Source of the DNA: Paeniglutamicibacter sulfureus
Lineage (GTDB): Bacteria; Actinomycetota; Actinomycetes; Actinomycetales; Micrococcaceae
Length of the DNA stretch: 64,000 nucleotides
NCBI RefSeq assembly: GCF_030512175.1
Contig: NZ_JAULBL010000002.1
Span: 161,689 to 225,688, forward strand
Direction: 5' to 3'
Below are positions 1-64,000 of this stretch, one piece after another. Position 1 is the stretch's first letter; the number at the start of each line of letters is the position of its first letter. Position numbers and translations under genes: made by a program. The notes under the pieces are model-generated. The model was not told where the DNA came from and did not search any database. It saw nothing but the letters and a program-made list of their open reading frames with translations.

Positions 1-181
1 TTCGGGGACATATCCACCCCTCGTTCCCTCAGGTGGCCCGCCGCCTGGCGTTCAGCATGACGGCGTAAACCAGCCGCCATCAGAGTCCGGCCGCCTGGGA
101 GAACCAGGCCGGGAAAGCCCGCGGCCCGTCCCCTGCCACAAACAGTTCAACCACAATTCACCCGGGCGACGGGTCGCGACA

Positions 182-222
182 TTGACAACCGTCGATATAA
201 GGAAGGATACTCGATGTATCGA
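182..222 (+). promoter_or_regulatory. Promoter and ArsR-type operator of the ars operon
   Basis: A consensus -35 TTGACA (182-187) is followed after 18 bases by GATACT (206-211). A perfect inverted repeat TCGAT-GT-ATCGA (211-222) overlaps the -10 end, and another GTCGAT lies in the spacer (191-196). Placement over the -10 fits repression by an ArsR protein, two of which are encoded nearby. The operator assignment is inferred. Confidence 0.6.
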
Positions 223-259
223 CACTCGTCGATGCCTAATCTTTTGGAGTGAATTCGAC

Positions 260-1348
260 GTGACGCTTGACGCCCCGCCCGCCACCGAACACCTGACCGC
301 CAAACTGTCCACCCTGGACAGATACCTGGCCGTGTGGATCCTGGCCGCCATGGCCTTCGGACTCGCCTTGGGCCGGCTCATTCCCGGCCTGGGCGCGGCC
401 CTGGACTCCCTCCAGGTCGCCGGCGTCTCCCTGCCCATCGCTCTGGGCCTGCTGGTGATGATGTACCCGGTGCTGGCCAAGGTCCGCTACAACGAGACCG
501 GGCGCGTGCTCAGCGACAAGAAACTCATGATCACCTCCCTGGTGATCAACTGGGTCCTGGCCCCGGCGTTCATGTTCGTGCTGGCCTGGATCTTCCTGGC
601 CGACCTCCCCGAATACCGCACCGGGCTGATCATCGTCGGACTGGCCCGCTGCATCGCCATGGTGTTCATCTGGAACGACCTGGCCTGTGGGGACCGCGAG
701 GCCGCCGCCGTGCTGGTCGCCATCAACTCCGTCTTCCAGGTCATCGCCTTCGGCGCCCTGGGCTGGTTCTACCTCCAGGCGCTCCCATCCTGGCTGGGCC
801 TGCCCACCACCAGCGCCGAATTCTCCATCTGGACCATCACCCTCTCGGTCCTCGTGTTCCTCGGCATCCCGCTGGTCGCCGGGTACCTCACCCGCACCTT
901 CGGCGAAAAGGCCAAGGGCCGGGACTGGTACGAAAACAAGTTCCTGCCCAAGATCGGCCCCTGGGCCCTCTACGGCCTGCTGTTCACCATCGTGCTGCTC
1001 TTCGCCCTCCAGGGTGACACCATCATCGCCAAGCCCCTGGACGTCGCACGCATCGCCCTGCCCCTGCTGGTCTACTTCGTCGTGGTCTTCGGAGCCTCGA
1101 TGCTCATCGGCCATGCCCTGCGCATGGGATACGCCCGCACCACCACCCTGGCGTTCACCGCCGCGGGCAACAACTTCGAACTCGCCATTGCCGTCGCCAT
1201 TGCGACCTTCGGGGTCACCAGCGGCCAGGCCCTAGCCGGGGTCGTCGGCCCGCTCATCGAGGTTCCGCTGCTCGTGGCCCTGGTCTACGTGGCCCTGTGG
1301 TCCCGCAAATTCTTCCCTTCCTTCAACCCCGCAAAGGCAAACGCATGA
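260..1348 (+). CDS. acr3: Arsenite efflux permease, ACR3 family
   Basis: Integral membrane exporter that moves arsenite out of the cell, the last step of arsenate detoxification. About ten hydrophobic segments fill the 362 residues, a typical ACR3 length. The family cysteine stretch is visible in 'LARCIAMVFIWNDLACGD'. I place the start at GTG 260, 9 bases after GGAGTG (245-250). An in-frame ATG at 182 would sit on the -35 element, so it is rejected. First gene of a five-gene operon; its TGA overlaps the ATG of the next arsenate reductase, which indicates translational coupling. Assignment to ACR3 rather than ArsB rests on the sequence pattern and the context. Confidence 0.92.
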   Translation: MTLDAPPATEHLTAKLSTLDRYLAVWILAAMAFGLALGRLIPGLGAALDSLQVAGVSLPIALGLLVMMYPVLAKVRYNETGRVLSDKKLMITSLVINWVLAPAFMFVLAWIFLADLPEYRTGLIIVGLARCIAMVFIWNDLACGDREAAAVLVAINSVFQVIAFGALGWFYLQALPSWLGLPTTSAEFSIWTITLSVLVFLGIPLVAGYLTRTFGEKAKGRDWYENKFLPKIGPWALYGLLFTIVLLFALQGDTIIAKPLDVARIALPLLVYFVVVFGASMLIGHALRMGYARTTTLAFTAAGNNFELAIAVAIATFGVTSGQALAGVVGPLIEVPLLVALVYVALWSRKFFPSFNPAKANA

Positions 1349-1761
1349 ACACCACCACCAAGCCTTCCGTCCTGTTCGTCTGCGTCCACAACGCCGGACG
1401 CTCCCAAATGGCCGCCGCCTTCCTCTCCAGCCTCTCGGAAGGCCGGATCGAGGTCCGCTCCGCCGGCTCGCAGCCGGCCGACACCGTGAACCCGGCAGCC
1501 GTGCAGGCCATGAACGAGGTCGGCATCGACATGGCGGGGGAAACCCCCAAGATCCTCACGACCGAGGCCGTGAAGGAATCCGACGTCGTCATCACCATGG
1601 GCTGCGGGGACACCTGCCCGATCTTCCCGGGAAAGCGCTACGAGGACTGGCAGCTCGATGACCCGGCAGGCCAGGGAGTGGACGCCGTCCGCCCGATCCG
1701 CGACGACATCCGCGCACGCATCGAGGCGCTCATCTCCGAACTGCTACCCGCCACCAAGTAA
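1345..1761 (+). CDS. arsC: Arsenate reductase, low-molecular-weight phosphatase fold
   Basis: Reduces arsenate to arsenite in the cytoplasm for export by the ACR3 protein upstream. The 138-residue protein has the phosphate-binding loop CVHNAGRS with nucleophile Cys13 and Arg19. A second motif, MGCGDTCP, carries Cys87 and Cys91. In actinobacteria this group normally uses mycothiol/mycoredoxin rather than a thioredoxin cysteine relay; that is family knowledge and is not shown here. The ATG at 1345 overlaps the acr3 stop codon (ATGA). A longer reading frame opening at 1297 lies inside acr3 and is unlikely to be used. Confidence 0.92.
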   Translation: MNTTTKPSVLFVCVHNAGRSQMAAAFLSSLSEGRIEVRSAGSQPADTVNPAAVQAMNEVGIDMAGETPKILTTEAVKESDVVITMGCGDTCPIFPGKRYEDWQLDDPAGQGVDAVRPIRDDIRARIEALISELLPATK

Positions 1762-1800
1762 CTGCCCCCAGGTCATACAGGCACTAGGAAGAGGACCACA

Positions 1801-2445
1801 ATGGAACAGCAGCAGACCGCCCCGGATTCCACGATGGACACCCACGTTCTCCACCGCTCGGCAGGACACCTGTCCGAACGCTATGCCGGGATTTTCGCCC
1901 CGGAGATGGTGGAGCGCTACGTCTTCGAGTCCTACGCCACACTGGGGCGCACCGCCAAGGTACGCACCTATCTCGCAACGATTTCCGTGCGCTTCGCCGA
2001 TGACAGGCTGCATGCGCTGGCCCAGTCGATGGGCAGCATCGCCAAGGAGCACCCGCAGGTCTTGTTCGTTTGCGTGCAGAATGCGGGGCGCTCCCAGATG
2101 GCGGCCGCGCTGCTTTCCACGGTCTCTGGCGGCAAGGTGGAGGTGAGGTCCGCGGGATCCCTTCCGGCCGGGGAGATCCATCCTCTGGCGATGGACGTCA
2201 TGAAGGAACGCGGCATCGACCTGGCCGATGCCTTTCCCAAGCCGCTGACCGACGACGTGGTGCGGGCGGCCGACTATGTCATCACCATGGGCTGTGGGGA
2301 CACCTGCCCGATCTACCCCGGCAAGCAGTACCTGGACTGGGACGTCGCAGACCCGGAAAACGTGTCGTTGGAGGATGCCCGGGCAATCCTCTCCGACATC
2401 GAAACCCGCGTCCACGCATTGTGGGAACGCATCAAGACCACGTAG
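1801..2445 (+). CDS. arsC: Arsenate reductase with N-terminal helical domain
   Basis: Second arsenate reductase, 214 residues. Residues about 15-80 form a helical domain (LSERYAGIFAPEMVERYVF and following) of the kind found in front of Corynebacterium-type mycothiol-dependent ArsC, where it mediates dimer contacts. From about residue 85 the phosphatase fold follows, with loop FVCVQNAGRSQMA and motif MGCGDTCP. It starts at ATG 1801 behind a GAGG element, 39 bases after the previous gene and in the same operon. Two stand-alone reductases plus a third fused one downstream is redundancy that may reflect different redox partners (inference). Confidence 0.9.
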   Translation: MEQQQTAPDSTMDTHVLHRSAGHLSERYAGIFAPEMVERYVFESYATLGRTAKVRTYLATISVRFADDRLHALAQSMGSIAKEHPQVLFVCVQNAGRSQMAAALLSTVSGGKVEVRSAGSLPAGEIHPLAMDVMKERGIDLADAFPKPLTDDVVRAADYVITMGCGDTCPIYPGKQYLDWDVADPENVSLEDARAILSDIETRVHALWERIKTT

Positions 2446-2470
2446 GGTCCCTGATCCCCGGCGGGGCTCC

Positions 2471-2485
2471 GATAAACTGGCTTTT
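2471..2485 (+). promoter_or_regulatory. Possible -10 element for a leaderless arsR transcript
   Basis: GATAAACT (2471-2478) lies 7 bases before the arsR ATG at 2486, and no Shine-Dalgarno sequence precedes that ATG. The spacing suits transcription starting at or next to the start codon. No good -35 hexamer is visible, so this is weak. Confidence 0.3.
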
Positions 2486-2821
2486 ATGCTTCCAGCCAAT
2501 CCAGCCCCGCACGCCCGGGGCGCGAACCCCACGGGATCGGCGCCGTTGGCCCGGAACTCGGCCGAGGCATTGGCCCGGATACTGAAGGCCATCGCCGATC
2601 CCACCAGGCTCCAGCTCCTGAGCATGATCCTGGGACACGAACCGGGAGGTGTGACCGTCGGTGACCTCGTGTCCCAACTCGCGTTCCAGCAGCCCACGAT
2701 CAGCCACCACCTCAAGATCCTCCATGACGCGGCCATTGTGACGCGCCGGCAGGAGGGCAGGACGGTGATCTACACCCTCGCGGAGGACTTCCGTGGCCCG
2801 GTCAGCGACATACTCAGGTAG
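2486..2821 (+). CDS. arsR: ArsR-family transcriptional repressor
   Basis: A 111-residue winged-helix repressor of the SmtB/ArsR family, expected to leave its operator when arsenite binds. Core motifs are visible: AIADPTRLQLLSMI (helix 1), then the recognition segment QQPTISHHLKILHDAAIVTRRQEGR and the wing TVIYTL. The classical ELCVCDL metal site is absent, so the arsenite-binding cysteines must differ or lie elsewhere; no Cys is visible in the protein. It is fourth in the ars operon and is followed after 5 bases by the ArsR-ArsC fusion. Likely targets are the promoter at 182-222 and its own promoter. Confidence 0.88.
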   Translation: MLPANPAPHARGANPTGSAPLARNSAEALARILKAIADPTRLQLLSMILGHEPGGVTVGDLVSQLAFQQPTISHHLKILHDAAIVTRRQEGRTVIYTLAEDFRGPVSDILR

Positions 2822-2826
2822 GTATC

Positions 2827-3840
2827 ATGGAGGAAAATGTGGTCTTGCGGCCGCTTCCCGACGACGAAGCCCGTGACTTGGCCCGGCAGGTCGGGGTCCT
2901 GGCGGATCCCGATTGCGTGCGCCTGTTGGCGCTGCTGGCCTCCACTCCCGATTACGGATTGACGGTCCACCGACTGGCCGAATTGCTTGAGGAACCCGTT
3001 GACCGGATGGACGGCATGGTTGAACGGCTTTTGGCGGTCGACCTGGCCACCGTGTCCACAGACGCATCCGGCGACTTCACGCTCGCGCCGAGCGCGGCCG
3101 CCTGGATGAGGTTCGCCGGCATTCTGGGCCGGTTCGGAACCGCGGTGCACCGCACGGTGGACCTGCGGGGCCCGGGCACCGCCGCTGGCCGTCCGGTCCC
3201 CTCCGCGTTCGTCGCGGTGCCCGGGGCCGAAGATGTCCCTCCCGTGGTGGCCCGCATCGCGCAGCAGCTCTCCGAGCGGTTTGCACGCACCTTCTCGCCG
3301 GAGACAGTGTCCAGCTACGTTCTCGAAACCTATTGGCAACTGCGTGAGCGGGCGAAAGTGGAGCGATTGCTTCCCTCCCTGACCAGCCGCTTCGCGACCG
3401 ACAGGCTCCACGCCCTCGCCTCGGCGCGTGGCATTGTCGCCCGTCCGGTGCCGGAGGTCCTTTTTGTGTGCGTGCGCAACAGTGGCCGGTCGCAAATGGC
3501 CGCCAGCATCCTGCGGCACCTGGCAGGAGAGCGCATTCGGGTCCGTTCGGCGGGCTCCGGACCAGGCAACGTCATTGACGATGTCGTCATCGAGGTGCTC
3601 GACGAGATCGGCTGCTCGGTGGCCGGGGAATTCCCCAAGCCGCTCACGGACGAGGTCGTCCAGGCCTCCGACATCGTCATCACCATGGGCTGTGGGGACG
3701 CCTGCCCCGTGTATGCGGGCCGGCGTTACCTGGACTGGGATGTCCCTGACCCTCATGCCAGGGACATCGAGACGGTCCGGCGGGTACGCGACGACGTATA
3801 TAGCCGTGTCCAGGCACTCGTCAACGAACTACTGTCCTAG
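2827..3840 (+). CDS. ArsR-like/arsenate reductase fusion protein
   Basis: A 337-residue three-part protein. Residues about 1-100 resemble an ArsR winged helix (LADPDCVRLLALLASTPDYGLTVHRLAELL). Residues about 135-200 form the same helical domain as in the second ArsC (LSERFARTFSPETVSSYVL). Residues about 205-337 form a complete reductase domain with loop FVCVRNSGRSQMA and motif MGCGDACP, so its catalytic Cys and Arg are present. It starts at ATG 2827 after AGGTAGG and ends the operon 16 bases before the convergent regulator. The fusion could be a reductase held near DNA or a regulator that senses arsenate turnover; both are inferences. The HTH half is diverged and may only dimerize. Confidence 0.85.
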   Translation: MEENVVLRPLPDDEARDLARQVGVLADPDCVRLLALLASTPDYGLTVHRLAELLEEPVDRMDGMVERLLAVDLATVSTDASGDFTLAPSAAAWMRFAGILGRFGTAVHRTVDLRGPGTAAGRPVPSAFVAVPGAEDVPPVVARIAQQLSERFARTFSPETVSSYVLETYWQLRERAKVERLLPSLTSRFATDRLHALASARGIVARPVPEVLFVCVRNSGRSQMAASILRHLAGERIRVRSAGSGPGNVIDDVVIEVLDEIGCSVAGEFPKPLTDEVVQASDIVITMGCGDACPVYAGRRYLDWDVPDPHARDIETVRRVRDDVYSRVQALVNELLS

Positions 3841-3856
3841 GTTCCGGCCGCTGGGC

Positions 3857-4594
3857 CTAACCGATCAACCGGTACCCTCGGCCCCTGACAGTCTGAAGCA
3901 TCAGTTCCCCGCCGGGCACCGCGGCCGAAAGTTTCTGGCGGATCCTGAGCACGGCCATGCGGGCATTGCGACTGGGTTGCGCGCTGCCGTTTTCCCACAG
4001 TTTTTCCAGCTCACCCAGGGAAACCGTGTCCGGTGCAGCCGTGAGCAAGACGCGCACCACCGAGATCTCGCGCAGGTTCAGGTCGATCCGCCCGCCGGGG
4101 AATGACAGGACCATGGCCCGGGGGTCCAGCTCCAACCCACCCCGGCGGATCGCGGCCTGGTTGCGGGACGGGCGATAGCCCGCAGTGGCAAGCATCCTGG
4201 CCAACGCATCGGTGCCCACGGGCAACGTGAGCAGGCCCCCGGCACCCTCGGTGAGGGATTCATAGCCGACCCGATGCCCGGAATCGGATCCCTCGAGGGC
4301 AACGAGGATGGGCAGGTCACAGTACCGATGAATGGCCGCGACCATTTCCGGGGCGGGGATCGCCTTTAGACGGCTGTCGATGAGCACGGCCTGGACGTCG
4401 CCGCCACCGATCCGCAATAGCGCCTCGGCCTCCGAACAGACCTCGGTGAGCCGTATTCCGGCTGCCTCGAAGCGTGCCTTGTCCTCCCCCAGGAGGGTGC
4501 TGCCCGAACAAATCGCCACGACATGGCACGGCCCGTGGGCCAGGGAGGAATGCGCCGCGGTCCGTGCCCGGACAGGTTCGGGTGGTGGGATCAT
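3857..4594 (-). CDS. OmpR-like DNA-binding regulator with atypical receiver domain
   Basis: A 245-residue protein. The C-terminal half (about 150-245) is an OmpR/PhoB winged helix ending ...[29 protein letters not shown]. The N-terminal half resembles a receiver domain with a possible phospho-acceptor Asp73 (AVLIDSRL). It lacks the usual acidic pair near the start and the conserved lysine (LLTLPV in place of a Lys-Pro motif), so ordinary phosphorylation is doubtful. Its ATG overlaps the pstB stop by 4 bases, so it is translated with the phosphate operon. A PhoB-like role in controlling pst is inferred; no sensor kinase gene is present in the window. Confidence 0.75.
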
Positions 4595-5472
4595 CCGAAA
4601 CGGCCGGAGACGTAATCCTCGGTGCGCTGGTCCCGGGGCCGTTCGAAGATCTCACCGGTCGGTGCGTATTCGACCAGCACGCCGGTACGGTCCCCGGAAC
4701 CCTCGGCTGCCAGCGCCGTGAAGAACGCCGTCCGGTCCGCCACCCGTGCAGCCTGCTGCATGTTGTGCGTGACGATCACGATCGTGTAGTCGTTGCGCAG
4801 TTCCTGCATCAGGTCCTCGATGCGGGTCGTGGCGATCGGGTCCAGGGCCGAGCAGGGCTCGTCCATGAGAATCACGTCGGGCTTGACCGCGATGGTCCGG
4901 GCGATGCACAGTCGCTGCTGCTGCCCTCCGGAGAGGCCAAAGGCGGACTGCTTGAGCTTGTCCTTGACCTCGGTCCAAAGTGCCGCGCCGGTGAGCGCCT
5001 CCTCCACCAGATCGTCCATGTTGGAGACCTTCATGCCGGTCACCCGCGGGCCGTAGGCGATGTTGTCGTAAATCGATTTCGGAAACGGGTTCGGCTTCTG
5101 GAACACCATGCCGATGCGGCGGCGCACCTCAATGGCATCAACGTCCTTGGCATACATGTCAACGCCGCGGAACTCAATGCTTCCCTCGACGCGGGCACCG
5201 TCCACGAGGTCGTTCATCCGGTTCAGGGAACGCAGCAAGGTCGACTTGCCACACCCCGAGGGACCGATGAGGGCGGTGATCTCGTTCAGGCCGAAATCGA
5301 GGTCCACGCCGGTGACCGCGCGGAAATCCCCGTAGTAGACGTTCACGTCGCGGCAGGTGATGACCGCGTTATCCACCGCATGCGACAGCGCGGGAGGGCG
5401 GTGTGCCGAACCGGTGGGGGCCTGAGCCATCTGGACTGGTGCGGCCGGGGCCGCCTGGGCGGGATGGGTCAT
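4591..5472 (-). CDS. pstB: Phosphate ABC transporter ATP-binding protein
   Basis: ATPase that powers the PstCA channel for high-affinity phosphate uptake. Walker [10 protein letters not shown], signature LSGGQQQR, Walker B VILMDEP and switch histidine THN are all intact. About 30 extra alanine/proline-rich residues precede the ABC domain. ATG 5472 is preferred, with GGTGG about 7 bases upstream and only 5 bases after the pstA stop. A GTG at 5484 overlaps pstA and is the alternative. The last codons overlap the downstream regulator gene (ATGA). Confidence 0.95.
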
Positions 5473-5477
5473 GGTGT

Positions 5478-6392
5478 TTACCACCGTTTCTGGTATCGGT
5501 TGCGGATGTAGATGGCCACGCCGTTCATCAGGACCAGCAGTAGCAGCAGGATGATGCTGGCCGCGGAGGCGAGTTCGTGGAACTCGGATTGGGGGCGGCT
5601 GGACCAGTTGAAGATCTGGATGGGCATGGTGGTGAATTGGCTCATCAGCCCGTTGGGGTCGAAGCTGACGAATACCAGCCCGCCCAGGACCAGCAGCGGT
5701 GCCGCTTCACCCAATGCGCGGGACAGGGCGAGGATGGAGCCGGTGGCGATGCCCGGCATGGAGGAGGGCAGCACCTGCCTCCAGACCGTCTGCCACTTGG
5801 TGGCGCCCAAGGCCATGGACCCTTGCCGGATTTCCATGGGCACCGAGCGGATGGCCTCGCGGGTGGCGATGATGATGACCGGCATAATGAGCAGTCCCAG
5901 GGCCAGCGCGCCGCCGATGACGATGTTCTTGTTCTCGAAGCCCATGGCCGAGAGGAAGGACAGGGCGAGCAGGCCGTAGATGATCGAGGGGACTGCGGCG
6001 AGGTTCTGGATGTTCAGTTCCACGGCCCGGTTGAAGAAGTTGTGCTTGTTGGCGAACTCCTCCAGGTGGATCGCGGCGGCGACGCCCAACGGGATGGTGA
6101 AGACCGCGGTGGCCGCCACCACCCAGATGGATCCCAGGATGGCCGGCCGTGCACCCGCGTCATCGGGTGAGGACGAGGGGTAGTTGGTCAGGAGGCTCGA
6201 GGTGGCCATGGGCAGCCCGTCGATGAACGTCGTGACGATGAGGACCACGAGGAAGGCGAAGGAAATCGCCAACGCCAGCCAGATCAGGCACAGGAAGACC
6301 AATGCCGTGGGGGTCTTTTCGCCGCTGAGGCGCTTGGTCCGGTAGCCCAGTGGCTTGACCGGGTCCATAACGGATCGTTGGATGGTACGCAC
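5478..6392 (-). CDS. pstA: Phosphate ABC transporter permease PstA
   Basis: Second membrane subunit of the phosphate channel, 304 residues with about six transmembrane segments. The binding-protein-dependent permease loop (EAA type) is visible around [22 protein letters not shown]-like sequence near residue 200. It starts at GTG 6392, which shares one base with the pstC stop (TAGTG), so the two permeases are tightly coupled. It pairs with PstC and is energised by PstB. Confidence 0.95.
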
Positions 6393-7345
6393 TAGTAGGC
6401 CTGCCTGAACTTGCGGACGATGGCGATGCTGATGAAGTTCACCAACAGCGTGATGAGGAAGAGCAGGAGCCCGACGGCGAAGAGCGTCTCGTACTCCAGG
6501 GAACCCACCCGGGAATCCCCGAGGGCGGCGTTGGCAATGAAGCCGGTCATCGTCTGACCCTGCTCCAGGGCCCCTCCGACGATGCGCGCCTGGCTGCCGG
6601 CGGCCATCGCGACGATCATGGTCTCACCCACGGCCCGGGAAACCCCGAGCACGATGGCGGCGATGATGCCCGAGAGCGCTGCGGGGAACACGACGCGGAT
6701 TGTGGTCTGCATCCGGTTCGCGCCCAGTGCGGCGGACCCCTGGCGCATGGCCTGGGGCACGGCGGACATGGCGTCCTCGGACACGGACGCGATGGTCGGA
6801 ACGATCATGATGCCCATGACGATGCCGGCGGCCAGGACGCTGAACGCCCCGGTGTCCAGTCCCAGCCACTCGCGCAGGACCGTGGCCTGTACAAAGGACA
6901 ACGCGAACAAGCCGTACACGACGGTTGGGATGCCCGCGAGGACTTCCAGGATGGGCTTGAGCACCTTGCGCAGGCCAGGCTTGGCGTATTCGGACAGGAG
7001 CATGGCCGCGCCCAGGCCGAACGGGACGGCGATGAGCAGGGAGATGCCCGTCGTCCACAGCGTGGCCGAAACCAGCGGGAGCACCCCGAAGGATGCCGAG
7101 GCGAAGCGGGGGGCCCAGCGGTCCCCGAAGAGGAACTCCGTCACGGGGATCTCGCGGAAGAAGCCGATCGCGGGAACGACGAGGGCGAACAGGATCCCGA
7201 TCGTGGTGGCGACGGTGACCCCGGCGGCCAGGGCCAGGAGGATGCGGATGACCCGCTCCCCGTGGCGGGGCTTCCCCTTGAAGGAAAACGGGGCCGGGCG
7301 GCCCGGCGCAATGGCCGGACCGCCCGTCTCGCGTACAACAGTCAT
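6392..7345 (-). CDS. pstC: Phosphate ABC transporter permease PstC
   Basis: First membrane subunit of the Pst channel, 317 residues, with an N-terminal cytoplasmic stretch and about six membrane helices. The coupling loop is visible as ALGANRMQTTIRVVFPAALS. It starts 25 bases after pstS. Together with PstA it forms the channel that receives phosphate from PstS. Pst systems discriminate strongly against arsenate, which gives the placement beside the ars genes a clear logic (established for the family; its application here is inferred). Confidence 0.95.
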   Translation of the reverse strand: MTVVRETGGPAIAPGRPAPFSFKGKPRHGERVIRILLALAAGVTVATTIGILFALVVPAIGFFREIPVTEFLFGDRWAPRFASASFGVLPLVSATLWTTGISLLIAVPFGLGAAMLLSEYAKPGLRKVLKPILEVLAGIPTVVYGLFALSFVQATVLREWLGLDTGAFSVLAAGIVMGIMIVPTIASVSEDAMSAVPQAMRQGSAALGANRMQTTIRVVFPAALSGIIAAIVLGVSRAVGETMIVAMAAGSQARIVGGALEQGQTMTGFIANAALGDSRVGSLEYETLFAVGLLLFLITLLVNFISIAIVRKFRQAY

Positions 7346-7370
7346 AACAATGCCTTTATCTGTCCGCTGA

Positions 7371-8348
7371 CTAGCTGCCGATGGCAGCGAGCTGGTCCTT
7401 CGCGGTCTTCTGCTGTGCTTCGGTCAGTCCGATGAAGAGGGCTTCCTCGGCGATCGGGGTCGCGTTCGCGACGTAGTAGTCCACGAATTCCTTCACCGCG
7501 GGCTTGTCTGCGTAGGAGGCGTTGGCGGCGTAGACGAACAGCGGGCGGCCGAGGGGCTCGTACTCGCCGCTCTGGACGGTCTCGGCGGACGGCGTGACGC
7601 AGCCCTTGCCGCCGTCAACCTGGACGATCTTGACCGAGTCCGGGTTCTCCTCGGCGTAGGAGAGGCCGAAGAAGCCCATGGATCCCTTGGAGCCCTGGAC
7701 GCCCTGGATGGTCACGTTGTCGTCCTCGGAGGGGCTGTAGTCGGTGCGGATCGCGCCTTCTTCGCCGTTGATCGCCTCGGTGAAGTAGTCGAAGGTCCCC
7801 GAGTCGGTGCCGGCGCCGTAGAGGTCAAGCGGCTCGTCCGGGAACGATGCGTCGACGTCCTTCCAGCTCATCACGGTGCCTTCGGCCTTCGGGCCCCAGA
7901 TCTTGGCCAGCTGTTCGACGGTCAGGCACTGCGCCCAGGTGTTTTCCGGGTTGACCACGACGGAGAGGCCGTCGTTGGCCATGACGATCTCAGAGTATTC
8001 GACGCCGTTGGTCTTGCAGTCGGCAATTTCCTCGTCCTTGATGGGACGTGAGGCGTTGGAGATGTCGGTTTCGCCGGCGCAGAACTTCTTGAATCCGCCG
8101 CCGGTCCCGGAGGTGCCGACGGAAACGTTGATGTCGGCGTTGGCGCTGCGGAAGAGTGTTGCGGCGGCTTCGGAGAGAGGTGCCACGGTCGAGGATCCGT
8201 CGACTGCGACCGAACCCGAGACGGCTGCCGCTCCCGAGGTTTCGGCGGTGGTGGCCTGCTGGCCGCCGCCGCAGGCGGTCAGGGTGAGGGTGAGTGCCAG
8301 GGCCGCAAGGGCTCCTGCACGCAAACGTGGCGAGTTGAACGTCTTCAC
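7371..8348 (-). CDS. pstS: Phosphate-binding lipoprotein PstS
   Basis: Extracellular phosphate receptor anchored by a lipid. Starting at GTG 8348, the N-terminus reads as a lipoprotein signal peptide with lipobox LTAC, then a low-complexity linker and the substrate domain. The phosphate-binding motif GTDSGTFDYF is present. GTG 8348 is chosen because GGAAGGAAA lies 6 bases upstream and a charged n-region (KTFNSPRLR) follows. Longer frames opening at 8363 or 8411 would spoil the signal peptide. First gene of the pstSCAB-regulator operon, 325 residues. Confidence 0.95.
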   Translation of the reverse strand: MKTFNSPRLRAGALAALALTLTLTACGGGQQATTAETSGAAAVSGSVAVDGSSTVAPLSEAAATLFRSANADINVSVGTSGTGGGFKKFCAGETDISNASRPIKDEEIADCKTNGVEYSEIVMANDGLSVVVNPENTWAQCLTVEQLAKIWGPKAEGTVMSWKDVDASFPDEPLDLYGAGTDSGTFDYFTEAINGEEGAIRTDYSPSEDDNVTIQGVQGSKGSMGFFGLSYAEENPDSVKIVQVDGGKGCVTPSAETVQSGEYEPLGRPLFVYAANASYADKPAVKEFVDYYVANATPIAEEALFIGLTEAQQKTAKDQLAAIGS

Positions 8349-8830
8349 TAAATTTCCTTCCATAAGGATCGCGCCCCGAGGCGCGCCGCTCGGGGTTCCC
8401 GATCTATACACATAGAAGTCTGTCTATATGAACAGCTGGTTAACTGGAGAGGAACGGAGGCGGAAACATCGACGGTCATCAATTTGTTGACGCGGCAGAA
8501 GGGCGTATCCCCAACCACGGCAAGGATTCGCATGTGATCGGTATACGCGCAGGCGCAACCACCCCCGGAAGGTGTGGCGTCAAAGGTGTGGGCAATGCGG
8601 CATGATTCCCGCTGTAGACATACGCTGCAACCTTCCGTCACCTCCGCAGACTTTCCCGTTATCTAAAAACTCATAACAGGCAGGTCAGGGACGGGAGCCT
8701 TCTGCGAGCGGCACCCTCGGCGGCCATGGCCACCGCCCTTCGGCTGGGTCACGCAGCAAGCTATTCGAGCACTGCGAGGTCGATAGCGCGTGGCTGTGGC
8801 GAGCGGCAGATCAATGTCTGCCCCGGCGGG
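8349..8830 (-). other. Intergenic region upstream of pstS
   Basis: No convincing gene. AT-rich sequence at about 8400-8440 contains TATA-like hexamers on the minus strand (TATAGA) and a CTGTTCAT motif that could belong to a phosphate-regulated promoter. I cannot identify a clear repeated PHO box. Frames crossing this stretch lack a ribosome binding site and show no family resemblance. Confidence 0.4.
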
Positions 8831-9517
8831 TTATGCTGCGCGCAGGAGGGGAGCGAGCACGTTGATACGGCGGGAGATGTCGGCGAAGGCGTTCTCGAAC
8901 GCGTCCTCGGTGTCCAGCCAGAGCGGGTCCGTCACGGACCAGTGGATATCCCCCAGATCGGGGAGTTTTTCGTGGGCGGTGTCGCAAACCGTCACGACGA
9001 AGTCCTCGCCGCCCACCACCTGATCCAGGTGCCGGGGTTCACGGTCCGTGAGGTCCAGTCCGTGGCGGCGGGCGATATCCACGGCCCTCGGGGCGATGTC
9101 GTTGGCCGGGTGCGTCCCCGCGGACGTCGACGGGATAGAACTAGCCCGTTGCCACAGGGCGGCGGCCAGCTGCGACCTCGCGCTGTTCCGCGAGCCGACG
9201 AACAGCACCCTGCGGGCCGCACGTTCGGCCCCGGGCTCCAGCCCATCGAAGGCGCCGGCGGCGAGCCGGAAGTAGCTTCGACGCTTGTCCGCCTCGGAGC
9301 GGTGGCTCGTCGCCAAACCCGCTGCTTCCAGTGCACGCAGGTGGTGGGAGAGCAGGTTCGAGGGCATCCCCAATTCGGCCCGCAGCTCGGTCGGCGAGAG
9401 GTCGCCCAGGGTCAGCAGGTCAACGATGCGCAGCCGCGCGGGATCCGCGAGGGCCCCATACTTGGCGGCCCGCGCCCCGAAGGCGACTTCTGGCTCTGTG
9501 TTCATTGATTCAATCAT
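8831..9517 (-). CDS. ArsR-type regulator fused to an inactive phosphatase-like domain
   Basis: A 228-residue protein. Residues about 5-90 are an ArsR winged helix (GALADPARLRIVDLLTLGDL, MPSNLLSHHLRALEAAGLA). Residues about 100-228 follow the low-molecular-weight phosphatase/ArsC fold, with a loop reading VGSRNSARSQ. The position of the catalytic cysteine is glycine (Gly108) while the arginine (Arg114) and a DP acid motif remain. The domain is therefore probably a ligand sensor and not a reductase. A TTG at 9541 or an ATG at 9505 are other possible starts. It lies between the pst operon and sulP. Actinobacterial ArsR-phosphatase fusions are known; whether Gly is normal in them I cannot verify. 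Confidence 0.75.
   Translation of the reverse strand: MIESMNTEPEVAFGARAAKYGALADPARLRIVDLLTLGDLSPTELRAELGMPSNLLSHHLRALEAAGLATSHRSEADKRRSYFRLAAGAFDGLEPGAERAARRVLFVGSRNSARSQLAAALWQRASSIPSTSAGTHPANDIAPRAVDIARRHGLDLTDREPRHLDQVVGGEDFVVTVCDTAHEKLPDLGDIHWSVTDPLWLDTEDAFENAFADISRRINVLAPLLRAA
9504..9514. promoter_or_regulatory. Small palindrome at the start of the ArsR-phosphatase gene
   Basis: ATTGA-T-TCAAT is an exact inverted repeat overlapping the two candidate ATG codons. ArsR proteins often bind such dyads in their own promoter, so it may be an autoregulatory operator. The match is short and could be chance. Confidence 0.3.
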
Positions 9518-9685
9518 GGCTGAGATACGTTCTACGCTCAAACTGGAGCCCCAGCTTCACCCCCAGCCGCCGTTGTGGTGCCGCGCTGTGGCTCGATCTA
9601 AACCTCGCGCGGCAGATATTCCCGGAAGGTGGCGCAACTGAAGGATTCGGTTGTCGGTTTAACTGCAGCTGGGTTTGGTGGTCGG

Positions 9686-11209
9686 TTAGTGTCCGGCTCC
9701 GAGCTTTCCCCCCATTCGCTCGCGCATCTTCAGGCTGGCCGCGTTCAGGCCCTCGATTTCGACGGTCTTGCCGTATTTCGCGTACTTTGCGGCGATGGCA
9801 TCCAGTGCTGCGATGGTGGAGGCATCCCACAGGTGCGAGTTGTACATGTCGATGACGACGCGGTCGGGATCCTCGGCGTAGTCGAATTGGGTGTAGAGGT
9901 CGTTGGATGACGCAAAGAACAGTTCCCCGTTCACCTCGTACTTGGCGATGGGCTCCCCGAAGTGCTCCTCGATGTGGCGTTCCACGGTGACCAGGTGGGC
10001 GACCCGGTTGGCGAAGAGGACCATGGCGGTGAGCACCCCGACGCCAACGCCGATGGCCAGGTTGTGCGTCCAGACGGTGACGACGACAGTAGCGAGCATG
10101 ACGGTGGTTTCACTCTTGGGCATCATGCGCAGGGTGGAGGGCTTGATGCTGTGCCAATCGAAGGTGGCCACGGACACGAAGATCATCACGGCCACCAGCG
10201 CTGCCATCGGGATCAGCGCCACGATGCCGCCGAGCGCGACGACCAGGATGAGCAGGAAAACTCCGGCCAGGAAGGTGGAGATGCGGGTCCTGGCGCCGGA
10301 GGCCTTGACGTTGATCATGGTCTGCCCGATCATCGCGCAACCGCCCATGCCGCCGAAGAATCCGGTGATGATGTTCGCCGCGCCCTGGCCCCAGGATTCG
10401 CGGGTCTTGTTGGAGCGGGTGTCGGTAACGTCGTCGACAAGCTTGGCGGTCATCAGGGATTCGAGCAGGCCCACGAAGGCCATGGCCAGCGCGTAGGGGA
10501 ACAGGATCTGCAGGGTCTCGAAATTCAGTGGAATGTTCGGCATGAACAACGAGGGCAGGCTCTCGGGCATCTCACCCTTGTCCCCGACGGTGGGGACCGC
10601 CAGGGATGCGACAACCGCAATGAGGGTCAGAACGACGATGGCAACCAGGGGCGCGGGGACCACGGTGGTGAGCTTGGGCAGGCCGAAGACGATCAGCAGA
10701 CCCATGATGGTGAGCGGGTAGACCAGCCAGGGGACTCCGAGCAGTTCCGGGACCTGGGACATGAAGATCAGGATCGCCAGGGCGTTGACGAAGCCGACCA
10801 TGACCTGGCGGGGAATGAACCTCATCAGCTTGGCCACGCCCAGCAGGGCCAGAATGACCTGGAAGATCCCGGCCAGGATCACGGCGGCAATGAAGTAGTC
10901 CACGCCGTGGCTTTTCACCAGCGGGGCGATGACCAGAGCAATGGCGCCAGTCGCCGCGGAAATCATGGCCGGACGTCCGCCCAGGAAAGCGATGGAGACG
11001 GCCATGGTGAAGGACGCGAACAACCCGAGGCGCGGGTCCACCCCGGCGATGATGGAGAAGGCTATGGCCTCGGGGATCAGGGCCAGCGCCACGACCAGCC
11101 CGGCCAGCACCTCGACCTTGAGCAGGCGCGGGGATTTGAGGGTGTGAAGGACGGATTGCCGTTCTTCCGGGGGCAGGATCGGGTGTCCTGCCGTGGTTTT
11201 CGTGGCCAT
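9686..11209 (-). CDS. SulP/SLC26 anion transporter with STAS domain (copy 1)
   Basis: Membrane transporter for an anion such as sulfate or bicarbonate; the substrate cannot be read from the sequence. Residues about 30-380 hold some ten to twelve membrane helices with SulP signatures (LVVALALIPEAIAFSIIAGVDP, GGMGGCAMIGQTMINV). Residues about 400-507 form a cytoplasmic STAS domain (VNGELFFASSNDLYTQF). Length 507 matches small bacterial SulP proteins. It is divergent from merR copy 1 and shares with it a MerR-type operator. A second copy at 44222-45745 differs at only about 30 residues by my count. Confidence 0.92.
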   Translation of the reverse strand: MATKTTAGHPILPPEERQSVLHTLKSPRLLKVEVLAGLVVALALIPEAIAFSIIAGVDPRLGLFASFTMAVSIAFLGGRPAMISAATGAIALVIAPLVKSHGVDYFIAAVILAGIFQVILALLGVAKLMRFIPRQVMVGFVNALAILIFMSQVPELLGVPWLVYPLTIMGLLIVFGLPKLTTVVPAPLVAIVVLTLIAVVASLAVPTVGDKGEMPESLPSLFMPNIPLNFETLQILFPYALAMAFVGLLESLMTAKLVDDVTDTRSNKTRESWGQGAANIITGFFGGMGGCAMIGQTMINVKASGARTRISTFLAGVFLLILVVALGGIVALIPMAALVAVMIFVSVATFDWHSIKPSTLRMMPKSETTVMLATVVVTVWTHNLAIGVGVGVLTAMVLFANRVAHLVTVERHIEEHFGEPIAKYEVNGELFFASSNDLYTQFDYAEDPDRVVIDMYNSHLWDASTIAALDAIAAKYAKYGKTVEIEGLNAASLKMRERMGGKLGAGH

Positions 11210-11342
11210 TGATGGCTCCGTTCAAGGGAAATTGGCGCTCTTGTGCGCTCGGGTACATGAAATGATGTGGGGTCGGCACGTCCTTGTGTTGCACTGGTTG
11301 GCTGCGGCAAGGAATGGCCGAAGCGGCGCACCGAACAAAACC

Positions 11343-11370
11343 AACCTTACCCTAACGTGAGGGTAGGGTT
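11343..11370. promoter_or_regulatory. MerR-type operator between sulP and merR (copy 1)
   Basis: The inverted repeat TACCCT (11348-11353), centre AACGTG, AGGGTA (11360-11365) lies between the divergent genes. Its 18-base core is identical in the second locus (45901-45918). MerR proteins bind such dyads within promoters of long spacing, so it probably controls both genes. Confidence 0.65.
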
Positions 11371-11396
11371 TGAAGCCGAGGAAACAGGAGAGACCC

Positions 11397-11789
11397 ATGA
11401 CTGACACCCCAACCCCAGTCCCCGATGGGCGGAGAATGCACATCGGGGACCTGGCCGAGGCCACGGGCCTGTCCCAGCGAACCATCCGCCACTACGACGA
11501 GGTGGGCCTGCTCCCGGCAACCACGCGCAGCGAGGGTGGCTTCCGGATCTACACGGAATCCGATTTGCAGCGCATGCTGGTGATTCGTTCCATGAAGCCG
11601 CTGGGATTCACCCTGGAGGAAATGGGCGAGCTGCTGGATACGGTTGACCTTCTTGCAACCGACCCGAACGATCCGGAAACCAGGGCCAGGCTGGCGGGCT
11701 TCATTGCCCAAGCCAACGCGAAACGCGACAAGCTGGCACTGAACCTCAGCCGGGCCAATTCCTTCATCCGGGACCTGCAAGGCAAGTAG
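11397..11789 (+). CDS. MerR-family transcriptional regulator (copy 1)
   Basis: A 130-residue regulator. The HTH_MerR domain occupies residues about 14-80 (MHIGDLAEATGLSQRTIRHYDEVGLL), followed by a helix for dimerization and a short C-terminus without cysteines, so metal sensing of the classical type is unlikely. It starts at ATG 11397 after AGGAGA; an upstream in-frame ATG at 11370 would overlap the operator. Divergent from sulP copy 1, which it presumably regulates. A closely similar gene lies at 45949-46338. Confidence 0.9.
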   Translation: MTDTPTPVPDGRRMHIGDLAEATGLSQRTIRHYDEVGLLPATTRSEGGFRIYTESDLQRMLVIRSMKPLGFTLEEMGELLDTVDLLATDPNDPETRARLAGFIAQANAKRDKLALNLSRANSFIRDLQGK

Positions 11790-11931
11790 CGTCGTTAGCT
11801 GGAACCTACCGTCCATGGAAAAGTGCGGCAACCAGGATGCGTGTAAGCATCTTCGTCAGCTCGAAAAACGAACCAGCCCTGTGTTTTATGCCGCTCGGGG
11901 GGAGCCCGCGTCGGCCAAGACCCAGATATTG

Positions 11932-11955
11932 GGCCGCCCCGCTAAACGGGGTGGC
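11932..11955. terminator. Hairpin between merR and umuC
   Basis: GGCCGCCCCG-CTAAA-CGGGGTGGCC forms a strong stem-loop in the 217-base gap between merR copy 1 and the umuC fragment. No T-run follows, so termination is possible but not certain. Confidence 0.35.
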
Positions 11956-12006
11956 CGGGAAATAGGGTAGCTTCGACCCCACCCGGGAATAAAACTAGAG
12001 GGAATA

Positions 12007-12494
12007 GTGCCACAACGCATAGCACCGGTTACCGATATAGAAGCCCCCTGGACCCCACAGGCGGACTCCAACGAATACATCGCCCACGTGGATGTGAATA
12101 GCTTCTATGTGAGTTGCGAGCGGGCCTTCGACCCGACGCTGATCGGCCGGCCGGTAATCGTCCTGTCCAACAACGACGGCTGCGCCGTCGCTCGGTCGGA
12201 CGAGGCCAAGGCCATGGGCATCGAAATGGGCGCCCCCTGGTTCAAGCTCGCCCCCACCGCCGATTCCCTGGGACTGGTCGCAAAATCCAGCAACTACGAG
12301 CTCTACGGGGATCTCTCCGCCCGAACCATGCAACTGCTGGGCCGGCACTCGGCCTGGGTCGAGGTCTACAGCATCGATGAGGCATTCCTGGGTGTCCGCG
12401 GGACCCTGCCGGAACTGCAAGCCCTGGCCCGACGCATGAAGCAGGACGTGATGGACCACCTTGGACTGCCGGTCTGCGTGGGGATCGCCAAAAC
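12007..12494 (+). pseudogene. umuC: umuC, 5' fragment (Y-family DNA polymerase)
   Basis: The first about 163 codons of an error-prone lesion-bypass polymerase. The palm acidic residues are visible in HVDVNSFYVSCERAFDP and YSIDEAFLG. The reading frame matches UmuC up to GIAKT and then runs into foreign sequence, ending at 12621. The missing part resumes at about 20459 with KTLAKLANKAAKK, which is exactly the next block of the family. It starts at GTG 12007 after AGAGGGA. It was interrupted by the Tn554-like element, so the fragment should lack the thumb and little-finger domains and be inactive. Confidence 0.9.
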
Positions 12495-12689
12495 TACCGG
12501 TACAGCCGAGTATTCGTTAGTGGCCTATTGGACCCGATCCATTCGGGTTCCGTCGTGGAATATGAATTTCGTTTTCAGGACTCGTCGGCACAGTCCTTCC
12601 GTGACCGGAAGGGAACCTTGAGTGGGACAGTCCAACCCGAGCCGGGGTTTCATCAGAGAAAGCTGCATCTGGCCCAAGCAATTCCAGAA

Positions 12690-13163
12690 TTACTCGGGAT
12701 CCCAGTCAGGGGAATCATTGGGCTCGCTGAAAAAATGATTCGTCTCCGTTGCCGAGTACCAACGTATATGCATTGGAGCCATGGCATCCAATAGTTCTGG
12801 CAGAGTTCGGTAGTAGAACTCATCTTCCTCGAACGGCACAGGCTTTTGACGCTCGTTGCGCCTAATAATTGCCACCCAATATTCTTCAATCCCCACGGAT
12901 AGGTCAGCACAGGAAAGCCACAAATCCGACTCGGTTCTCGCCGGATCTTGGGTCAGCATTCCCATGGAATCAACAACAACGAGGTAGCCCGAATAGTCGC
13001 CGCTGGTTACCTCGCCCAGATACTCCGCCTGCCCACGCCTGAGGTTTTCAGGTGTTGGACCTCGCATGTCCGCTGACTGATTGGACTCTTCAATTTCCTG
13101 CAACCGCCGAATATAGGCTCGTTCCAGCTCTACTGACTTCTCTTTGTTCTTCCTTCCCCACAT
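12690..13163 (-). CDS. Hypothetical protein, element cargo
   Basis: A 157-residue soluble protein with a lysine-rich start (MWGRKNKEKSVELERAY) and an acidic, aromatic C-terminus. No family recognised, and no signal peptide or membrane segment. It starts at ATG 13163. It lies in the left part of the Tn554-like element, oriented toward the left junction. The base composition is lower in GC than the flanking umuC halves, which agrees with foreign origin. Confidence 0.6.
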   Translation of the reverse strand: MWGRKNKEKSVELERAYIRRLQEIEESNQSADMRGPTPENLRRGQAEYLGEVTSGDYSGYLVVVDSMGMLTQDPARTESDLWLSCADLSVGIEEYWVAIIRRNERQKPVPFEEDEFYYRTLPELLDAMAPMHIRWYSATETNHFFSEPNDSPDWDPE

Positions 13164-13412
13164 GCGCTGACCTTTCCCGAGGAGGCTTGTTGCTTACATT
13201 AATAGACTCATTTTCCGAAGCCCTATGGGAACCCTCTGCGGGTCGGTTTCCCCGACCGCAAGTGGAATGAGTCTGGCTACAAGAGTTACGGCCAAGGTTC
13301 CAGCTATATCTTCAAGGTATCTGTGGTCAAGAACCTAGGTCAGGTAGTTATTTTTCAGCATCTCGGAATGTTCAAAACCGACGATCCCAGTCGTTAGTCC
13401 GATGTGTTCCGG

Positions 13413-13733
13413 CTATTCGCAGGACCCACCGGGAGCGCATCCGCTGCCAGAGCCACTGCTCGCGCCGTCAGGAGTGAGCAGGCCAATCGTGAGGTACATT
13501 GTCGCACCAGCTAAGACTGCGATGCCGAATATCAGAAGGACTCGGCTCCATCGACCACCGCCAGATATTCCGGCACCTCCGATAATTGCTAAGGCGGCAC
13601 CAATCGCCATCGGATAGTAGGGCCCGAAAATTGAACCGAAGAGTCCGAGCAGCAGGCCGATGACCGCGCCCAGCACCACGACTACGATGCTCGGCGCTGC
13701 AGCGTTCCGAGATTGCCCTTCGAGTGCAGTCAT
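13413..13733 (-). CDS. Small membrane protein, element cargo
   Basis: About 106 residues with three hydrophobic helices (APSIVVVVLGAVIGLLLGLFG, YPMAIGAALAIIGGAGI, VLLIFGIAVLAGATMYL) and a Gly/Ser-rich tail containing two cysteines. ATG 13733 is preferred; GTG 13748 is an alternative. No function can be assigned. It lies 250 bases upstream of the divergent sigma factor gene. Confidence 0.55.
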   Translation of the reverse strand: MTALEGQSRNAAAPSIVVVVLGAVIGLLLGLFGSIFGPYYPMAIGAALAIIGGAGISGGGRWSRVLLIFGIAVLAGATMYLTIGLLTPDGASSGSGSGCAPGGSCE

Positions 13734-13948
13734 ATAGTCATTATGCACGGCGTGGGTTCTAGGCAGTAGAGCTTGGTTGTCCGATACTCCCGCCGACGAT
13801 ATGGCCTGCTTTTTGCGCTAAACGCCGCATCACCAAACACCAAGGTCTGCGCTGCGCAGGGTTTCACAGGGGAACGGCTACCGGGACACCGGAGGGAATG
13901 GCTGGGAGACCATGGGGAAGGGCGATCCCGCCGTGAACTTATTTCGCG

Positions 13949-13962
13949 GTAGTGGACACTAC
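13949..13962. promoter_or_regulatory. Palindrome just upstream of the sigma factor gene
   Basis: GTAGTG-GA-CACTAC is a perfect inverted repeat ending 5 bases before the ATG at 13968. Its position suggests an operator or a site overlapping the promoter of the sigma factor operon. No Shine-Dalgarno sequence is seen, so the transcript may be leaderless. Confidence 0.4.
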
Positions 13963-13967
13963 TAGAT

Positions 13968-14564
13968 ATGAACCAGTTACCGGGCAACGATCAGGACCTT
14001 TGGGACCGATGTGCAGCAGGCAACGCCAATGCCTTCGGGACGTTGTTCGATCGGCACGCCGATGCACTGTTCAAGTTCTGCTTGAGCGCCTGCGGGTCAT
14101 GGCATGATGCCGAGGAACTGGTCTCAATCGCTTTTATGGAAGCGTGGCGAAAACGGGGAACGATCAGGCTGGAGCACGACTCCCTACTGCCGTGGCTGAT
14201 CGGGGTCGCCGCCAAGTCCAACCTCAATCGTGCACGTACGGCAAAACGCTATCGAGCCCTTATTGAAAGACTGCCGCACGGCGAGGAAACCACGGCATTC
14301 GAACCGCAGGTTGCCGAGGTGCTGGATGCACAAGCCCTCTCAGGCAAGCTTCTCGACGGGGCGGGACTAAGCGCGACCGAACGAGCCGTGGCAGTCCTGT
14401 GCCTGATGTTCGATTTCACATACATCGATGCGGCCCGCGCACTAGGCACACCCGTGGGGACCATTCGATCACGGCTCAACCGCGCACGAAAGAAGCTGAA
14501 AGCCTTTTCCGAGCCAAACCCCGAACATTCGTTGAAACTCTCTCCAGAAACGAGTCGGCCATGA
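13968..14564 (+). CDS. ECF-type RNA polymerase sigma factor
   Basis: A 198-residue sigma-70 family protein with region 2 (about 10-80: AFGTLFDRHADALFKFCLSACGSWHDAEELV, FMEAWRK) and region 4 (about 120-180: ERAVAVLCLMFDFTYIDAARALGTPVGTIRSRLNRARKKL). It redirects RNA polymerase to a small regulon. Its stop overlaps the start of a membrane-anchored protein gene (ATGA), the arrangement usual for a sigma factor and its regulator. It is carried inside the Tn554-like element; target promoters are unknown. Confidence 0.85.
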   Translation: MNQLPGNDQDLWDRCAAGNANAFGTLFDRHADALFKFCLSACGSWHDAEELVSIAFMEAWRKRGTIRLEHDSLLPWLIGVAAKSNLNRARTAKRYRALIERLPHGEETTAFEPQVAEVLDAQALSGKLLDGAGLSATERAVAVLCLMFDFTYIDAARALGTPVGTIRSRLNRARKKLKAFSEPNPEHSLKLSPETSRP

Positions 14565-15190
14565 ATCCCGAAGAACCGCGTTTCTCAGCGGCACGTCGCA
14601 CCCAAGTGCGCTCAGTGTTGGTCAATGAAATTTCTCAGGCACAAGGCAGGCCCCGGCGTCACCGGAAACCCCTCATCCTGGCTTCTGCCGGCGCGTTGGT
14701 GTTCGCGGCAACCGGATCGGCGTACTACATCGCCACCAAGCCCGTTGAAGACAAACGCGAAATCCGCTGCTACTACAACGCGGACCTCAAGGCTTCGCAG
14801 TTCGTGATCAGCGAAGACGAGGGCGATCCCGGCTATCAACTGGGTCCCTACATGGGAGCGGGATATGAGGCCAAGCCCGGCGAATCCGATCAGGTCGAAG
14901 ACGGGGTCGCCCTGTGTTCCAAGTACTGGGATATGGGGATGATGAACCCCGAAGGCATAACCAGCCATCTAGTTCCCAAGGATTTCAAGCAGCCGGCTCC
15001 CGCTCAGCCGGAAAACGCTATCAGTAAAGACGAGAACGGGCAGATCTACACACCTGCCAACGAAAGCGGGCTGGGCCCAGGTCATTATGTACCGGAGCTG
15101 GCTTCTTGCGTCGTTGAGAATGCGGTGGCGGTTATCCCTGGCGACAAGAACGTCTGCGCAAGGCTCCAGATACCTTCCCTCGAAAACTAG
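14561..15190 (+). CDS. Membrane-anchored extracytoplasmic protein coupled to the sigma factor
   Basis: A 209-residue protein. About 35 cytoplasmic residues are followed by one membrane helix (KPLILASAGALVFAATGSAYYI) and an outer domain with four cysteines that could form disulfides. It starts at ATG 14561, overlapping the sigma stop. Position and topology suggest an anti-sigma factor or signal sensor. However, the cytoplasmic part is short and lacks a zinc-containing anti-sigma motif (HxxxCxxC), so this role is only inferred. The family was not recognised. Confidence 0.7.
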   Translation: MNPEEPRFSAARRTQVRSVLVNEISQAQGRPRRHRKPLILASAGALVFAATGSAYYIATKPVEDKREIRCYYNADLKASQFVISEDEGDPGYQLGPYMGAGYEAKPGESDQVEDGVALCSKYWDMGMMNPEGITSHLVPKDFKQPAPAQPENAISKDENGQIYTPANESGLGPGHYVPELASCVVENAVAVIPGDKNVCARLQIPSLEN

Positions 15191-15403
15191 GAACCCAGGG
15201 AACAGGAATCGAGGCCCCTGCCGCGGTGCCATTTTCCTCTAATAGCCACTGCACAGAGTGCCCGAAGTCCTCTGCCCTGCGCTAGGGCGTCCGTAAGCCG
15301 AACCCTCACCTGGACAGCGCCCTGCAACTCGAACTTGCTCGCCGCTCTGGCGCAGTGCAGGGTTGGTGTGGCGGAGGGGCCGGTCAGCTGCAAAGCCGCC
15401 AAT

Positions 15404-15751
15404 TCACTTATGTCCTCTAGAGAAGCGGTCCCTAATCGATTGCCACCAAGGGTGGCCGGGGTCGCCTTTGCCGTCGAGGACGTCGAAGATGAAGAAGCCC
15501 TTCTCAGCAAACCACGCGAGGTCTTCTGCCGGCCGTGTAATTTCCCCTTCCCACCCAGGGACACCCACGTTCGCGGATTCCAGGTTCAGCTCGCAAGCTC
15601 GTCTATTGGCTTGGTCAAGCACTCTGGAGTCGGTGACCCCAGCGTTGCCTTCCGATACGTCCCAGAGGCGGTGCAGGATCGCGTAGCGCCCTGCCTTGTT
15701 GGTGGGTAGATCTGCAGGCGCAACAGGCTCGTAGTAGTACCCTTCGGTCAT
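15404..15751 (-). CDS. Hypothetical protein
   Basis: A 115-residue soluble protein, rich in tryptophan and acidic residues, starting at ATG 15751 after GGAAGGGG. No known domain recognised. It lies between convergent neighbours inside the Tn554-like element, with about 210 bases to the sigma operon on one side and 170 bases to the next unknown gene on the other. Confidence 0.5.
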   Translation of the reverse strand: MTEGYYYEPVAPADLPTNKAGRYAILHRLWDVSEGNAGVTDSRVLDQANRRACELNLESANVGVPGWEGEITRPAEDLAWFAEKGFFIFDVLDGKGDPGHPWWQSIRDRFSRGHK

Positions 15752-15917
15752 CTTCTAGACCCCTTCCGTACTTTTGAATCAAAACCTGCGTGGCCTGAGC
15801 CTACGGCACATTCAAACCCGATACGGGTTCGGCCCGAAATCACACAGTCGGGTCCGCGGGAAGAATGACAAATGGGCTCATCCCGGCACATGGTTCGGTC
15901 TGGCCACGGTGGCGGTT

Positions 15918-16502
15918 TTAGCTTGAGTCGCGGTCACCTTGAAGCCGGATCATCATGCGGGTAAGCCGCGAGGGTGGTCTTGAAGGGGAAGCGGGCCACG
16001 GGTGGGCTTCGATGATGTGCTGCACCGAATCCATGGCAGCGTCGTATTCGGCAGCGGGGAATTCCAGCTTGGGCGGGAACCAGGTGAGGGGATCATCGTT
16101 TCCCTCCGGTATCACCAGGTCCTCGCGGCCCAGGATTTCCGCTGCAATGGCGTCTCCTGCCCAATGAGGTCCATGCCAGATAATGCGATCATCGGTGCGC
16201 GCCAGCCAGACGGCGAAGGTTCCGCACAGGATGTCCGCATCGTAGGGGCACACCGTAAGTTCCAGCTCACCAGGTGTCAGCTCCGTGGTCGCCCCGCGCA
16301 GCTCTGGATCCCGGTAGCCTGCCAGCCACTCGTCCACCGAGGATTGGGGAAAGCGATGCGCGAAGGGCGATATGCCTACGTTTCGTTTCTTGTTGACGAT
16401 TGCCGGGACGGGGGTGCCGTCCACGACAAGTTCCACCGTCTCCTCAACCGTGTTCCACCGGGCAGTGATGGAAGAAAGCGCGTCTTTGTGGAGTTCGGGC
16501 AT
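15918..16502 (-). CDS. Hypothetical protein
   Basis: About 194 residues (counted from ATG 16502; a TTG at 16550 would add 16). It is soluble, with a proline- and arginine-rich C-terminus. Beta-rich segments resembling small cytoplasmic domains are seen (TVEETVELVVDGTPVPAIV), but no family could be named. Cargo of the Tn554-like element, downstream of the recombination genes and separated from them by a hairpin. Confidence 0.5.
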   Translation of the reverse strand: MPELHKDALSSITARWNTVEETVELVVDGTPVPAIVNKKRNVGISPFAHRFPQSSVDEWLAGYRDPELRGATTELTPGELELTVCPYDADILCGTFAVWLARTDDRIIWHGPHWAGDAIAAEILGREDLVIPEGNDDPLTWFPPKLEFPAAEYDAAMDSVQHIIEAHPWPASPSRPPSRLTRMMIRLQGDRDSS

Positions 16503-16654
16503 GCGTTCAGTATTCCAGTGCCCGAGTGGTTTAAAGGCGGCTTTGGCCAATTCTTCTATTCAAGGCCTCCGATTCCGGGTTCACGCGTCTTCCCAAAGCA
16601 ACCCGGACGGGCATTTCTTGGCCACCGAAACAGTCGCGTCGTCCCGTAAGGGGT

Positions 16655-16679
16655 CTGTCCGGATTGGCAATCCGGACAG
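16655..16679. terminator. Perfect 11-bp inverted repeat after the recombinase operon
   Basis: CTGTCCGGATT-GGC-AATCCGGACAG forms a perfect stem-loop about 190 bases past the stop of the large recombinase. It is not followed by a T-run on either strand. It may terminate the recombinase transcript or serve as a binding site. The remaining bases from 16503 to 16872 hold nothing recognisable. Confidence 0.4.
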
Positions 16680-16872
16680 TTCCGTATGGGGGTGGGCTTG
16701 CGGAACGCACCCCGCACTGACCTGTGACTTAAGAAATTCCGGGATTCACAGGAAAGTCGACCGTCCCGCAAGACCTGTCCGGTGATCCGAACCGGTGACG
16801 GGGCGTGAAACGGAACGCTGTAGCGGGTGGCTGGACACCAGGCTGGGGATGTCTGGAATTTGGCATGGAAGC

Positions 16873-18852
16873 CTAGATAGGTCCTGTCGTGAGGCGTACG
16901 CGGGGGTAGTCGGTCCAGTCGTGGCCGCTGTGGGCGCTCCAGCGTTCCGCGGCATAGACGGAGATGCCCAAGAGTTCAGCCAAGACCGAGGGCGGAAGGT
17001 CGCGGGCGAGGCTCATGAGTGCAACGTTCCTGGCGGCGCGAAGGCTGATGCCTCTGCGCGCGAGTGGTCCCCTGATCGTCGCGGTCGTGAGGTGGCGGCC
17101 TGCTCGCCGACCCTTGAAGATCCAGATGTTGCTCTCCCGGCCCGAGGTGGTTCCGGAGTCCAGAAGCCGCCGTAGCAACGCGCCCAATGCTGAGGGAAGC
17201 TTGATCGGTTCGGTTCCCAGCGAGAGATAGATCGTGTCGCCCTCCAACGTGACGGCATCGCGTCGAAGCGAGACGACGCGGGTCAGAGCCGTTCCGTAGA
17301 TGATGGCAAGCAGCCCGCCGACGCGCACCTCCAACCGAAGGTCCTCGGAGGTGAGCAGATCCTTTGCCCAGGCCCATCGTTCGTCCTCGGTAGCACCCGA
17401 GGTTCCCAAGCTGCTTTTCAGGTATTCGCTGCGCAGGCGCGTCAATCCCTGGGCGCCCGCCCAACGGATGAACGGCGTGAGTTGTTTGCCGGCCCTGCCG
17501 CGTGTTGCCACATAGTCGTCGAAGGTGCGCTGGGGCACGGTGCCCAGATCGAGACCGCGGTCATTGAGCGTGTCGAGCAGATTACAGACCGCGATCAGGT
17601 GGGCCTTGGATTGCCTGTGGCGGAGGCTTTCGTCCGTGGTGCCTAGATGCGCGGCATCGACAAACCGCGGATTGACGATCCACGCGGCATATTGCTTGAG
17701 AAGCGATCGGTTGGCTAGGTTGGGCAGGGCGGCGAAGTATTCCTCTTCCCACACTTCGAGCCGAATGCGGTCGAAATTTTCGGTGGGGACGACCCCGGAT
17801 TCCATGAGCAGGGCGGCGAGATACCCGGTCGCACCCCCTGCTCGGTGTCCGGCTATCGCGCGCAGCGAGATGGGGGCGTGGCCGGTGGCCATGTCGTGGA
17901 CGACGCGCGCCATCGGGCTGCGTCGGATCCAACTGATCACCGCGTCGGCGTTCTCCGGGTTCCTGAGCAGGTAGTGCTCAAGGGCCGTCAGCTGGGGATG
18001 AGTGGTGCCCTCGTCATCGGAGATGAGAATTCGAAGAAGCCGAGGTGCAACGCAAATGGTGCAGTAGTTTCCTTGGAGTGGTCGTTGGTCGTTGCCGCAT
18101 CCGGCACATTGGCCCAGGTCGAATTGGTTCGCGCAGTGAGGGCAGACGGGTCCCTCTTGGCGGAGGTAGGGGGCGATGCGGTATTCCCCGCAGCGGGAGC
18201 AAGTGCGGGGGCGTTTGCGCAGCGACTGGTAGCAACGCATGCACAGTGGTGTGTCTTCCTTCCGTGTCATGGTGGGGCGGATTTCTCCGCAATGGGAGCA
18301 TGCCGTGGAGGGGGAGGTATAGCATCCCTTGCAGACCGGCCCGGAGGCGCTTCGGACGACGGCGGTTCCGGGTCTTGCGCAGATGCTGCAGATTTCCCGG
18401 CTGCGGGGATCACGTCGCCAACAGGGCGCGCAATAGGGTTTGCCATCGATCATTCGGTGTCCGCCGCGGCGCACCTGATGGCAGGAGGTGCAATCCGGGG
18501 TGGTGGCGGGACGGTTGCACGATCCGCATCGCTTCCCTCCCTGGCCGTCCCGGTGTGGAAGGTTCTTGGCCAGCCCGCAGGAGGAACAGCGGGGCAGCTG
18601 GATGTTTTCGTAGCCTCGCGCGCGCAGGTCCTTGATCAGGCGGTACGCCGTCGGGGAGGCATCCGAGCGGCCCGAGGTGAGCAGGTCGGGTTTTAATGCC
18701 AGTTCGCGGGCGAAGCGGGTGCGGGCCTTCGCCCCGCCCGCCAGGAGAGCAGCCGAGGCAATGACCGAATCGGGCAACTCCGGCGCCTCTTTCCTGCACG
18801 CGTGGACAATCTGGGCAAGGGCCACGTCGGGGTCCACCGGCAGCGAATTCAT
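16873..18852 (-). CDS. Large recombinase with zinc-ribbon array (TnpB-like)
   Basis: A 659-residue protein. Residues about 75-285 contain twelve CxxC pairs (CSSC, CGSC, CTSC, CAPC and so on), forming several zinc ribbons likely to contact DNA or protein. The C-terminal part from about residue 430 resembles a tyrosine recombinase catalytic fold (RRDAVTLEGDTIYLSLG, a helical block ending in SVYAAERW). Not all catalytic residues can be placed with confidence. Tn554 TnpB has 630 residues and works with TnpA and TnpC. The start ATG overlaps the small HTH gene by 4 bases. Confidence 0.7.
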   Translation of the reverse strand: MNSLPVDPDVALAQIVHACRKEAPELPDSVIASAALLAGGAKARTRFARELALKPDLLTSGRSDASPTAYRLIKDLRARGYENIQLPRCSSCGLAKNLPHRDGQGGKRCGSCNRPATTPDCTSCHQVRRGGHRMIDGKPYCAPCWRRDPRSREICSICARPGTAVVRSASGPVCKGCYTSPSTACSHCGEIRPTMTRKEDTPLCMRCYQSLRKRPRTCSRCGEYRIAPYLRQEGPVCPHCANQFDLGQCAGCGNDQRPLQGNYCTICVAPRLLRILISDDEGTTHPQLTALEHYLLRNPENADAVISWIRRSPMARVVHDMATGHAPISLRAIAGHRAGGATGYLAALLMESGVVPTENFDRIRLEVWEEEYFAALPNLANRSLLKQYAAWIVNPRFVDAAHLGTTDESLRHRQSKAHLIAVCNLLDTLNDRGLDLGTVPQRTFDDYVATRGRAGKQLTPFIRWAGAQGLTRLRSEYLKSSLGTSGATEDERWAWAKDLLTSEDLRLEVRVGGLLAIIYGTALTRVVSLRRDAVTLEGDTIYLSLGTEPIKLPSALGALLRRLLDSGTTSGRESNIWIFKGRRAGRHLTTATIRGPLARRGISLRAARNVALMSLARDLPPSVLAELLGISVYAAERWSAHSGHDWTDYPRVRLTTGPI

Positions 18853-19193
18853 GCGCCCTGCGGGGCCTGTGGCGGGCGGTGGATCCTGGCAGGCTTCGGC
18901 CGCAGGTTTCCGATGGAACCACGGGTCGGTTCACCGGAGACGGCAACGGATTTCTCCTCCACGACGCGGACCTCGATCAGGTCCGAGACCGTGCAGTTCA
19001 GCGCGGCACACACCGCGCCGATGAAGCTCAGGTTCGCCCGCTCGGGTGTCTGGGTAACGAGCCGGAACACCTGTTCGCGGGAGAGGCTGACGCCGTACTC
19101 CTCAAGCAGGGGGATCAACTCGGTGGTCTTGAAGAGCCCTTGGTCCGCCATGATGCGGCGCAAATTCCAGGTGGTCTCAACATGTTTGGTCAT
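18849..19193 (-). CDS. Small HTH protein (TnpC-like)
   Basis: A 114-residue protein with a Cro/XRE-like helix-turn-helix over residues about 10-75 (GVSLSREQVFRLVTQTPERANLSFIGAVCAALNCTVSDLIEV) and a basic, proline-rich tail. It sits between the two recombinase genes and overlaps both by 4 bases, so the three are surely one operon. The size fits TnpC of Tn554 (125 aa), which influences transposition frequency and orientation. A DNA-binding accessory role is inferred. Confidence 0.75.
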   Translation of the reverse strand: MTKHVETTWNLRRIMADQGLFKTTELIPLLEEYGVSLSREQVFRLVTQTPERANLSFIGAVCAALNCTVSDLIEVRVVEEKSVAVSGEPTRGSIGNLRPKPARIHRPPQAPQGA

Positions 19194-20299
19194 GTCAGCT
19201 CCAGGGTGTTGAAGCGGCCCAAGGCGTCCGCCAGGATTCGGTTCTTGTAGTCGCCGCTGACGGAGGTGTAGATGGCCGTCGTTGAGGAGTGCTGGTGGCC
19301 GACCTGCTCTTGGACGAATCGATCGGCATAGCCGTATTCGATCAGATGCGTGACATAGGAATGGCGTAGGCAGTGCAGCGTCAGGGCGGGGTCGAGGCCG
19401 GCTTCGCGCCGCAGGGCGGTGAACCGCCGGTCAATGTACTCCAGGGAGACACGGGTTTTCCGTTCGGTGGGCCAGAGCGCCGGCAGGTCGCCGGGTGAGA
19501 ACAGTGCCCTGCCTTCGTCGACCCATTGCCTCATGCCGTCTATCCACCATGACAGTTCCGGGACGAGCAAGACGGTCCGGCGTTTCGGCACGCTTCCCTT
19601 GCTCGCCTTGCCCCATCGAACATGCATGGCGGCGTACCGTTCCCACTCGGGGACACGGGCATTGCGGTGAAGGTCGTGGAGGTCCAGGCCCCGAAGTTCG
19701 GCCCGTCGCAGTCCGAAGGCATAGGCGGTCTTGAACATCTGAGCGTCCCGCAGTGCTGCCAGCGCGCCCTTCCGTCCTTCACGGATCGAGGATTCAACCC
19801 GTGAATCCGCATAGTCGAACAATGTCTGTATCTCATCGAATGTCAGTGCCCGCCGTGCCGGGCGCCCTTCGTAGTCCGCCACGTGTTTCGTCGTGTTCCA
19901 TGGCAGGCAGATCTGGGAGGGCGTGTTCCCGAATTGGGACTCGCAGATCTCCACCCAGTCATAGTCGGGGCTGATCAGGTAGTTGCAGAAAACCTGCAGG
20001 ATCCCTTGCCGTTGCCTGATGGTCGAAAGCGCAAGTCTCTTGGAACGCATGGAGCTGGTGTATTCTTCCAGGTCGGAGGCTTGCCACTGCCACGGGTAGG
20101 TCCCTGCATACTCGCCGAAGTTCCTGACGGTGGAGGTTCGGCTTTCAATGGTGGCGTCGGCCAGGCTTCGGCTTCGTTGCTGTTGCTCCCAGGAACCGAG
20201 CATGGATTCGTAGACCGCTTCATCTGGATGAAGGGCCGCGGTCCCGGAATCGAGGGATAGCACGTTCCGGAGGTTGCTGACGTCCAAGAATTGTTGCAT
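19190..20299 (-). CDS. Tyrosine recombinase (TnpA-like integrase)
   Basis: Site-specific recombinase of 369 residues. An N-terminal SAM-like core-binding domain (about 30-120) precedes the catalytic domain. Active-site residues are visible: Arg in AFGLRRAELRGL, HCLRHSY (HxxR), His in GHQHSST, and nucleophile Tyr in TTAIYT. It starts at ATG 20299, which lies inside an inverted repeat of GTTGCAT motifs, so the protein may control its own expression by binding there. First gene of the recombination operon and nearest to the right junction of the element. Confidence 0.92.
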   Translation of the reverse strand: MQQFLDVSNLRNVLSLDSGTAALHPDEAVYESMLGSWEQQQRSRSLADATIESRTSTVRNFGEYAGTYPWQWQASDLEEYTSSMRSKRLALSTIRQRQGILQVFCNYLISPDYDWVEICESQFGNTPSQICLPWNTTKHVADYEGRPARRALTFDEIQTLFDYADSRVESSIREGRKGALAALRDAQMFKTAYAFGLRRAELRGLDLHDLHRNARVPEWERYAAMHVRWGKASKGSVPKRRTVLLVPELSWWIDGMRQWVDEGRALFSPGDLPALWPTERKTRVSLEYIDRRFTALRREAGLDPALTLHCLRHSYVTHLIEYGYADRFVQEQVGHQHSSTTAIYTSVSGDYKNRILADALGRFNTLELT

Positions 20300-20331
20300 C
20301 TAATCGATGACTGTATGAATAGATGCAACAA
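20291..20331. repeat. 12-bp inverted repeat at the integrase start
   Basis: TTGTTGCATCTA (20291-20302) and its exact complement TAGATGCAACAA (20320-20331) flank a 17-base spacer and overlap the integrase ATG. The core GTTGCAT also occurs in the dyad at 20430-20446, so both are probably recombinase arm sites. Confidence 0.6.
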
Positions 20332-20429
20332 CTGTCAATGGCCAATTCAACAGGTCAATGGTTAGGCTGAAGTCCCCGGCGCTGCTTCCCGAGCTCTTGG
20401 GCTATTGGCTACGGGTGAATACGTATCCA

Positions 20430-20446
20430 GTTGCATTTTATGCAAC
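20430..20446. repeat. GTTGCAT dyad near the right end of the element
   Basis: GTTGCAT-TTT-ATGCAAC is a perfect inverted repeat 12 bases inside the right umuC junction. It repeats the motif found at the integrase start about 100 bases away. Probably the recombinase recognition site at the right end. Confidence 0.6.
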
Positions 20447-20458
20447 AGTCCATGCTTG

Positions 20459-21304
20459 AAAACCCTGGCCAAGCTGGCCAACAAGGCCGCCAAGAAGAAC
20501 GCCCACCTGGGCGGGGTCTGCGTGTGGGATGCCGTCACCAGGGAAGACCGCGAACAACTCCTGGGCCGGCTGCCCACGGTGGAAATCTGGGGCATCGGCC
20601 CCCGCCTGGCCAAGCGGCTGCTGGGTTTGGGGATCCGGAGCATGAAGGACCTGCGCGATGCCGACGCGGTGATGCTGCGCAACCGCTTCTCCATTGTCAT
20701 GATGCGCACCGTTCTCGAGCTGAGGGGAACCCCCTGCATCCCCATGGAGGAAGAACACGAAATCAAGGGACAGCTGATTTTCAGCCGCTCCTTCTCCACT
20801 CCGATCACCGACACGCACGGCATGGAGCAGGTGCTGGGGATCTACGCCCAACAGGCCTCCGCCCGCCTGCACAAGCACCAGCGGCAGGCCAAGGTGCTCA
20901 CCGCCTGGGCCATGACCAGCTACTACAACACCCACGACAACCATCAGCCCTCGGTGACCGTCGCTCTTCCGGGTCCGACCGCGGACCCGCTGCTGCTCAC
21001 GCGCGCGGCCAAGGCGCTGCTTCCCAAGATCCTGGACGGGGTGAAGTACGCCCGGGCCGGAATCGTGGTGACCGATATCCGACCCACCGGCGCCCAAGAG
21101 ACCTTCGAGCCATTCGTGAACCCCCACGAGGCCAAGGAAATCGGGCCGCTGATCCAGAAGATCAAACAGCGCCACGGAATGAACGCAGTCGGACTGGGCC
21201 TGGCGGGAATGAAGACCGGCCCCGAATGGACGATGCGCCGCGAGATGATGTCACCGCGCTACACCACCCACTGGGACGAGCTGCTGACCGTATACGCCAG
21301 CTGA
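20459..21304 (+). pseudogene. umuC: umuC, 3' fragment
   Basis: The remaining about 280 codons of the polymerase, starting at KTLAKLANKAAKK and continuing through a helix-hairpin-helix segment (IWGIGPRLAKRLLGLGI) and the little-finger domain to a normal stop. Fused in frame to the 5' fragment at 12007-12494 it would give a protein of about 440 residues, the normal UmuC length. A frame opening at 20405 inside the transposon could give an N-terminally altered product but lacks the catalytic palm. Precise excision of the element should restore the gene. Confidence 0.88.
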
Positions 21305-21313
21305 TTGAACTTT

Positions 21314-21767
21314 TACTCACGCACTCGTTTGAGTGAATGAGTAATGCATCATCTACTCCCCGCGGAATCCCGGCGGTTTGAGGGCGTCCTGGGTGCTCGC
21401 TCGCTCACACCCAGGAACCGGGCGCCCCGCTGGCGCGGTGCGGCTGTTGACCTGATCCGCCTTTCGGCGGATCAGGTGCCGGCCTTCGGCCGTCCCCTTT
21501 TTTCGGTTGCTGTCCTTCGGAGTCTATGGCCCGACACCAAGGGCACAAGCCCCTTGCTGCGCTGCGGGGCCAAGCGCCCGGATTCTTTGATCGGCGCTGC
21601 GCTTATTTCCTCACAAAGAATGCCGGTCCCTTGCCCTGCGGGTTGCTGCTCCTTGGTGCTCGGTCCGCTTCATTTCATTTCGCCAGCAACCAAAAAACGC
21701 GGGGGAGAGACAAAGCGCGCAGGCTGGTTCCGCGATCCCCCTCACCCACAGATTGAGGAAAACAACC
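21314..21767 (+). repeat. Structured intergenic repeat, copy 1 (candidate leader RNA)
   Basis: First of three related non-coding units, ending at the start of a 58-codon gene. It begins with the dyad ACTCA-CACTC...GAGTG-TGAGT, then the stems CCTGGGTG/CACCCAGG and CCTGATCCGCC-TTTC-GGCGGATCAGG. The strand TTTTTTCGGTTGCTG (21498-21512) can pair with CAGCAACCAAAAAA (21684-21697), closing a domain of about 190 bases. Inside it, ATTCTTTG pairs with CAAAGAAT. The other copies keep these pairings with some different bases. Frames through it differ between copies, so it is not coding. Confidence 0.65.
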
Positions 21768-21944
21768 ATGAACACGATCAGGGCAACAGACGGAATCCAA
21801 CTCAGCGCAGAAACGGACGTGCTGCTGGCATCCAGACTCGCAGACCACGAGCTGGGTACTGGTTGGGACAAGGGAATCAGCCCGTTCGATCAGCACACAA
21901 TCCTTGGTGAATATCTTGAATTCGTTGGCGAATTTTCAAGCTAA
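21768..21944 (+). CDS. Hypothetical 58-residue protein
   Basis: A small acidic protein beginning MNTIRATDGIQLS at ATG 21768, eight bases after GAGGA. It directly follows repeat copy 1 and precedes the DUF3560 gene by 34 bases, probably in one transcript. The DUF4192 gene after repeat copy 3 begins in the same context (GAGGAAAACAACC then ATG). No function recognised. Confidence 0.55.
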   Translation: MNTIRATDGIQLSAETDVLLASRLADHELGTGWDKGISPFDQHTILGEYLEFVGEFSS

Positions 21945-21978
21945 GTAGTAGCCCCACTAGGAACAAGGAGAACAACAA

Positions 21979-22959
21979 ATGCTGACTATTACGCACACCC
22001 ACGAAGCTGGAACCTTGATTGAGGGAACCATCAAGGGCGACGGCACCGCCGAAGTCCTCAAAGCCAACGGCTGGCGTTGGGGTCGCAGCATCGCCAGCTG
22101 GTTTGTCCCCATGAGCCGCGACCGGATGCCCAAGCTCTACAAGATCGAGGGCACGGCAACCGCACTCCGGGCGGCAGGGTTCGAGGTTGAAACGGACCTT
22201 GACGAGACCACCCGCTCAACGGCCGACGTCGAAGCGGCAAGGATCGAACGCCAAAGCCGGCGCGTCGAAGCCCTGGAAGCCAAGGCCCAGCGCAAGAGCA
22301 CCACAGCCGACGACGCCGAGCGCCGCGCCCGGGCAGCAGGCGACGCCCTGCCTTGGGGAGGCGAGCCAATCAAGATCGGCCACCACAGCGAGAACCGCCA
22401 CCGCAACGCCATCGAAAAGGCACACCGAGCCATGGGCGCATCGGTCGCTGCCGACCGTGACGCCATCGAGGCAGCCGAACGCGCCGCGACGGCAGCCCAC
22501 ACGACGGGCGCACGCTACAGCGTGCAGACCGTCGCAAACCGCATCAAGAAGCTCGAAGCCGACATCCGAGGCACCCAGCGCAACATCGACGGCCGCCGCG
22601 AGTGGATCAAGGACGAAGCCGGCCGGGACATGCTCAGCAACGAACCCATCGGCGTCACCGGAGCATACCGTGAGCGCCTGCTCACGCGGCTAGCTGAACA
22701 AAACGATCAGCTCACCTACTGGAAGCAGATCCGCGCCGAACAGATCGCCACAGGCAAGGCCACCAACTACAGCCGGGAAACCATCAACAAGGGCGACTAC
22801 GTGCGGTACCGGTTCGGCTGGGCCGAAGTGGTGCGAGCCAACGCCAAAACGGTGTCGGTCAAAACCGAATACACCTGGACGGACAAAATCGAATACGAGG
22901 CACTGACCGACCACAAGACAGCAGCCGAATATGCCGAAGCCCGGGCAGCCATCAGCTAG
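21979..22959 (+). CDS. DUF3560 domain-containing protein
   Basis: A 326-residue plasmid/ICE-associated protein. The N-terminal 75 residues resemble the compact domain in which a residue pattern like NGWRWGRSIASWFVPMSRDR recurs in DUF3560 proteins. A long helical, probably coiled-coil region follows (about 80-260, rich in Ala, Glu and Arg), then a small beta domain (GDYVRYRFGWAEVVRANAKTVSV). The function is unknown. Start at ATG 21979 after AAGGAGAA. A Rho-independent terminator follows at once, so this gene ends the unit driven from repeat copy 1. Confidence 0.8.
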   Translation: MLTITHTHEAGTLIEGTIKGDGTAEVLKANGWRWGRSIASWFVPMSRDRMPKLYKIEGTATALRAAGFEVETDLDETTRSTADVEAARIERQSRRVEALEAKAQRKSTTADDAERRARAAGDALPWGGEPIKIGHHSENRHRNAIEKAHRAMGASVAADRDAIEAAERAATAAHTTGARYSVQTVANRIKKLEADIRGTQRNIDGRREWIKDEAGRDMLSNEPIGVTGAYRERLLTRLAEQNDQLTYWKQIRAEQIATGKATNYSRETINKGDYVRYRFGWAEVVRANAKTVSVKTEYTWTDKIEYEALTDHKTAAEYAEARAAIS

Positions 22960-22971
22960 CTAAAAGGAACC

Positions 22972-23008
22972 GGGGGAGGGGGCGCCGTGTGGGTGTCCCC
23001 TCCTTTTT
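22972..23008 (+). terminator. Rho-independent terminator after the DUF3560 gene
   Basis: GGAGGGG (22975-22981) pairs with CCCCTCC (22997-23003) and is followed by TTTTT. Almost the same sequence, including the loop, recurs at 23946-23982. Confidence 0.85.
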
Positions 23009-23010
23009 CG

Positions 23011-23058
23011 TGGTGGTGCGGGCGGCCTCCGCCGCCAGCTCCCCCGGCCGCCGACGCT
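23011..23058. repeat. GC-rich short repeat, copy a
   Basis: A block starting GCGGGCGGCCTCCGCCGCC directly follows the terminator. It recurs at 23986-24034 after the second terminator, and in variant form at 26184-26235 inside a small gene. It can form hairpins (GGCGGCC/GGCCGCC). Function unknown. Confidence 0.7.
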
Positions 23059-23092
23059 GCGCGATGGCCAGGTCCGGCAACATCGCGTCTGG

Positions 23093-23526
23093 TACTCACG
23101 GACTCGTTTGAGTGAATGAGTAATGCATCATCTACTCCCGGCGGAATGCCGGGGGTTTCAGGGAGTCCTGGGTACTCGCTCGCTCGCACCCAGGAACCGG
23201 GCGTCCGCTGCGCGGCCGGCTGTTGACCTGATCCGCCTTTCGGCGAATCAGGTGCCGGCCTGCGGCCGTCCCCTTTTTTCGGTTGCTGTCCTTCGGAGTT
23301 TATGGCCCGACACCAAGGGCACAAGCCCCTTGCTGCGCTGCGGGGCCAGCCCGGCAAATTCTGTGTCCGGCGCTGCGCTTATTTCCGGACAAACAATTGG
23401 CCGGCCTGCCCTACGGGTTGCTGCTCCTTGGTGCTCGGTCCGCTCATTTCATTTCGCCAGCAACCAAAAAACGCGGGGGAGAGACAAAGCGCGGGGCTGG
23501 TTCCGCGATCCCCCTCACTCACAGAT
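23093..23526 (+). repeat. Structured intergenic repeat, copy 2 (candidate leader RNA)
   Basis: Second copy, same order of elements as copy 1. The closing helix is kept: TTTTTTCGGTTGCTG (23274-23288) with CAGCAACCAAAAAA (23458-23471). The internal helix is made of different bases from copy 1: here GTCCGG pairs with CCGGAC while the flanking ATT/AAT ends remain. That is the pattern expected of selected base pairing. It ends about 90 bases before the next small gene. Confidence 0.65.
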
Positions 23527-23615
23527 TGCTTCAAGCAAACAGGCAATCATGGTAGGCCGTGAATAGCATGGCCCTACGGTTAGTTTCCACTACCTAGAGA
23601 ACGAGGACGAAGACG

Positions 23616-23936
23616 ATGATTTCCAACGAACAGCTCCAGGCCGTTCTTGACGAGCACGTTCCGGCAGAACTCCAAGGAGACTTCGAACTGCGCGCCATTT
23701 GCCATTCCATTGCAGCCATCCGATATCCGGTGAGCCCTTCTGAGGCAAGACTCTTTTCCTCACCAATTCTGATGCCAGCCGACAGCCCAGAAGAAGAGGA
23801 CTACTTCAAGGACACCGGCATGATCCTCTTGGAATCCTGCGACCAGCGCCTCACGTGGCGAATCGGCGAGATCCAGGACGCCGTTTTTGGCATGTTCTCA
23901 ATAGAAGAAGAAACTGACCCTATAGCAGAGCAGTAA
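23616..23936 (+). CDS. Hypothetical protein
   Basis: A 106-residue acidic protein (many Glu/Asp, pI clearly low) with no membrane segment and no recognised family. It starts at ATG 23616 after GAGGACGAAGACG. It stands alone between repeat copy 2 and a terminator, so it is a monocistronic unit of the same kind as its neighbours. Confidence 0.6.
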   Translation: MISNEQLQAVLDEHVPAELQGDFELRAICHSIAAIRYPVSPSEARLFSSPILMPADSPEEEDYFKDTGMILLESCDQRLTWRIGEIQDAVFGMFSIEEETDPIAEQ

Positions 23937-23945
23937 CCACGCGGT

Positions 23946-23982
23946 GGGGGAGGGGGCGCCGTTTGGGTGTCCCCTCCTTTTT
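23946..23982 (+). terminator. Rho-independent terminator, second copy
   Basis: The same GGAGGGG/CCCCTCC stem with a T5 tail as at 22972-23008, located 10 bases after the preceding stop codon. The duplication includes the GC-rich repeat behind it. Confidence 0.85.
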
Positions 23983-23985
23983 CGT

Positions 23986-24034
23986 GGTGCGGGCGGCCTC
24001 CGCCGCCAGCTCCCCCGGCCGCCAGACGCTGCGC
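23986..24034. repeat. GC-rich short repeat, copy b
   Basis: Near-identical to the block at 23011-23058 and again directly behind the terminator. The pair shows that terminator plus GC block moved or was duplicated as one unit. Confidence 0.7.
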
Positions 24035-24086
24035 GCGGTTACAGTGCCCACTGCACGCACGGGTTTCCCGGTGCCTAGCCTGGGCG

Positions 24087-24429
24087 TGCTGACCTTCGGT
24101 CATGATGGCGCGGTGCGCCACTGCTGGCCACTTCGCAAGCGGCGGCCATGTGCTGGCCACTTCGCAAGCGGCGGCCATGTGCTGGCCACTTCGCAAGCGG
24201 CGGCCATGTGCTGACCTTCGGTCATGATGGCGCGGTGCGCCACTGCTGGCCACTTCGCAAGCGGCGGCCATGTGCTGGCCACTTCGCAAGCGGCGGCCAT
24301 GTGCTGACCTTCGGTCATGATGGCGCGGTGCGCCACTGCTGGCCACTTCGCAAGCGGCGGCCATGCGCTGACCTTCGGTCATGATGGCGCGGTGCGCCAC
24401 TGCTGGCCACTTCGCAAGCGGCGGCCATA
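24087..24429. repeat. Two-component tandem repeat array (A/B units)
   Basis: Eleven units without spacers. A is 35 bases beginning TGCTGACCTTCGGTCATG. B is 29 bases beginning TGCTGGCCACTTCGCAAGC. The order is A B B B A B B A B A B, with almost no variation except GCGCTGACC at the last A. Each A has two small hairpins (GACCTTCGGTC and GGCGCGGTGCGCC), and each B has an imperfect GGCC...GGCC dyad. Not CRISPR, because there are no unique spacers. Iterons, a partition site or a recombination hot spot are possible. From 24430 to 24628 nothing further is recognised. Confidence 0.85.
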
Positions 24430-24628
24430 CGAGTTTCCGGCCACCTCGTTTGGCTGTGGATGGCCTGACATTTCATCGCAGGCGTGTCCACCCACCCACA
24501 ACACAGCACTTCACCCACCGCCCCGACGCACAAACTCGCCACACCCGCTACCGCGCATGGACGACTTGCGTGGACGGCACCGTGGATGAGCTGACCGGAA
24601 AGCCCCGGGGGATCGTTGATCAGTTAAC

Positions 24629-25024
24629 CGGGGGTTTGAGGGCGTCCTGGGTACTCGCTCGCTCGCACCCAGGAACCGGGCGCCCCGCTGGCGCGGTGCG
24701 GCTGTTGACCTGATCCGCCTTTCGGGAAATCAGGTGCCGGCCTTCGGCCGTCCCCTTTTTTCGGTTGCTGTCCTTCGGAGTTTATGGCCCGACACCAAGG
24801 GCACAAGCCCCTTGCTGCGCTGCGGGGCCAGCCCGGCAAATTCTGTGTCCGGCGCTGCGCTTATTTCCGGACAAACAATTGGCCGCACCTGCCCTACGGG
24901 TTGCTGCTCCTTGGTGCTCGGTCCGCTCATTTCATTTCGCCAGCAACCAAAAAAACGCGGGGGAGAGACAAAGCGCGGGGCTGGTTCCGCGATCCCCCTC
25001 ACCCACAGAATGAGGAAAACAACC
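24629..25024 (+). repeat. Structured intergenic repeat, copy 3 (candidate leader RNA)
   Basis: Third copy, lacking the first about 60 bases with the ACTCA/TGAGT dyad. The closing helix TTTTTTCGGTTGCTG (24756-24770) with CAGCAACC plus A-run (24941-24955) is intact. The GATC hairpin has decayed on one side (GGGAAATCAGG). It ends at the Shine-Dalgarno sequence of the DUF4192 gene with the same last bases as copy 1. Confidence 0.65.
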
Positions 25025-26014
25025 ATGAAAAGCATCAAAGCAACCACCATGGCCGAGGTCACGGCAGTCGCCATCCACGGAATCGGCTTCATCCCCACCT
25101 CGTCGGTGGTTCTCATGCTGACGAACGACAACGGACTGCTGGCCACCCTGCGCGTGGATGCCAGCCCCGAAGCACCCGCCGAGGAATGGGCACAGAACAT
25201 CACCACGTACGTTCACCGCGTGAGCGATGCCAACAGCGTCATCCTGTTGAGCTTCGAGAACGACTTGGCCATGACCACCCAGCAGTTCCGCGCGTTGGGC
25301 GACACCTTGGCCCGCGCGGGATGCCCCATCAGGAACTCGGTGCTCATCACCGATGGATGGGTCATGGACTACGACGGCGATTCAACCGACGCGGTGGAAT
25401 TCTCCACCGTCGCCGAATCCAACGCGGCACTGGCCCTGATGTTCAGCACCACCAAGGCCGCCAAGATGGCCGCAGACATTCCGGCCTGCACCACACCGGC
25501 CAGCATCAGCGACCTAGAGAAATTCATCAACGACGCCCGCCACATGGGCTTCGAGGACGCCGAAACCCGCGCCGTGGTGCGCGGCACGCTCACCGACATG
25601 GTCGGAGGCTACCGCCACAACGGGAAGGTCAGCCCCCAGCACGCCGCATGGCTGGCCGGAATCTGCACCAACAAGAACGTGCGCGACCTGCTCTTCGCCT
25701 CGCTGGCCACCACCAGCTACGACGCCGAAACGATGAGCGCCGTCCTGATGGGGGAGAAAGCACCGGAAGATTGGGAATTCTTCCTCACGGGTGCCGACGC
25801 ACTCTACACCGCGCTTCAATTCATCCCGGAAGCCAGCCGCGCCGACCTGCTGGCCGGAGTCGGATGGACACGCTGGATCAATGGCAAGGGAAGCGAAGCC
25901 ATGAAATTCCTGGCCCTCGCGCTCGTTGCCGACCCCGAGCACCGCCTCACCACCCTGTTGATGAAACTGATCAACACCGGCGAACTCCCGAGGTCCGCCA
26001 GCACCAAGCACTAA
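25025..26014 (+). CDS. DUF4192 family protein
   Basis: A 329-residue protein resembling the actinobacterial DUF4192 family: IHGIGFIPTSSVVLMLTNDNGLLATLRVD at the start, then alternating alpha/beta segments and a helical C-terminus. The function is unknown; members occur on actinobacterial plasmids and chromosomes. The start is ATG 25025, eight bases after GAGGA. A much longer frame entering from 24734 runs through the non-coding repeat and is rejected. A 19-bp stem-loop follows the stop. Confidence 0.75.
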   Translation: MKSIKATTMAEVTAVAIHGIGFIPTSSVVLMLTNDNGLLATLRVDASPEAPAEEWAQNITTYVHRVSDANSVILLSFENDLAMTTQQFRALGDTLARAGCPIRNSVLITDGWVMDYDGDSTDAVEFSTVAESNAALALMFSTTKAAKMAADIPACTTPASISDLEKFINDARHMGFEDAETRAVVRGTLTDMVGGYRHNGKVSPQHAAWLAGICTNKNVRDLLFASLATTSYDAETMSAVLMGEKAPEDWEFFLTGADALYTALQFIPEASRADLLAGVGWTRWINGKGSEAMKFLALALVADPEHRLTTLLMKLINTGELPRSASTKH

Positions 26015-26033
26015 CCCAACCACCCCAACCACC

Positions 26034-26076
26034 AGCTAGGTGGGGCGACGTTCCCAAAACGTCGCCCCACCTAGCT
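26034..26076 (+). terminator. Perfect 19-bp stem-loop after the DUF4192 gene
   Basis: Arms 26034-26052 and 26058-26076 are exact complements around the loop CCCAA. There is no T-run after it. It is a strong RNA hairpin that could terminate or protect the transcript end. Confidence 0.6.
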
Positions 26077-26103
26077 ACACTCACACCAAAAGGGAGTCCA
26101 CAC

Positions 26104-26541
26104 ATGAGCATCGACATGGCCTTTGCCCACCACCCCACGCAGCTGCGCGACGAATCCCCCTGCGAGCCGCGGCCACGGATTTCGGCGGCGGCCTCCGCCG
26201 CAAGCTCCCCCGGCCGCCGCACCAGGGCGCTGCGCGCCCCGGACACCCCGGCACGGGGAAACCCTGACCATTTCTCTCACCAAGGCTTGTCTTACGTACT
26301 CATGCGCTTTTACCCCGGCGACGAACCGGCTCAGCCCGTGCCGCACCAGCGGGCCACCGCCGAGATCCCCACCAACAGCGGCAGCCTGGTCCTTCCGGTC
26401 GAAGTCACCGCCCGCACCACACATCTGGTGCACGTCGCGTGGATCGATGACACCGGGGAACTCATGGGCATCTGGTGCCCCACCGATATGGTCAAACCAG
26501 CACGGGAAACAGGAACAACCAGTAAGGAAGCCCGCCCATGA
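26104..26541 (+). CDS. Hypothetical plasmid protein
   Basis: A 145-residue protein starting at ATG 26104 after AAAAGGGAG. Residues about 25-50 are encoded by a variant of the GC-rich repeat (ISAAASAASSPGRR), so that repeat has been absorbed into a gene. The C-terminal 80 residues are a beta-rich segment (LVLPVEVTARTTHLVHVAWID). The stop overlaps the next ATG by 4 bases. No known family. Confidence 0.6.
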   Translation: MSIDMAFAHHPTQLRDESPCEPRPRISAAASAASSPGRRTRALRAPDTPARGNPDHFSHQGLSYVLMRFYPGDEPAQPVPHQRATAEIPTNSGSLVLPVEVTARTTHLVHVAWIDDTGELMGIWCPTDMVKPARETGTTSKEARP

Positions 26542-26780
26542 GTGAAATCAGGACAGCGTCGGATATCTACGAACAGCTCAAGACCTTGCGCTGGCAACTC
26601 GATAAGCTCGGTGAAGCCGGCCGCATCGTCATGACACGGGACCGCCACAACACCGACCGCACCGAATCAGGCCCGGCACTGCGAGATGCCCTGGCCGGCC
26701 TGGACCGAGCCATCGACGCCACCACCTGGATGGAAACCCTCGCTGTGGTCGAGGGCGGATACCCCGTTCTGGAAGGCTGA
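26538..26780 (+). CDS. Hypothetical small protein
   Basis: An 80-residue, mainly helical, charged protein (ASDIYEQLKTLRWQLDKLGEAGRI). Its ATG overlaps the preceding stop (ATGA), which supports translation. No domain recognised. Confidence 0.55.
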   Translation: MSEIRTASDIYEQLKTLRWQLDKLGEAGRIVMTRDRHNTDRTESGPALRDALAGLDRAIDATTWMETLAVVEGGYPVLEG

Positions 26781-26785
26781 ATCAC

Positions 26786-26986
26786 GTGGGAGACGAGGCT
26801 CAGTCGCGGGCACGTCAGCGTGAGATCCACGGGCTTCGGATGGATCTCAAGCGGGAGATCCTAGGCGCACAGCCAGGTACTGAAAGTCACCGGGAACTCA
26901 CACGGAAACTAGAGGCACTGAATCAGGACAACGATGTCGCCCACGAACAGTGGTTTAAGGACCTCACTACCAAATTCCCGCTGTAG
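26786..26986 (+). CDS. Hypothetical small protein
   Basis: A 66-residue helical, charged protein starting at GTG 26786, only 5 bases after the previous stop, in the same operon. The repeated pattern of Arg/Glu/Leu residues suggests a short coiled coil. No family recognised. Confidence 0.45.
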   Translation: MGDEAQSRARQREIHGLRMDLKREILGAQPGTESHRELTRKLEALNQDNDVAHEQWFKDLTTKFPL

Positions 26987-27119
26987 ACACCTCACTATGC
27001 AAAATGGCACCAAGCGAAGGCCAGAGCACTACTAGTCTTGGGACCCGGTTACGGGATAGGCCTATTTAAACAGGCTTAGGGACTCCGCAGCCGCGTATGT
27101 CGGTCATGCTCCTTCGTTT

Positions 27120-28019
27120 ATGCTGGTGTTCGACTTATCATTACGCATGGGATCCTTTCTTAGCCGGCTGCGACGTTCAAAGACTCTACGTACTTCGGTA
27201 CCAAAGTCGTACTTGTACGTATCTGATGCGAAAGTCGAAATGCTTGTAGAGGGCCTCAAACCCACACTGCTTGACCGATTCGATCTCCGATTAAAGGCGG
27301 GGCTTCCGATGCTCAGCGCTGAAATCAGCCAGCGACAGCTCGACGATGGTCGCTTCAAACGAGCGGAGCGCCTGTGTGCAGCCCTCGAGGAAGAAGGCCG
27401 AATCGGTTCACTTGACGATGACAGCGAGTATTTTCGCGGCCAAATGCTTGCAGAATGGGGCTTCTGGAGCCGCCAGGTCAAGGGCTACGCAGACGTCGCG
27501 TTCTTCTCCGGATATCGCGATGGTGGTGATGTCTTTGTTGCGCTCGGCGGCTCGGCCTATCACACCATGGAGCGAGCCGGTGAGCGTTTGCAGCAATACT
27601 CCAATTCAGGACTCCGGGGCCTGATGCATTTTCTGAAGGAAAGGTCCGAAACCATAGACTTAGAATGGCCCCCGTACAGCGCCCCTTCAGATGTGTGGTG
27701 GGCCGAAGCTTGGGATGCAGATCATGATAATCCAACCATTCCCGAGGAAATTGAGTTTGTTGCGCAGCGTTTGCTTATCGAGACAGGATCGAGTGTCCGG
27801 ACCATACTTGGCAGCCCAATTTACGTCGCCCGGACGGGCAAGCCAATCACAAATGAAACACTGAAGCAGTACGAAGCCCTGCGTGATCGTCGTTCTGTTG
27901 AATGGTATGGAAAACGTCGAAAAGAGCCTCGGCGCGGCAAATGGCAGACAGGGAGCCTCACTTCTCCACAGTTGGCCCCACTGGATGATCCGAAGAAATT
28001 ATCGGCTGAGGAAGCTTGA
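27120..28019 (+). CDS. Hypothetical protein, possibly DUF7019 family
   Basis: A 299-residue soluble protein. SYLYVSDAKVEMLVEGL and the later WSRQVKGYADVAFFSGYRDGGDVFVALGGSAYHTM recall an actinobacterial domain family (DUF7019), but I recall this only loosely. The start is uncertain (ATG 27120 or 27147), and neither has a good ribosome site. GC is clearly lower than in the plasmid genes to the left. It faces the convergent HEPN gene and is the first gene of a defence-like region. Confidence 0.55.
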   Translation: MLVFDLSLRMGSFLSRLRRSKTLRTSVPKSYLYVSDAKVEMLVEGLKPTLLDRFDLRLKAGLPMLSAEISQRQLDDGRFKRAERLCAALEEEGRIGSLDDDSEYFRGQMLAEWGFWSRQVKGYADVAFFSGYRDGGDVFVALGGSAYHTMERAGERLQQYSNSGLRGLMHFLKERSETIDLEWPPYSAPSDVWWAEAWDADHDNPTIPEEIEFVAQRLLIETGSSVRTILGSPIYVARTGKPITNETLKQYEALRDRRSVEWYGKRRKEPRRGKWQTGSLTSPQLAPLDDPKKLSAEEA

Positions 28020-28036
28020 AGTCTACGAAATTAGGT

Positions 28037-28060
28037 GACGGTCTGGCCGTCTAACTTTTT
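28037..28060 (+). terminator. Weak terminator between convergent genes
   Basis: GACGG-TCTGG-CCGTC (28037-28051) is followed by TAACTTTTT. The stem is only five base pairs, so it is a modest candidate. Confidence 0.35.
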
Positions 28061-28143
28061 GCGGTCGGGAAGACTTCGATGCCTTCCTCAGCAATGAACA
28101 GTGGCATTCGGTGGGGGATCATTCAGAAGTGCTGTATCGGCGA

Positions 28144-28890
28144 TTAAATGTTCAGGGGTTTGGCGGCGAGCAGGGTCGGCACCGAGGAATTCGTAAATAG
28201 CCACGAGGCCAAGTCGCGGTCAAGAAGTCCAGCCAGCTTCTGTGAAGCTTCGTACGCCTGCTGGACGGTGAGTCGGGTGCGTTGCCCTGGAAGCGGGAAG
28301 CCAGAGATGAATGGTTCGTGGTGGGCCGCACGGTTGCGCACCGCGTGGACGACGGTCACGGTTTCCAGAGTCCAGGTTCTGGTGAACTGGGCTCCCTGAG
28401 CCGCGGCCAGTGCCTTGCCGCCAGGGAATGCTTTATGCAACACCGTGCGCCACAGGGTCTCGTAATCGGTGGGAAAACGCTGGGGCTCACGCCCCACATA
28501 GCCACCGGCACTTAGCAGATCGCGCCAGAAACCGAACATGAGCCGCGAGACCAAGTGCCCGGGAGTCCTCTTGCCCTGAGGCAGGTCCTTCCACGCCCTC
28601 GCCAGGTCATCGCGCGACCGCCCATCTAACCCGATATCCAGTTGGAACCATTGCGGCCCATAAACGGCGGTGAGTCTGTCGTTCAGCGCATTGCGCAAAG
28701 CCACTTCCAGAATCGCAATATCAGCCAGCAGCGCCGAAGAGATATCGCGGTCCCAGACGTAGAGGCTGCGCGCATAGACCGGATCGTGGTTGGCGTTGGC
28801 CAGATACGTCGACATCCGTACCGGTGTGATCGCCTTGTCCAGCGCACGGCTATGAGCCCCGTTTGACCACAGGTGGGAGACAGAGCTCAT
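28144..28890 (-). CDS. Abi-like protein with HEPN motif
   Basis: A 248-residue protein of the AbiD/AbiF-like (Abi_2) type. The opening region RALDKAITPVRMSTYLANAN-like and DRDISSALLADIAILEVALRNAL match the family. The HEPN ribonuclease signature RxxxxH is visible as RNRAAHHEPF in the C-terminal third. Such proteins cause abortive infection, probably by cutting RNA in phage-infected cells (family knowledge). Start at ATG 28890 after AGGAAAAG. It stands alone with no obvious antitoxin. Confidence 0.75.
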   Translation of the reverse strand: MSSVSHLWSNGAHSRALDKAITPVRMSTYLANANHDPVYARSLYVWDRDISSALLADIAILEVALRNALNDRLTAVYGPQWFQLDIGLDGRSRDDLARAWKDLPQGKRTPGHLVSRLMFGFWRDLLSAGGYVGREPQRFPTDYETLWRTVLHKAFPGGKALAAAQGAQFTRTWTLETVTVVHAVRNRAAHHEPFISGFPLPGQRTRLTVQQAYEASQKLAGLLDRDLASWLFTNSSVPTLLAAKPLNI

Positions 28891-29300
28891 CGTAGCTTTT
28901 CCTGCTTTCTCGGATATACTGGTGGGGAAGTCCCCGGAATCGCCTCTCTGGCCCAGAGCCATGAAGCGACCGGGGTTATTTCTTTAACTCGCGCTCTCGG
29001 GTCCTGCGGAAGGAACAATCCGTACTTCACCATTTTGTACGATTTGGCTGTGCGGGCGGGAACGGAAGAAATCCCTCCCTCTTGCCTTACATGGCGCATA
29101 GGGACTGGTGAAACAGTCATAAGTTGTCCGGATCGATCTCTAGGGTCCGGAAAGGGGGAACGCTCACGGGGTGCATGCCCGATGAGATTTCTTTGTAGGT
29201 GCGTGAAGAAACAATCGCCGGTTCAGGATCAGACCCCGCGGCCAACGGGTCCGACGCTTTCGCGCCGAACCCATTGGCGGCTTGCTAGTTCGAAGGTTTG
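28891..29300. other. Intergenic region with no gene seen
   Basis: About 410 bases between two minus-strand genes. Frames crossing it show no start signal or family resemblance. No repeat or clear promoter was recognised. Confidence 0.4.
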
Positions 29301-31382
29301 TTATGCCACATCTTCATCATCGAGGAATTCCTCATCGTATTCGTCCTCGTCGTCGTTCTCTTCCACGTGTGGGGCGACAGTCGGCGCCACGCGATCGGCT
29401 GTGCGATTCCAAGTCTTCAGCTCGAAAGCGAGATCGTCGAGGATCGTCCATTCTTCGTTTTCGAGGGCGAGCCCTTCCTTTTCGATGAGGTTGCTGCCAT
29501 CGGGGAGTTCGATGCGCTTGAGATGGTCAGCGATCGCCTTGAGGGAAGCAGTGCCCTCCACCAGCTGACGGCGGTAGAGATCACGTGCCACGTGGGGGTC
29601 AGACGAGGGGTCAATGTGACTTCCGGTCCAATTTGTCTTGTACCGGTACAGATCGTCAGTATCCAGCAGCTTCCAGTCTTCGGTGCTGTCGGTTCCTGCA
29701 ATTTCTCCGTCGATGAGACGCCGCGGCGCGCGGCTCCCGCGGACATCGAGTACGACCTGAGCCAACTGTTGGAGACCCGTCTCAGTAGTAACCATTTTTT
29801 CAATGATCTGCTGGGGCTCAGGCATGTACTCGCCGTTGATGCGCGTGTTGGAGCGGATGAGCAAGGGGCGAGCCTCCCCGTCCTTCAGGCTCATGACCCC
29901 TTCTACGAGTCCATAAAGCCCAAGGACCCCCAGTTCGGCGGCGTCAGCGGAAACTTCCTTGCCGACGTCCTCGAAGTTGTCCCGCTGTTCCCGGAGCTTA
30001 CTCAGTGCGGCGTCCCTAATTTCCAGGATTGGCCGGCGGGTGAGCCGGGCGTGCTTGAGGGTGGGGGCGGCGAGGACCCGCTGCATCGTCGAGCGGCGCC
30101 CCTTGAATGCGGGGTCCAAATCCTGACCGAGGGCTATGCGGTTAACCCGCATTGCAGTGTCCGCCGCGAGCGCGGAGCGTTCTGGCTTCTGAGGCTTTTT
30201 TCCTGTGAGCGAGTGAATGGCCGCGTTCACGACCCGCGTTCGCTTTTGGTCCAGAGGAGAGATTAGTGCCTCCTGCGAAAGAAGCAGTACCTCATCGGCA
30301 TGCAGTCCACCGATCAGCGTATCCCCGGTCGTGGGGGCACCCTCGTCGATTTCGGATTTAAGGAGGGAAAGGACTTTCTCGGCCGACAGACCCGCAACTG
30401 GCGGCATCATATTCTCGGTGTGTACGGCCTCGAGGGCAATGCGTGCCTTAAGCGCATTTTCGGTGCTGTCGGCAAAAGGCAGAGGTGGTTCCAAGTGAAT
30501 GTGGCCGACGAGGGAGCGGCGGACCTCATCAAACGGAGGCTGTGAGTCGCCGGAGCCCAAACCGATCTTCCGATAACCGACGATGATTTGGGCGCGGGGC
30601 ATGATGCTTGAGCGCAGACGGGCCGCGGCGACTTCACCAGCTTCGCTTTCGAGGGCTGCTTCCCCGGAATCCCGAAGACTGATCAATTCGTTCCGGAGCT
30701 TGTTTTCGGTCGCATCACGTTGGAGGTCGAAGAGGACTTCGTCAATATCGATGCCCGAGCCTCGCTGCGCTCCCACCGTGCGGCTGAACCCGTCGGTGGC
30801 ATCGAGCACGCCGATCTTCTCATTGTCACCGAGAGAGAGCCGGGCAATCGAGAGCAATCCTGGGGTCTCTATGCCCCGCATCGGAATGGATCGGGAATGG
30901 GGGTTCTTCTCCCAGATGGTCTTGGTCTGGGCACGAAGCGTCCGGAGGACGAAGTCAGGATCAGAATGTTTCAGCCCCAGCACCGGCTGCGCGTTGATCG
31001 GCGTCCCATAACGCAGGGCATGACCCGACTTCCATGCGCGTTCCCCTTCAAAACGGATGTTTTCGAGCGAAGGAAGGATGCGCCAGGTGACCACATCCAC
31101 CTCGATGAAACTGATCTCATACTGGCCGTAACGACGCGAATGCGGGGTACGGGTGGCGTCCTTGAGCTGACTAAGGTCGGCTGCGGAACGCGCAACCGTT
31201 TCGGCGTCGAAAGGGTGCAGACTGAATTCCCGGACCAGCAGGTCAACGGCGGTCGCGCGCGCCTTGGAATTCTGGGTTCGGAGATTCGAGGAGATCAGGT
31301 CGTAGGGGGTGGCATACTCGTTGTTCTCGCGGCTCTTCTCGAGGTGGCGGGCGACGGTTGCTGCGCGATTCTTTTCGGACAT
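29301..31382 (-). CDS. Unknown 693-residue protein downstream of the restriction-modification genes
   Basis: A large soluble protein, mixed helical, ending in a very acidic tail (ENDDEDEYDEEFLDDEDVA). A segment GVLDATDGFSRTVGAQR near residue 195 is reminiscent of the DGQHR/DndB pocket of DNA-modification accessory proteins, but the resemblance is weak. It is the third gene after the methyltransferase and endonuclease, separated by 345 bases. The start ATG 31382 is set by GGGAGG eight bases upstream, which lies inside a hairpin. A defence or regulatory role is inferred from position only. Confidence 0.6.
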   Translation of the reverse strand: MSEKNRAATVARHLEKSRENNEYATPYDLISSNLRTQNSKARATAVDLLVREFSLHPFDAETVARSAADLSQLKDATRTPHSRRYGQYEISFIEVDVVTWRILPSLENIRFEGERAWKSGHALRYGTPINAQPVLGLKHSDPDFVLRTLRAQTKTIWEKNPHSRSIPMRGIETPGLLSIARLSLGDNEKIGVLDATDGFSRTVGAQRGSGIDIDEVLFDLQRDATENKLRNELISLRDSGEAALESEAGEVAAARLRSSIMPRAQIIVGYRKIGLGSGDSQPPFDEVRRSLVGHIHLEPPLPFADSTENALKARIALEAVHTENMMPPVAGLSAEKVLSLLKSEIDEGAPTTGDTLIGGLHADEVLLLSQEALISPLDQKRTRVVNAAIHSLTGKKPQKPERSALAADTAMRVNRIALGQDLDPAFKGRRSTMQRVLAAPTLKHARLTRRPILEIRDAALSKLREQRDNFEDVGKEVSADAAELGVLGLYGLVEGVMSLKDGEARPLLIRSNTRINGEYMPEPQQIIEKMVTTETGLQQLAQVVLDVRGSRAPRRLIDGEIAGTDSTEDWKLLDTDDLYRYKTNWTGSHIDPSSDPHVARDLYRRQLVEGTASLKAIADHLKRIELPDGSNLIEKEGLALENEEWTILDDLAFELKTWNRTADRVAPTVAPHVEENDDEDEYDEEFLDDEDVA

Positions 31383-31383
31383 G

Positions 31384-31420
31384 AAAAAAGCCTCCCAGGC
31401 TAGCTAGGGACCGAAGTCCC
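31384..31420 (-). promoter_or_regulatory. Hairpins covering the ribosome site of the 693-residue protein
   Basis: On the minus strand GGGAC-TTCG-GTCCC (31420-31407) is followed by AGCCT-GGG-AGGCT (31401-31389) and a T-run, then the ATG at 31382. The Shine-Dalgarno GGGAGG (31396-31391) is part of the second hairpin. It looks like an attenuator or translational control element. The rest of 31383-31727 holds nothing else recognised. Confidence 0.45.
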
Positions 31421-31727
31421 TGCCGGAACCGATTTGATTCCGGTTTCGGGTAGCCCGCCGAGGCGAGAAACCCATATCGGCTCGGACGCCCGAATAGGCG
31501 TCATGGAGCACATGGGGCACGCGCGTCCCTGATCTGCGTTCAGTCACTCATGCTCACGGTCCGGACAAAGCTGGATCCAATTTGCATGCACTGACTTGGT
31601 AGTTCCCCGCATTGCGGGAAGCACGTGTCATGTGGTTGAAACTTATAGGAATTTCTTCACGCTTGTCAAGCTTGAACCATCTCAGGCATGAAGCGTCTCT
31701 TGTAAATCCTGTGATCGGCGGCCTCCG

Positions 31728-32885
31728 TTAGGCGAGCCGGTATGCCTTAGAGTGGGCGAAAAGGGAGCTCAGTTCGTCGAGAAGTATCTTGAAGAGATAG
31801 CCGTGGTCCCCGGCTTCTCGGATGAGAAAATCTACCGTCACCGCACCCTTCCTGATCAACCCGATCAGCTCTTCTGGCCGCGGATTGCGGGTGTGTTGCA
31901 CTCTGTGGAACCGGAAGTATTCCTGATCCCCAATCCGTTGGACGGCGGCCTCTACCCAGACGGATTCGGCGTGTTTGCTCATCAGGCGGTCCTGCAACTG
32001 GGCCATATCCCACAGCACGACTTCGCGGGGGCTCAATTCGTTCTGGCGAATCCGGAGCAGGTCAGCGTCGCGATCGATTTGAAGGTACAACTCCTGTGTA
32101 TTGGCCTTTTTTGCACTAATTGTGCACGAGAGGGAACGCTCCCCGGCCTTTTCGCTGCCGAAGGCATTGAGCAATTGACCAGAACCGGCGTACGCGCTTC
32201 GCGTCCAGTCTGGGACCTGAGCGAACATCGTGGCGCGTCTGCTGCCCGACCTCGCTGATTTGATCTCGATACCGTGGTAATCAGCCGTCTTTGACGAGTT
32301 CATTTGGATCCCAAGCTCGGACTCGAGCAACCGGCCCACAGACGTCGATCCTTCGACTGGTGCCGCAATGAAGCCCTTTTGAGCCACTGTCTTGAGCTTC
32401 GCGAAAAGTTCCGGGAAGACACTGGGTTCCACAGGTGGCGGTTCTACGGACTCCTTGCCCGACGATGCTTCGTCGGCAAGGATCAGCGAATCGTGAAGGT
32501 TTTCCCGTGAAGCGTTGACAAGACCCAGACCATTTCCGCGTCGGATGCACAACACCAGGTCGCCGGCTCCGGCAATGTCGGGAAGGTTCTTTATCCAGAC
32601 CCTGCGGTCCCCGCGCTTGGTCTGGTATAGGGAAGCCGTTGATTCCACCAGCTGGCCAGTCGGGTGCATGAGAACAGCGGGAACAATGACCTTGTGATCA
32701 GGACCCAGCTCCTGCCGGGTGAAGTCGTGGAGGTCCGCCTCCAGAAGAAAGTCCCTGAACGGAATGGTTGCATCGAGAATCGCCTTATCCAGACCAAGCT
32801 GGGATGGACGAAGCCACCCGTGGCTTATTTGATGCTGAACCAGCAACGAGATGTTGCGTTTTTCCAGTTCCGTGCGTGTGATCAT
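31728..32885 (-). CDS. Type II restriction endonuclease, MvaI/BcnI-like
   Basis: A 385-residue protein; the second half carries a catalytic block typical of the MvaI/BcnI family: GRLLESELGIQMNSSKTADYHGIEIKSAR, with Glu, Asp and ExK in the expected order. MvaI and BcnI cut CC(W/S)GG, so a related site is likely but not proven. The first about 190 residues are extra compared with MvaI and may be a DNA-recognition or methyl-sensing domain. It starts 20 bases after the methyltransferase gene stop, so the pair is one operon. Confidence 0.75.
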   Translation of the reverse strand: MITRTELEKRNISLLVQHQISHGWLRPSQLGLDKAILDATIPFRDFLLEADLHDFTRQELGPDHKVIVPAVLMHPTGQLVESTASLYQTKRGDRRVWIKNLPDIAGAGDLVLCIRRGNGLGLVNASRENLHDSLILADEASSGKESVEPPPVEPSVFPELFAKLKTVAQKGFIAAPVEGSTSVGRLLESELGIQMNSSKTADYHGIEIKSARSGSRRATMFAQVPDWTRSAYAGSGQLLNAFGSEKAGERSLSCTISAKKANTQELYLQIDRDADLLRIRQNELSPREVVLWDMAQLQDRLMSKHAESVWVEAAVQRIGDQEYFRFHRVQHTRNPRPEELIGLIRKGAVTVDFLIREAGDHGYLFKILLDELSSLFAHSKAYRLA

Positions 32886-32905
32886 TTTGTTGCAGCCCCC
32901 GGTGC

Positions 32906-34297
32906 TCAGTCGGCTGGGCCGATATCCAGCACTTCTGCAATCATCCTACCCACGGCGTGCGCCAAGAAAGGCGACACCGCATTTCCGACCTGCGAATACT
33001 GTGGCACCTCAACCCGCCGCCGCAAGGAACCGGTGGTTTCCTTCCCCTGAAACTCAAAATCGTCGGGGAATCCCTGAAACCGTGCCAACTCCCGGACCGT
33101 GAAAATCCGGGGGACACTAGGATGCACATAGTCGTCAGGCAGCGTAACCACCGTGGGAGCCTGAGAGTTCCAATTCAGCGCCTTCTGGGAATGCTTCTTT
33201 GTAGCCAGCCGTCGCATCACATTCACGATTTGGTGCTTGTCGTCCGCTATTGTCGTCCCGTCCAGCGCGACCGCGGGGAACCGCACGTTCTTCATCAATT
33301 CCAGAACTGCGTCATCGGTTGCCATTTTCCGTGCCATATCGGTCAGCAACCGCGGCGGAATGGAATTGTCGCGCATCCATTGGTACAGGCGGAATCGCTC
33401 CTGGGTTCGGGGAGCGTGCCGACGCGGGTTTTGGTTGCCGGGGCCTACCTGTGCGGGCGGGGCGGGGGGAAGGCCCCAAGTTTCCTTGGTCCGGACCTGG
33501 TTTCGGAACTCTTCAGTTCTTGCGCTGTGCACCTCAGGCAAAACAGATTGCAGGTCGGCGATCGCATCCGCAATGGTAGGCGCTTCTTCCCTTGTAACCA
33601 CCGGCCTCGGCGCCAGAGGCGGCACAGACGATTCTGTCATCTCGTCGGTGAACGATGAGCGCCAAACGGCCCCACTGGAGAAGACGCCCTTCGCTTCAGC
33701 GATGTCGCTGCGCAGGCCAATGATCATCAGACGCGGCCGGTTCTGCGGGGCGCCATAATGCACCGCGTTTACAGCGACCCCCTGAACTTCATACCCTTGC
33801 CCGGTTTCCCTCAGCGCCTGCTGAAGTTGGTCGAATGCCGAGTCTTCGGAGGTTGAGAAGCGGTGACTCATGCCCACAACATTTTCGATAACTACTGCCT
33901 TGGGCGATGTACGCTCCACGAAAGCGAGATACTCCCAAGGGAGCTTGTTGCGGACGTCGTCCGGATTCCGTCGACCAGCCAGCGAGAAACCCTGGCACGG
34001 AGGCCCGCCCACTACGAGATCCAGGTTTTCGGCGGCGAGTGCGTCCATGATCACGTCGTTTTCTAGGATTCTACCCAGCTCTGAGACAGCCACTCCGTGC
34101 TTGGCCTGAAGCTCCAGCGGACGTTCGAGATATGCATGCCAGTCACTGAGTTCAGGGATGGGCTCGAAGAAGTTGTGGTAAAGCGTTCGGGCTGCCATAT
34201 CCGATTTCTCAACAGCCAGTAAAAGGTCTCCTCCGGCTCTTTCAATGCCAAGGGAAAGGCCGCCGCAGCCAGAAAACAAGTCAACGTACTTCATCAT
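32906..34297 (-). CDS. DNA cytosine-5 methyltransferase
   Basis: A 463-residue m5C methyltransferase. Motif I DLFSGCGGLSLGIERAG, motif IV GGPPCQGFSLAGRR with catalytic Cys, motif VI ENV, motif VIII QNRPRLMI and motif X YSQVGNAVSPFLA are all intact. It protects host DNA from the endonuclease encoded next. The start is ATG 34297 (a second ATG follows at once). The target-recognition region lies at about residues 255-385, which would set sequence specificity. Confidence 0.92.
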   Translation of the reverse strand: MMKYVDLFSGCGGLSLGIERAGGDLLLAVEKSDMAARTLYHNFFEPIPELSDWHAYLERPLELQAKHGVAVSELGRILENDVIMDALAAENLDLVVGGPPCQGFSLAGRRNPDDVRNKLPWEYLAFVERTSPKAVVIENVVGMSHRFSTSEDSAFDQLQQALRETGQGYEVQGVAVNAVHYGAPQNRPRLMIIGLRSDIAEAKGVFSSGAVWRSSFTDEMTESSVPPLAPRPVVTREEAPTIADAIADLQSVLPEVHSARTEEFRNQVRTKETWGLPPAPPAQVGPGNQNPRRHAPRTQERFRLYQWMRDNSIPPRLLTDMARKMATDDAVLELMKNVRFPAVALDGTTIADDKHQIVNVMRRLATKKHSQKALNWNSQAPTVVTLPDDYVHPSVPRIFTVRELARFQGFPDDFEFQGKETTGSLRRRVEVPQYSQVGNAVSPFLAHAVGRMIAEVLDIGPAD

Positions 34298-34714
34298 GCC
34301 TCTATCTTAAATGTTCATCCGCAAGAAGTCCAGGCGGATGCCATCCCGCGCTAATGGCGCTCGACTTGACTATTCCTTACCCGACCATTAATCATCGCTC
34401 ATATTCGATTCAGGGTTCGCGCTGGGGTGGTTGGCGTGGTGAATACCATAGTCACATGTCGGCCGGACTACGTCCCGACTGCGTAGCCCCTCGACCACAG
34501 GTTTCCCCCACCTAAGGTTGAACCCCCGAGATCCTTTTTCGTTGGCCTGCTGAGACCTCATCAAACGAACTTTTGCCAAGAGAACGAAGTTCCGTTCGAG
34601 TCGAGAAAGCGACACAGCTGTGCCTCACAACTTCGGAAAGTGATTACAGGCCCCAACACGAAAGGGTCTGTTTGATGACCGCTGGAAGAGGAGCGATGAA
34701 TTCTTGATCTGTTC
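34298..34714. other. Intergenic region with no convincing gene
   Basis: About 420 bases before the methyltransferase promoter side. A short minus-strand frame (34388-34615) exists but has no ribosome site or recognised domain. Nothing else was seen. Confidence 0.35.
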
Positions 34715-35671
34715 CTATGGTGTGGAATCGAGCGAGACGATCGGCGTCGGCACGACAATCAGTGCTTTGTCGCGTGCCGTGAGCTTGAGGGCAGGGCATC
34801 GTCCTTTGGGGACGGTTACTACTCGGGGAATCTCCAGAGTCCCTCCGACAATCTGTCCCGAAAGGATAGTAGGGCAGGTGGACGGGACACCCGCGGCTTT
34901 CGCGTCCTGCACATAGATTTGTGCAGGAATCGCTTCCTTGATCTCGGAAGGTACAGTCGCTGGCCCCAAGACGGGTGCAAGGGCGAAGATGAAGATTCCG
35001 GCCAAAAACATGATTGATATCCCGGGCCCCCTCTTGATTAGACGCTGATATGCATCACGTCTCTGCCAGTAACCCGCAGCCGCTTCAAGTCGCCCGATTC
35101 GGAACGATGCGCCGGCACGTTCAGCTTCGATCCAAGCGATGTCGGAGGGCGACTCGGGATCCAGATCACGGCCACCCCAGCTCGAGTGTTCTTTTCGCCT
35201 AAGGCGATCCAGCGCTCGGCCCGTTCCTACGAGGCCATCCGTGTACAGTGCCGTTATCGTTTTGGATTCTCCCAGCAGCGAGGTGCGTCGTTCATACACC
35301 CAGCGGAGTATTGGAGGCAGGGACTCCAGGTCGTCTGACGCATCTAGGTCGGCGGAGTTCTCGGCTTTAACGTCGAGCTCGGTATTAGATAGGTCTGTCA
35401 CCGTCGGAGTGTCTACTGCGAGCACTCGCGCGGCACCGAAGAGCACGCTCCCGACGGCAGTCAAGGCGCCTACAGCGCCGACCGTAGCCAGAAGGGCAGC
35501 CCAGAGTTGTAAGTTTTGAAGGGAAGTGAGCTGAAGGCCGGCGACGATGGCTACAGCAATAGCCCCTGCTGAAGCAACCAGCCACTTTAGTGTGCTGGCA
35601 AGATTATCGGACCTCGCTCCAAAGTGGTCTCCGGGTGGGGGCGGCATTGGAGTCGATGTAGGAATATCCAA
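34715..35671 (-). CDS. Membrane protein of unknown function
   Basis: A 318-residue protein with two neighbouring membrane helices (about 28-80), a cytoplasmic domain of about 140 residues, and a third helix (about 222-242) followed by an outer domain with two cysteines. The start TTG 35671 is supported by GAAGGAG 6 bases upstream. It is divergent from the Phd-like antitoxin gene and shares its promoter region. Two-helix membrane proteins are common effectors in defence islands, but there is no specific evidence here. Confidence 0.6.
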   Translation of the reverse strand: MDIPTSTPMPPPPGDHFGARSDNLASTLKWLVASAGAIAVAIVAGLQLTSLQNLQLWAALLATVGAVGALTAVGSVLFGAARVLAVDTPTVTDLSNTELDVKAENSADLDASDDLESLPPILRWVYERRTSLLGESKTITALYTDGLVGTGRALDRLRRKEHSSWGGRDLDPESPSDIAWIEAERAGASFRIGRLEAAAGYWQRRDAYQRLIKRGPGISIMFLAGIFIFALAPVLGPATVPSEIKEAIPAQIYVQDAKAAGVPSTCPTILSGQIVGGTLEIPRVVTVPKGRCPALKLTARDKALIVVPTPIVSLDSTP

Positions 35672-35693
35672 GTGGGTCTCCTTCGTTTAGACC

Positions 35694-35713
35694 GTACTAC
35701 ATATGTACTACAT
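35694..35713. promoter_or_regulatory. Operator-like repeats upstream of the antitoxin gene
   Basis: GTACTACAT occurs twice (35694-35702, 35705-35713), and TACATATGTA (35698-35707) is a perfect palindrome between the divergent genes. Phd/YefM proteins repress their own promoters through such palindromes. Confidence 0.5.
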
Positions 35714-35767
35714 GTGCTAGCCTCATATTTTTAGAGGGGTTTGCTGTAAACGAGAAGGGAGTACAAG

Positions 35768-36052
35768 ATGGCGGTCGTTTCTCGGGTGGCGAGTTCGCAC
35801 ACGTACAACATGCGTGAGCTGAACCAGAACACTGCAAAGGTAATTCAGGAGATCAACGAATCGGGAGAACCAGCGCTCATCACTCGCCAAGGCCGGCCCG
35901 TGGCTCTCATAACACCGTTGGCGAATGAGCGCGTTGAGGCTGCCGTGCTTGGTGCCGTGCTGGATTCTGTTGCCCAATTGAATGGCGATGAATCTCTCAG
36001 TGAGGTCCAGAATACGGAAGAGGTAGCACGGGAGTTGGGCATCAACTATTAA
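35768..36052 (+). CDS. Phd/YefM-type antitoxin
   Basis: A 94-residue protein with the Phd N-terminal fold: YNMRELNQNTAKVIQEINESGEPALITRQGRPVALITPL. It neutralises a ribonuclease toxin and represses its own promoter (family knowledge). The C-terminus is acidic, as expected for toxin binding. Start ATG 35768 after GGGAG. Its last 11 bases overlap a convergent toxin-like gene, whereas in classical pairs the toxin follows on the same strand. Confidence 0.8.
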   Translation: MAVVSRVASSHTYNMRELNQNTAKVIQEINESGEPALITRQGRPVALITPLANERVEAAVLGAVLDSVAQLNGDESLSEVQNTEEVARELGINY

Positions 36053-36431
36053 TATGGCTCCTTGCGAGGAGTCGGAGAAGGTCGTCATTGGAGATGACGC
36101 GTACGATTACGAGTCCAGGATGCTGCTTGAGGTTAATCTGCTCGTCTACCGTCAACTCGCGATAGACCAAGCAATGGTCACATGACTGATTGCTGAATTC
36201 GTCTACACCATCGAGATTGAATGAGAGATAGCCAGCGAGCTCGGATACCCAAATGCAGCGTCTGAATCGGCCATCCGTAACACCATCCAGTTGGCCCTCT
36301 ATGGCATCATCGGCGTGAGGGCGCAGGTCGCGATCGGCTATCCGCATGATCTGCGCTGCGACCGATGAGTCGCCGATAGCCCGGAGATCCTCTTTCGCAG
36401 GGTTTGACCAAACTGGCACGAGCACAGTCAA
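36042..36431 (-). CDS. RelE/ParE-like toxin candidate
   Basis: About 129 residues. WSNPAKEDLRAIGDSSVAAQIMRIADRDL and the later FRRCIWVSELAGYLSFNL and CLVYRELTVDEQINL could form a RelE-like fold of helices and beta strands, though the family is not clear. The start is uncertain: TTG 36431 or GTG codons at 36425 and 36419. It converges on the antitoxin gene with an 11-base overlap, so expression would be antisense to it. It could also be an unrelated interaction partner. Confidence 0.5.
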   Translation of the reverse strand: MTVLVPVWSNPAKEDLRAIGDSSVAAQIMRIADRDLRPHADDAIEGQLDGVTDGRFRRCIWVSELAGYLSFNLDGVDEFSNQSCDHCLVYRELTVDEQINLKQHPGLVIVRVISNDDLLRLLARSHINS

Positions 36432-37053
36432 TCAGATCAGGACGCTTTCGTGAAGCAATCGGGATGATCTGCTAACGCGTCGCCGGTTCCGTGTTTGGTT
36501 TGGTCTCCTTGCATCAACCTAACTACCAAGCCCCAACTACATCTCGTCAAAGGATCCTTTGATACGATCTTCAGCTGGACCGGAGAGTGAAGCTTATGGC
36601 GCGCAGAATCCAGCGGAAGAGGCACTCTTGGCCGTTCCAAGCAATGTGTCCGACACTCATCCGTCGCAACCAGGCCGACCACGGCTTTATATTAAGACAC
36701 CGGTCTGTGATGCCGAGGCAGCGATTGCACTGTTGCGATCGAATGGCGGATAGCCCTTGACGGTACGGGTGTTCCTGGCAGGTGTATCATCTAGGCATAT
36801 TTGCCACTTAGGGAATTTTTCGATGAGTACCCTAAATTGCAACGTGACCCATGTACTTGAGCATCCTCCTTGGAGCACCTGACGCCGAAGGAATTCGATC
36901 TAATCGACCAGGATGAAAAGTCCGACTGGATACCCGACACTGTTGCCCACAAAATAGCGGCATGAACCCGGTGGTGTTTAACCATGAGGACAGTGTCTTG
37001 ACAGTTATCTCGGCGGAATCTCAGATCCAACACCGATTTCCTGCAGAGTCGTG
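36432..37053. other. Intergenic region with degraded sequence
   Basis: About 620 bases of lower GC. Several short frames occur (for example 36559-36753) but have no ribosome site, and none resembles a known family. It is probably remnants of earlier insertions. Confidence 0.35.
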
Positions 37054-38088
37054 CTAGAGGCCGGCTTTTCTCTTTGCCGCACTCAATGCTTTAGCCTTGG
37101 CGGTCTTAAGCGTTTGGGTTTTCACCGATTTGGTGATCTTTGCTTTCGCTTTTGCTTTGGCGGCCGATTTCACCTTTGTGGTGATCTTCGCTTTCGCTTT
37201 GCTGGTTGCCTTAGCATCAACCTTAGCTCGGGCAGACTTTACCGCCTGATCCGCAGCGACTGTGGCTGCCTTCGTGGCAGTGGTCGCCGCAGCTGCATTT
37301 GCTGCCGCCTGGGATACCTTGCTGGTTGCTGCCTTCGTAGCTGTTCCGGACACCGTAAGCTTATTGATCGATTCCTTCGCAGTATGGGTCACTTTATGCG
37401 TCCTTGTGACCGTCTGGCTGGCCTTCGCAGTGTATGTTTTGCCCTTGCGCTTGTACGTGGCGTTCGCATTCGCAGTGTAGGAGGCCGAAGCTGTGTGTGA
37501 AGCAGACTTCGTTGAGGAGTAAGTCGTTGCCTTGGTGACCTTCTTAGTGGCGGTGGCCCTGAACCGCTGGCCTGTGCCTACATCTTTCCCATTCCAATTG
37601 AACTCAAAATATGAGGTGTCCACATATCGAGGCACTGGAGTGCACCAGGTCGCAGTTTTACACAATGAACCTGCAGGGTAGTCGACGGTCAGAGCGAGCT
37701 CATATTTCCCGTAGGGGAAGTTCTTGCCGCTAACCGCCAAAGTCGTTTTCATGCTCGCCAAGTAGAAGCTGTCAAAAGGTTCTGTACTGGCGTACGTAGT
37801 AGGTGACAGCTTGCCTGTAGACAGATTCTTGATCTTCGCCGTAACCCTACCGGTGCGTGCGTACAAGGCGTCGTCCATGTTGTGCCACCTGTGGCTATAG
37901 AACCAAATAGTTGAGCACTCAGCGGTAGACGAAGAATTTTTCTTGCAGTTGCCCCAATTTTCTTCATGGACACTCAGCTGCGCTGGCTGGGTGTAGTCGA
38001 TCGTTGAAGCGCTTGCCGGTGCCGTACCGACAATGAGACCCGCGAAGACAAATAAAGGCACCAACAGAGACGTGACGATTTTGCGAAT
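37054..38088 (-). CDS. Secreted protein with histone-like Lys/Ala-rich tail
   Basis: A 344-residue exported protein. Read from an ATT codon at 38088, it begins with a textbook signal peptide (RKIVTSLLVPLFVFAG, cleavage after ASA). GGGGGA lies 6 bases upstream of that ATT, and a stop lies just before. TTG 38064 is the conventional alternative but loses the positive n-region. The mature part has four cysteines and a beta-rich domain (about 30-180), then about 160 residues of Lys/Ala/Thr repeats (KAKAKITTKVKSAAKAKAKA). It is very basic and likely binds polyanions such as DNA or the cell wall. Confidence 0.65.
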   Translation of the reverse strand: MRKIVTSLLVPLFVFAGLIVGTAPASASTIDYTQPAQLSVHEENWGNCKKNSSSTAECSTIWFYSHRWHNMDDALYARTGRVTAKIKNLSTGKLSPTTYASTEPFDSFYLASMKTTLAVSGKNFPYGKYELALTVDYPAGSLCKTATWCTPVPRYVDTSYFEFNWNGKDVGTGQRFRATATKKVTKATTYSSTKSASHTASASYTANANATYKRKGKTYTAKASQTVTRTHKVTHTAKESINKLTVSGTATKAATSKVSQAAANAAAATTATKAATVAADQAVKSARAKVDAKATSKAKAKITTKVKSAAKAKAKAKITKSVKTQTLKTAKAKALSAAKRKAGL

Positions 38089-38444
38089 GGTAATTCCCCC
38101 AAATTAGTAGCACAAGTCATGTTGACCTGAATGAATCTACAGGATGAGCGCCGTGGCCGATGGAACGATGACATCCGTCCAGGATCGAGATGTCGATCAA
38201 TAACCGTCAGCAATAAAGCAGGAGCGGATAGGTTCTTTGTTCCTGCTGCTTTCTTCTGTTGGAGCCTAAAGCACTGGACCAAAATGACCAGATATCCCTG
38301 AATGCCTTGGCACCCATTGAACATATGGCCAGGCATGCCCTTAACTTTCTTGGAGATCCCGGGAGACAAGAAATTGCCCATCTGGGGTATACCTCAGCCT
38401 GACGTCAGGTCTGCGCATCGAGAGCGTGAGGAATAAACCCTGTA

Positions 38445-38491
38445 TGCCATTTTCAGAAAACGACTGCACCGAATATCGGAAGTCGTCTGCA
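38445..38491 (+). mobile_element. Orphan Tn402/Tn5053-type terminal repeat
   Basis: TGCCATTTTCAGAAAACGAC (38445-38464) then TGCACC (38465-38470) closely resembles the outer end of Tn402/Tn5053 elements. It is followed by a second GAAG...CTGCAC repeat (38480-38491) as in their subterminal transposase sites. The outward end is on the left, so the element would extend to the right. I found no matching opposite end, and no tni genes lie close by. Comparison is from memory of the published ends. Confidence 0.6.
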
Positions 38492-38518
38492 CAGACGTGA
38501 GACAAAAATCGTGACAAA

Positions 38519-40279
38519 TTATCGGCTGCTCAGGCCTCTATCCTCAGCCGGCTGTGGGTCATGGTCGGAAGCGCCCAACCGGCTGAAGATCATGCCCATG
38601 ACCATGCCGTAGGTATCTCGTTCCCATTTTGGGTGATCAAGCGGCAGTCCTATGGTGGACATAAATTGATCAAGTCCTAGGCCTGGATTCCGTTGCCTCC
38701 ACATTTTCAAAATATCGAACACATCGTGTCCTTCTTCGAAAGCGTTCTCGAGGATCAGAAGATCCCTGAGCGTAATCAGCGCCAACGAGCTGCATGAATC
38801 TCCAGATAGGGCGGAATACTCCGCGGTTCTTTCCTCAATATGGGATTGAGCAAACTGATTCCAAGGCAACCCCCGGGATGACGTCAGCACCAACGGAATG
38901 AAATTGGTCCGATGCACTTTGTTTCTCAGGGATCTCCCTGCTTCCTCTTTCCACAGGTTGATTGTGGAATCCAGTTGCCCTGCCTTGCGGTCCGTAAGCA
39001 CGATTCCAAGTTCTTTATCAAGCAGAGCTGCATCCACGCGACCATTGACAACCGGATCTGGAATTGCTCGATCGGTTACTTCCACCAACAACAAGTCGTT
39101 CCCGGATTTGACTGCAAAATCGCAAACACTAGGGGTCTTCTTTCTACTCTTCTGGAACCTCAGTTGCAGCTCACTTTCGGCAAAGACCCGTCCGGATGTC
39201 TTTGCGAATATTCGACGCAAGATAACGCCGACCTCGTATTCAAGGAGCTGATTGGTTGCTGAACGAAATGCTGCATCACGCTTTGTCCCGCATTGTTCAT
39301 CGAACTTTTTTAGGTGAGCACTCACATCAAAAAATGTGACATCGCTCAGGGCTCGTTGGAGGAGATAGTTTGTGCGTAACACCAGCAACTCTCCAGATGT
39401 GAGCTTCACAAGTGGGAACCGGCGCAGTTCATTGAACGCATACTGAGAGCGCTGGCCATGAGATTTTTGGCCAATTTTACGACGCAGAGATTCCAGGGAG
39501 ATGGATGTCGCATCTAGGAAGTAGTCGGTAACCTCGGCAGAAAACCCAAGCCAAGTGAAAAAGTCGGGGGGAAAACGGACAATCCCTTTCACTGAACCCT
39601 GCGCGTACAAACTCATAGCAATGGCGGCGAAGTCTTCTATCTCGATGCCAGTAGCTTCAAGAAATAAATCCCTGGGCTGACCCCCCACAGCTCGTGCCGT
39701 TTTCGCGCCTCCTGGCCACGATTTCAGCCATGCATTGTGGGTCCATGCCAGTTGATGCCCCACAGAGACTGAACGATTGAAATGCAAATTCGCGATTACC
39801 TCAGAAGCCAGTCCTGCATCTGATCCTCCCCAGGGTGCGCCGTGCCTGACTGAGCCGGATTCGTCACCGATACCCAGCAGGCATTGAAAAATGATGTCGA
39901 TACCGGACAAGTCACCGGTGCCTGGTCCCTCGGGGGAGTGTGTGAGGCTTTCACCCGCTGCGAGTAATAAAAGTTGAGGAGCGAGAAGCGTACTTCGGAG
40001 ACCTAGGGTAGCCAAAAGTCGTGCCCGTAGTTTTGGTTCTTGAACTCGGTCGGCCCATCTTTTGTCTGGAGTACTTATTTCCTTGGATGCAGTATCGACG
40101 TCGTTCAGCATTTGGGCAATCAATTTGAGGGCTTGCTCTGCGCTTATCTGTTCCCATAGGGTGATCCGTTGGGCAAGTGTTATTGGCGAGCCCAGCACTT
40201 CAGTTGCTGTTGCATAGACACGGGCCCACGGTTCACGGGGAGCGCCTTCCCAGTACTTAGGTCGGCTAGAAGTAGACAT
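38519..40279 (-). CDS. Unknown large protein with possible PD-(D/E)xK nuclease core
   Basis: A 586-residue soluble protein. In the middle-to-late part, ESELQLRFQKSRKKTPSVC is followed by DFAVKSGNDLLLVEVTDR, giving a Glu...Asp...ExT pattern like the core of PD-(D/E)xK nucleases with a variant last residue. The N-terminal 300 residues are helical and unrecognised. Start ATG 40279 follows AGGTG. It is divergent from the Ser/Thr kinase gene with about 430 bases between them. A joint defence role is inferred and not shown. Confidence 0.6.
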   Translation of the reverse strand: MSTSSRPKYWEGAPREPWARVYATATEVLGSPITLAQRITLWEQISAEQALKLIAQMLNDVDTASKEISTPDKRWADRVQEPKLRARLLATLGLRSTLLAPQLLLLAAGESLTHSPEGPGTGDLSGIDIIFQCLLGIGDESGSVRHGAPWGGSDAGLASEVIANLHFNRSVSVGHQLAWTHNAWLKSWPGGAKTARAVGGQPRDLFLEATGIEIEDFAAIAMSLYAQGSVKGIVRFPPDFFTWLGFSAEVTDYFLDATSISLESLRRKIGQKSHGQRSQYAFNELRRFPLVKLTSGELLVLRTNYLLQRALSDVTFFDVSAHLKKFDEQCGTKRDAAFRSATNQLLEYEVGVILRRIFAKTSGRVFAESELQLRFQKSRKKTPSVCDFAVKSGNDLLLVEVTDRAIPDPVVNGRVDAALLDKELGIVLTDRKAGQLDSTINLWKEEAGRSLRNKVHRTNFIPLVLTSSRGLPWNQFAQSHIEERTAEYSALSGDSCSSLALITLRDLLILENAFEEGHDVFDILKMWRQRNPGLGLDQFMSTIGLPLDHPKWERDTYGMVMGMIFSRLGASDHDPQPAEDRGLSSR

Positions 40280-40712
40280 TCGGCACACCTAACTTTCTTG
40301 TTCGTTTATGGAAGTGGAAGGCAATCCATTTTCGTACTATTTTCGATGGTCTGCACGATGGGCTATTCTCCTTCCAGTTGTGCCCCGGGAATGCCAAGAG
40401 ACTCTGCTCCACGTCATTGGCGGAAAGTAGGCCCCGGCTGAAGCCCCCTCGTATGATCCTTTAGCCACATGGGATTGAAGACCGGCAGCATGGCGAGGTA
40501 GGCGGGAAGCATCTGGCGGTGGGGGTTACCTCCGTCATTTTCGCGGCGGGAGGTCTCCCTTTGTTCCGTCCAGCGATCAGTCTTGACGAGGAACCCGGCG
40601 TAGTTGGCTGACCGGACCTGATCGGAGTCGTTGCTGAAGGTCATATCCCTAACCCCGCTGTAAGTTCGCTGGTGGGGGTAGTGGCCCGACTGGGGTCTCT
40701 TATGCTTGGGTC
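40280..40712. other. Region between the divergent nuclease-like and kinase genes
   Basis: About 430 bases. A 76-codon minus-strand frame (40414-40644, MTFSNDSDQVRSANYAGFLV) is possible but has a poor ribosome site and no known family; it may be a remnant. Promoters for both flanking genes must lie here, but I see no consensus hexamers. Confidence 0.3.
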
Positions 40713-41888
40713 ATGGTGTCCGTAGAAGAAGAACGCTTGAAGCGGTTCTTGAAACAGTATGATTCGCGTGAGGTTGATCAAACCTACATCCAGCTCTACC
40801 TAAAACTCCACGACGAGACGCGAGTATTTGCTTCGATCCACGAACGTTTGGACACGGAGTTTGAGTGGATGAATTTCAAGGCGCGAAACGGGGGACACTT
40901 TAACGCCCAGAATAGCCGTAATCTAATCGAGCTCATCGAAGAAATCACTAACCTAAATAAGGCACTGATTCGTGTCGGTAAGTCTTTGGTGATTGATTCG
41001 GAATACCGACGAGTTCTCGAAGGTTCAAAACTATGGCTGGTTTCGAGCGGCGGAAGCCCGATCCCCGATGGTTTCACTCCAGTAGAAGTGGAGAAGTACG
41101 CAGCGGTCTTCTCGCTTGAGGATAAAACCGTGGTGCTTGAGGATCGAACCCGTGTGGAACTTAAAATGGTAGGTAGCGGAGCATTCGCCGATGTCTTCAA
41201 ATTCACTGATCCGAACCATGGAATTCCCATTGCCAAGAAGAAGCTGAAGCGAGAATCGAATAATCGTGAGGTAGAACGCTTTCGCCGCGAGTTTGAGATC
41301 ATGAAAAAGCTGAGCTTCCCCTACATCGTGGAGGTCTATCGCTTTGACGAGGCGGAGATGTCCTACACGATGGAATACTGCGATGAGACCTTGGAAAATT
41401 ATGTGGGTCGGCGAAACAACCAGGAGAGTTTCGATTTCGGTGTGCGGCGGAGAATAGCCCTCCAGTTCCTATACGGCTTGAACTACATCCACTTCAAGGG
41501 CAACTGCCATCGTGATTTGAGCGTGAAGAATGTTTTGCTCAAGGTTTACGAAGGTACAGCGGTACTCGTTAAGCTGTCGGACTTTGGACTAGCGAAAGAA
41601 CGAGGTTCAGACTTCACCCAAACTGAGACGGAGCTCAAAGGAACACGGTTGGATCCTGCCGTGAGCAAGTTCGGAGAATTTATGCCCGTAAATGACATCT
41701 ACTCGGTGGGTTTTATCTTGTCCTTTATCTTTAAGGGAGTAAAGCATTTGGTAGCCGGTACATCAGGACTCGCGCAGATCGTTCAGAAATGTTCCCATTC
41801 GGATCCCTCAGCGAGATACCAGACGGTAGCTGAGCTGATCCGCGAGATTGAGGCCCTCACTCCCGAAACCAAAAGCACTCCGGCCTAG
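40713..41888 (+). CDS. Eukaryotic-like Ser/Thr protein kinase
   Basis: A 391-residue cytoplasmic kinase without membrane segments. Residues about 1-130 form a helical unknown domain. The kinase domain spans about 145-380: glycine loop VGSGAFADVFKF, Lys in PIAKKKLK, catalytic HRDLSVKNVLL, DFGLAKE. It lacks the PASTA and membrane parts of growth-control PknB kinases. Soluble kinases of this kind serve in phage defence (Stk2-like abortive infection). Beside HEPN, R-M and TA genes that role is reasonable but inferred. Confidence 0.8.
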   Translation: MVSVEEERLKRFLKQYDSREVDQTYIQLYLKLHDETRVFASIHERLDTEFEWMNFKARNGGHFNAQNSRNLIELIEEITNLNKALIRVGKSLVIDSEYRRVLEGSKLWLVSSGGSPIPDGFTPVEVEKYAAVFSLEDKTVVLEDRTRVELKMVGSGAFADVFKFTDPNHGIPIAKKKLKRESNNREVERFRREFEIMKKLSFPYIVEVYRFDEAEMSYTMEYCDETLENYVGRRNNQESFDFGVRRRIALQFLYGLNYIHFKGNCHRDLSVKNVLLKVYEGTAVLVKLSDFGLAKERGSDFTQTETELKGTRLDPAVSKFGEFMPVNDIYSVGFILSFIFKGVKHLVAGTSGLAQIVQKCSHSDPSARYQTVAELIREIEALTPETKSTPA

Positions 41889-41996
41889 AATAGGAAGGTG
41901 CTAACAGAAGGTGGGCCTCTCAACATTTCTGTTATCGGCTCCAGATAGCCGAGACATCTTGTTGCCTGGTAATGCGACTTTCCCTGTTTTCGTTGC

Positions 41997-42569
41997 TTAG
42001 ATCGACCGTTGAACAATTCGGTACACCGTGCTTCTGGCGACGCCGAACAGTTCCGAGATTTCCGCGCTGGTGTGCTTGCCTCCGTGGTGGAGGGCTACGA
42101 GGTGTTTTTCCTGGGCGGGTGTGAGCTTGGGTTGTTTGCCGCGGAGCCGGCCCTTGGCCTTGGCGATCTGCATTCCTTCCCTGGTTCTTGCGCGGATGAG
42201 GTCGGACTCGAACTCGGCGACCATGGCCAGTACGTTGAACAACAGCCGGCCGACGGGGTCGGTGGGGTCATGGACGTTCCCACCGAGGCTGAGCCTGATG
42301 TTCGTTTTGGTGAGGTCCTCGACGATGTCCCTTGCGTCGGGCAGGGAGCGGGCGAGCCGGTCGAGCTTGGTGACCACCAGGGTGTCTCCGGCCCGGCACG
42401 CGGCGAGGGCTTGGTTCAGCCCGGGGCGTTCGCGGTTCCTGCCGGTGAGCCCGTGGTCGACGTAGATCAGCTCGTCCGGGACGCCGAGGGCTTTGAGTCC
42501 GGCTTGCTGCGAGGCGAGGTCCTGTTGGTTGGTGGAGACGCGGGCGTACCCGACCAGATGCGATGACAT
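41997..42569 (-). CDS. Serine recombinase (resolvase/invertase family)
   Basis: A 190-residue recombinase with catalytic Ser12 (GYARVSTNQQDLASQ), the arginine cluster KLDRLARS, and a C-terminal HTH (TSAEISELFGVARSTVYRIV). It starts at ATG 42569. It lies just outside the left end of the nhaA-sulP transposon and belongs to an older element or to plasmid multimer resolution. It is only distantly similar to the resolvase at 46629. Confidence 0.9.
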   Translation of the reverse strand: MSSHLVGYARVSTNQQDLASQQAGLKALGVPDELIYVDHGLTGRNRERPGLNQALAACRAGDTLVVTKLDRLARSLPDARDIVEDLTKTNIRLSLGGNVHDPTDPVGRLLFNVLAMVAEFESDLIRARTREGMQIAKAKGRLRGKQPKLTPAQEKHLVALHHGGKHTSAEISELFGVARSTVYRIVQRSI

Positions 42570-42660
42570 GAATCGAGTGTAGCGTTTGTGCCACCTTCAC
42601 CGGGCTTTATTGCGGGCGGGGCATGCGCGAATCTGAGGACTGCCTAAATCCTTGAATTTT

Positions 42661-42691
42661 CAATGTTTGTGAATCGCAGCGATAAATGGCG
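42661..42691 (+). repeat. Left end of the Tn552-like transposon with target duplication
   Basis: The target duplication CAATG (42661-42665) precedes TTTGTGAATCGCAGCGATAA... (42666-42691). The opposite end (49591-49616) matches it at 21 of 26 positions in inverted orientation, with TAAATGGCG identical, and CAATG recurs at 49617-49621. Confidence 0.85.
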
Positions 42692-42805
42692 GGTTTCTCT
42701 GATCGTTATGTGGCGCGTTGAAGAACATGGAGTGCGGTCGGTAGGGATTGGGAGGTGTCGTCCGTGGCCGGCTTGCGGCCACGGACGGCGGATTCTTGGC
42801 GGGAA

Positions 42806-44137
42806 TTACTGGCCTTGCTGGTAAACGTCGGGGATGCCGTCGGCGTCCGCGTCGATGGCTTCCTGGGCCTGCAGTTTCTTGTATTGCCGGTTCCGGCTGC
42901 CGAGCAGGATTGAGGCGAGCACCGCGGCGAGGATTGAGGCCGCAAGGATGGCGACCTTCGCATGGTCGTTTGCGGGGCTGCCCAGACCGAAGCTGAGTTC
43001 GGCCACGAGCAGGGAGACGGTGAAGCCGATGCCTGCCAGCAGGCTCACGCCCAGCAGGTCCACCCACTTGAGCTCGGGGTCAAGGGTGGCCTTGGTGAAC
43101 TTGGCGGTCAGCCAAGTGGCGGCCAGGATCCCGATCGGCTTTCCGAGAACGAGTGCCACGATGATGCCGAGGGCGACCGGGTCGGTGAGGGCCGAGAGCA
43201 GTCCCTGGACCCCCCCGACGGCAACGCCTGCGGAGAAGAAGGCGAACAGGGGAACGGCGATTCCTGCCGAGAGCGGGCGGAAACGATGCTCGAAGACCTC
43301 CGCCAGCCCCGGTCCCTCGGCGGGTTCGCCGTGCTTGGTGCTGTGCAGGACCGGGATCGTGAAGGCCAGGGCAACGCCGGCGACCGTGGCGTGGATGCCG
43401 GAGGCATGCAGCAGCGCCCAGGCCGCGAAGCCGATGGGCAGCAGGATGAACCAGGCCGCCGAGGGATTCATCCCGAAGAAGCGCCGGTACTTCTGCGCAA
43501 GAAAACCGTAGAGCGCCAGCGGGATGAGGGTCAACAGCAGCGCCGGGGCGTTGATCGTCTCGGTGTAGAAGAACGCGATGATGGTGATGGCCATCAGGTC
43601 ATCGACCACGGCCAGGGTCAGCAGGAAGATGCGCAGCGGGGTGGGCAGATGCGAGCCGATGACCGCCAGGACCGCGACGGCAAAGGCGATGTCGGTGGCG
43701 GTGGGGATGGCCCAGCCGGAGATGGTCTCGAGATTCCCCCAGTTGATGGCAGCGTAAATCAGGGCGGGGACGACGACGCCGCCCACCGCGGCGGCGACCG
43801 GGACGATGGCCTTGCTGACCTGGTGCAGGTCCCCGGCAACGATTTCCCGTTTGAGCTCCAGGCCGACCAGGAAGAAGAAGACTGCCAGCAGGCCGTCTGC
43901 GGCCCAGGCGCCCAGGCTTAGTTCCAGATGCCAGGGCTCAAAGCCGATCTTGAAGTCCCGCAGGGCGAAGTAGCTCTCGGAGGCCGGTGAGTTGGCCCAG
44001 ATCAGGGCGATGGCCGCGGCGATGACCAGCAGGGCCCCGCCGACGGTCTCCTTGCGCAGGATGGCCCCGATGCGCAGGGCCTCGGGGTAGCTTCCCCGGC
44101 CGATCAGGGGGCGCTTTGAAGGTTGTTGCATGCCCAT
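42806..44137 (-). CDS. nhaA: Na+/H+ antiporter NhaA
   Basis: Exchanges internal sodium for external protons. 443 residues with about twelve membrane helices. Family motifs are present: [26 protein letters not shown], and the ion-binding aspartate pair in [19 protein letters not shown] 44137 is chosen because AAGGAG lies 7 bases upstream. The 55-residue C-terminal tail includes [11 protein letters not shown], which resembles a calcium-binding loop and is not usual for NhaA. It lies 84 bases downstream of sulP copy 2 on the same strand. Confidence 0.93.
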
Positions 44138-44221
44138 GAATGGGCTCCTTAAGGTGGGTTCGACAATGTTATTGCCGACCAGACTTCCCGGCGCACCTGC
44201 CATCAACCCTACGGTATACGG

Positions 44222-45745
44222 CTAGTGTCCGGCTCCGAGTTTTCCGCCCATGCGTTCGCGCATCTTCAGGCTGGCCGCGTTCAGCCCCTCGATTTCCACG
44301 GTCTTGCCGTATTTGGCGTATTTGGCAGTGATGGCATCCAGGGAGGCGATGGTTGAGGCATCCCATAGGTGCGAGTTGTACATATCAACGACCACGCGGT
44401 CGGGGTCCTGGACGTAGTTGAACTGGGTGTAGAGGTCGTTGGACGAGGCGAAGAACAGTTCCCCGTTCACCTCGTACTTCGCTATTTGCTCTCCGAAGTG
44501 TTCCTCGATGCGCCTCTCGACGGTGACCAGATGGGCGACCCGGTTGGCGAACAGGACCATGGCGGTGAGCACCCCGACACCGACGCCGATGGCCAGGTTG
44601 TGGGTGGCGACGGTGAAGATGACGGTGATGACCATGACGGTGGTTTCGCTCTTGGGCATCATGCGCAGGGTGGAGGGCTTGATGCTGTGCCAGTCGAAGG
44701 TGGCCACGGACACGAAGACCATCACCGCCACCAGCGCGGCCATCGGGATCAGGGCCACGATGTCGCCCAACGCGACCACCAGGATCAACAGGAACACTCC
44801 GGCCAGGAAGGTGGAGATGCGGGTGCGGGCGCCGGAGGCCTTGACGTTGATCATGGTCTGGCCGATCATCGCGCAACCGCCCATGCCGCCGAAGAATCCG
44901 GTGATGATGTTCGCCGCGCCCTGGCCCCAGGATTCGCGGGTCTTGTTCGACCGGGTGTCGGTGACATCGTCCACGAGCTTGGCGGTCATCAGGGATTCAA
45001 GCAGGCCCACGAAGGCCATGGCCAAAGCGTAGGGGAGCAGGACCTGCAGGGTCTCAAGGTTCAGCGGCACGTTCGGCATGAACAGGGCCGGCAGGCTCTC
45101 GGGCATTTCCCCCTTGTCCCCGACGGTCGGCACGGCCAAGGAGGCCAGGACCGCGATGAGGGTCAGGACGACGATGGCGACCAGGGGCGCCGGGACCGCG
45201 GTGGTGATCTTGGGCAGGCCGAAGACGATCAGCAGTCCCAAGGCCGTGAGCGGGTAGACCAGCCAGGGGACGCCGAGCAGCTCGGGGACCTGGGACATGA
45301 AGATCAGGATCGCCAGGGCGTTGACGAATCCGACCATGACCTGCCGGGGAATGAAGCGCATCAGCTTAGCCACGCCCAGCAGGGCCAGGATGACCTGGAA
45401 GATCCCGGCGAGGATGACGGCGGCAATGAAGTAGTCCACGCCGTGGCTTTTCACCAAGGGGGCGATGACCAGGGCAATGGCCCCGGTGGCCGCGGAAATC
45501 ATGGCCGGCCGGCCGCCCAGGAAGGCGATGGACACGGCCATGGTGAAGGAGGCGAACAGCCCGAGGCGGGGGTCGACACCGGCGATGATGGAAAACGCAA
45601 TGGCTTCGGGGATCAGGGCCAGGGCCACGACCAGCCCGGCCAAGACCTCGGCCTTGAGCAGGCGGGGGGATTTGAGGGTGCGAAGAACGGATTGCCGTTC
45701 TTCCGGGGTCAGGATCGGTTGTCCTGCCGTGGTTTTCGTGGCCAT
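44222..45745 (-). CDS. SulP/SLC26 anion transporter with STAS domain (copy 2)
   Basis: 507 residues, same architecture as the protein at 9686-11209. The differences, about 30 by my count, cluster in loops (positions around 195-210, 240-265, 405-420) and in the STAS domain. It forms a likely operon with nhaA, which suggests sodium-dependent bicarbonate uptake like BicA paired with sodium extrusion, or a sulfate route; the substrate is not shown. It lies inside the Tn552-like element and is divergent from merR copy 2. Confidence 0.92.
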   Translation of the reverse strand: MATKTTAGQPILTPEERQSVLRTLKSPRLLKAEVLAGLVVALALIPEAIAFSIIAGVDPRLGLFASFTMAVSIAFLGGRPAMISAATGAIALVIAPLVKSHGVDYFIAAVILAGIFQVILALLGVAKLMRFIPRQVMVGFVNALAILIFMSQVPELLGVPWLVYPLTALGLLIVFGLPKITTAVPAPLVAIVVLTLIAVLASLAVPTVGDKGEMPESLPALFMPNVPLNLETLQVLLPYALAMAFVGLLESLMTAKLVDDVTDTRSNKTRESWGQGAANIITGFFGGMGGCAMIGQTMINVKASGARTRISTFLAGVFLLILVVALGDIVALIPMAALVAVMVFVSVATFDWHSIKPSTLRMMPKSETTVMVITVIFTVATHNLAIGVGVGVLTAMVLFANRVAHLVTVERRIEEHFGEQIAKYEVNGELFFASSNDLYTQFNYVQDPDRVVVDMYNSHLWDASTIASLDAITAKYAKYGKTVEIEGLNAASLKMRERMGGKLGAGH

Positions 45746-45846
45746 TGACGGCTCCGTTCACAGGGAAATGGGCGCTCTCGGGCGCTCGGATGCATGAAAT
45801 GATGTGGGGTCGGTGCGTCCTTGTCTTGCACTGGTTGGCTGCGGCG

Positions 45847-45878
45847 GGCAATGGCCGCAGCGGGCAATGGCCGCAGCG
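45847..45878 (+). repeat. 16-bp tandem duplication in the second sulP-merR spacer
   Basis: A 16-base unit, GGGCAATGGCCGCAGC in one reading phase, occurs twice in tandem here and only once in the corresponding position of the first locus. It is a simple slippage or duplication event that distinguishes the two spacers. Confidence 0.6.
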
Positions 45879-45893
45879 GCGCACCGAACAAAA

Positions 45894-45925
45894 CCAACTC
45901 TACCCTAACGTGAGGGTAGAGTTGG
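45894..45925. promoter_or_regulatory. MerR-type operator between sulP and merR (copy 2)
   Basis: CCAACTCTACCCT (45894-45906), centre AACGTG, AGGGTAGAGTTGG (45913-45925): a perfect 13-base dyad. The inner 18 bases are identical to the first locus, while the outer arms have changed on both sides together, keeping symmetry. Selection for protein binding is therefore likely. Confidence 0.7.
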
Positions 45926-45948
45926 TCATCAAGGAACAGGAGAACCCC

Positions 45949-46338
45949 ATGAACAAGACCCCGCCCGTCGAGATCGAACAAACCATGCACATCGGGGACT
46001 TGGCCGAGGCCACCGGCCTGTCCCAGCGCACGATCCGCCACTACGACGAAGTGGGCTTGCTTCCGGCAACCACCCGCAGCGAGGGCGGCTTCCGGATCTA
46101 CACGGACTCCGACCTGCAGCGCATGCTCGTGATCCGCTCCATGAAACCCCTGGGATTCACCCTGGAGGAAATGGGCGAGCTGCTGGACACCGTCGACGCC
46201 CTGGCCGCCGACACGAGCAATGCGGGTGCCCGTGCCAAGCTGGCTGACTTCATTGACCGGGCCAACGCGAAGCGCGACAAGCTGGCACTGAACCTCAGCC
46301 GGGCCGATTCCTTCATCCAGGACCTGCAGGGCAAATAG
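45949..46338 (+). CDS. MerR-family transcriptional regulator (copy 2)
   Basis: 129 residues. The DNA-binding domain (MHIGDLAEATGLSQRTIRHY to the wing) is identical to copy 1 apart from one residue, while the N-terminal dozen residues and the segment around residues 85-105 differ. Start ATG 45949 after AGGAGAA. No sensing cysteines. Because the DNA-binding parts match, each MerR can probably act on both operators. Confidence 0.9.
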   Translation: MNKTPPVEIEQTMHIGDLAEATGLSQRTIRHYDEVGLLPATTRSEGGFRIYTDSDLQRMLVIRSMKPLGFTLEEMGELLDTVDALAADTSNAGARAKLADFIDRANAKRDKLALNLSRADSFIQDLQGK

Positions 46339-46467
46339 CCCCACGTGGTGATCCTTGTGGAGCAGCGGGCGGCTGCCCGAGAACCTTTGATCGCCCGAAC
46401 GATCATCGAAGAGCAGCCCGCTCAGCCCTGTTCCGGGCACAGACCTTCGTCGAAAGTGCCCCTGACC

Positions 46468-46501
46468 GGTGTCTCGAAAACCTTTAGCTTTTCGAGACAC
46501 C
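46468..46501. repeat. 13-bp dyad, candidate resolvase res subsite
   Basis: GGTGTCTCGAAAA and TTTTCGAGACACC are exact complements around 8 bases. TGTC outer ends and a total length near 30 bases are typical of crossover sites of serine resolvases, and the resolvase gene starts 128 bases further on. It could instead terminate merR transcription. Confidence 0.55.
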
Positions 46502-46628
46502 AGGACTGCGCCGATCTTGACGATCGGTCGCCTTGAAGTTCCGGGAGGCAATTTGTTCCAGAAAGTCGTCTTGCCGTAAAACGTCTTACGAGGTTGGAAT
46601 CCAGGGTTTTTTGAGCCAAAATGGCGGG

Positions 46629-47222
46629 GTGAGACATTTGGGATACACGCGGGTAAGCACTTCGAGCCAGGATGCTCAGTTGCAGCTTGATGCGCTGCTC
46701 AAGGGCGGGGTGCAAAAGCGCGACGTGTTCGCCGATGTCACCTCGGGAAGCAGGACCGCAATCGAGCGACCCGGAATGAAGAAGCTGCTGGAGTACGCCG
46801 AGACCGGGGACACCGTGGTGGTCTGGCGGATCGACCGGCTCGGCCGCTCCCTCATCGATGTGCTGAACACCGTGAACCTGCTGCGCGAACGCGGCGTGAA
46901 CGTGCGCTCCATCTCGGACGGGATCGACCCGGCAACCTCGACCGGTCGGATGATGTTGAACTTCTTGGCTTCCTTGGCCGAGTATGAGCGCGAGTTGATC
47001 GTTGAGCGCGTCAACGCCGGGATCGCCGCCGCCCGGGCCTCCGGCACCCGTTTCGGCCGGCCGCTCTCCGACCCGGCGGTGATCGCCGAGAAGCTCGCGA
47101 TCGCCAAGGACGCCCGGTTGAGGGGACGCACCGCCGAGGACGCGGCACGTTTGGTCGGGTGGAGCCGCGCGACGCTCTACCGCCACCTCGGCCAAGACAC
47201 CGGCTCGATCAAGAGCATGTGA
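46629..47222 (+). CDS. tniR: Serine resolvase of the transposon (TniR/BinL-like)
   Basis: A 197-residue recombinase that resolves cointegrates. Catalytic Ser in GYTRVSTSSQDAQLQ, then WRIDRLGRS, GRMMLNFLASLAEYERELIVER and a C-terminal HTH (DAARLVGWSRATLYRHLG). The start is taken as GTG 46629, where the domain begins; an upstream frame to 46533 has no support. The transposase gene follows within 7 bases. Confidence 0.88.
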   Translation: MRHLGYTRVSTSSQDAQLQLDALLKGGVQKRDVFADVTSGSRTAIERPGMKKLLEYAETGDTVVVWRIDRLGRSLIDVLNTVNLLRERGVNVRSISDGIDPATSTGRMMLNFLASLAEYERELIVERVNAGIAAARASGTRFGRPLSDPAVIAEKLAIAKDARLRGRTAEDAARLVGWSRATLYRHLGQDTGSIKSM

Positions 47223-47228
47223 TCCTTG

Positions 47229-48683
47229 ATGGCCCAGCGCAGCGTTGCGGAGAAACTCGCCTTGCTGGGCCAGCACGAGAACGGCGCCCCATGGGCGCGC
47301 ATCGCCGCCGAATCGGGGGTGCCGCTGCGGACACTGGCACGCTGGTCCGCGAAGTACCGTGCCGATCCGACATCCAGGGGTTTGCAGCGTACCCGCCGTC
47401 CCGATCGCGGTGGCCGGCGGATCCCGGGCGAACTGGTCGATGCCATCGAGGCGCTGGCACTGCGCCGTCCCGAGCCCACCATCGCCTTCGTCCACCGCCG
47501 TGTGGGCGACATCGCGGCCGACCGCGGACTCAGTCCGCCGAGCTATTCCAGTGTCCGGGCGATAATCAGTGCCATCGACCCGGGGCTGCGCACGCTAGCG
47601 CATGAGGGGGATGCCGCTTACCGGGACCGGTTCGAATTGGTGTTTCGTCGCACCGCAGCCCGACCGAATGAGCAGTGGCAGGCCGACCACACACTGTTGG
47701 ACATCATGGTCCTGGGCAAGAACGGGGCTCCGGTGCGGCCGTGGCTCACGGTCGTGCTGGATGACTATTCCCGCGCCGTCGCCGGATACACCCTCTTCAC
47801 CGGGGCCCCGTCGGCCGAGCAAACCGCGCTGGCCCTGCACCAGGCGATCAACTCCAAGACCAATCCCGGCTGGCCCGTCTATGGCCTGCCCGAGGTGCTC
47901 TACAGCGACCACGGCACGGACTTTACCTCCGAGCGCCTCAACCAGGTCTGCCTGGACACCCACATCCGGCTGATCCATTCCCGGGTCGGGGTACCGCAGG
48001 GACGCGGGAAGATCGAGCGCTTCTATGGGACCATCACCACCGAGCTGTTGCCGCACCTGCCCGGCCACATCCCGCACGGAACCAACGGTGCCCCGGTCAC
48101 CGAGCCGGCACTCACCCTGGAACAACTCGACGGAATCCTGGAGCAATTCATCGTCACCGAATACAACGGACGTCCCCATTCGCAGACGCAGCAGGTCCCG
48201 GTGCAGCGCTGGGCGGAATCCGGGTTCATCCCGCGCGCCCCGGCCCACCCCGAGGACCTCGACCTGCTGCTGCTCACCGCGGCCGCAACCCGGAAGGTGC
48301 TACGCGACGGCATCAAGTTTGCAGCCACCCGGTACGTCTCACCGGTCCTGGCCGCCTATGTCGGCGAACACGTCACCGTGCGCTACAACCCCCGGGACGT
48401 CGGGGAAATCCGCGTCTACTTCAACGATGCGTTTCTCTGTCGCGCGATTGCACCCGAGCTGGCCGCGGACTCCGTCTCGCTCAAGGAACTGCAGGCCGCG
48501 CGGTCGCAACAACGACGGATTCTCAAGCACCAGCTGCAGCAACGGCGAAGCCTCGCCGACGCCCTGCCCGCCGATACCCGCTATATCCCGCGATCAGCTG
48601 CGGATACAGATACGGAGGAGGAACCGGAAAGCCTTGAAGAAGTCCCGCCACGACAACGATTACGCCTCTATGAAACCGACTGA
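47229..48683 (+). CDS. tniA: DDE transposase, TniA/p480-like
   Basis: A 484-residue transposase of the retroviral integrase fold. N-terminal HTH (AEKLALLGQHENGAPWARIAAESGVPLRTLARW). The catalytic core with Asp in WQADHTLLDI, Asp in VLYSDHGTDFTS and Glu in GRGKIERFYGT is intact. A C-terminal Mu-type beta domain follows (KFAATRYVSPVLAAYVGEHVTVRYN). It binds the 26-base ends described here and acts with the ATPase encoded next. Start ATG 47229. Confidence 0.92.
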   Translation: MAQRSVAEKLALLGQHENGAPWARIAAESGVPLRTLARWSAKYRADPTSRGLQRTRRPDRGGRRIPGELVDAIEALALRRPEPTIAFVHRRVGDIAADRGLSPPSYSSVRAIISAIDPGLRTLAHEGDAAYRDRFELVFRRTAARPNEQWQADHTLLDIMVLGKNGAPVRPWLTVVLDDYSRAVAGYTLFTGAPSAEQTALALHQAINSKTNPGWPVYGLPEVLYSDHGTDFTSERLNQVCLDTHIRLIHSRVGVPQGRGKIERFYGTITTELLPHLPGHIPHGTNGAPVTEPALTLEQLDGILEQFIVTEYNGRPHSQTQQVPVQRWAESGFIPRAPAHPEDLDLLLLTAAATRKVLRDGIKFAATRYVSPVLAAYVGEHVTVRYNPRDVGEIRVYFNDAFLCRAIAPELAADSVSLKELQAARSQQRRILKHQLQQRRSLADALPADTRYIPRSAADTDTEEEPESLEEVPPRQRLRLYETD

Positions 48684-49575
48684 TCCGACCCACAGCGTGC
48701 TCGGCCCGGGAGATGACGGCCGGCGCTTTCTTACACCGGATACCGGAGAGCTGAACCTCGGCCCGCCGCCGCAGCGTCCGAGGCCGCCGTTCCAGCTCAC
48801 GCGGGAACACCGCCGCTTCACCGAATTCGCCGACGCCGTCCGCGCCCACCGCTACATCGGTCTGTGCTGGGGACCTCCGGGGGTCGGCAAAACCCTTTCG
48901 GCCCGGCACTACGCCGGGGCCGACGCTTGGGAACTATGGCAGCCGCCCTTCCCCGAGCACCTTGATCCCGTACCCGAACGCGTGCTCGAATCCCGCACCG
49001 CATTCTTCACCCCGACGGTCTCGGCAAGCGTCCGGGAAATTGACCAAGGGCTCCCGCGGGCCTGCCAACAGATTTCCTACGCTCTCGACTACGCCGAACA
49101 CGGAGTCGTGGATCCCTTCATTCACCGTGAGTCACGCTCCAGCGGGCGCACCGAACTGCTCATCATCGACGAGGCCGACCGCCTCAAGACCACCGGCCTC
49201 GAGCAGGTCCGCGACTATTTCGATCGGCACACCATGGGCGTCATCCTCATCGGAATGCCCGGCATCGAAAAACGTCTGGCCCGCTACCCACAGCTCTACA
49301 GTCGCATCGGCTTCGCCCACGAATACCGCCAGCTCGCCCCCGAGGAACTCACCGCAGTCCTGGCCAGACGTTTCCCGTCAGGGAACGACGAAGCCGACGG
49401 AGGCCTCGGGCACGCAACAGCCATCGCGACCATCGTCCGCATCACCGGCGGAAACTTCCGCCTCGTCGACCGGCTGACCACCCAGATCGAACGCGTCCAA
49501 ACCGTCAACGCCATCGCCCGGCTCACCCCCGAAATCGTTGACACCGCAAGGAGAGCCCTCCTCATCGGCCACTAA
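48670..49575 (+). CDS. tniB: Transposition AAA+ ATPase, TniB-like
   Basis: A 301-residue ATPase that selects target DNA and activates the transposase. Walker A GPPGVGKT, Walker B LLIIDEADRL, sensor region GVILIGMPGIEKRLARYPQLYSRIGFAHEY. ATG 48670 overlaps the end of tniA; a TTG at 48634, preceded by GGAGG, would add 12 residues. The right inverted repeat follows 15 bases after the stop, so the element ends tightly here. Confidence 0.92.
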   Translation: MKPTDPTHSVLGPGDDGRRFLTPDTGELNLGPPPQRPRPPFQLTREHRRFTEFADAVRAHRYIGLCWGPPGVGKTLSARHYAGADAWELWQPPFPEHLDPVPERVLESRTAFFTPTVSASVREIDQGLPRACQQISYALDYAEHGVVDPFIHRESRSSGRTELLIIDEADRLKTTGLEQVRDYFDRHTMGVILIGMPGIEKRLARYPQLYSRIGFAHEYRQLAPEELTAVLARRFPSGNDEADGGLGHATAIATIVRITGGNFRLVDRLTTQIERVQTVNAIARLTPEIVDTARRALLIGH

Positions 49576-49590
49576 GCGCTGCGAAAAACA

Positions 49591-49621
49591 CGCCATTTAC
49601 CGTTGCGAGTCACATTCAATG
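49591..49621 (-). repeat. Right end of the Tn552-like transposon with target duplication
   Basis: The minus strand reads AATGTGACTCGCAACGGTAA... (49616-49591), matching the left end at 21 of 26 positions. The target duplication CAATG (49617-49621) follows on the outside. Confidence 0.85.
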
Positions 49622-50162
49622 TTCTTAAATGTCGGGTCTTTTGTCGTTGGGTGTCGCGCTGGGGGATCGGCAAACGGGACATCCCAGATGTCAAGGACCA
49701 ACCCCCGCAGCCTTTCCCTGAGGGGGCTTGCGGGCATGGCCGACGGTCCGGGAACGCCCCGTAGTTGGGGCCAAACTTCGGACTGGCCGCGGCAGGCTGC
49801 AGGAAGGCCCTGGGTTGTTGCCAGCGGGATCGGATGGTTAGTCGGCGTCTGGGAACTTGTACAACTTCCCCGGCTTAGCCCCGGTGGTCCTCAGCCTGCC
49901 GCTTCGGTGGTTCAGCGTGGGCTTCCCTCAGGGACCAGGAGGCCCACAGGACCTCTCGGGTCCTGTGGGCTGTCGTTCCGCCCGTGAGTCCCAGGGCCCG
50001 GGGCGAGTCTTGCGGCTACATTCAGCCTTTCCCGGACTTGATTCGAAGACGTGATCCGTTCGCGGCGTCCAAGCCCGGTGAGTAGCAGCAGGACTCCCTA
50101 TTCATCTACTTAGAATGGATTTCGATTCGCGATAGTTCGGGACTTTTTCGCATGGGTACGAG
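49622..50162. other. Intergenic region between transposon and catabolic cluster
   Basis: No gene recognised. A perfect 12-base stem-loop, GCCCACAGGACC (49942-49953) with GGTCCTGTGGGC (49959-49970), and other GC-rich hairpins occur. No T-run follows the main stem. It may end transcription of the amidohydrolase operon. Confidence 0.45.
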
Positions 50163-51866
50163 TCATTCCGCGTGCTGGGGCAGCATGCGGGAAGGCATCC
50201 CTGGTGTGTCATCGCGGGTGTATACCAGGGTTCCGCCCAAGAAGACTTCCTGGACTGAAATGTCCAGGAGTTTTGAGACGGGAATCGATAGGGGATCGGC
50301 ATCCAGCGCGATGAAGTCCGCCAGCTTGCCAGGTTCCAGTGAGCCACGGGTGCTTTCTTCCCCCAGTGCATAGGCTCCGCCAAGGGTGTGCATGCGCAGT
50401 GCCTCGTACACGCTTACGCTTTCCGTCGGGGTCAGTATGTGGTCGTGGAAGGTCCGGCGGGATACGGCACTGGCAATGCTCAGGAAGGGGTTGGTCTGCC
50501 CGATTTCCGAGCCGACCCAGACATCCGAGCTGCCGGAGACGGGCCAGCCGTCATCCAGCATGCGCCGCAGCGGGAATTGCTGCTCGCGGGCGTAGTCGCC
50601 GAGATATGCGGGGATGAACTCGCCGAAATTGTAGAGGAACACGGGTTGAGGTACGGGCACTATCCCTGCCCGTTGCCAGGCATCGCTCAATGCGGGGTAG
50701 TCGGGCACAAAATTGCCTGCATGTTCGATGCGGATGCGCGGTGCCCCGGGAGGCCGGTGCACCTGGGCAAGTGCCTCACAGACCTCCAGCTGTGCGCGAT
50801 CGCCGTTGGCATGGATGGCCAATTGCAGCCCGGCAACTTGGGTGCGGCGGGCAAGCTCGATAATTTCTTCGGTGGAAAGCGCAAGTTCGCCACAGCTGTG
50901 CCCGTCGAATACATAGGGTTTGGTCAGGGCCGCACGCGCAGCCGAGTAGCCTCCATCGGAGAACGCCTTCACCCCCTGGATCCGCAACCTTTCCGCGCTG
51001 GACCGGAAGTCGGCCCATGCGCGGTGGGAGCAGGCCTCCTCCAAAGTCACCGTTCCCGGTGTCCAGAGGTAAACATGGAGCCGAACGTGCATCCGATCTT
51101 CCGCTATGGCGTCATCAAAGGCCCGCAGGCCATCCAACGACTCCGATATCTCTCCGATGGTGGTCACGCCGTTGGCCGTGAACAGCTCGCGAATGCCGGA
51201 TTCGAGGGCCTCTCGCGACTCCGCTGCGGAAAGCTCAGGGAAGGGCAGGAGCTTGTCCATCTCGGTGACCACTCCGGTGGGACGTCCCTCCGCGTCGCGG
51301 TGGACCGAGGGTTTTCCCGTGATGCTGTATTCGACTGTTTCGTAGTCGGCGTCGACGCCGCTTAGCTCCAACGCTCGGCTATTGAGGATGGTGAGGTGCC
51401 CCCCTGCGCGTATGGCAATGGCGATGTCCGTGCTGACGCTGTCGAGTTCCTCCCGGGTGGGGAAGCGGCGATCGCTGAGTTTCTGGTCGAAGAAAAGGTT
51501 TGCCTGCCCCACGAGCCAGCCATCGCGTTCACGATGGAGATTGGTCCGCAGCGTCTCCAAGACCGCGGAGACATCCCGATTTTGGGGTGCACGGCAGTCC
51601 ACCATCAGATGCCCGGCCTTGGCCGCCACTTCCGAGTGTGCGTGGGGATCGACGAATCCGGGCATGAGGACGCGGTCCATGAGGGAGATGACCTTGGTGT
51701 CTGTTCCGAACCACTCCGAAATTTCGGCATCCGGTATGACTGCCTGGATGCGGCCGTCGCGCAGGCACAGTGCGGCCGGGCCCTCGATCTCCCGGGGGGC
51801 GAGGGAAATGATGCGTGCCGCCCTGATGATGGTGTCTGCGGATTGGTGGTGTTGCGCGGCGCTCAT
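50163..51866 (-). CDS. Amidohydrolase, YtcJ-like
   Basis: A 567-residue metal-dependent hydrolase of amide or cyclic amide bonds. The metal-site series is visible: GFVDPHAHSE (HxH), IQGVKAFSDGG (bridging Lys), LAIHANGDRAQ, IRIEHAGN and SGSSDVWVG (Asp). Last gene of the minus-strand catabolic operon; its ATG overlaps the EthD gene stop. In the proposed pathway it would release an amide such as formamide from a ring-opened product. The substrate is inferred from context only. Confidence 0.88.
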   Translation of the reverse strand: MSAAQHHQSADTIIRAARIISLAPREIEGPAALCLRDGRIQAVIPDAEISEWFGTDTKVISLMDRVLMPGFVDPHAHSEVAAKAGHLMVDCRAPQNRDVSAVLETLRTNLHRERDGWLVGQANLFFDQKLSDRRFPTREELDSVSTDIAIAIRAGGHLTILNSRALELSGVDADYETVEYSITGKPSVHRDAEGRPTGVVTEMDKLLPFPELSAAESREALESGIRELFTANGVTTIGEISESLDGLRAFDDAIAEDRMHVRLHVYLWTPGTVTLEEACSHRAWADFRSSAERLRIQGVKAFSDGGYSAARAALTKPYVFDGHSCGELALSTEEIIELARRTQVAGLQLAIHANGDRAQLEVCEALAQVHRPPGAPRIRIEHAGNFVPDYPALSDAWQRAGIVPVPQPVFLYNFGEFIPAYLGDYAREQQFPLRRMLDDGWPVSGSSDVWVGSEIGQTNPFLSIASAVSRRTFHDHILTPTESVSVYEALRMHTLGGAYALGEESTRGSLEPGKLADFIALDADPLSIPVSKLLDISVQEVFLGGTLVYTRDDTPGMPSRMLPQHAE

Positions 51867-52168
51867 TGGGGAGCACCGGTACGGGGTACGTTGAGGACGG
51901 TGACTCCGCTAAACGCGAAGGTGGCCAGATCGTCCACCGAGGCCACCCCCGGGGCGGAGGCCATGGACGCTTCGGCATCCTCCTTGGACGTGTATGTCAG
52001 GCGGGCAACCAGGTAGGGGCTGGCTGGATCCGCTGCCTGTACCTTGCCCCAGGTGAATTCCTGCAGCCTGGGCAACCGGTGTACCAGCGGCACGTGAATG
52101 GAGGCGTAGTGCAGGTCGAAGGCCTCGGTGTCCTGAGGCCGGTTGTAGATGATGAAGAGGTCATGCAT
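51863..52168 (-). CDS. EthD-family protein
   Basis: A 101-residue ferredoxin-like small protein (MHDLFIIYNRPQDTEAFDLHYASIHVPLVHRLP). EthD proteins accompany oxidative degradation genes, and some act as decarboxylases or isomerases of ring-cleavage products; the exact role here is unknown. The start at ATG 52168 follows AAAGGACACC. It overlaps the amidohydrolase start by 4 bases. Confidence 0.85.
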   Translation of the reverse strand: MHDLFIIYNRPQDTEAFDLHYASIHVPLVHRLPRLQEFTWGKVQAADPASPYLVARLTYTSKEDAEASMASAPGVASVDDLATFAFSGVTVLNVPRTGAPQ

Positions 52169-52219
52169 TTCAGAGGTGTCCTTTCAAAGAATGTGGTTCC
52201 CGGCAAGGGGGCAACAGCC

Positions 52220-53677
52220 TCAAACCACGTCCGAGCCCGCTTTGGCCTTGACGGATCCGTAGCCGCCCTTGTGCAGGGGACGGAGAATCAACTTCGTTCC
52301 CAACCAGTAGACGAGTCCGGCGACCACCACTGTGGGGATGGAAGCGGTGGTGTAGGAGAACGGAGCCCGGGAGGAGTATGTCACCGGGTCAAGGAGGTAG
52401 AGATAGGTCGCGACGCCGGCGATGAATGCTGTGAAGCCGACGGGGTTGAATCCGCGCCAGTAGTAGTAGTTCGAGGAAGGCAACGTGCTGTATAGCGATC
52501 CGACGTCGTATTTCTGCCGGCGCAAGAAATAGTAGTCGGCAATCTGCATTCCGCAGATCGGTGCGAACGCGATCCCCAGGAATGCCAGGAAAACGCTGAA
52601 GTTCGCGAATACGGCATCGGCGAAGAACCCGGCCAGCACCAGGGCCGGGACCACCGCGATCAAGGTCGAGGAGACCCAGGACATCCTGCGCACGGGAGGT
52701 AGCTGGCGTACGGCCACGGTGGCCGCGTAGACCCCGACTACCGCAGTTCCGATATTCGCCAAGATGATAAAGAGCAGCGCGATGACGCCGAAGATGGGGC
52801 CACCGATTTCCACAAGGAACTGGGTGGGATCCCCTCCGGAATCGGGTACGAGCAAGCCGCCATAAAGCCCGGTCAACGATCCCACTCCGACTGCCAAGCC
52901 GAGACCAAGAACGACGGGCCACAAAGATTTTCTGGCGCTCGGTGAGTTGCGCACCATCGCTCCGGTGTATGCCCACCAGGAGAGATTTGAAGCGATGAGT
53001 ACTTCCATGGCACTAGCCCAGTTGACGTTGAGATCTGCGTCCGGAGCAACCGCGGGAGCAGCCAGCAAGTTTTCCAGGCCGGCGCTATTGATCAGCAGGA
53101 ACATGATGACGAATGCCAGAACCAGCACGACAATCGCAATCCCTTGACTGAAATTGCGCACCGCCGCGGATCCCTTGCGCAGTAGCACCAAAACGACCAG
53201 GACGGCGGCAATACCCGCGGCTCCAATAGTCCATTCCGGTAGTGCCAGGCCGAACGCCGAGCCGATGGATTGCACGGCACGTCCCAGGAGCACGAAGAGA
53301 TAGACGTTCCAGCCCAAGGTGGACAGGAAGATCAACACGACCGCCAACATAGAGCCTCTGGTGCCCATTTGGGGCACCGCGGAGGCGACCGCATCGATCC
53401 CGTACTTCGCGCTAACGGGCAAACAAGCCAGCACGATAAAGAGAATTCCGATCAAGGATCCGGCCAGCACTGCCAAGGTTCCTTGCCCGGCAGGCAGGTA
53501 GTAGGCCGCAAATCCGCCAATGATAAAGCACCAGGTGGCGATGGCCGTGGAGACGGAGGTGGAGAAGACCGCGAAAGACCCCCAGGAGCGCTGGCTCCTG
53601 GGCTGCGGCCATCCATTTTCGGCAGCTTCGGCGGGGAATCCGTCCGTTTCCAGTGGCGCTTGGCTTGTGTGCTTCAT
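52220..53677 (-). CDS. NCS1-family nucleobase/cation symporter
   Basis: A 485-residue importer with about twelve membrane helices. NCS1 features: an N-terminal polar stretch, then GSFAVFSTSVSTAIATWCFIIGGFA, an unwound helix region near AKYGIDAVASAVPQMGTRGS, and GIAFAPICGMQIADYYFLRR. NCS1 proteins carry purines, pyrimidines, hydantoins, allantoin or vitamin B6-like rings, which agrees with uptake of a nitrogen heterocycle. Its ATG overlaps the small membrane protein gene by 4 bases. Confidence 0.9.
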   Translation of the reverse strand: MKHTSQAPLETDGFPAEAAENGWPQPRSQRSWGSFAVFSTSVSTAIATWCFIIGGFAAYYLPAGQGTLAVLAGSLIGILFIVLACLPVSAKYGIDAVASAVPQMGTRGSMLAVVLIFLSTLGWNVYLFVLLGRAVQSIGSAFGLALPEWTIGAAGIAAVLVVLVLLRKGSAAVRNFSQGIAIVVLVLAFVIMFLLINSAGLENLLAAPAVAPDADLNVNWASAMEVLIASNLSWWAYTGAMVRNSPSARKSLWPVVLGLGLAVGVGSLTGLYGGLLVPDSGGDPTQFLVEIGGPIFGVIALLFIILANIGTAVVGVYAATVAVRQLPPVRRMSWVSSTLIAVVPALVLAGFFADAVFANFSVFLAFLGIAFAPICGMQIADYYFLRRQKYDVGSLYSTLPSSNYYYWRGFNPVGFTAFIAGVATYLYLLDPVTYSSRAPFSYTTASIPTVVVAGLVYWLGTKLILRPLHKGGYGSVKAKAGSDVV

Positions 53678-53910
53678 AGCGACTTCCCGACAACAACGAG
53701 CAAGGCCGGCAGCACGATGGTGGTCAACAAGAGGAGAACATAGTCTTTCCGTGCCAAGGCTTCGCCTTGGTGGTCGGGGTGATTGACGGCGTTGACCAGA
53801 CGTTCCAGGGCTGGCTCAAGATGGTCCACCGGGCACCGGAGATCCGAAGCGGAAGGCCCTTCACCGGTGATAGCCCCTCGTACTGGCGAGAGATCAAATT
53901 GGGTACTCAT
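53674..53910 (-). CDS. Small single-helix membrane protein
   Basis: A 78-residue protein with a soluble N-terminal 50 residues and one C-terminal helix (YVLLLLTTIVLPALLVVVG). It fits between the monooxygenase and the permease with overlaps on both sides, so it is certainly translated with them. It may be a small accessory subunit of the permease. No known family. ATG 53910 is used; GTG 53913 is possible. Confidence 0.65.
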   Translation of the reverse strand: MSTQFDLSPVRGAITGEGPSASDLRCPVDHLEPALERLVNAVNHPDHQGEALARKDYVLLLLTTIVLPALLVVVGKSL

Positions 53911-54983
53911 CACACCACTGCCTTCTGGAGATTCGATACGTGGGGAATGACCTCGCGGCCAATCAGCTCCAGGGACTTCTTGATGTTCTCATGTCCGACC
54001 CCGTCAATGCGCAACAACACCTCGTCGATGCCCATGCCTTCCAGACGCTTGAGGCGTTCAATGAAATCCTCGGGTGTTCCAATCATCACCGAAGGGGTGT
54101 ACTCACACAGCCAGTCCAAATCGTCTTGGTTCTGGATCAGGGTTTCCAGGGCATCCAGATAATCGTAGTTGGGATTCTTCGAGAGCGGGATGTAGAGGTC
54201 CAGGATGAACTTGAAATAGCCCATGGCGACATCCCGGGCGACCTCGAGGGCTTCTTCCCTGGTTTCGGCGCAGTAGGCGGTGGCGACATAGAGCCCGCGG
54301 TAGTTGTTGGGTGCTGCAACTTGGGAGTGATCGCTGGAGGCAAAGGCGGAACTGTAGGCGTCCAGGCATTCCTGAAGGTAGTCAAAGCCGAAATAGTTCT
54401 CGAAGGTGATGACGCCGATACCTCGTTCTCCCGCGTTGACGTGGGATTGGACGCTGGAAGCCGCCACCGATACTGCCGGGTGCGGAAGAGTGACGGGCTT
54501 GGGGACAACCTCCACGGGCGGGATCTGCCAGACCGGCCCGTCGTGCTGGAGCGTGTCATCGCACATCGCCTTCATCAACACGTCCATCGAGTCCTCCCAC
54601 TGGGCACGGGTGTCCTTGGGGTCGACTCCAAAGGCGGACAACGTGGTGAGGTTGTTGGACCTTGCGGTGCAGATCTCCGCACGACCACGAGAAACGATAT
54701 CCAGGGTGGCAAGGCGTTCGGCGACCATGATGGGATGGTTCCACTTGAGCATGACCGAGGCCATGGTGCGGAGCTTGATGTTGCTGGTTCGCATCGCGAC
54801 AGCCGCGTACAGGACCTCCGGGGCGGCAATCGAGAATCGGGGGGGACTGAAATGCTGTTCCGATGTCCCCCAGGTCGAGAAACCGAGGGTATCCGCCAGG
54901 GCTACCTCCTCGATGAGTTGGTGATACCGCTCGTAGGCGGTGGTGCCGGTGAGATCGCCTTCTTGAAGCAAGCCAATACGCAA
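53910..54983 (-). CDS. Flavin-dependent monooxygenase, luciferase-like (LLM)
   Basis: A 357-residue TIM-barrel monooxygenase that uses reduced flavin from a separate reductase. Family sequence is visible: MRIGLLQEGDLTG, WGTSEQHFSPPRFSIAAPEVLYAAVAMRT, and the C-terminal YTPSVMIGTPEDFIERLKRL. TTG 54983 is the start, with AAGGAG 6 bases upstream. First gene of the operon ending with the amidohydrolase. With the flavin reductase at 57761 it forms a two-component system like RutA-RutF (pyrimidines) or PyrA-PyrE (pyridine, Arthrobacter). Confidence 0.9.
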   Translation of the reverse strand: MRIGLLQEGDLTGTTAYERYHQLIEEVALADTLGFSTWGTSEQHFSPPRFSIAAPEVLYAAVAMRTSNIKLRTMASVMLKWNHPIMVAERLATLDIVSRGRAEICTARSNNLTTLSAFGVDPKDTRAQWEDSMDVLMKAMCDDTLQHDGPVWQIPPVEVVPKPVTLPHPAVSVAASSVQSHVNAGERGIGVITFENYFGFDYLQECLDAYSSAFASSDHSQVAAPNNYRGLYVATAYCAETREEALEVARDVAMGYFKFILDLYIPLSKNPNYDYLDALETLIQNQDDLDWLCEYTPSVMIGTPEDFIERLKRLEGMGIDEVLLRIDGVGHENIKKSLELIGREVIPHVSNLQKAVV

Positions 54984-55124
54984 GTTGTTCTCCTTATTAA
55001 TGGGTGGGTCTTGAAAGGTGGGGGAGGGGCGAAATGAACGGGTGCAGCAGGGGACCGGAAAACGCGTTCACAAGCAGTGCCAGGACCGCGATCAGCGACA
55101 GGGGGTTCTTGTAGGGTGGTTTCT

Positions 55125-56210
55125 ATGAGTATTGGAGACAGCCCCGTCAGTGCCCCGCAGTCTCACGCGGGCGCTGCGGCCCGCCCCCATGCAGGGTTCA
55201 AGCTGGCGGGCAACATGCGCTCGGATATGGAGACCGTGGCGCTGACCGAGCTGGACTTGCGCTTGGTGGAGCAACTGCAGGCCGACGGAAGGATCCCCTT
55301 CGCGGAGCTGGCTCGTCGAGTTGGGGTCACCGAGAAGACCGTACGACGGCGGGTGAGCCATCTGCTGGATGAGAGTTTTATCCAGATCTCGGCAGTGACC
55401 GATCCCTCGCTGTTGGGCTTCGGGGCTTTGGCCCTGGCGCTGCTGACCATCGACGGGACACGCGACCCTGCAGCCCTGGCCGAAGATCTTGCGCTGCTGC
55501 CCGAGGTGGACTACGTCACGGTCACCACCGGGCCCTTTGCCGTGCAGGCCGAACTGATGTGCATTGACGGCAAGGAACTCCACGACGTCGTTGCCAGAAA
55601 GATCCGGACGATTCCGGGAATCCGGGCCGTCGAAATCCTGCCCTACTTGCGGCTGCATTACCAGCAGGCAACTTTCTCCGCCGCCAGGCTCAACGAGAAA
55701 AGGGAAGGGGTGCGCCCCCGCCCGCTCGACGCCATGGACCAAACCATCATCTCCGAACTGGCCGACAACGGTCGGGCCTCCTTCCGGGAGATCGCAGCAA
55801 GGCTCAACGTTTCCGAGACCACCATTCGGCTGAGGTACGCCAAGCTGGTGGACTCCGAAGCCGTTCGCGTGATGTGCATCGTCAACCCGTTGCGGTTGGG
55901 ATACCATTTCTCCTGCTGGGTGGGCATCCGCTTGGGACAGGGTGCACGGGCGGCCGATGTCGCCGAAGGATTGACCGCTCTGCCCAGTGTGTCCTATGTG
56001 ATCATCACCGCCGGCCGTTTTGATGTCTTGGCTGAAGTGGTCACCTCCACGGGGGAAAACTTGCTGGCCATCCTGGATGAACAGATCCGTGTGATGGTGG
56101 GGGTCCGCGAGCTCGAAACGTGGCTGTACGCTGATTTGCACTACAAGGCGTTGCGGCCCCGCAGAGGTCCCGCGGAGGAACCTCATGCCAGGGACATCCA
56201 AACGGTTTGA
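55125..56210 (+). CDS. Lrp/AsnC-type regulator with two modules
   Basis: A 361-residue regulator containing two complete AsnC units. The first HTH lies at about 60-105 (LDLRLVEQLQADGRIPFAELARRVGVTEKTVRRRV) with its ligand domain. The second HTH lies at about 218-262 (MDQTIISELADNGRASFREIAARLNVSETTIRLRY) with another. Most Lrp proteins have one. It is divergent from the monooxygenase operon and overlaps the tail of the convergent aldehyde dehydrogenase gene by 28 bases, so it probably senses the substrate or a pathway product. Confidence 0.88.
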   Translation: MSIGDSPVSAPQSHAGAAARPHAGFKLAGNMRSDMETVALTELDLRLVEQLQADGRIPFAELARRVGVTEKTVRRRVSHLLDESFIQISAVTDPSLLGFGALALALLTIDGTRDPAALAEDLALLPEVDYVTVTTGPFAVQAELMCIDGKELHDVVARKIRTIPGIRAVEILPYLRLHYQQATFSAARLNEKREGVRPRPLDAMDQTIISELADNGRASFREIAARLNVSETTIRLRYAKLVDSEAVRVMCIVNPLRLGYHFSCWVGIRLGQGARAADVAEGLTALPSVSYVIITAGRFDVLAEVVTSTGENLLAILDEQIRVMVGVRELETWLYADLHYKALRPRRGPAEEPHARDIQTV

Positions 56211-57691
56211 GACTCCATGAATTTTTCCAGCCCGTCCGGGCCGCAGTCCTTGCCCAGGCCGGAATTCTTGACCCCTCCAAAGGGGGCTGCCGCATTGTAG
56301 TCGGCATATGTGTTCACCCATACGGTGCCGGCCTGCAAGCGGTGCGAGAGGTTGTGCGCCTTACGCACGTCGTTGGTCCAGATTCCGGCGGTCAACCCGT
56401 ACTTGCCACCGTTCGCCCGGGCCACCAGCTCATCGACGTCGGTGAAGGGCTGGATGGTCAGGACCGGCCCAAAAATCTCTTCGGCAACGATCGGATCCGC
56501 ATCCGCGGGCCCCACCACGGCGGTTGGTTCCAAGAAGTAGCCTTCGCCTGCCCCCACTGGGCGCGAGCCCCCGAAAGCCACCGTTGCACCGGAGCCCGAA
56601 ACGGTTTCGAGGTAGCGTTCAACCTTGTTCCGGTGGCTTTCCGAGGACAGCGGGCCCATCGTCGAGGCACGGTCCAAGCCATGGCCAATCACCAGGGCCT
56701 TGGCGTGTTCCTGCACCGCTGCGATGACCTCGTCAAGGATGCTTCGCTCGACCATGAGGCGGGATCCGCTGAAACAGACTTGCCCGGAGTAGAAGTAGGC
56801 GGTGGTGGCAGCGTAGGCGGCTGCTTTGGCGATGTCGGCGTCGGCAAAGATGATATGTGGATTCTTGCCGCCCAGCTCAAGGGAGATGTGCTTGAGGGAC
56901 CGCCCCGCTTCTGCTCCCAAATGCCGTCCCACTGCTTCTGAGCCGGTGAAGGATATCTTGCGCACCAAATCATGCGAAACCAGTTCCGCGCCGGTCATTG
57001 CCCCGGTGCCCGTGACGACATTGACAGTTCCATCAGGCAGGCCAGCCTCCGTGGCCAATTGCGCCAACCGCAGCGAGGACAGCGAAGTGAGCTCCGAGGG
57101 CTTGAGGACCACGGTATTGCCGGCCGCCAAGGCCGGGGCAAGTTTGATTGCCGCCTGGCACAAGGGGAAGTTCCAAGGAGTGATGGCGGCAACCACGCCC
57201 ATCGGAGTCTTTCGGGTGTACACATGCGAGTCAGGCGTGGAAACAGGCACCGTGGCGCCCACGATCTTCGTGGGCCATCCCGCGTAGTACCGGAACTGCT
57301 CCACCGCCAGCGGCAGGTCCACGCTTTCGACATGGCTGACCGGTTTTCCGCCTTCCAGTGCGTCATACTGGGCCAGTTCCTGGGAATTGGCCTCGATGAG
57401 GTCGGCGAAACGGTGGAGCAGGTCCTCGCGGCGGGAGGGAACCATGGAACCCCATTCCCCCTGGAATGCCCTTGAAGCCGAGCGAACGGCACGGTCAACG
57501 GTGCCCGCATCAGACTCGGCAACTGTCGTGATGCTTCGACCGGTGGCCGGATCCAGCGTCTCGATCACCGAATTCCCGGCGTCGATCTCGAGCCCGTCAA
57601 TGTAGGCTCCGTGCTCGGCCGTGGCGAACGCGTGGGCCTTGGTGGACATGAGGTTCTGGAGCGACATCGTGGCTTCGGGCTGAGTGGTCAT
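56183..57691 (-). CDS. Aldehyde dehydrogenase
   Basis: A 502-residue NAD(P)-dependent enzyme oxidising an aldehyde to an acid. Catalytic residues: Asn in PWNFPL, Glu in LELGGKN, Cys in SGQVCFSGSR. Start ATG 57691 with AAGGAGA 9 bases upstream; a longer frame to 57757 is not needed. It follows the flavin reductase on the same strand. In the proposed pathway it would oxidise a ring-cleavage aldehyde or succinate semialdehyde. Confidence 0.92.
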   Translation of the reverse strand: MTTQPEATMSLQNLMSTKAHAFATAEHGAYIDGLEIDAGNSVIETLDPATGRSITTVAESDAGTVDRAVRSASRAFQGEWGSMVPSRREDLLHRFADLIEANSQELAQYDALEGGKPVSHVESVDLPLAVEQFRYYAGWPTKIVGATVPVSTPDSHVYTRKTPMGVVAAITPWNFPLCQAAIKLAPALAAGNTVVLKPSELTSLSSLRLAQLATEAGLPDGTVNVVTGTGAMTGAELVSHDLVRKISFTGSEAVGRHLGAEAGRSLKHISLELGGKNPHIIFADADIAKAAAYAATTAYFYSGQVCFSGSRLMVERSILDEVIAAVQEHAKALVIGHGLDRASTMGPLSSESHRNKVERYLETVSGSGATVAFGGSRPVGAGEGYFLEPTAVVGPADADPIVAEEIFGPVLTIQPFTDVDELVARANGGKYGLTAGIWTNDVRKAHNLSHRLQAGTVWVNTYADYNAAAPFGGVKNSGLGKDCGPDGLEKFMESQTVWMSLA

Positions 57692-57760
57692 GTGCGTTTG
57701 TCTCCTTCTAGAGGGTGCGAGAACGAAAGGGGGAAGTGGACAGGGTCGGACCCCCACGGG

Positions 57761-58273
57761 TCAATTGGCAGGAGAAGCCTGCATATGGCGGCGGTGGTAG
57801 ATCACCGGCGTGCGGTCCACTGGGTGGTCAATGCCTACGATGCGCCCGACAACGATGGTGTGGTCCCCGCCGGGCAACAGATCCGCCACCTGGCAGTCAA
57901 AGACCATGGCCGCTCCGGGGATCTTGGGTTGACCCGAATCGCTGAGCACCCACTCGGTGCGCTCAAACTTCTCCCGTCCCTTCTTTGCAAAGGCAAAGGC
58001 GGTATCTTGCTGGCCATCGGCAACGATGTGGATCAGGAAGCCGCGGCCTCCCTCCAGCGCAGCCAACGTCTCCGAACCGGCGTCGAGGCAAACAATCACG
58101 AGGGGCGGGGACATGGATAGCGAGCTAACCGCGGATACCGTGGCTCCGTGCGGAGTCCCATCGGCTGCGAAAGTGGTGACGATTGACACCGCCGAAGGCA
58201 GATTTGCCATCGCCGACCTGAAGACGTCCTCGGTGGGAGCCTCAGTATGAGATAGATCACTGGTGATAGTCAT
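57761..58273 (-). CDS. Flavin reductase, HpaC/RutF-like
   Basis: A 170-residue NAD(P)H:flavin oxidoreductase supplying reduced FMN/FAD to the monooxygenase. Family pattern: MANLPSAVSIVTTFAADGTPHGATVSAVSSLSMSPPLVIVCL and a C-terminal GGDHTIVVGRIVGI. It starts at ATG 58273 without a Shine-Dalgarno sequence, and a promoter is placed so that the RNA begins at or beside the ATG. First gene of a two-gene transcript with the dehydrogenase. Confidence 0.9.
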   Translation of the reverse strand: MTITSDLSHTEAPTEDVFRSAMANLPSAVSIVTTFAADGTPHGATVSAVSSLSMSPPLVIVCLDAGSETLAALEGGRGFLIHIVADGQQDTAFAFAKKGREKFERTEWVLSDSGQPKIPGAAMVFDCQVADLLPGGDHTIVVGRIVGIDHPVDRTPVIYHRRHMQASPAN

Positions 58274-58280
58274 GGATGTA

Positions 58281-58309
58281 CTGTAATCACTGTTTTATTC
58301 AGCTGTCAA
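58281..58309 (-). promoter_or_regulatory. Promoter of the flavin reductase gene
   Basis: On the minus strand TTGACA (58309-58304), 17 bases, then TTACAG (58286-58281). The predicted RNA start falls at about 58274, so the mRNA would be leaderless. Confidence 0.6.
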
Positions 58310-59272
58310 GACCGTGATTCAAAGTTTAAGCGTCGCTACGGGGCGTAATCCAATATTTTGCAGACATGCCGTCTTCAAGGTCTGGGGGGCAGCCGCGGTC
58401 ACGTACCTGTGTGGTCAAGCCGCGCGCGGCAGCCGGGGCGGGCCGCGGGCATGTTTTTCCTTCGGTCTTTCCCGCACACCTGTGGACGCCGGGACCCCAC
58501 CGGCCGCGTGCACACCACCGCCGGGTCATGTTCCGCCCCGAATCCCACCTGCCGCTGCCGACGATCGTGCACACCCTCGTCATCGGCGTGGGTTTCGGCG
58601 TCGTTCCCCTTGGTGCACGACGCTCACGCCCGGCCTGCCTGTTTGACCGGGCGGGGATTTTCGGCAAGGACACTAGGTATGCGACTTTGGCAGGAGCGAA
58701 TTTTTCATGATGGCCTAATCCTGGCTACCACTGTGGGGTACCCAAGTTCCTCGGATCAACAACCCACGCCACAGGGTACTAAGTAGGCCAACTGTCGGAT
58801 TCCTGGTGCCAGGGTGTCGCGCTGGGCCATCGCCTTACCGGACGCAGGGAATTGACGTGATGAGAGTGAGCGTCGATTTGGGGTGGGGTAGTGAGCGGTC
58901 ACTGGTGTTGTGTTCTCTGGCCGGGACGGCAGCCGTTGCGGCGATTTGTATCAGGGGTGTGGCGCAGGTAGCGTGGGATGGTCGTCCGGAAGTGCCGTCC
59001 CCCAAGTGGCCACCGGGCGGGATCTGAGCCCCTGCGTCCGTGGCTGCCTCCAAGGTGTATGGACGTGGGGGGTTCTCTTTGCCCCCGTCCGGTTGGTTCC
59101 CGCGCCCGATCCCGGGTTTCTCTCGACGGTGGTCCGCGAGCGGCTTGGGTCCCTCTGGAAAGTGGAGCGTCTGCAGGGGTTGCCAGGTGATGCGGGGATG
59201 CCCAGTGAGGCCCTACGCTGTTGTCACCGACATGACCGCCGAGATACGCGGCACTCTTGGGGAGGCGACTGG
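58310..59272. other. Long region without a supported gene
   Basis: Nearly 1 kb between the catabolic cluster and the nuclease pseudogene. Frames on both strands are arginine/proline-rich shadows of high GC. A 55-codon frame at 58860 (MRVSVDLGWG) has one hydrophobic stretch but no other support. No repeat or RNA gene was recognised. Confidence 0.4.
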
Positions 59273-60117
59273 ATGTCCACGCATAGCGAGCAGCCCCGTG
59301 AAGCGGTCTTGCGTTCCGGGTACAGCGCGGATTTCCTGGGCACCGGTGTGGAGGTGCCGTTCCTGGATGCCGCCATCCGGGATGATGCGGTCCTCTGGGA
59401 GGTTTCCGAGGTCATTCCGTACACGCATTTTTCCCTGTGCCTGAGTGCCTCGCGTCGTCTGGCGCGCTGGGTGGGCTGGAACATTGACGGGGCGGGCCTG
59501 TTGCTGCTCAGCCGCACGGGGCTGGACTTCGCCAAGGATCCCCGGCTGCCGGCCGAGACCCAGTCGGGGAACGAACTGTATGCCGGTAACCGGTTGGATC
59601 GCGGGCACGTGGCCCGTCGCTCCGACCTTCTGGGGGGGAGTTGCCGGAGGCGCAGCAGGCGAACCGCGACTCGTTCTATTACGCCAACATCGCCCCGCAG
59701 ATGGATGACTTCAACCAGAGCCACCGGGGCGGGCTCTGGGGCCGGCTGGAGAACGCGCTCTACGAGGACGTCGATGTCCAGGATTTGCGGGCCAGCGTTT
59801 TTGCCGGTCCGGTGTTCGGTTCCGATGACCGGGTGTACCGGGACGTTGCGTTGCCGGCGGAGTATTGGAAGCTGCTGGTGTTCCAGGAACATGGCGTCCT
59901 GAAAGCGCGGGCCTTCCTGCTGACCCAGGATCTTGACCGGCTGCGAGCCGTGCTGGCGTTGGATGAGTTCAGGGTCTACCAAATCACCATAGTGGAACTC
60001 GAATCACGGACCCTGCTGCATTTCCCCCAGGCGGTGCACCAGACCGGCACACTGCCTGCCGTGCGTGCGATGTCCGAGCGGAAACCATTGGCCGTCACGT
60101 CGGACATTTTCTGGTAG
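59273..60117 (+). pseudogene. DNA/RNA non-specific endonuclease (DRGH type), frameshifted
   Basis: The start (ATG 59273 after GGAGG) leads into a nuclease of the NUC family with active-site NRLDRGHVARRSD. The frame breaks at a run of seven G (about 59632-59638) and continues in another frame with EAQQANRDSFYYANIAPQMDDFNQS, the conserved Asn/His-site region, to a stop at 60117. Joined, it gives about 280 residues, a normal length. It is either a true mutation, slippage-based expression, or a sequencing error in the homopolymer. Confidence 0.85.
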
Positions 60118-60287
60118 TCGCCGGGACGGCAGGGGACTTGTAGCGCTCACCGTGGTTCATCTGGTGCCGGTTTGGGTTCAGGGAGTGGTTCGCGCTGGCC
60201 TCGTCTTGGAATGCGTTGTGGAATCCGCGGGACGGTGTCTTGATATCGGTCCTTTTGGTGGATGCGGTGCTGTGGGAGACTTTGGGC

Positions 60288-60998
60288 ATGTGTGGACGTT
60301 TCGTGATGGCCAGAGCCGACAGCGACTTGGTGGCGGCCTTCGGGATAGAGGACGTCGTGGGTGATGGGTTGAGGCCCAGTTGGAACGTCGCGCCGACCCA
60401 GAAGGTCCGCATCGTCACCGGTCGTGGTCCGGATGGCACGGGCCCCGGCAATCGCCTGGAGACGGCGCGGTGGGGCCTGGTCCCGGTGTGGGCCAAGAGC
60501 AGGTCGGTGGGCAGCAGGGCGATCAATGCCAGGTCGGAGACCGTCCTGGACAAGCCGATGTTTCGTTCGGCGGCGGTGAAGCGCCGTGCCCTGGTCCCGG
60601 CGGAGGGTTACTACGAATGGCAGGTTGTCGGCCAGGAGAAGATCCCCATGTACCTGCGGCCGCAGGATGGGGGCATCGTGGGTTTTGCCGGTCTCTATGA
60701 GTTCTGGCGGGACCCGGAGGTCCCGGACGGCGGGGAGGGGGAGTGGCTGATGAGCACGACGATCCTTACCCGGCCGGCGGCTGACGCCCTGGGCCACATC
60801 CACGACCGCACCCCGGTCATCGTGCCTGCCGACCTGCAGGCGGACTGGCTGGACCCCGGGCTCATCGACAAGGCGGAGATCCGTTCGCTGTTGGATGCCA
60901 TTCCCGATCCCGAGCTCGTGCCGCATGAAGTGGGCACGGCCGTGGGGAATGTGCGCAACAACGGGCCGGAACTTGTGGAACCAGTGAGCGCTAATTAG
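60288..60998 (+). CDS. SRAP-domain protein (abasic-site crosslinker, YedK/HMCES-like)
   Basis: A 236-residue protein that forms a thiazolidine crosslink to abasic sites in single-stranded DNA through Cys2. MCGRF at the start, NVAPTQ, EGYYEW (Glu) and IHDRTPVIV (His) are all conserved. Start ATG 60288 is fixed because Cys must follow Met directly after processing. Plasmid-borne SRAP genes may help protect single-stranded DNA during transfer (inference). Confidence 0.92.
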   Translation: MCGRFVMARADSDLVAAFGIEDVVGDGLRPSWNVAPTQKVRIVTGRGPDGTGPGNRLETARWGLVPVWAKSRSVGSRAINARSETVLDKPMFRSAAVKRRALVPAEGYYEWQVVGQEKIPMYLRPQDGGIVGFAGLYEFWRDPEVPDGGEGEWLMSTTILTRPAADALGHIHDRTPVIVPADLQADWLDPGLIDKAEIRSLLDAIPDPELVPHEVGTAVGNVRNNGPELVEPVSAN

Positions 60999-61127
60999 CC
61001 GGTCTAGTCGTGTCCAACTCGTTTGAACAATGTCGTGGCCACTCAGTCGGGAGCCATGCCAGGGGATGCAGGATTCTTCATGTCTTTGGAGCTTCCGGTC
61101 GGCTAAGTTGGAGGCACTCGCTGATGG

Positions 61128-61832
61128 ATGGGAAAGACCGTGTCTTTGGGGCAGATGGACGTTGAGCGGTGGCTTCACTTGGTTGCGCCCGGGATCGGGG
61201 TGACAGCGCTTTCCCTGAGGGCCGGCTTTTCGCGGGTCCGCATTTTCCAGCAGCTTTCGGGCGACCGGGTTGTGGAGGAAACGATCCTCCGGGTGTCTAG
61301 GGTGCTGGGGCTCGACCCGATGGAGCAGCTTCGTTCTTTTCCCGGCTACGAGTACCTTGTACCTTCCCGTCCTGATCCTCGCGAGCTTCCCGCCTACATC
61401 CGGTGGGACCACCTGATGCGTGGCTGCGCGGCGATCGAGCTGCTGGAGCCGTTGAGCGAGGCAGCCCTGGGTCCGACGCATTTTCCTGGTGTCAGCGGCC
61501 AGTGGGTCGAGAGCGTGGATCCGGATGGGGGATTGCGCAAGCACCTCAAAAATGCGGGGCCCATCAGTGACCCTGGGATCTCAAAAATGCTTCAGGGCCG
61601 TCTGCGTTTGGATCTCGGCTTGCTTGCGGCGCAGTATGCCGATCTCCCGAGGACTTCCGCTTACGTGGTTGCCCAGTTGTTGACGCCAGCGGAGGCGGGG
61701 TGGGTTGCCGATGAACGTGTGCAGTGGCTTCAAGGTTTGGGGAAGGCCGAGCGTCTGCAGTTGCTGGAACGACGGGTCCATGCCGCGTGGGTGAGGGAGA
61801 AACGGAACCGGGACCCTGGCAAGCAGGGGTGA
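61128..61832 (+). CDS. Hypothetical protein, possibly HTH
   Basis: A 234-residue soluble protein. The first about 70 residues (GVTALSLRAGFSRVRIFQQLSGDRVVEETILRVSRVLGLDPMEQL) look like a Cro-type helix-turn-helix, the rest is helical and unrecognised. Start at ATG 61128 or 61155. The GC content matches the mobilization genes, and it may regulate plasmid functions. Confidence 0.6.
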   Translation: MGKTVSLGQMDVERWLHLVAPGIGVTALSLRAGFSRVRIFQQLSGDRVVEETILRVSRVLGLDPMEQLRSFPGYEYLVPSRPDPRELPAYIRWDHLMRGCAAIELLEPLSEAALGPTHFPGVSGQWVESVDPDGGLRKHLKNAGPISDPGISKMLQGRLRLDLGLLAAQYADLPRTSAYVVAQLLTPAEAGWVADERVQWLQGLGKAERLQLLERRVHAAWVREKRNRDPGKQG

Positions 61833-62486
61833 GCCGGAGGGGTGGAGGGGCGTTGGCCTGGGGACAGCGTCCGGCCTCGGTAGCGTCCCGTTACTTGTCT
61901 ATGGTTGCTTGCCGATTTTTGATGCCGGTGTTGGTGCTGTGGTGTGGGAGGTGTCCGGACGGTTCATGGGGTGGCTGCGCGAGCGACAACGACCAGCTCG
62001 TTGCCGTCAATGCTTGGGTGGGGGATGGGGCAACAGTGGTGCAACGGGTCTGCAGGTAACGGCCAGTGGTGTCATGGAAATTGTGGGCACTCATCCGGGC
62101 TTGGGTGATGGGATGTGATGACGGAAGGCCAGCAGGCAGATGACCGCTTCCCACGGTGCCGTCCACCTTGTACCGTGCCCTTGGCGTCGTTCGCTTGATC
62201 GCCGTCTGTGGTCTTCGGTCCCGTCCGGGCGGGCGTTGATGGGGGTGTTGCGGTGGCGGCCTGACGACATAGGTCGTGGTGTTCTCTGGTTAGTCTTTCA
62301 TTCGGTGGGACGAGCGGTTCTGAGGCCGTGCACGGCCCGCGATCGCATGACTGAAGACGGGGGGCATGTGGCGACTTGCGGGTGGTGTGCGGGCGGTCGG
62401 CTGGGGTCCCGCTGTCCACCTGTGGGCGGGAAAAGACCGGAGGATTTATCTTTTGCCGTCCACAGGTGGTCAGGGGGCAAGGGAAC
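61833..62486. other. Intergenic region with long inverted repeat
   Basis: No gene recognised. CCACCTGTGGGCGG (62416-62429) and CCGTCCACAGGTGG (62456-62469) form a 13-of-14 base stem with a 26-base loop. The stem lies 18 bases past the stop of the minus-strand gene at 62487 and may terminate it. Confidence 0.5.
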
Positions 62487-62768
62487 CTAGGTTGTGGGGT
62501 TTTCCGTGGTCGTCGCGGTGGTTGCCGACTTGCGGGTGGCGCGCTTGCGGGTGGCCCGGGAGGGGCTGATCTTGTCCAACTCCGGTTGGGTCCAGCCTTT
62601 TTTGAGGGCTGAGGCGAAGGCCTGTTTTTCGGCGGCCACTGCCTGGGCCAGGTCGTGCTCGGCTTTCACGCGTGCGGCAACTGCGTGGGCAATGTCGTTG
62701 GCGGCGTCCATGCGCAAGTCGTTTTGTGCCTGGAGTTGTTCCAGGATGCGGGTTGCTGCGTCACTCAT
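62487..62768 (-). CDS. Small helical protein of the mobilization region
   Basis: A 93-residue protein: a long helix (about 1-60, ILEQLQAQNDLRMDAANDIAHAVAARVKAEHDLAQAVAAEK) and a basic tail of RATRKRATRKSA type that could bind DNA. Such small proteins sit opposite mobC in actinobacterial plasmids. Start ATG 62768. It is divergent from mobC, with the likely transfer origin between them. Confidence 0.65.
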   Translation of the reverse strand: MSDAATRILEQLQAQNDLRMDAANDIAHAVAARVKAEHDLAQAVAAEKQAFASALKKGWTQPELDKISPSRATRKRATRKSATTATTTENPTT

Positions 62769-62955
62769 GTGTCAATCTCCAATGTATTCGAAAGGTTCGT
62801 CGGGGCCACAGGTTGTGCGGGAACCTTGTGCGTTTTTTGGTCCGGCGGGGACCGGACCGTCCACCCCTAGGTTACCGGGCTGGGACCATGTTTTGACGGA
62901 GCCCCCAATAACCGGTTCCATACGTGCGTGGCCGCATCCAGCGGAGCAAGCTATA

Positions 62956-62974
62956 GACTTAGCATAGCTAAGTC
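62956..62974. other. Candidate origin-of-transfer hairpin
   Basis: GACTTAG-CATAG-CTAAGTC is a perfect 7-base dyad in the 290-base gap between the small gene and mobC. Gene order (small helical gene, dyad, mobC, relaxase) is the usual place for oriT. The nick site cannot be identified from sequence alone. Confidence 0.4.
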
Positions 62975-63061
62975 GGCTTGTCGCTTTACTGCGTTTCGCT
63001 GGCATGGGACACTTGTACCTGGTGGTTCGAGTGGTGTTGCACTGGGCGAAGGGATGAAGCG

Positions 63062-63454
63062 GTGGCAGTTGCGCGTGAACGGAAGCGGCAGGCCAACATC
63101 GGCGGTGGCCGAAAGCATCCTGTGCAGTTGAAGCTTTCCGTTGCCGAGAAGACCACTTTGAAGATCCACGCCGACGAGCTTGGTGTGAGCATTCAGCGGC
63201 TTTTGGTTGAATCAACCCTTTCCTCTTTTCAGGGCGAAACCCTCACCGAACGACGCGATCTTTTGACCGCGCTGTTGCAGCTTCAACGCGGCCTCGCTGC
63301 GGTTGGAAACAACATCAACCAGATTGCCCGTGCTGCAAACGCAACAGGCGAAATCAAGGGAGACCTTGAGGCTTCGCTCACGCAGTTGCGCGCTTCGGTG
63401 AACAGAATTGATGAAGCGTTGGAGTCGTTGAGGATTGTTGGTGAACCCTCATGA
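63062..63454 (+). CDS. mobC: MobC-like relaxosome accessory protein
   Basis: A 130-residue protein: basic N-terminus, then a ribbon-helix-helix (HPVQLKLSVAEKTTLKIHADELGVSIQRLLVES) and the MobC signature LLQLQRGLAAVGNNINQIARAAN. It opens oriT and recruits the relaxase (family knowledge). GTG 63062 is the start that keeps the basic segment, with AAGGG upstream. The relaxase ATG overlaps its stop. Confidence 0.88.
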   Translation: MAVARERKRQANIGGGRKHPVQLKLSVAEKTTLKIHADELGVSIQRLLVESTLSSFQGETLTERRDLLTALLQLQRGLAAVGNNINQIARAANATGEIKGDLEASLTQLRASVNRIDEALESLRIVGEPS

Positions 63455-64000
63455 TCCCCAACGTGGTGCGCGGTGGACGCATGAATGGTGTGATGGCCTA
63501 CCTGGTGGGACCAGGCCGCTCCAACGAACATGAGAATCCGCACCTGGTTGCCGGGGACGACCGGGTTACTTTTGCCATTCCGGTTGGCACCTCGTTGGAC
63601 GCCAACCAGGCATTTGAGATCGGCTACATGCTTGATCAGCCGCGCCGCATTCATGAGGCCGAGTTCAACGTTCCCGTGTATGCCCGTGATGATGAATCCG
63701 GTGAGTTCTTGAAGGATGAGGCGGGCAGGAAAATCCGCACCGGTTCCAAGCCCGGCCACGTGTGGCATTGTTCCTTGGCCGTTGAATCCGGTCATGGACG
63801 AGTGGATGATGAGCAGTGGGAGAAGATCGCCACGGAGTTCGTTTCGCGCATGGGTTTCATCGATCCCGATGGTGCAAAGTCCTCGCGCTGGGCTGCAGTT
63901 CACCACGGCGCGTCGAAGAACGGCAACGATCACATCCACCTTGTCGTACAGCTCATCCGCGAGGACGGAACCAAGGCGAACATCAACAACGACTTCCACC
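63451..64000 (+). CDS. Relaxase/mobilization nuclease, 5' part
   Basis: The first 183 codons of a relaxase, cut by the window edge. Actinobacterial relaxase start MIPNVVRGGRMNGVMAYLVGPGRSNEHENPHLV, then the metal-binding histidine motif in GNDHIHLVVQLI. Tyr17 in the MAYLVGPG segment is a possible nucleophile. It nicks oriT and pilots the strand during conjugative transfer. ATG 63451 overlaps the mobC stop. Its presence shows that this DNA is mobilizable. Confidence 0.9.
   Translation, partial: MIPNVVRGGRMNGVMAYLVGPGRSNEHENPHLVAGDDRVTFAIPVGTSLDANQAFEIGYMLDQPRRIHEAEFNVPVYARDDESGEFLKDEAGRKIRTGSKPGHVWHCSLAVESGHGRVDDEQWEKIATEFVSRMGFIDPDGAKSSRWAAVHHGASKNGNDHIHLVVQLIREDGTKANINNDFH

What the first reader, a model, noticed from the sequence alone, without database searches (positions are those of the whole stretch)
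21314..25024. Three copies of a long structured non-coding element in front of plasmid genes, with pairing kept despite sequence change
The units at 21314-21767, 23093-23526 and 24629-25024 share the same order of stems. A long-range helix (TTTTTTCGGTTGCTG with CAGCAACCAAAAAA) closes each about 190-base domain. Inside, copy 1 pairs ATTCTTTG with CAAAGAAT, while copy 2 pairs GTCCGG with CCGGAC at the same place. Such compensatory change is the mark of a functional RNA (or cruciform). Each unit directly precedes a small or DUF gene. Frames through the copies disagree, so coding is unlikely. It could be a new large structured RNA class or a cis-regulatory leader shared by a plasmid regulon.
Basis: partly seen in the sequence, partly recalled or inferred. 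Interest (0 to 1): 0.85.

Follow-up and report, generated by a model that had tools for sequence, protein, structure and literature searches.

The report
Single-stranded-DNA promoters of actinobacterial plasmids
The three repeats look like DNA hairpins that would switch on a plasmid's first genes while it is still entering a new bacterium as a single strand, a trick known from the E. coli F plasmid and here seen in soil Actinobacteria with an unrelated sequence.

Summary
The three copies and their compensated stems are real. They belong to a family found on many plasmids of Arthrobacter and relatives. The RNA-leader reading is probably on the wrong strand. On the strand opposite to the genes, all 82 distinct full copies that I collected carry a -35/-10-like pair; the spacer is 16 nt in 80. 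The pair sits in a hairpin whose arms co-evolve across 16 lineages (0 of 20,000 permutations). Helix mismatches fit folding of that strand better than composition predicts, and G.U wobble is not in excess on the gene strand. A CDS starts 55-85 nt after the core in 41 of 52 copies. On 18 of 18 plasmids with both, every copy is on the strand of the relaxase gene; an oriT-like motif agrees on 13 of 13 MOBP plasmids. Best explanation: a Frpo-like single-stranded-DNA promoter of the conjugative leading region, without detectable sequence similarity to Frpo. The repeats were already noted upstream of DUF4192, DprA and ParB genes; my searches showed no report of this function. Nothing was tested experimentally.

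The parts
21314..21767 (+). Unit 1: whole repeat, from the 5' ACTC palindrome to just before the start codon
21498..21697 (-). Unit 1 core: hairpin inferred to form in the minus (inferred transferred) strand; P1 arms 21498-21512 / 21684-21697, P3 about 21527-21545 / 21644-21667, P4 about 21549-21570, P5 about 21577-21590 / 21612-21627, P6 21633-21645
21521..21526 (-). Unit 1 -10-like hexamer TAGACT on the minus strand, unpaired in the predicted fold
21543..21548 (-). Unit 1 -35-like hexamer TTGTGC on the minus strand, 16-nt spacer to the -10
21768..21944 (+). Gene after unit 1: 58 aa from ATG (63 aa from an upstream TTG), no Pfam match
21979..22959 (+). Second gene after unit 1: DUF3560 protein
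23093..23526 (+). Unit 2: whole repeat
23276..23480 (-). Unit 2 core hairpin with -10 TAAACT at 23302-23297 and -35 TTGTGC at 23324-23319
23616..23936 (+). Gene after unit 2: 106-aa protein, no Pfam match; starts about 136 nt after the core
24629..25024 (+). Unit 3: repeat without the 5' ACTC box
24758..24963 (-). Unit 3 core hairpin with -10 TAAACT at 24784-24779 and -35 TTGTGC at 24806-24801
25025..26014 (+). Gene after unit 3: DUF4192 protein
62942..62985 (-). Candidate origin of transfer: inverted repeat, then nic-like TATAGCTTG|C read on the minus strand; the motif occurs once per MOBP plasmid
   Evidence: nic assignment inferred; P-type nic consensus recalled
62978..63454 (+). MobC/NikA-like relaxosome protein ORF (true start probably near 63063)
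63451..64000 (+). MOBP-type relaxase, 5' part; an open 500-aa ORF continues beyond the window

Best explanation
Each repeat is a single-stranded-DNA promoter of the conjugative leading region. During conjugation the strand complementary to these genes (inferred T-strand, minus in the window) enters the recipient as ssDNA. Each repeat folds into a long hairpin. Its 3' arm supplies the non-template -35 (TTGTGC-like) and -10 (TAnAMT-like) hexamers, with a 16-nt spacer inside helix P3 and the -10 in an open bubble; the 5' arm is the template. RNA polymerase, probably with the housekeeping sigma factor, would start near the hairpin base and read into the gene that begins 55-85 nt beyond the core, before the second strand is made, so that establishment genes (DUF3560, DUF4192, DprA, ParB-family, small unknowns) are expressed first. 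Conversion to dsDNA removes the hairpin and shuts the promoter off. Shown by computation: hairpin co-evolution, hexamers and spacing, strand-biased mismatches, position and orientation. Inferred: T-strand identity, transcription, timing, sigma factor, shut-off.
For: -10-like hexamer with A2 and T6 in 82/82 and T1 in 77/82 distinct copies; -35-like with T1 and G3 in 82/82; spacer 16 nt in 80/82. P3 and P5 arms pair best with their own partners: 16 lineages, own -15.75 / -14.77 kcal/mol, permuted means -10.08 / -7.86, 0 of 20,000 permutations as low; same with 7 lineages. Helix mismatches read on the gene strand are of the types that become G.T, G.A, G.G and A.A on the minus strand: 0.774 in 16 lineages against a permuted mean of 0.651 (9 of 2000 as high), 0.853 against 0.661 in 33 copies at 90% (0 of 2000). 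GNA triloops make up 144 of 337 perfect triloop hairpins on the minus strand, 1.76 per copy vs 0.30 in shuffles; 31 of 70 in the 16 lineage representatives. 19 of the 20 plasmids searched hold matches, 64 in all, one strand per plasmid; same strand as the relaxase gene in 18 of 18 with both. oriT-like motif once on 13 of 13 MOBP plasmids and in the own genome, always on the strand of the elements (the pattern was made from the window and five of these plasmids). CDS 55-85 nt after the core in 41 of 52 copies. Plasmid F has ssb, ParB-family and psiB genes on the strand of tra, upstream of it, and Frpo1/2 fold better on the same relative strand, by 12.8 and 8.9 kcal/mol (no shuffle control).
Against: No transcript or ssDNA assay exists. 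No sequence relation to Frpo: best E 0.25 over 18.5 kb of F. The strand difference in folding energy is partly composition: -6.84 vs -2.79 kcal/mol in dinucleotide shuffles with DNA parameters, minus lower in 82 of 82 vs 209 of 246; with RNA parameters -8.57 vs -5.27, 76 of 82 vs 199 of 246. Among 8 distant loci minus is lower in 5, tied in 1 and not lower in 2. With one copy per lineage (16), A.C against G.U alone (11 vs 5) is not beyond permutation, 450 of 2000 as high. GNA loops on one strand are TNC loops on the other, so this sign discriminates only through known DNA loop stability (recalled) and stem register. The -35 is TAG, not TTG, in 33 of 82. T-strand identity rests on an inferred nic and on relaxase orientation, not on a mapped nick. 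In the window the repeats are 38 kb from the candidate oriT, and on 7 of 18 plasmids the nearest element is more than 7 kb from the relaxase. A same-species genome, G013, has the elements but not the oriT-like motif. 11 of 52 copies have no CDS start at 55-85 nt. P4 gave no support for co-evolution.
Confidence: 0.76

Rival explanations
1. Cis-regulatory RNA leader (or attenuator) on the gene strand: the ~400-nt 5' UTR folds and controls the following gene.
For: Structure and co-evolution; position before genes, 55-85 nt to the CDS in 41 of 52 copies; a GC hairpin followed by a T-run lies at about 21478-21503.
Against: G.U wobble is not in excess over A.C on this strand. The invariant unpaired block reads as a -10 on the other strand. 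The UNCG tetraloop register has stems of 3 bp or more at only 17 of 248 CTNCGG sites, the triloop register at 124. No Rfam match.
Confidence: 0.11
2. Single-strand initiation site for second-strand synthesis: the hairpin recruits RNA polymerase or primase only to prime DNA synthesis; expression of the next gene is incidental.
For: Same strand and ssDNA logic; the title of Masai and Arai 1997 gives Frpo both roles (seen only as a citation).
Against: Up to 6 matches per plasmid, most tied to a gene start at a near-constant distance, which priming alone does not need.
Confidence: 0.08
3. Ordinary dsDNA promoter on the minus strand making an antisense or small RNA that reads leftward through the upstream half of the unit.
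For: The hexamers are also present in dsDNA; the leftward stretch contains stable hairpins in the minus-strand fold.
Against: It does not explain why the spacer region co-varies with a partner arm about 100 nt upstream of that promoter, across 16 lineages.
Confidence: 0.03
4. Dispersed repeat without function (REP-like or recombination target), spread by gene conversion between plasmids.
For: Multiple similar copies on most plasmids.
Against: Compensatory change between lineages less than 70-80% identical, constant spacer, same strand as relaxase in 18 of 18 plasmids.
Confidence: 0.02

Closest known systems
Frpo1/Frpo2 of plasmid F (and ssi sites of ColIb-P9)
   Same: Leading-region position, more than one copy, hairpin in the incoming single strand that carries -35/-10 (PMC9849209 and PMC11541004, passages); neighbouring SSB and ParB-family genes in F; aligned length about 460 nt; better fold on the same relative strand.
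   Different: No detectable sequence similarity to F Frpo (ColIb-P9 not searched); actinobacterial hosts; branched core with P4, P5 and P6; other genes downstream (DUF4192, DUF3560, DprA).
[quoted passage not shown]
   Same: Repeats 5' of Duf4192, DprA and ParB genes on 12 related plasmids, as summarised in PMC10494377 (passages). On pAO1 the model finds copies just before DprA, DUF4192 and a ParB-domain gene, so these are very probably the same elements.
   Different: The 2016 paper was not seen. No ssDNA promoter function is mentioned in the passages read. The set here also covers MOBF plasmids and divergent copies in other families.
Structured RNA leaders (Rfam)
   Same: Long, structured, in front of genes.
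   Different: No Rfam match up to E = 1; the evidence points to the other strand.

Membership tests
Frpo/ssi single-stranded promoters | Lies in the leading region, gene oriented so that the transferred strand is template | tested here: met
   Same strand as the relaxase gene in 18/18 plasmids, within 7 kb of it in 11/18; oriT-like motif agrees in 13/13 MOBP plasmids. T-strand identity itself is inferred.
Frpo/ssi single-stranded promoters | ssDNA folds into a stem-loop that carries -35 and -10 boxes | tested here: met
   Hexamers in 82/82, 16-nt spacer in 80/82; co-evolving stem. Prediction only; the -35 is far from consensus in many copies.
Frpo/ssi single-stranded promoters | Homologous sequence to F Frpo or ColIb-P9 ssi | tested here: not met
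   Model R2 finds nothing in 18.5 kb of F that holds Frpo1/2 (best E 0.25); ColIb-P9 was not searched.
Frpo/ssi single-stranded promoters | RNA polymerase starts transcription from the ssDNA form; early expression in recipients | not testable with these tools
   No expression or in vitro data.
Cis-regulatory structured RNA | Covarying helices, with G.U tolerated on the transcribed strand | tested here: not met
   Covariation yes; G.U not in excess over A.C: 5 vs 11 in 16 lineages, 7 vs 34 in 33 copies.
Cis-regulatory structured RNA | Match to a described family | tested here: not met
   Rfam 15, none up to E = 1 over 20000-26500.

The most novel reading that the evidence does not exclude
An independently evolved class of single-stranded-DNA promoters in Actinomycetota, kept by selection on the transferred strand, that defines an establishment regulon (DUF3560, DUF4192, DprA, ParB-family, small unknown proteins) expressed before the incoming plasmid becomes double-stranded; its leading-region proteins are candidates for anti-defence functions.
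Probability: 0.67. Interest if true: 0.82.

Novelty: new variant of a known kind. Interest (0 to 1): 0.74.

Why it matters
In the passages I read, single-stranded promoters are documented for F and ColIb-P9, and larger surveys used five known sequences plus candidates drawn from a few islands. An unrelated and common actinobacterial version would mean that plasmids arrived at this early-expression switch more than once. Covariation and the strand of the mismatches offer a way to find others without sequence similarity, and the genes behind the elements form a list of unknown proteins likely to act in establishment or against recipient defences.

Tried and rejected
RNAalifold on the MAFFT alignment found only 12 pairs, with helices visibly misaligned; I replaced it by the own-arm versus other-arm permutation test. 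Helix P4 gave no support there with the arms I chose (own -7.7, others -7.0). In the 90% clustering the P1 energies are meaningless (a copy with a missing arm) and are not used. The strand energy difference looked decisive at first (51 of 52 and 52 of 52), but shuffles showed that part of it is base composition. A first regex search for the -10 failed on 9 of 52 copies and mis-anchored others; alignment columns replaced it. An UNCG tetraloop on the RNA strand was considered as the reason for conserved TNC loops and is disfavoured by stem register. Phages: no match with one query. Rows dropped: one search gave 101 matches from the window and 53 loci; 91 were longer than 185 nt and 82 of them distinct; only these entered the tallies. 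Matches outside Micrococcaceae are weak (E 2e-11 to 7e-4). I looked at 5 loci (L075 was shown on the wrong strand there and one stretch was out of range) and at 8, with a loose regex that alone is not significant. The tallies 20 of 396 and 7 of 394 used stricter filters that lose weak matches.
Full report
WHAT IS THERE. The window holds three copies of a 400-455-nt repeat at 21314-21767, 23093-23526 and 24629-25024. The genome has no other full copy. Unit 3 lacks the 5' ACTC-rich box. The ~200-nt core (21498-21697 in unit 1) is closed by helix P1. Inside are a tiny TCC-NNN-GGA hairpin (P2), a long helix P3, and three branches P4, P5 and P6.

HOW WIDESPREAD. blastn of the unit against the plasmid collection finds 10 records; four divergent cores find 58, 18, 59 and 63 records, by the tallies all Arthrobacter, Paenarthrobacter, Pseudarthrobacter or Citricoccus; in the last search 43 of 63 are typed conjugative. 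No phage record matches one query. In genomes, 8 of 15 of the genus and 64 of 395 of the family, in 15 of 32 genera, have a blastn match at E <= 0.001, many of them short. A sequence-only model (R1, from 52 copies) finds 20 of 396 genomes in the order, ten of them outside the family and weak. A second model (R2) finds 7 of 394 in the class, including three genomes of another order with two matches each.

STRUCTURE IS SELECTED. I took 82 distinct full copies (of 101 matches, 91 longer than 185 nt) and grouped them at 80% identity into 16 lineages. The 5' arms of P3, P5 and P1 pair much better with their own 3' arm than with arms of other lineages: P3 -15.75 against a permuted mean of -10.08, P5 -14.77 against -7.86, P1 -14.27 against -11.70 kcal/mol; 0 of 20,000 permutations were as low. 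With only 7 lineages (70%), P3 and P5 still give 0 of 20,000 and P1 gives 42 of 20,000. P4 was not supported with the arms chosen.

WHICH STRAND FOLDS. (a) Isolated mismatches inside P1, P3 and P5, read on the gene strand. In 53 copies (95% clusters): A.C 48 against G.U 13, C.T 58 against A.G 13, C.C 30 against G.G 0, T.T 13 against A.A 2; arms of unrelated copies, which share the base composition, give ratios of 2.0, 2.1, 2.1 and 1.5. On the opposite strand the frequent types are G.T, G.A and G.G, the better tolerated DNA mismatches (recalled). As a permutation test the share of these types is 0.842 against 0.683 in 53 copies (0 of 2000), 0.853 against 0.661 in 33 (0 of 2000) and 0.774 against 0.651 in 16 lineages (9 of 2000). 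A.C against G.U alone is beyond permutation in 53 and 33 copies (1 and 0 of 2000) but not in 16 lineages (11 vs 5; 450 of 2000). In no grouping is G.U in excess, as an RNA on the gene strand should show. By lineage, A.C exceeds G.U in 13 of 16, is below it in 2 and tied in 1. (b) Perfect triloop hairpins on the minus strand have GNA loops in 144 of 337 cases, 128 of them closed by C-G; 1.76 per copy against 0.30 in shuffles. C(GNA)G is an exceptionally stable DNA mini-hairpin (recalled). The same letters read on the gene strand are C(TNC)G; the UNCG RNA tetraloop register there has a stem of 3 bp or more at 17 of 248 sites, the triloop register at 124. (c) Folding energy favours minus in 82 of 82 copies with DNA and 76 of 82 with RNA parameters, but shuffles also favour minus (209 and 199 of 246), so only the excess counts (-6.84 against -2.79; -8.57 against -5.27 kcal/mol). 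In 8 distant loci minus is lower in 5, tied in 1, not lower in 2. (d) The promoter, next.

A PROMOTER IN THE HAIRPIN. Read 5'-3' on the minus strand, the conserved block between P3 and P1 is a -10-like hexamer: TACAAT 23, TAAACT 13, TACGAT 10, TACACT 8, TAGAAT 8 and others; position 2 is A and position 6 is T in 82 of 82, position 1 is T in 77 of 82. Upstream is a -35-like hexamer with T1 and G3 in 82 of 82 (TTG in 45, TAG in 33). The spacer is 16 nt in 80 of 82, although it is a fast-changing arm of P3. In window unit 1: TTGTGC 21548-21543, spacer 16, TAGACT 21526-21521. In the predicted minus-strand fold the spacer is paired and the -10 unpaired. The geometry matters: the 3' arm is the non-template strand and the 5' arm the template, so polymerase would run out of the hairpin base into the gene (inference). 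Six of six weak loci in another order have TTGCGT-N15/16-GAnnAT (loose regex).

WHERE IT LIES. I fetched 20 of the plasmids. On 19 of them the model finds 64 matches, all on one strand per plasmid; two plasmids have a single match. A relaxase gene was found on 19 of the 20: PF03432 on 13 and TrwC on 6. 18 plasmids have both, and on 18 of 18 the relaxase gene is on the strand of the elements; on 11 of 18 the nearest element lies within 7 kb upstream of it. Upstream of the relaxase an oriT-like motif (CGGAGCAAGCTN6TTA, up to one mismatch) occurs once on 13 of 13 MOBP plasmids and once in the own genome, on none of 5 MOBF plasmids searched, and always on the strand of the elements; a same-species genome, G013, lacks it. 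The pattern was made from the window and five of these plasmids, so eight are independent. Read on the other strand it is an inverted repeat, then AGCTTG|C, close to the P-type nic consensus (recalled). So the transferred strand is most likely the minus strand, and the elements lie on the side that enters first. The accessory protein matches MobC and NikA. Genes behind the elements recur: small proteins, DUF4192, DprA and ParB-family, the last directly after the element nearest the relaxase side in 8 of the 10 stretches. The CDS starts 55-85 nt after the core in 41 of 52 copies. In the window the genes are a 58-aa protein plus DUF3560, a 106-aa protein, and DUF4192. The relaxase ORF (500 aa), a TraG/TraD coupling protein and an SLT/M23 peptidase follow beyond the window; it is the only PF03432 match of the genome. 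The candidate oriT is 38 kb from unit 3, with a restriction endonuclease, a cytosine methylase, a weak Abi-like match and a kinase gene in between.

COMPARISON. In plasmid F, methylase, antirestriction, SSB, ParB-family and psiB genes lie upstream of the tra genes on the same strand (the place of oriT between them is recalled). Frpo1 and Frpo2 are 89.5% identical over 468 aligned columns and fold better on the same relative strand (by 12.8 and 8.9 kcal/mol). Frpo is described as a stem-loop of the incoming single strand with -10 and -35 boxes, needed for early expression of the genes behind it (PMC9849209, passages). By sequence the elements show no relation to Frpo (best E 0.25). Membership by homology is therefore not claimed; the claim is that they work alike.

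PRIOR ART. PMC10494377 (passages) reports, citing Mihasan and Brandsch 2016, DNA repeats 5' of Duf4192, DprA and ParB on 12 Arthrobacter-type plasmids; since copies precede just these genes on pAO1, they are very probably the same elements. I did not see the 2016 paper. PMC6305408 (section 17 and passages) mentions such repeats without a function. Searches for single-stranded promoters together with Gram-positive, Actinobacteria or Actinomycetota terms showed no paper on such promoters in Actinobacteria among the titles listed (15 of 43, 15 of 315, 40 of 56, 15 of 89); the stem actino does not occur in the main text of PMC11541004 or PMC12826799 (passages). The library lacks most subscription papers and preprints.

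VERDICT. Observation confirmed. Best explanation: single-stranded-DNA promoters of the leading region (0.76). A known kind of device, in a new and apparently independent family.

Noticed in passing
window 12007-12621 and 20405-21304: A umuC-type polymerase gene is split: IMS N-terminal domain on the left, IMS_C/DUF4113 on the right, with about 7.8 kb between that holds a phage-integrase-family recombinase (19190-20299), a small ORF before it and an ORF with a weak zinc-ribbon match. On pA40H2 a recombinase cluster lies between umuD and the polymerase gene.
   Followed up: partly
window 24086-24427: Array of 29-nt and 64-nt repeats made of small hairpins (7 copies of each family in the array) between the unit 2 gene and unit 3.
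   Followed up: no
window 22972-23033 and 23946-24007: Two 62-nt copies (87% identical) of a terminator-like GGGGA...TCCCCTCCTTTTT sequence after the genes of units 1 and 2, so that unit, gene and terminator look like repeated cassettes.
   Followed up: no
window 21314-21360 and 23093-23139; L006:2827-2893; L005:13840-13905; G000:C1:350332-350378: ACTC/GAGT palindrome at the 5' end of units 1 and 2, also found alone on plasmids and as a short chromosomal fragment; possibly a dsDNA operator.
   Followed up: no
window 26034-26076: Perfect 19-nt inverted repeat after the DUF4192 gene.
   Followed up: no
window 31728-34297: MvaI/BcnI-type restriction endonuclease next to a C5-cytosine methylase, between the elements and the candidate oriT.
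   Followed up: no
window 9686-11209 and 44222-45745: Two 507-aa transporter-like ORFs that look nearly alike by eye, perhaps duplicated cargo; not compared with a tool.
   Followed up: no
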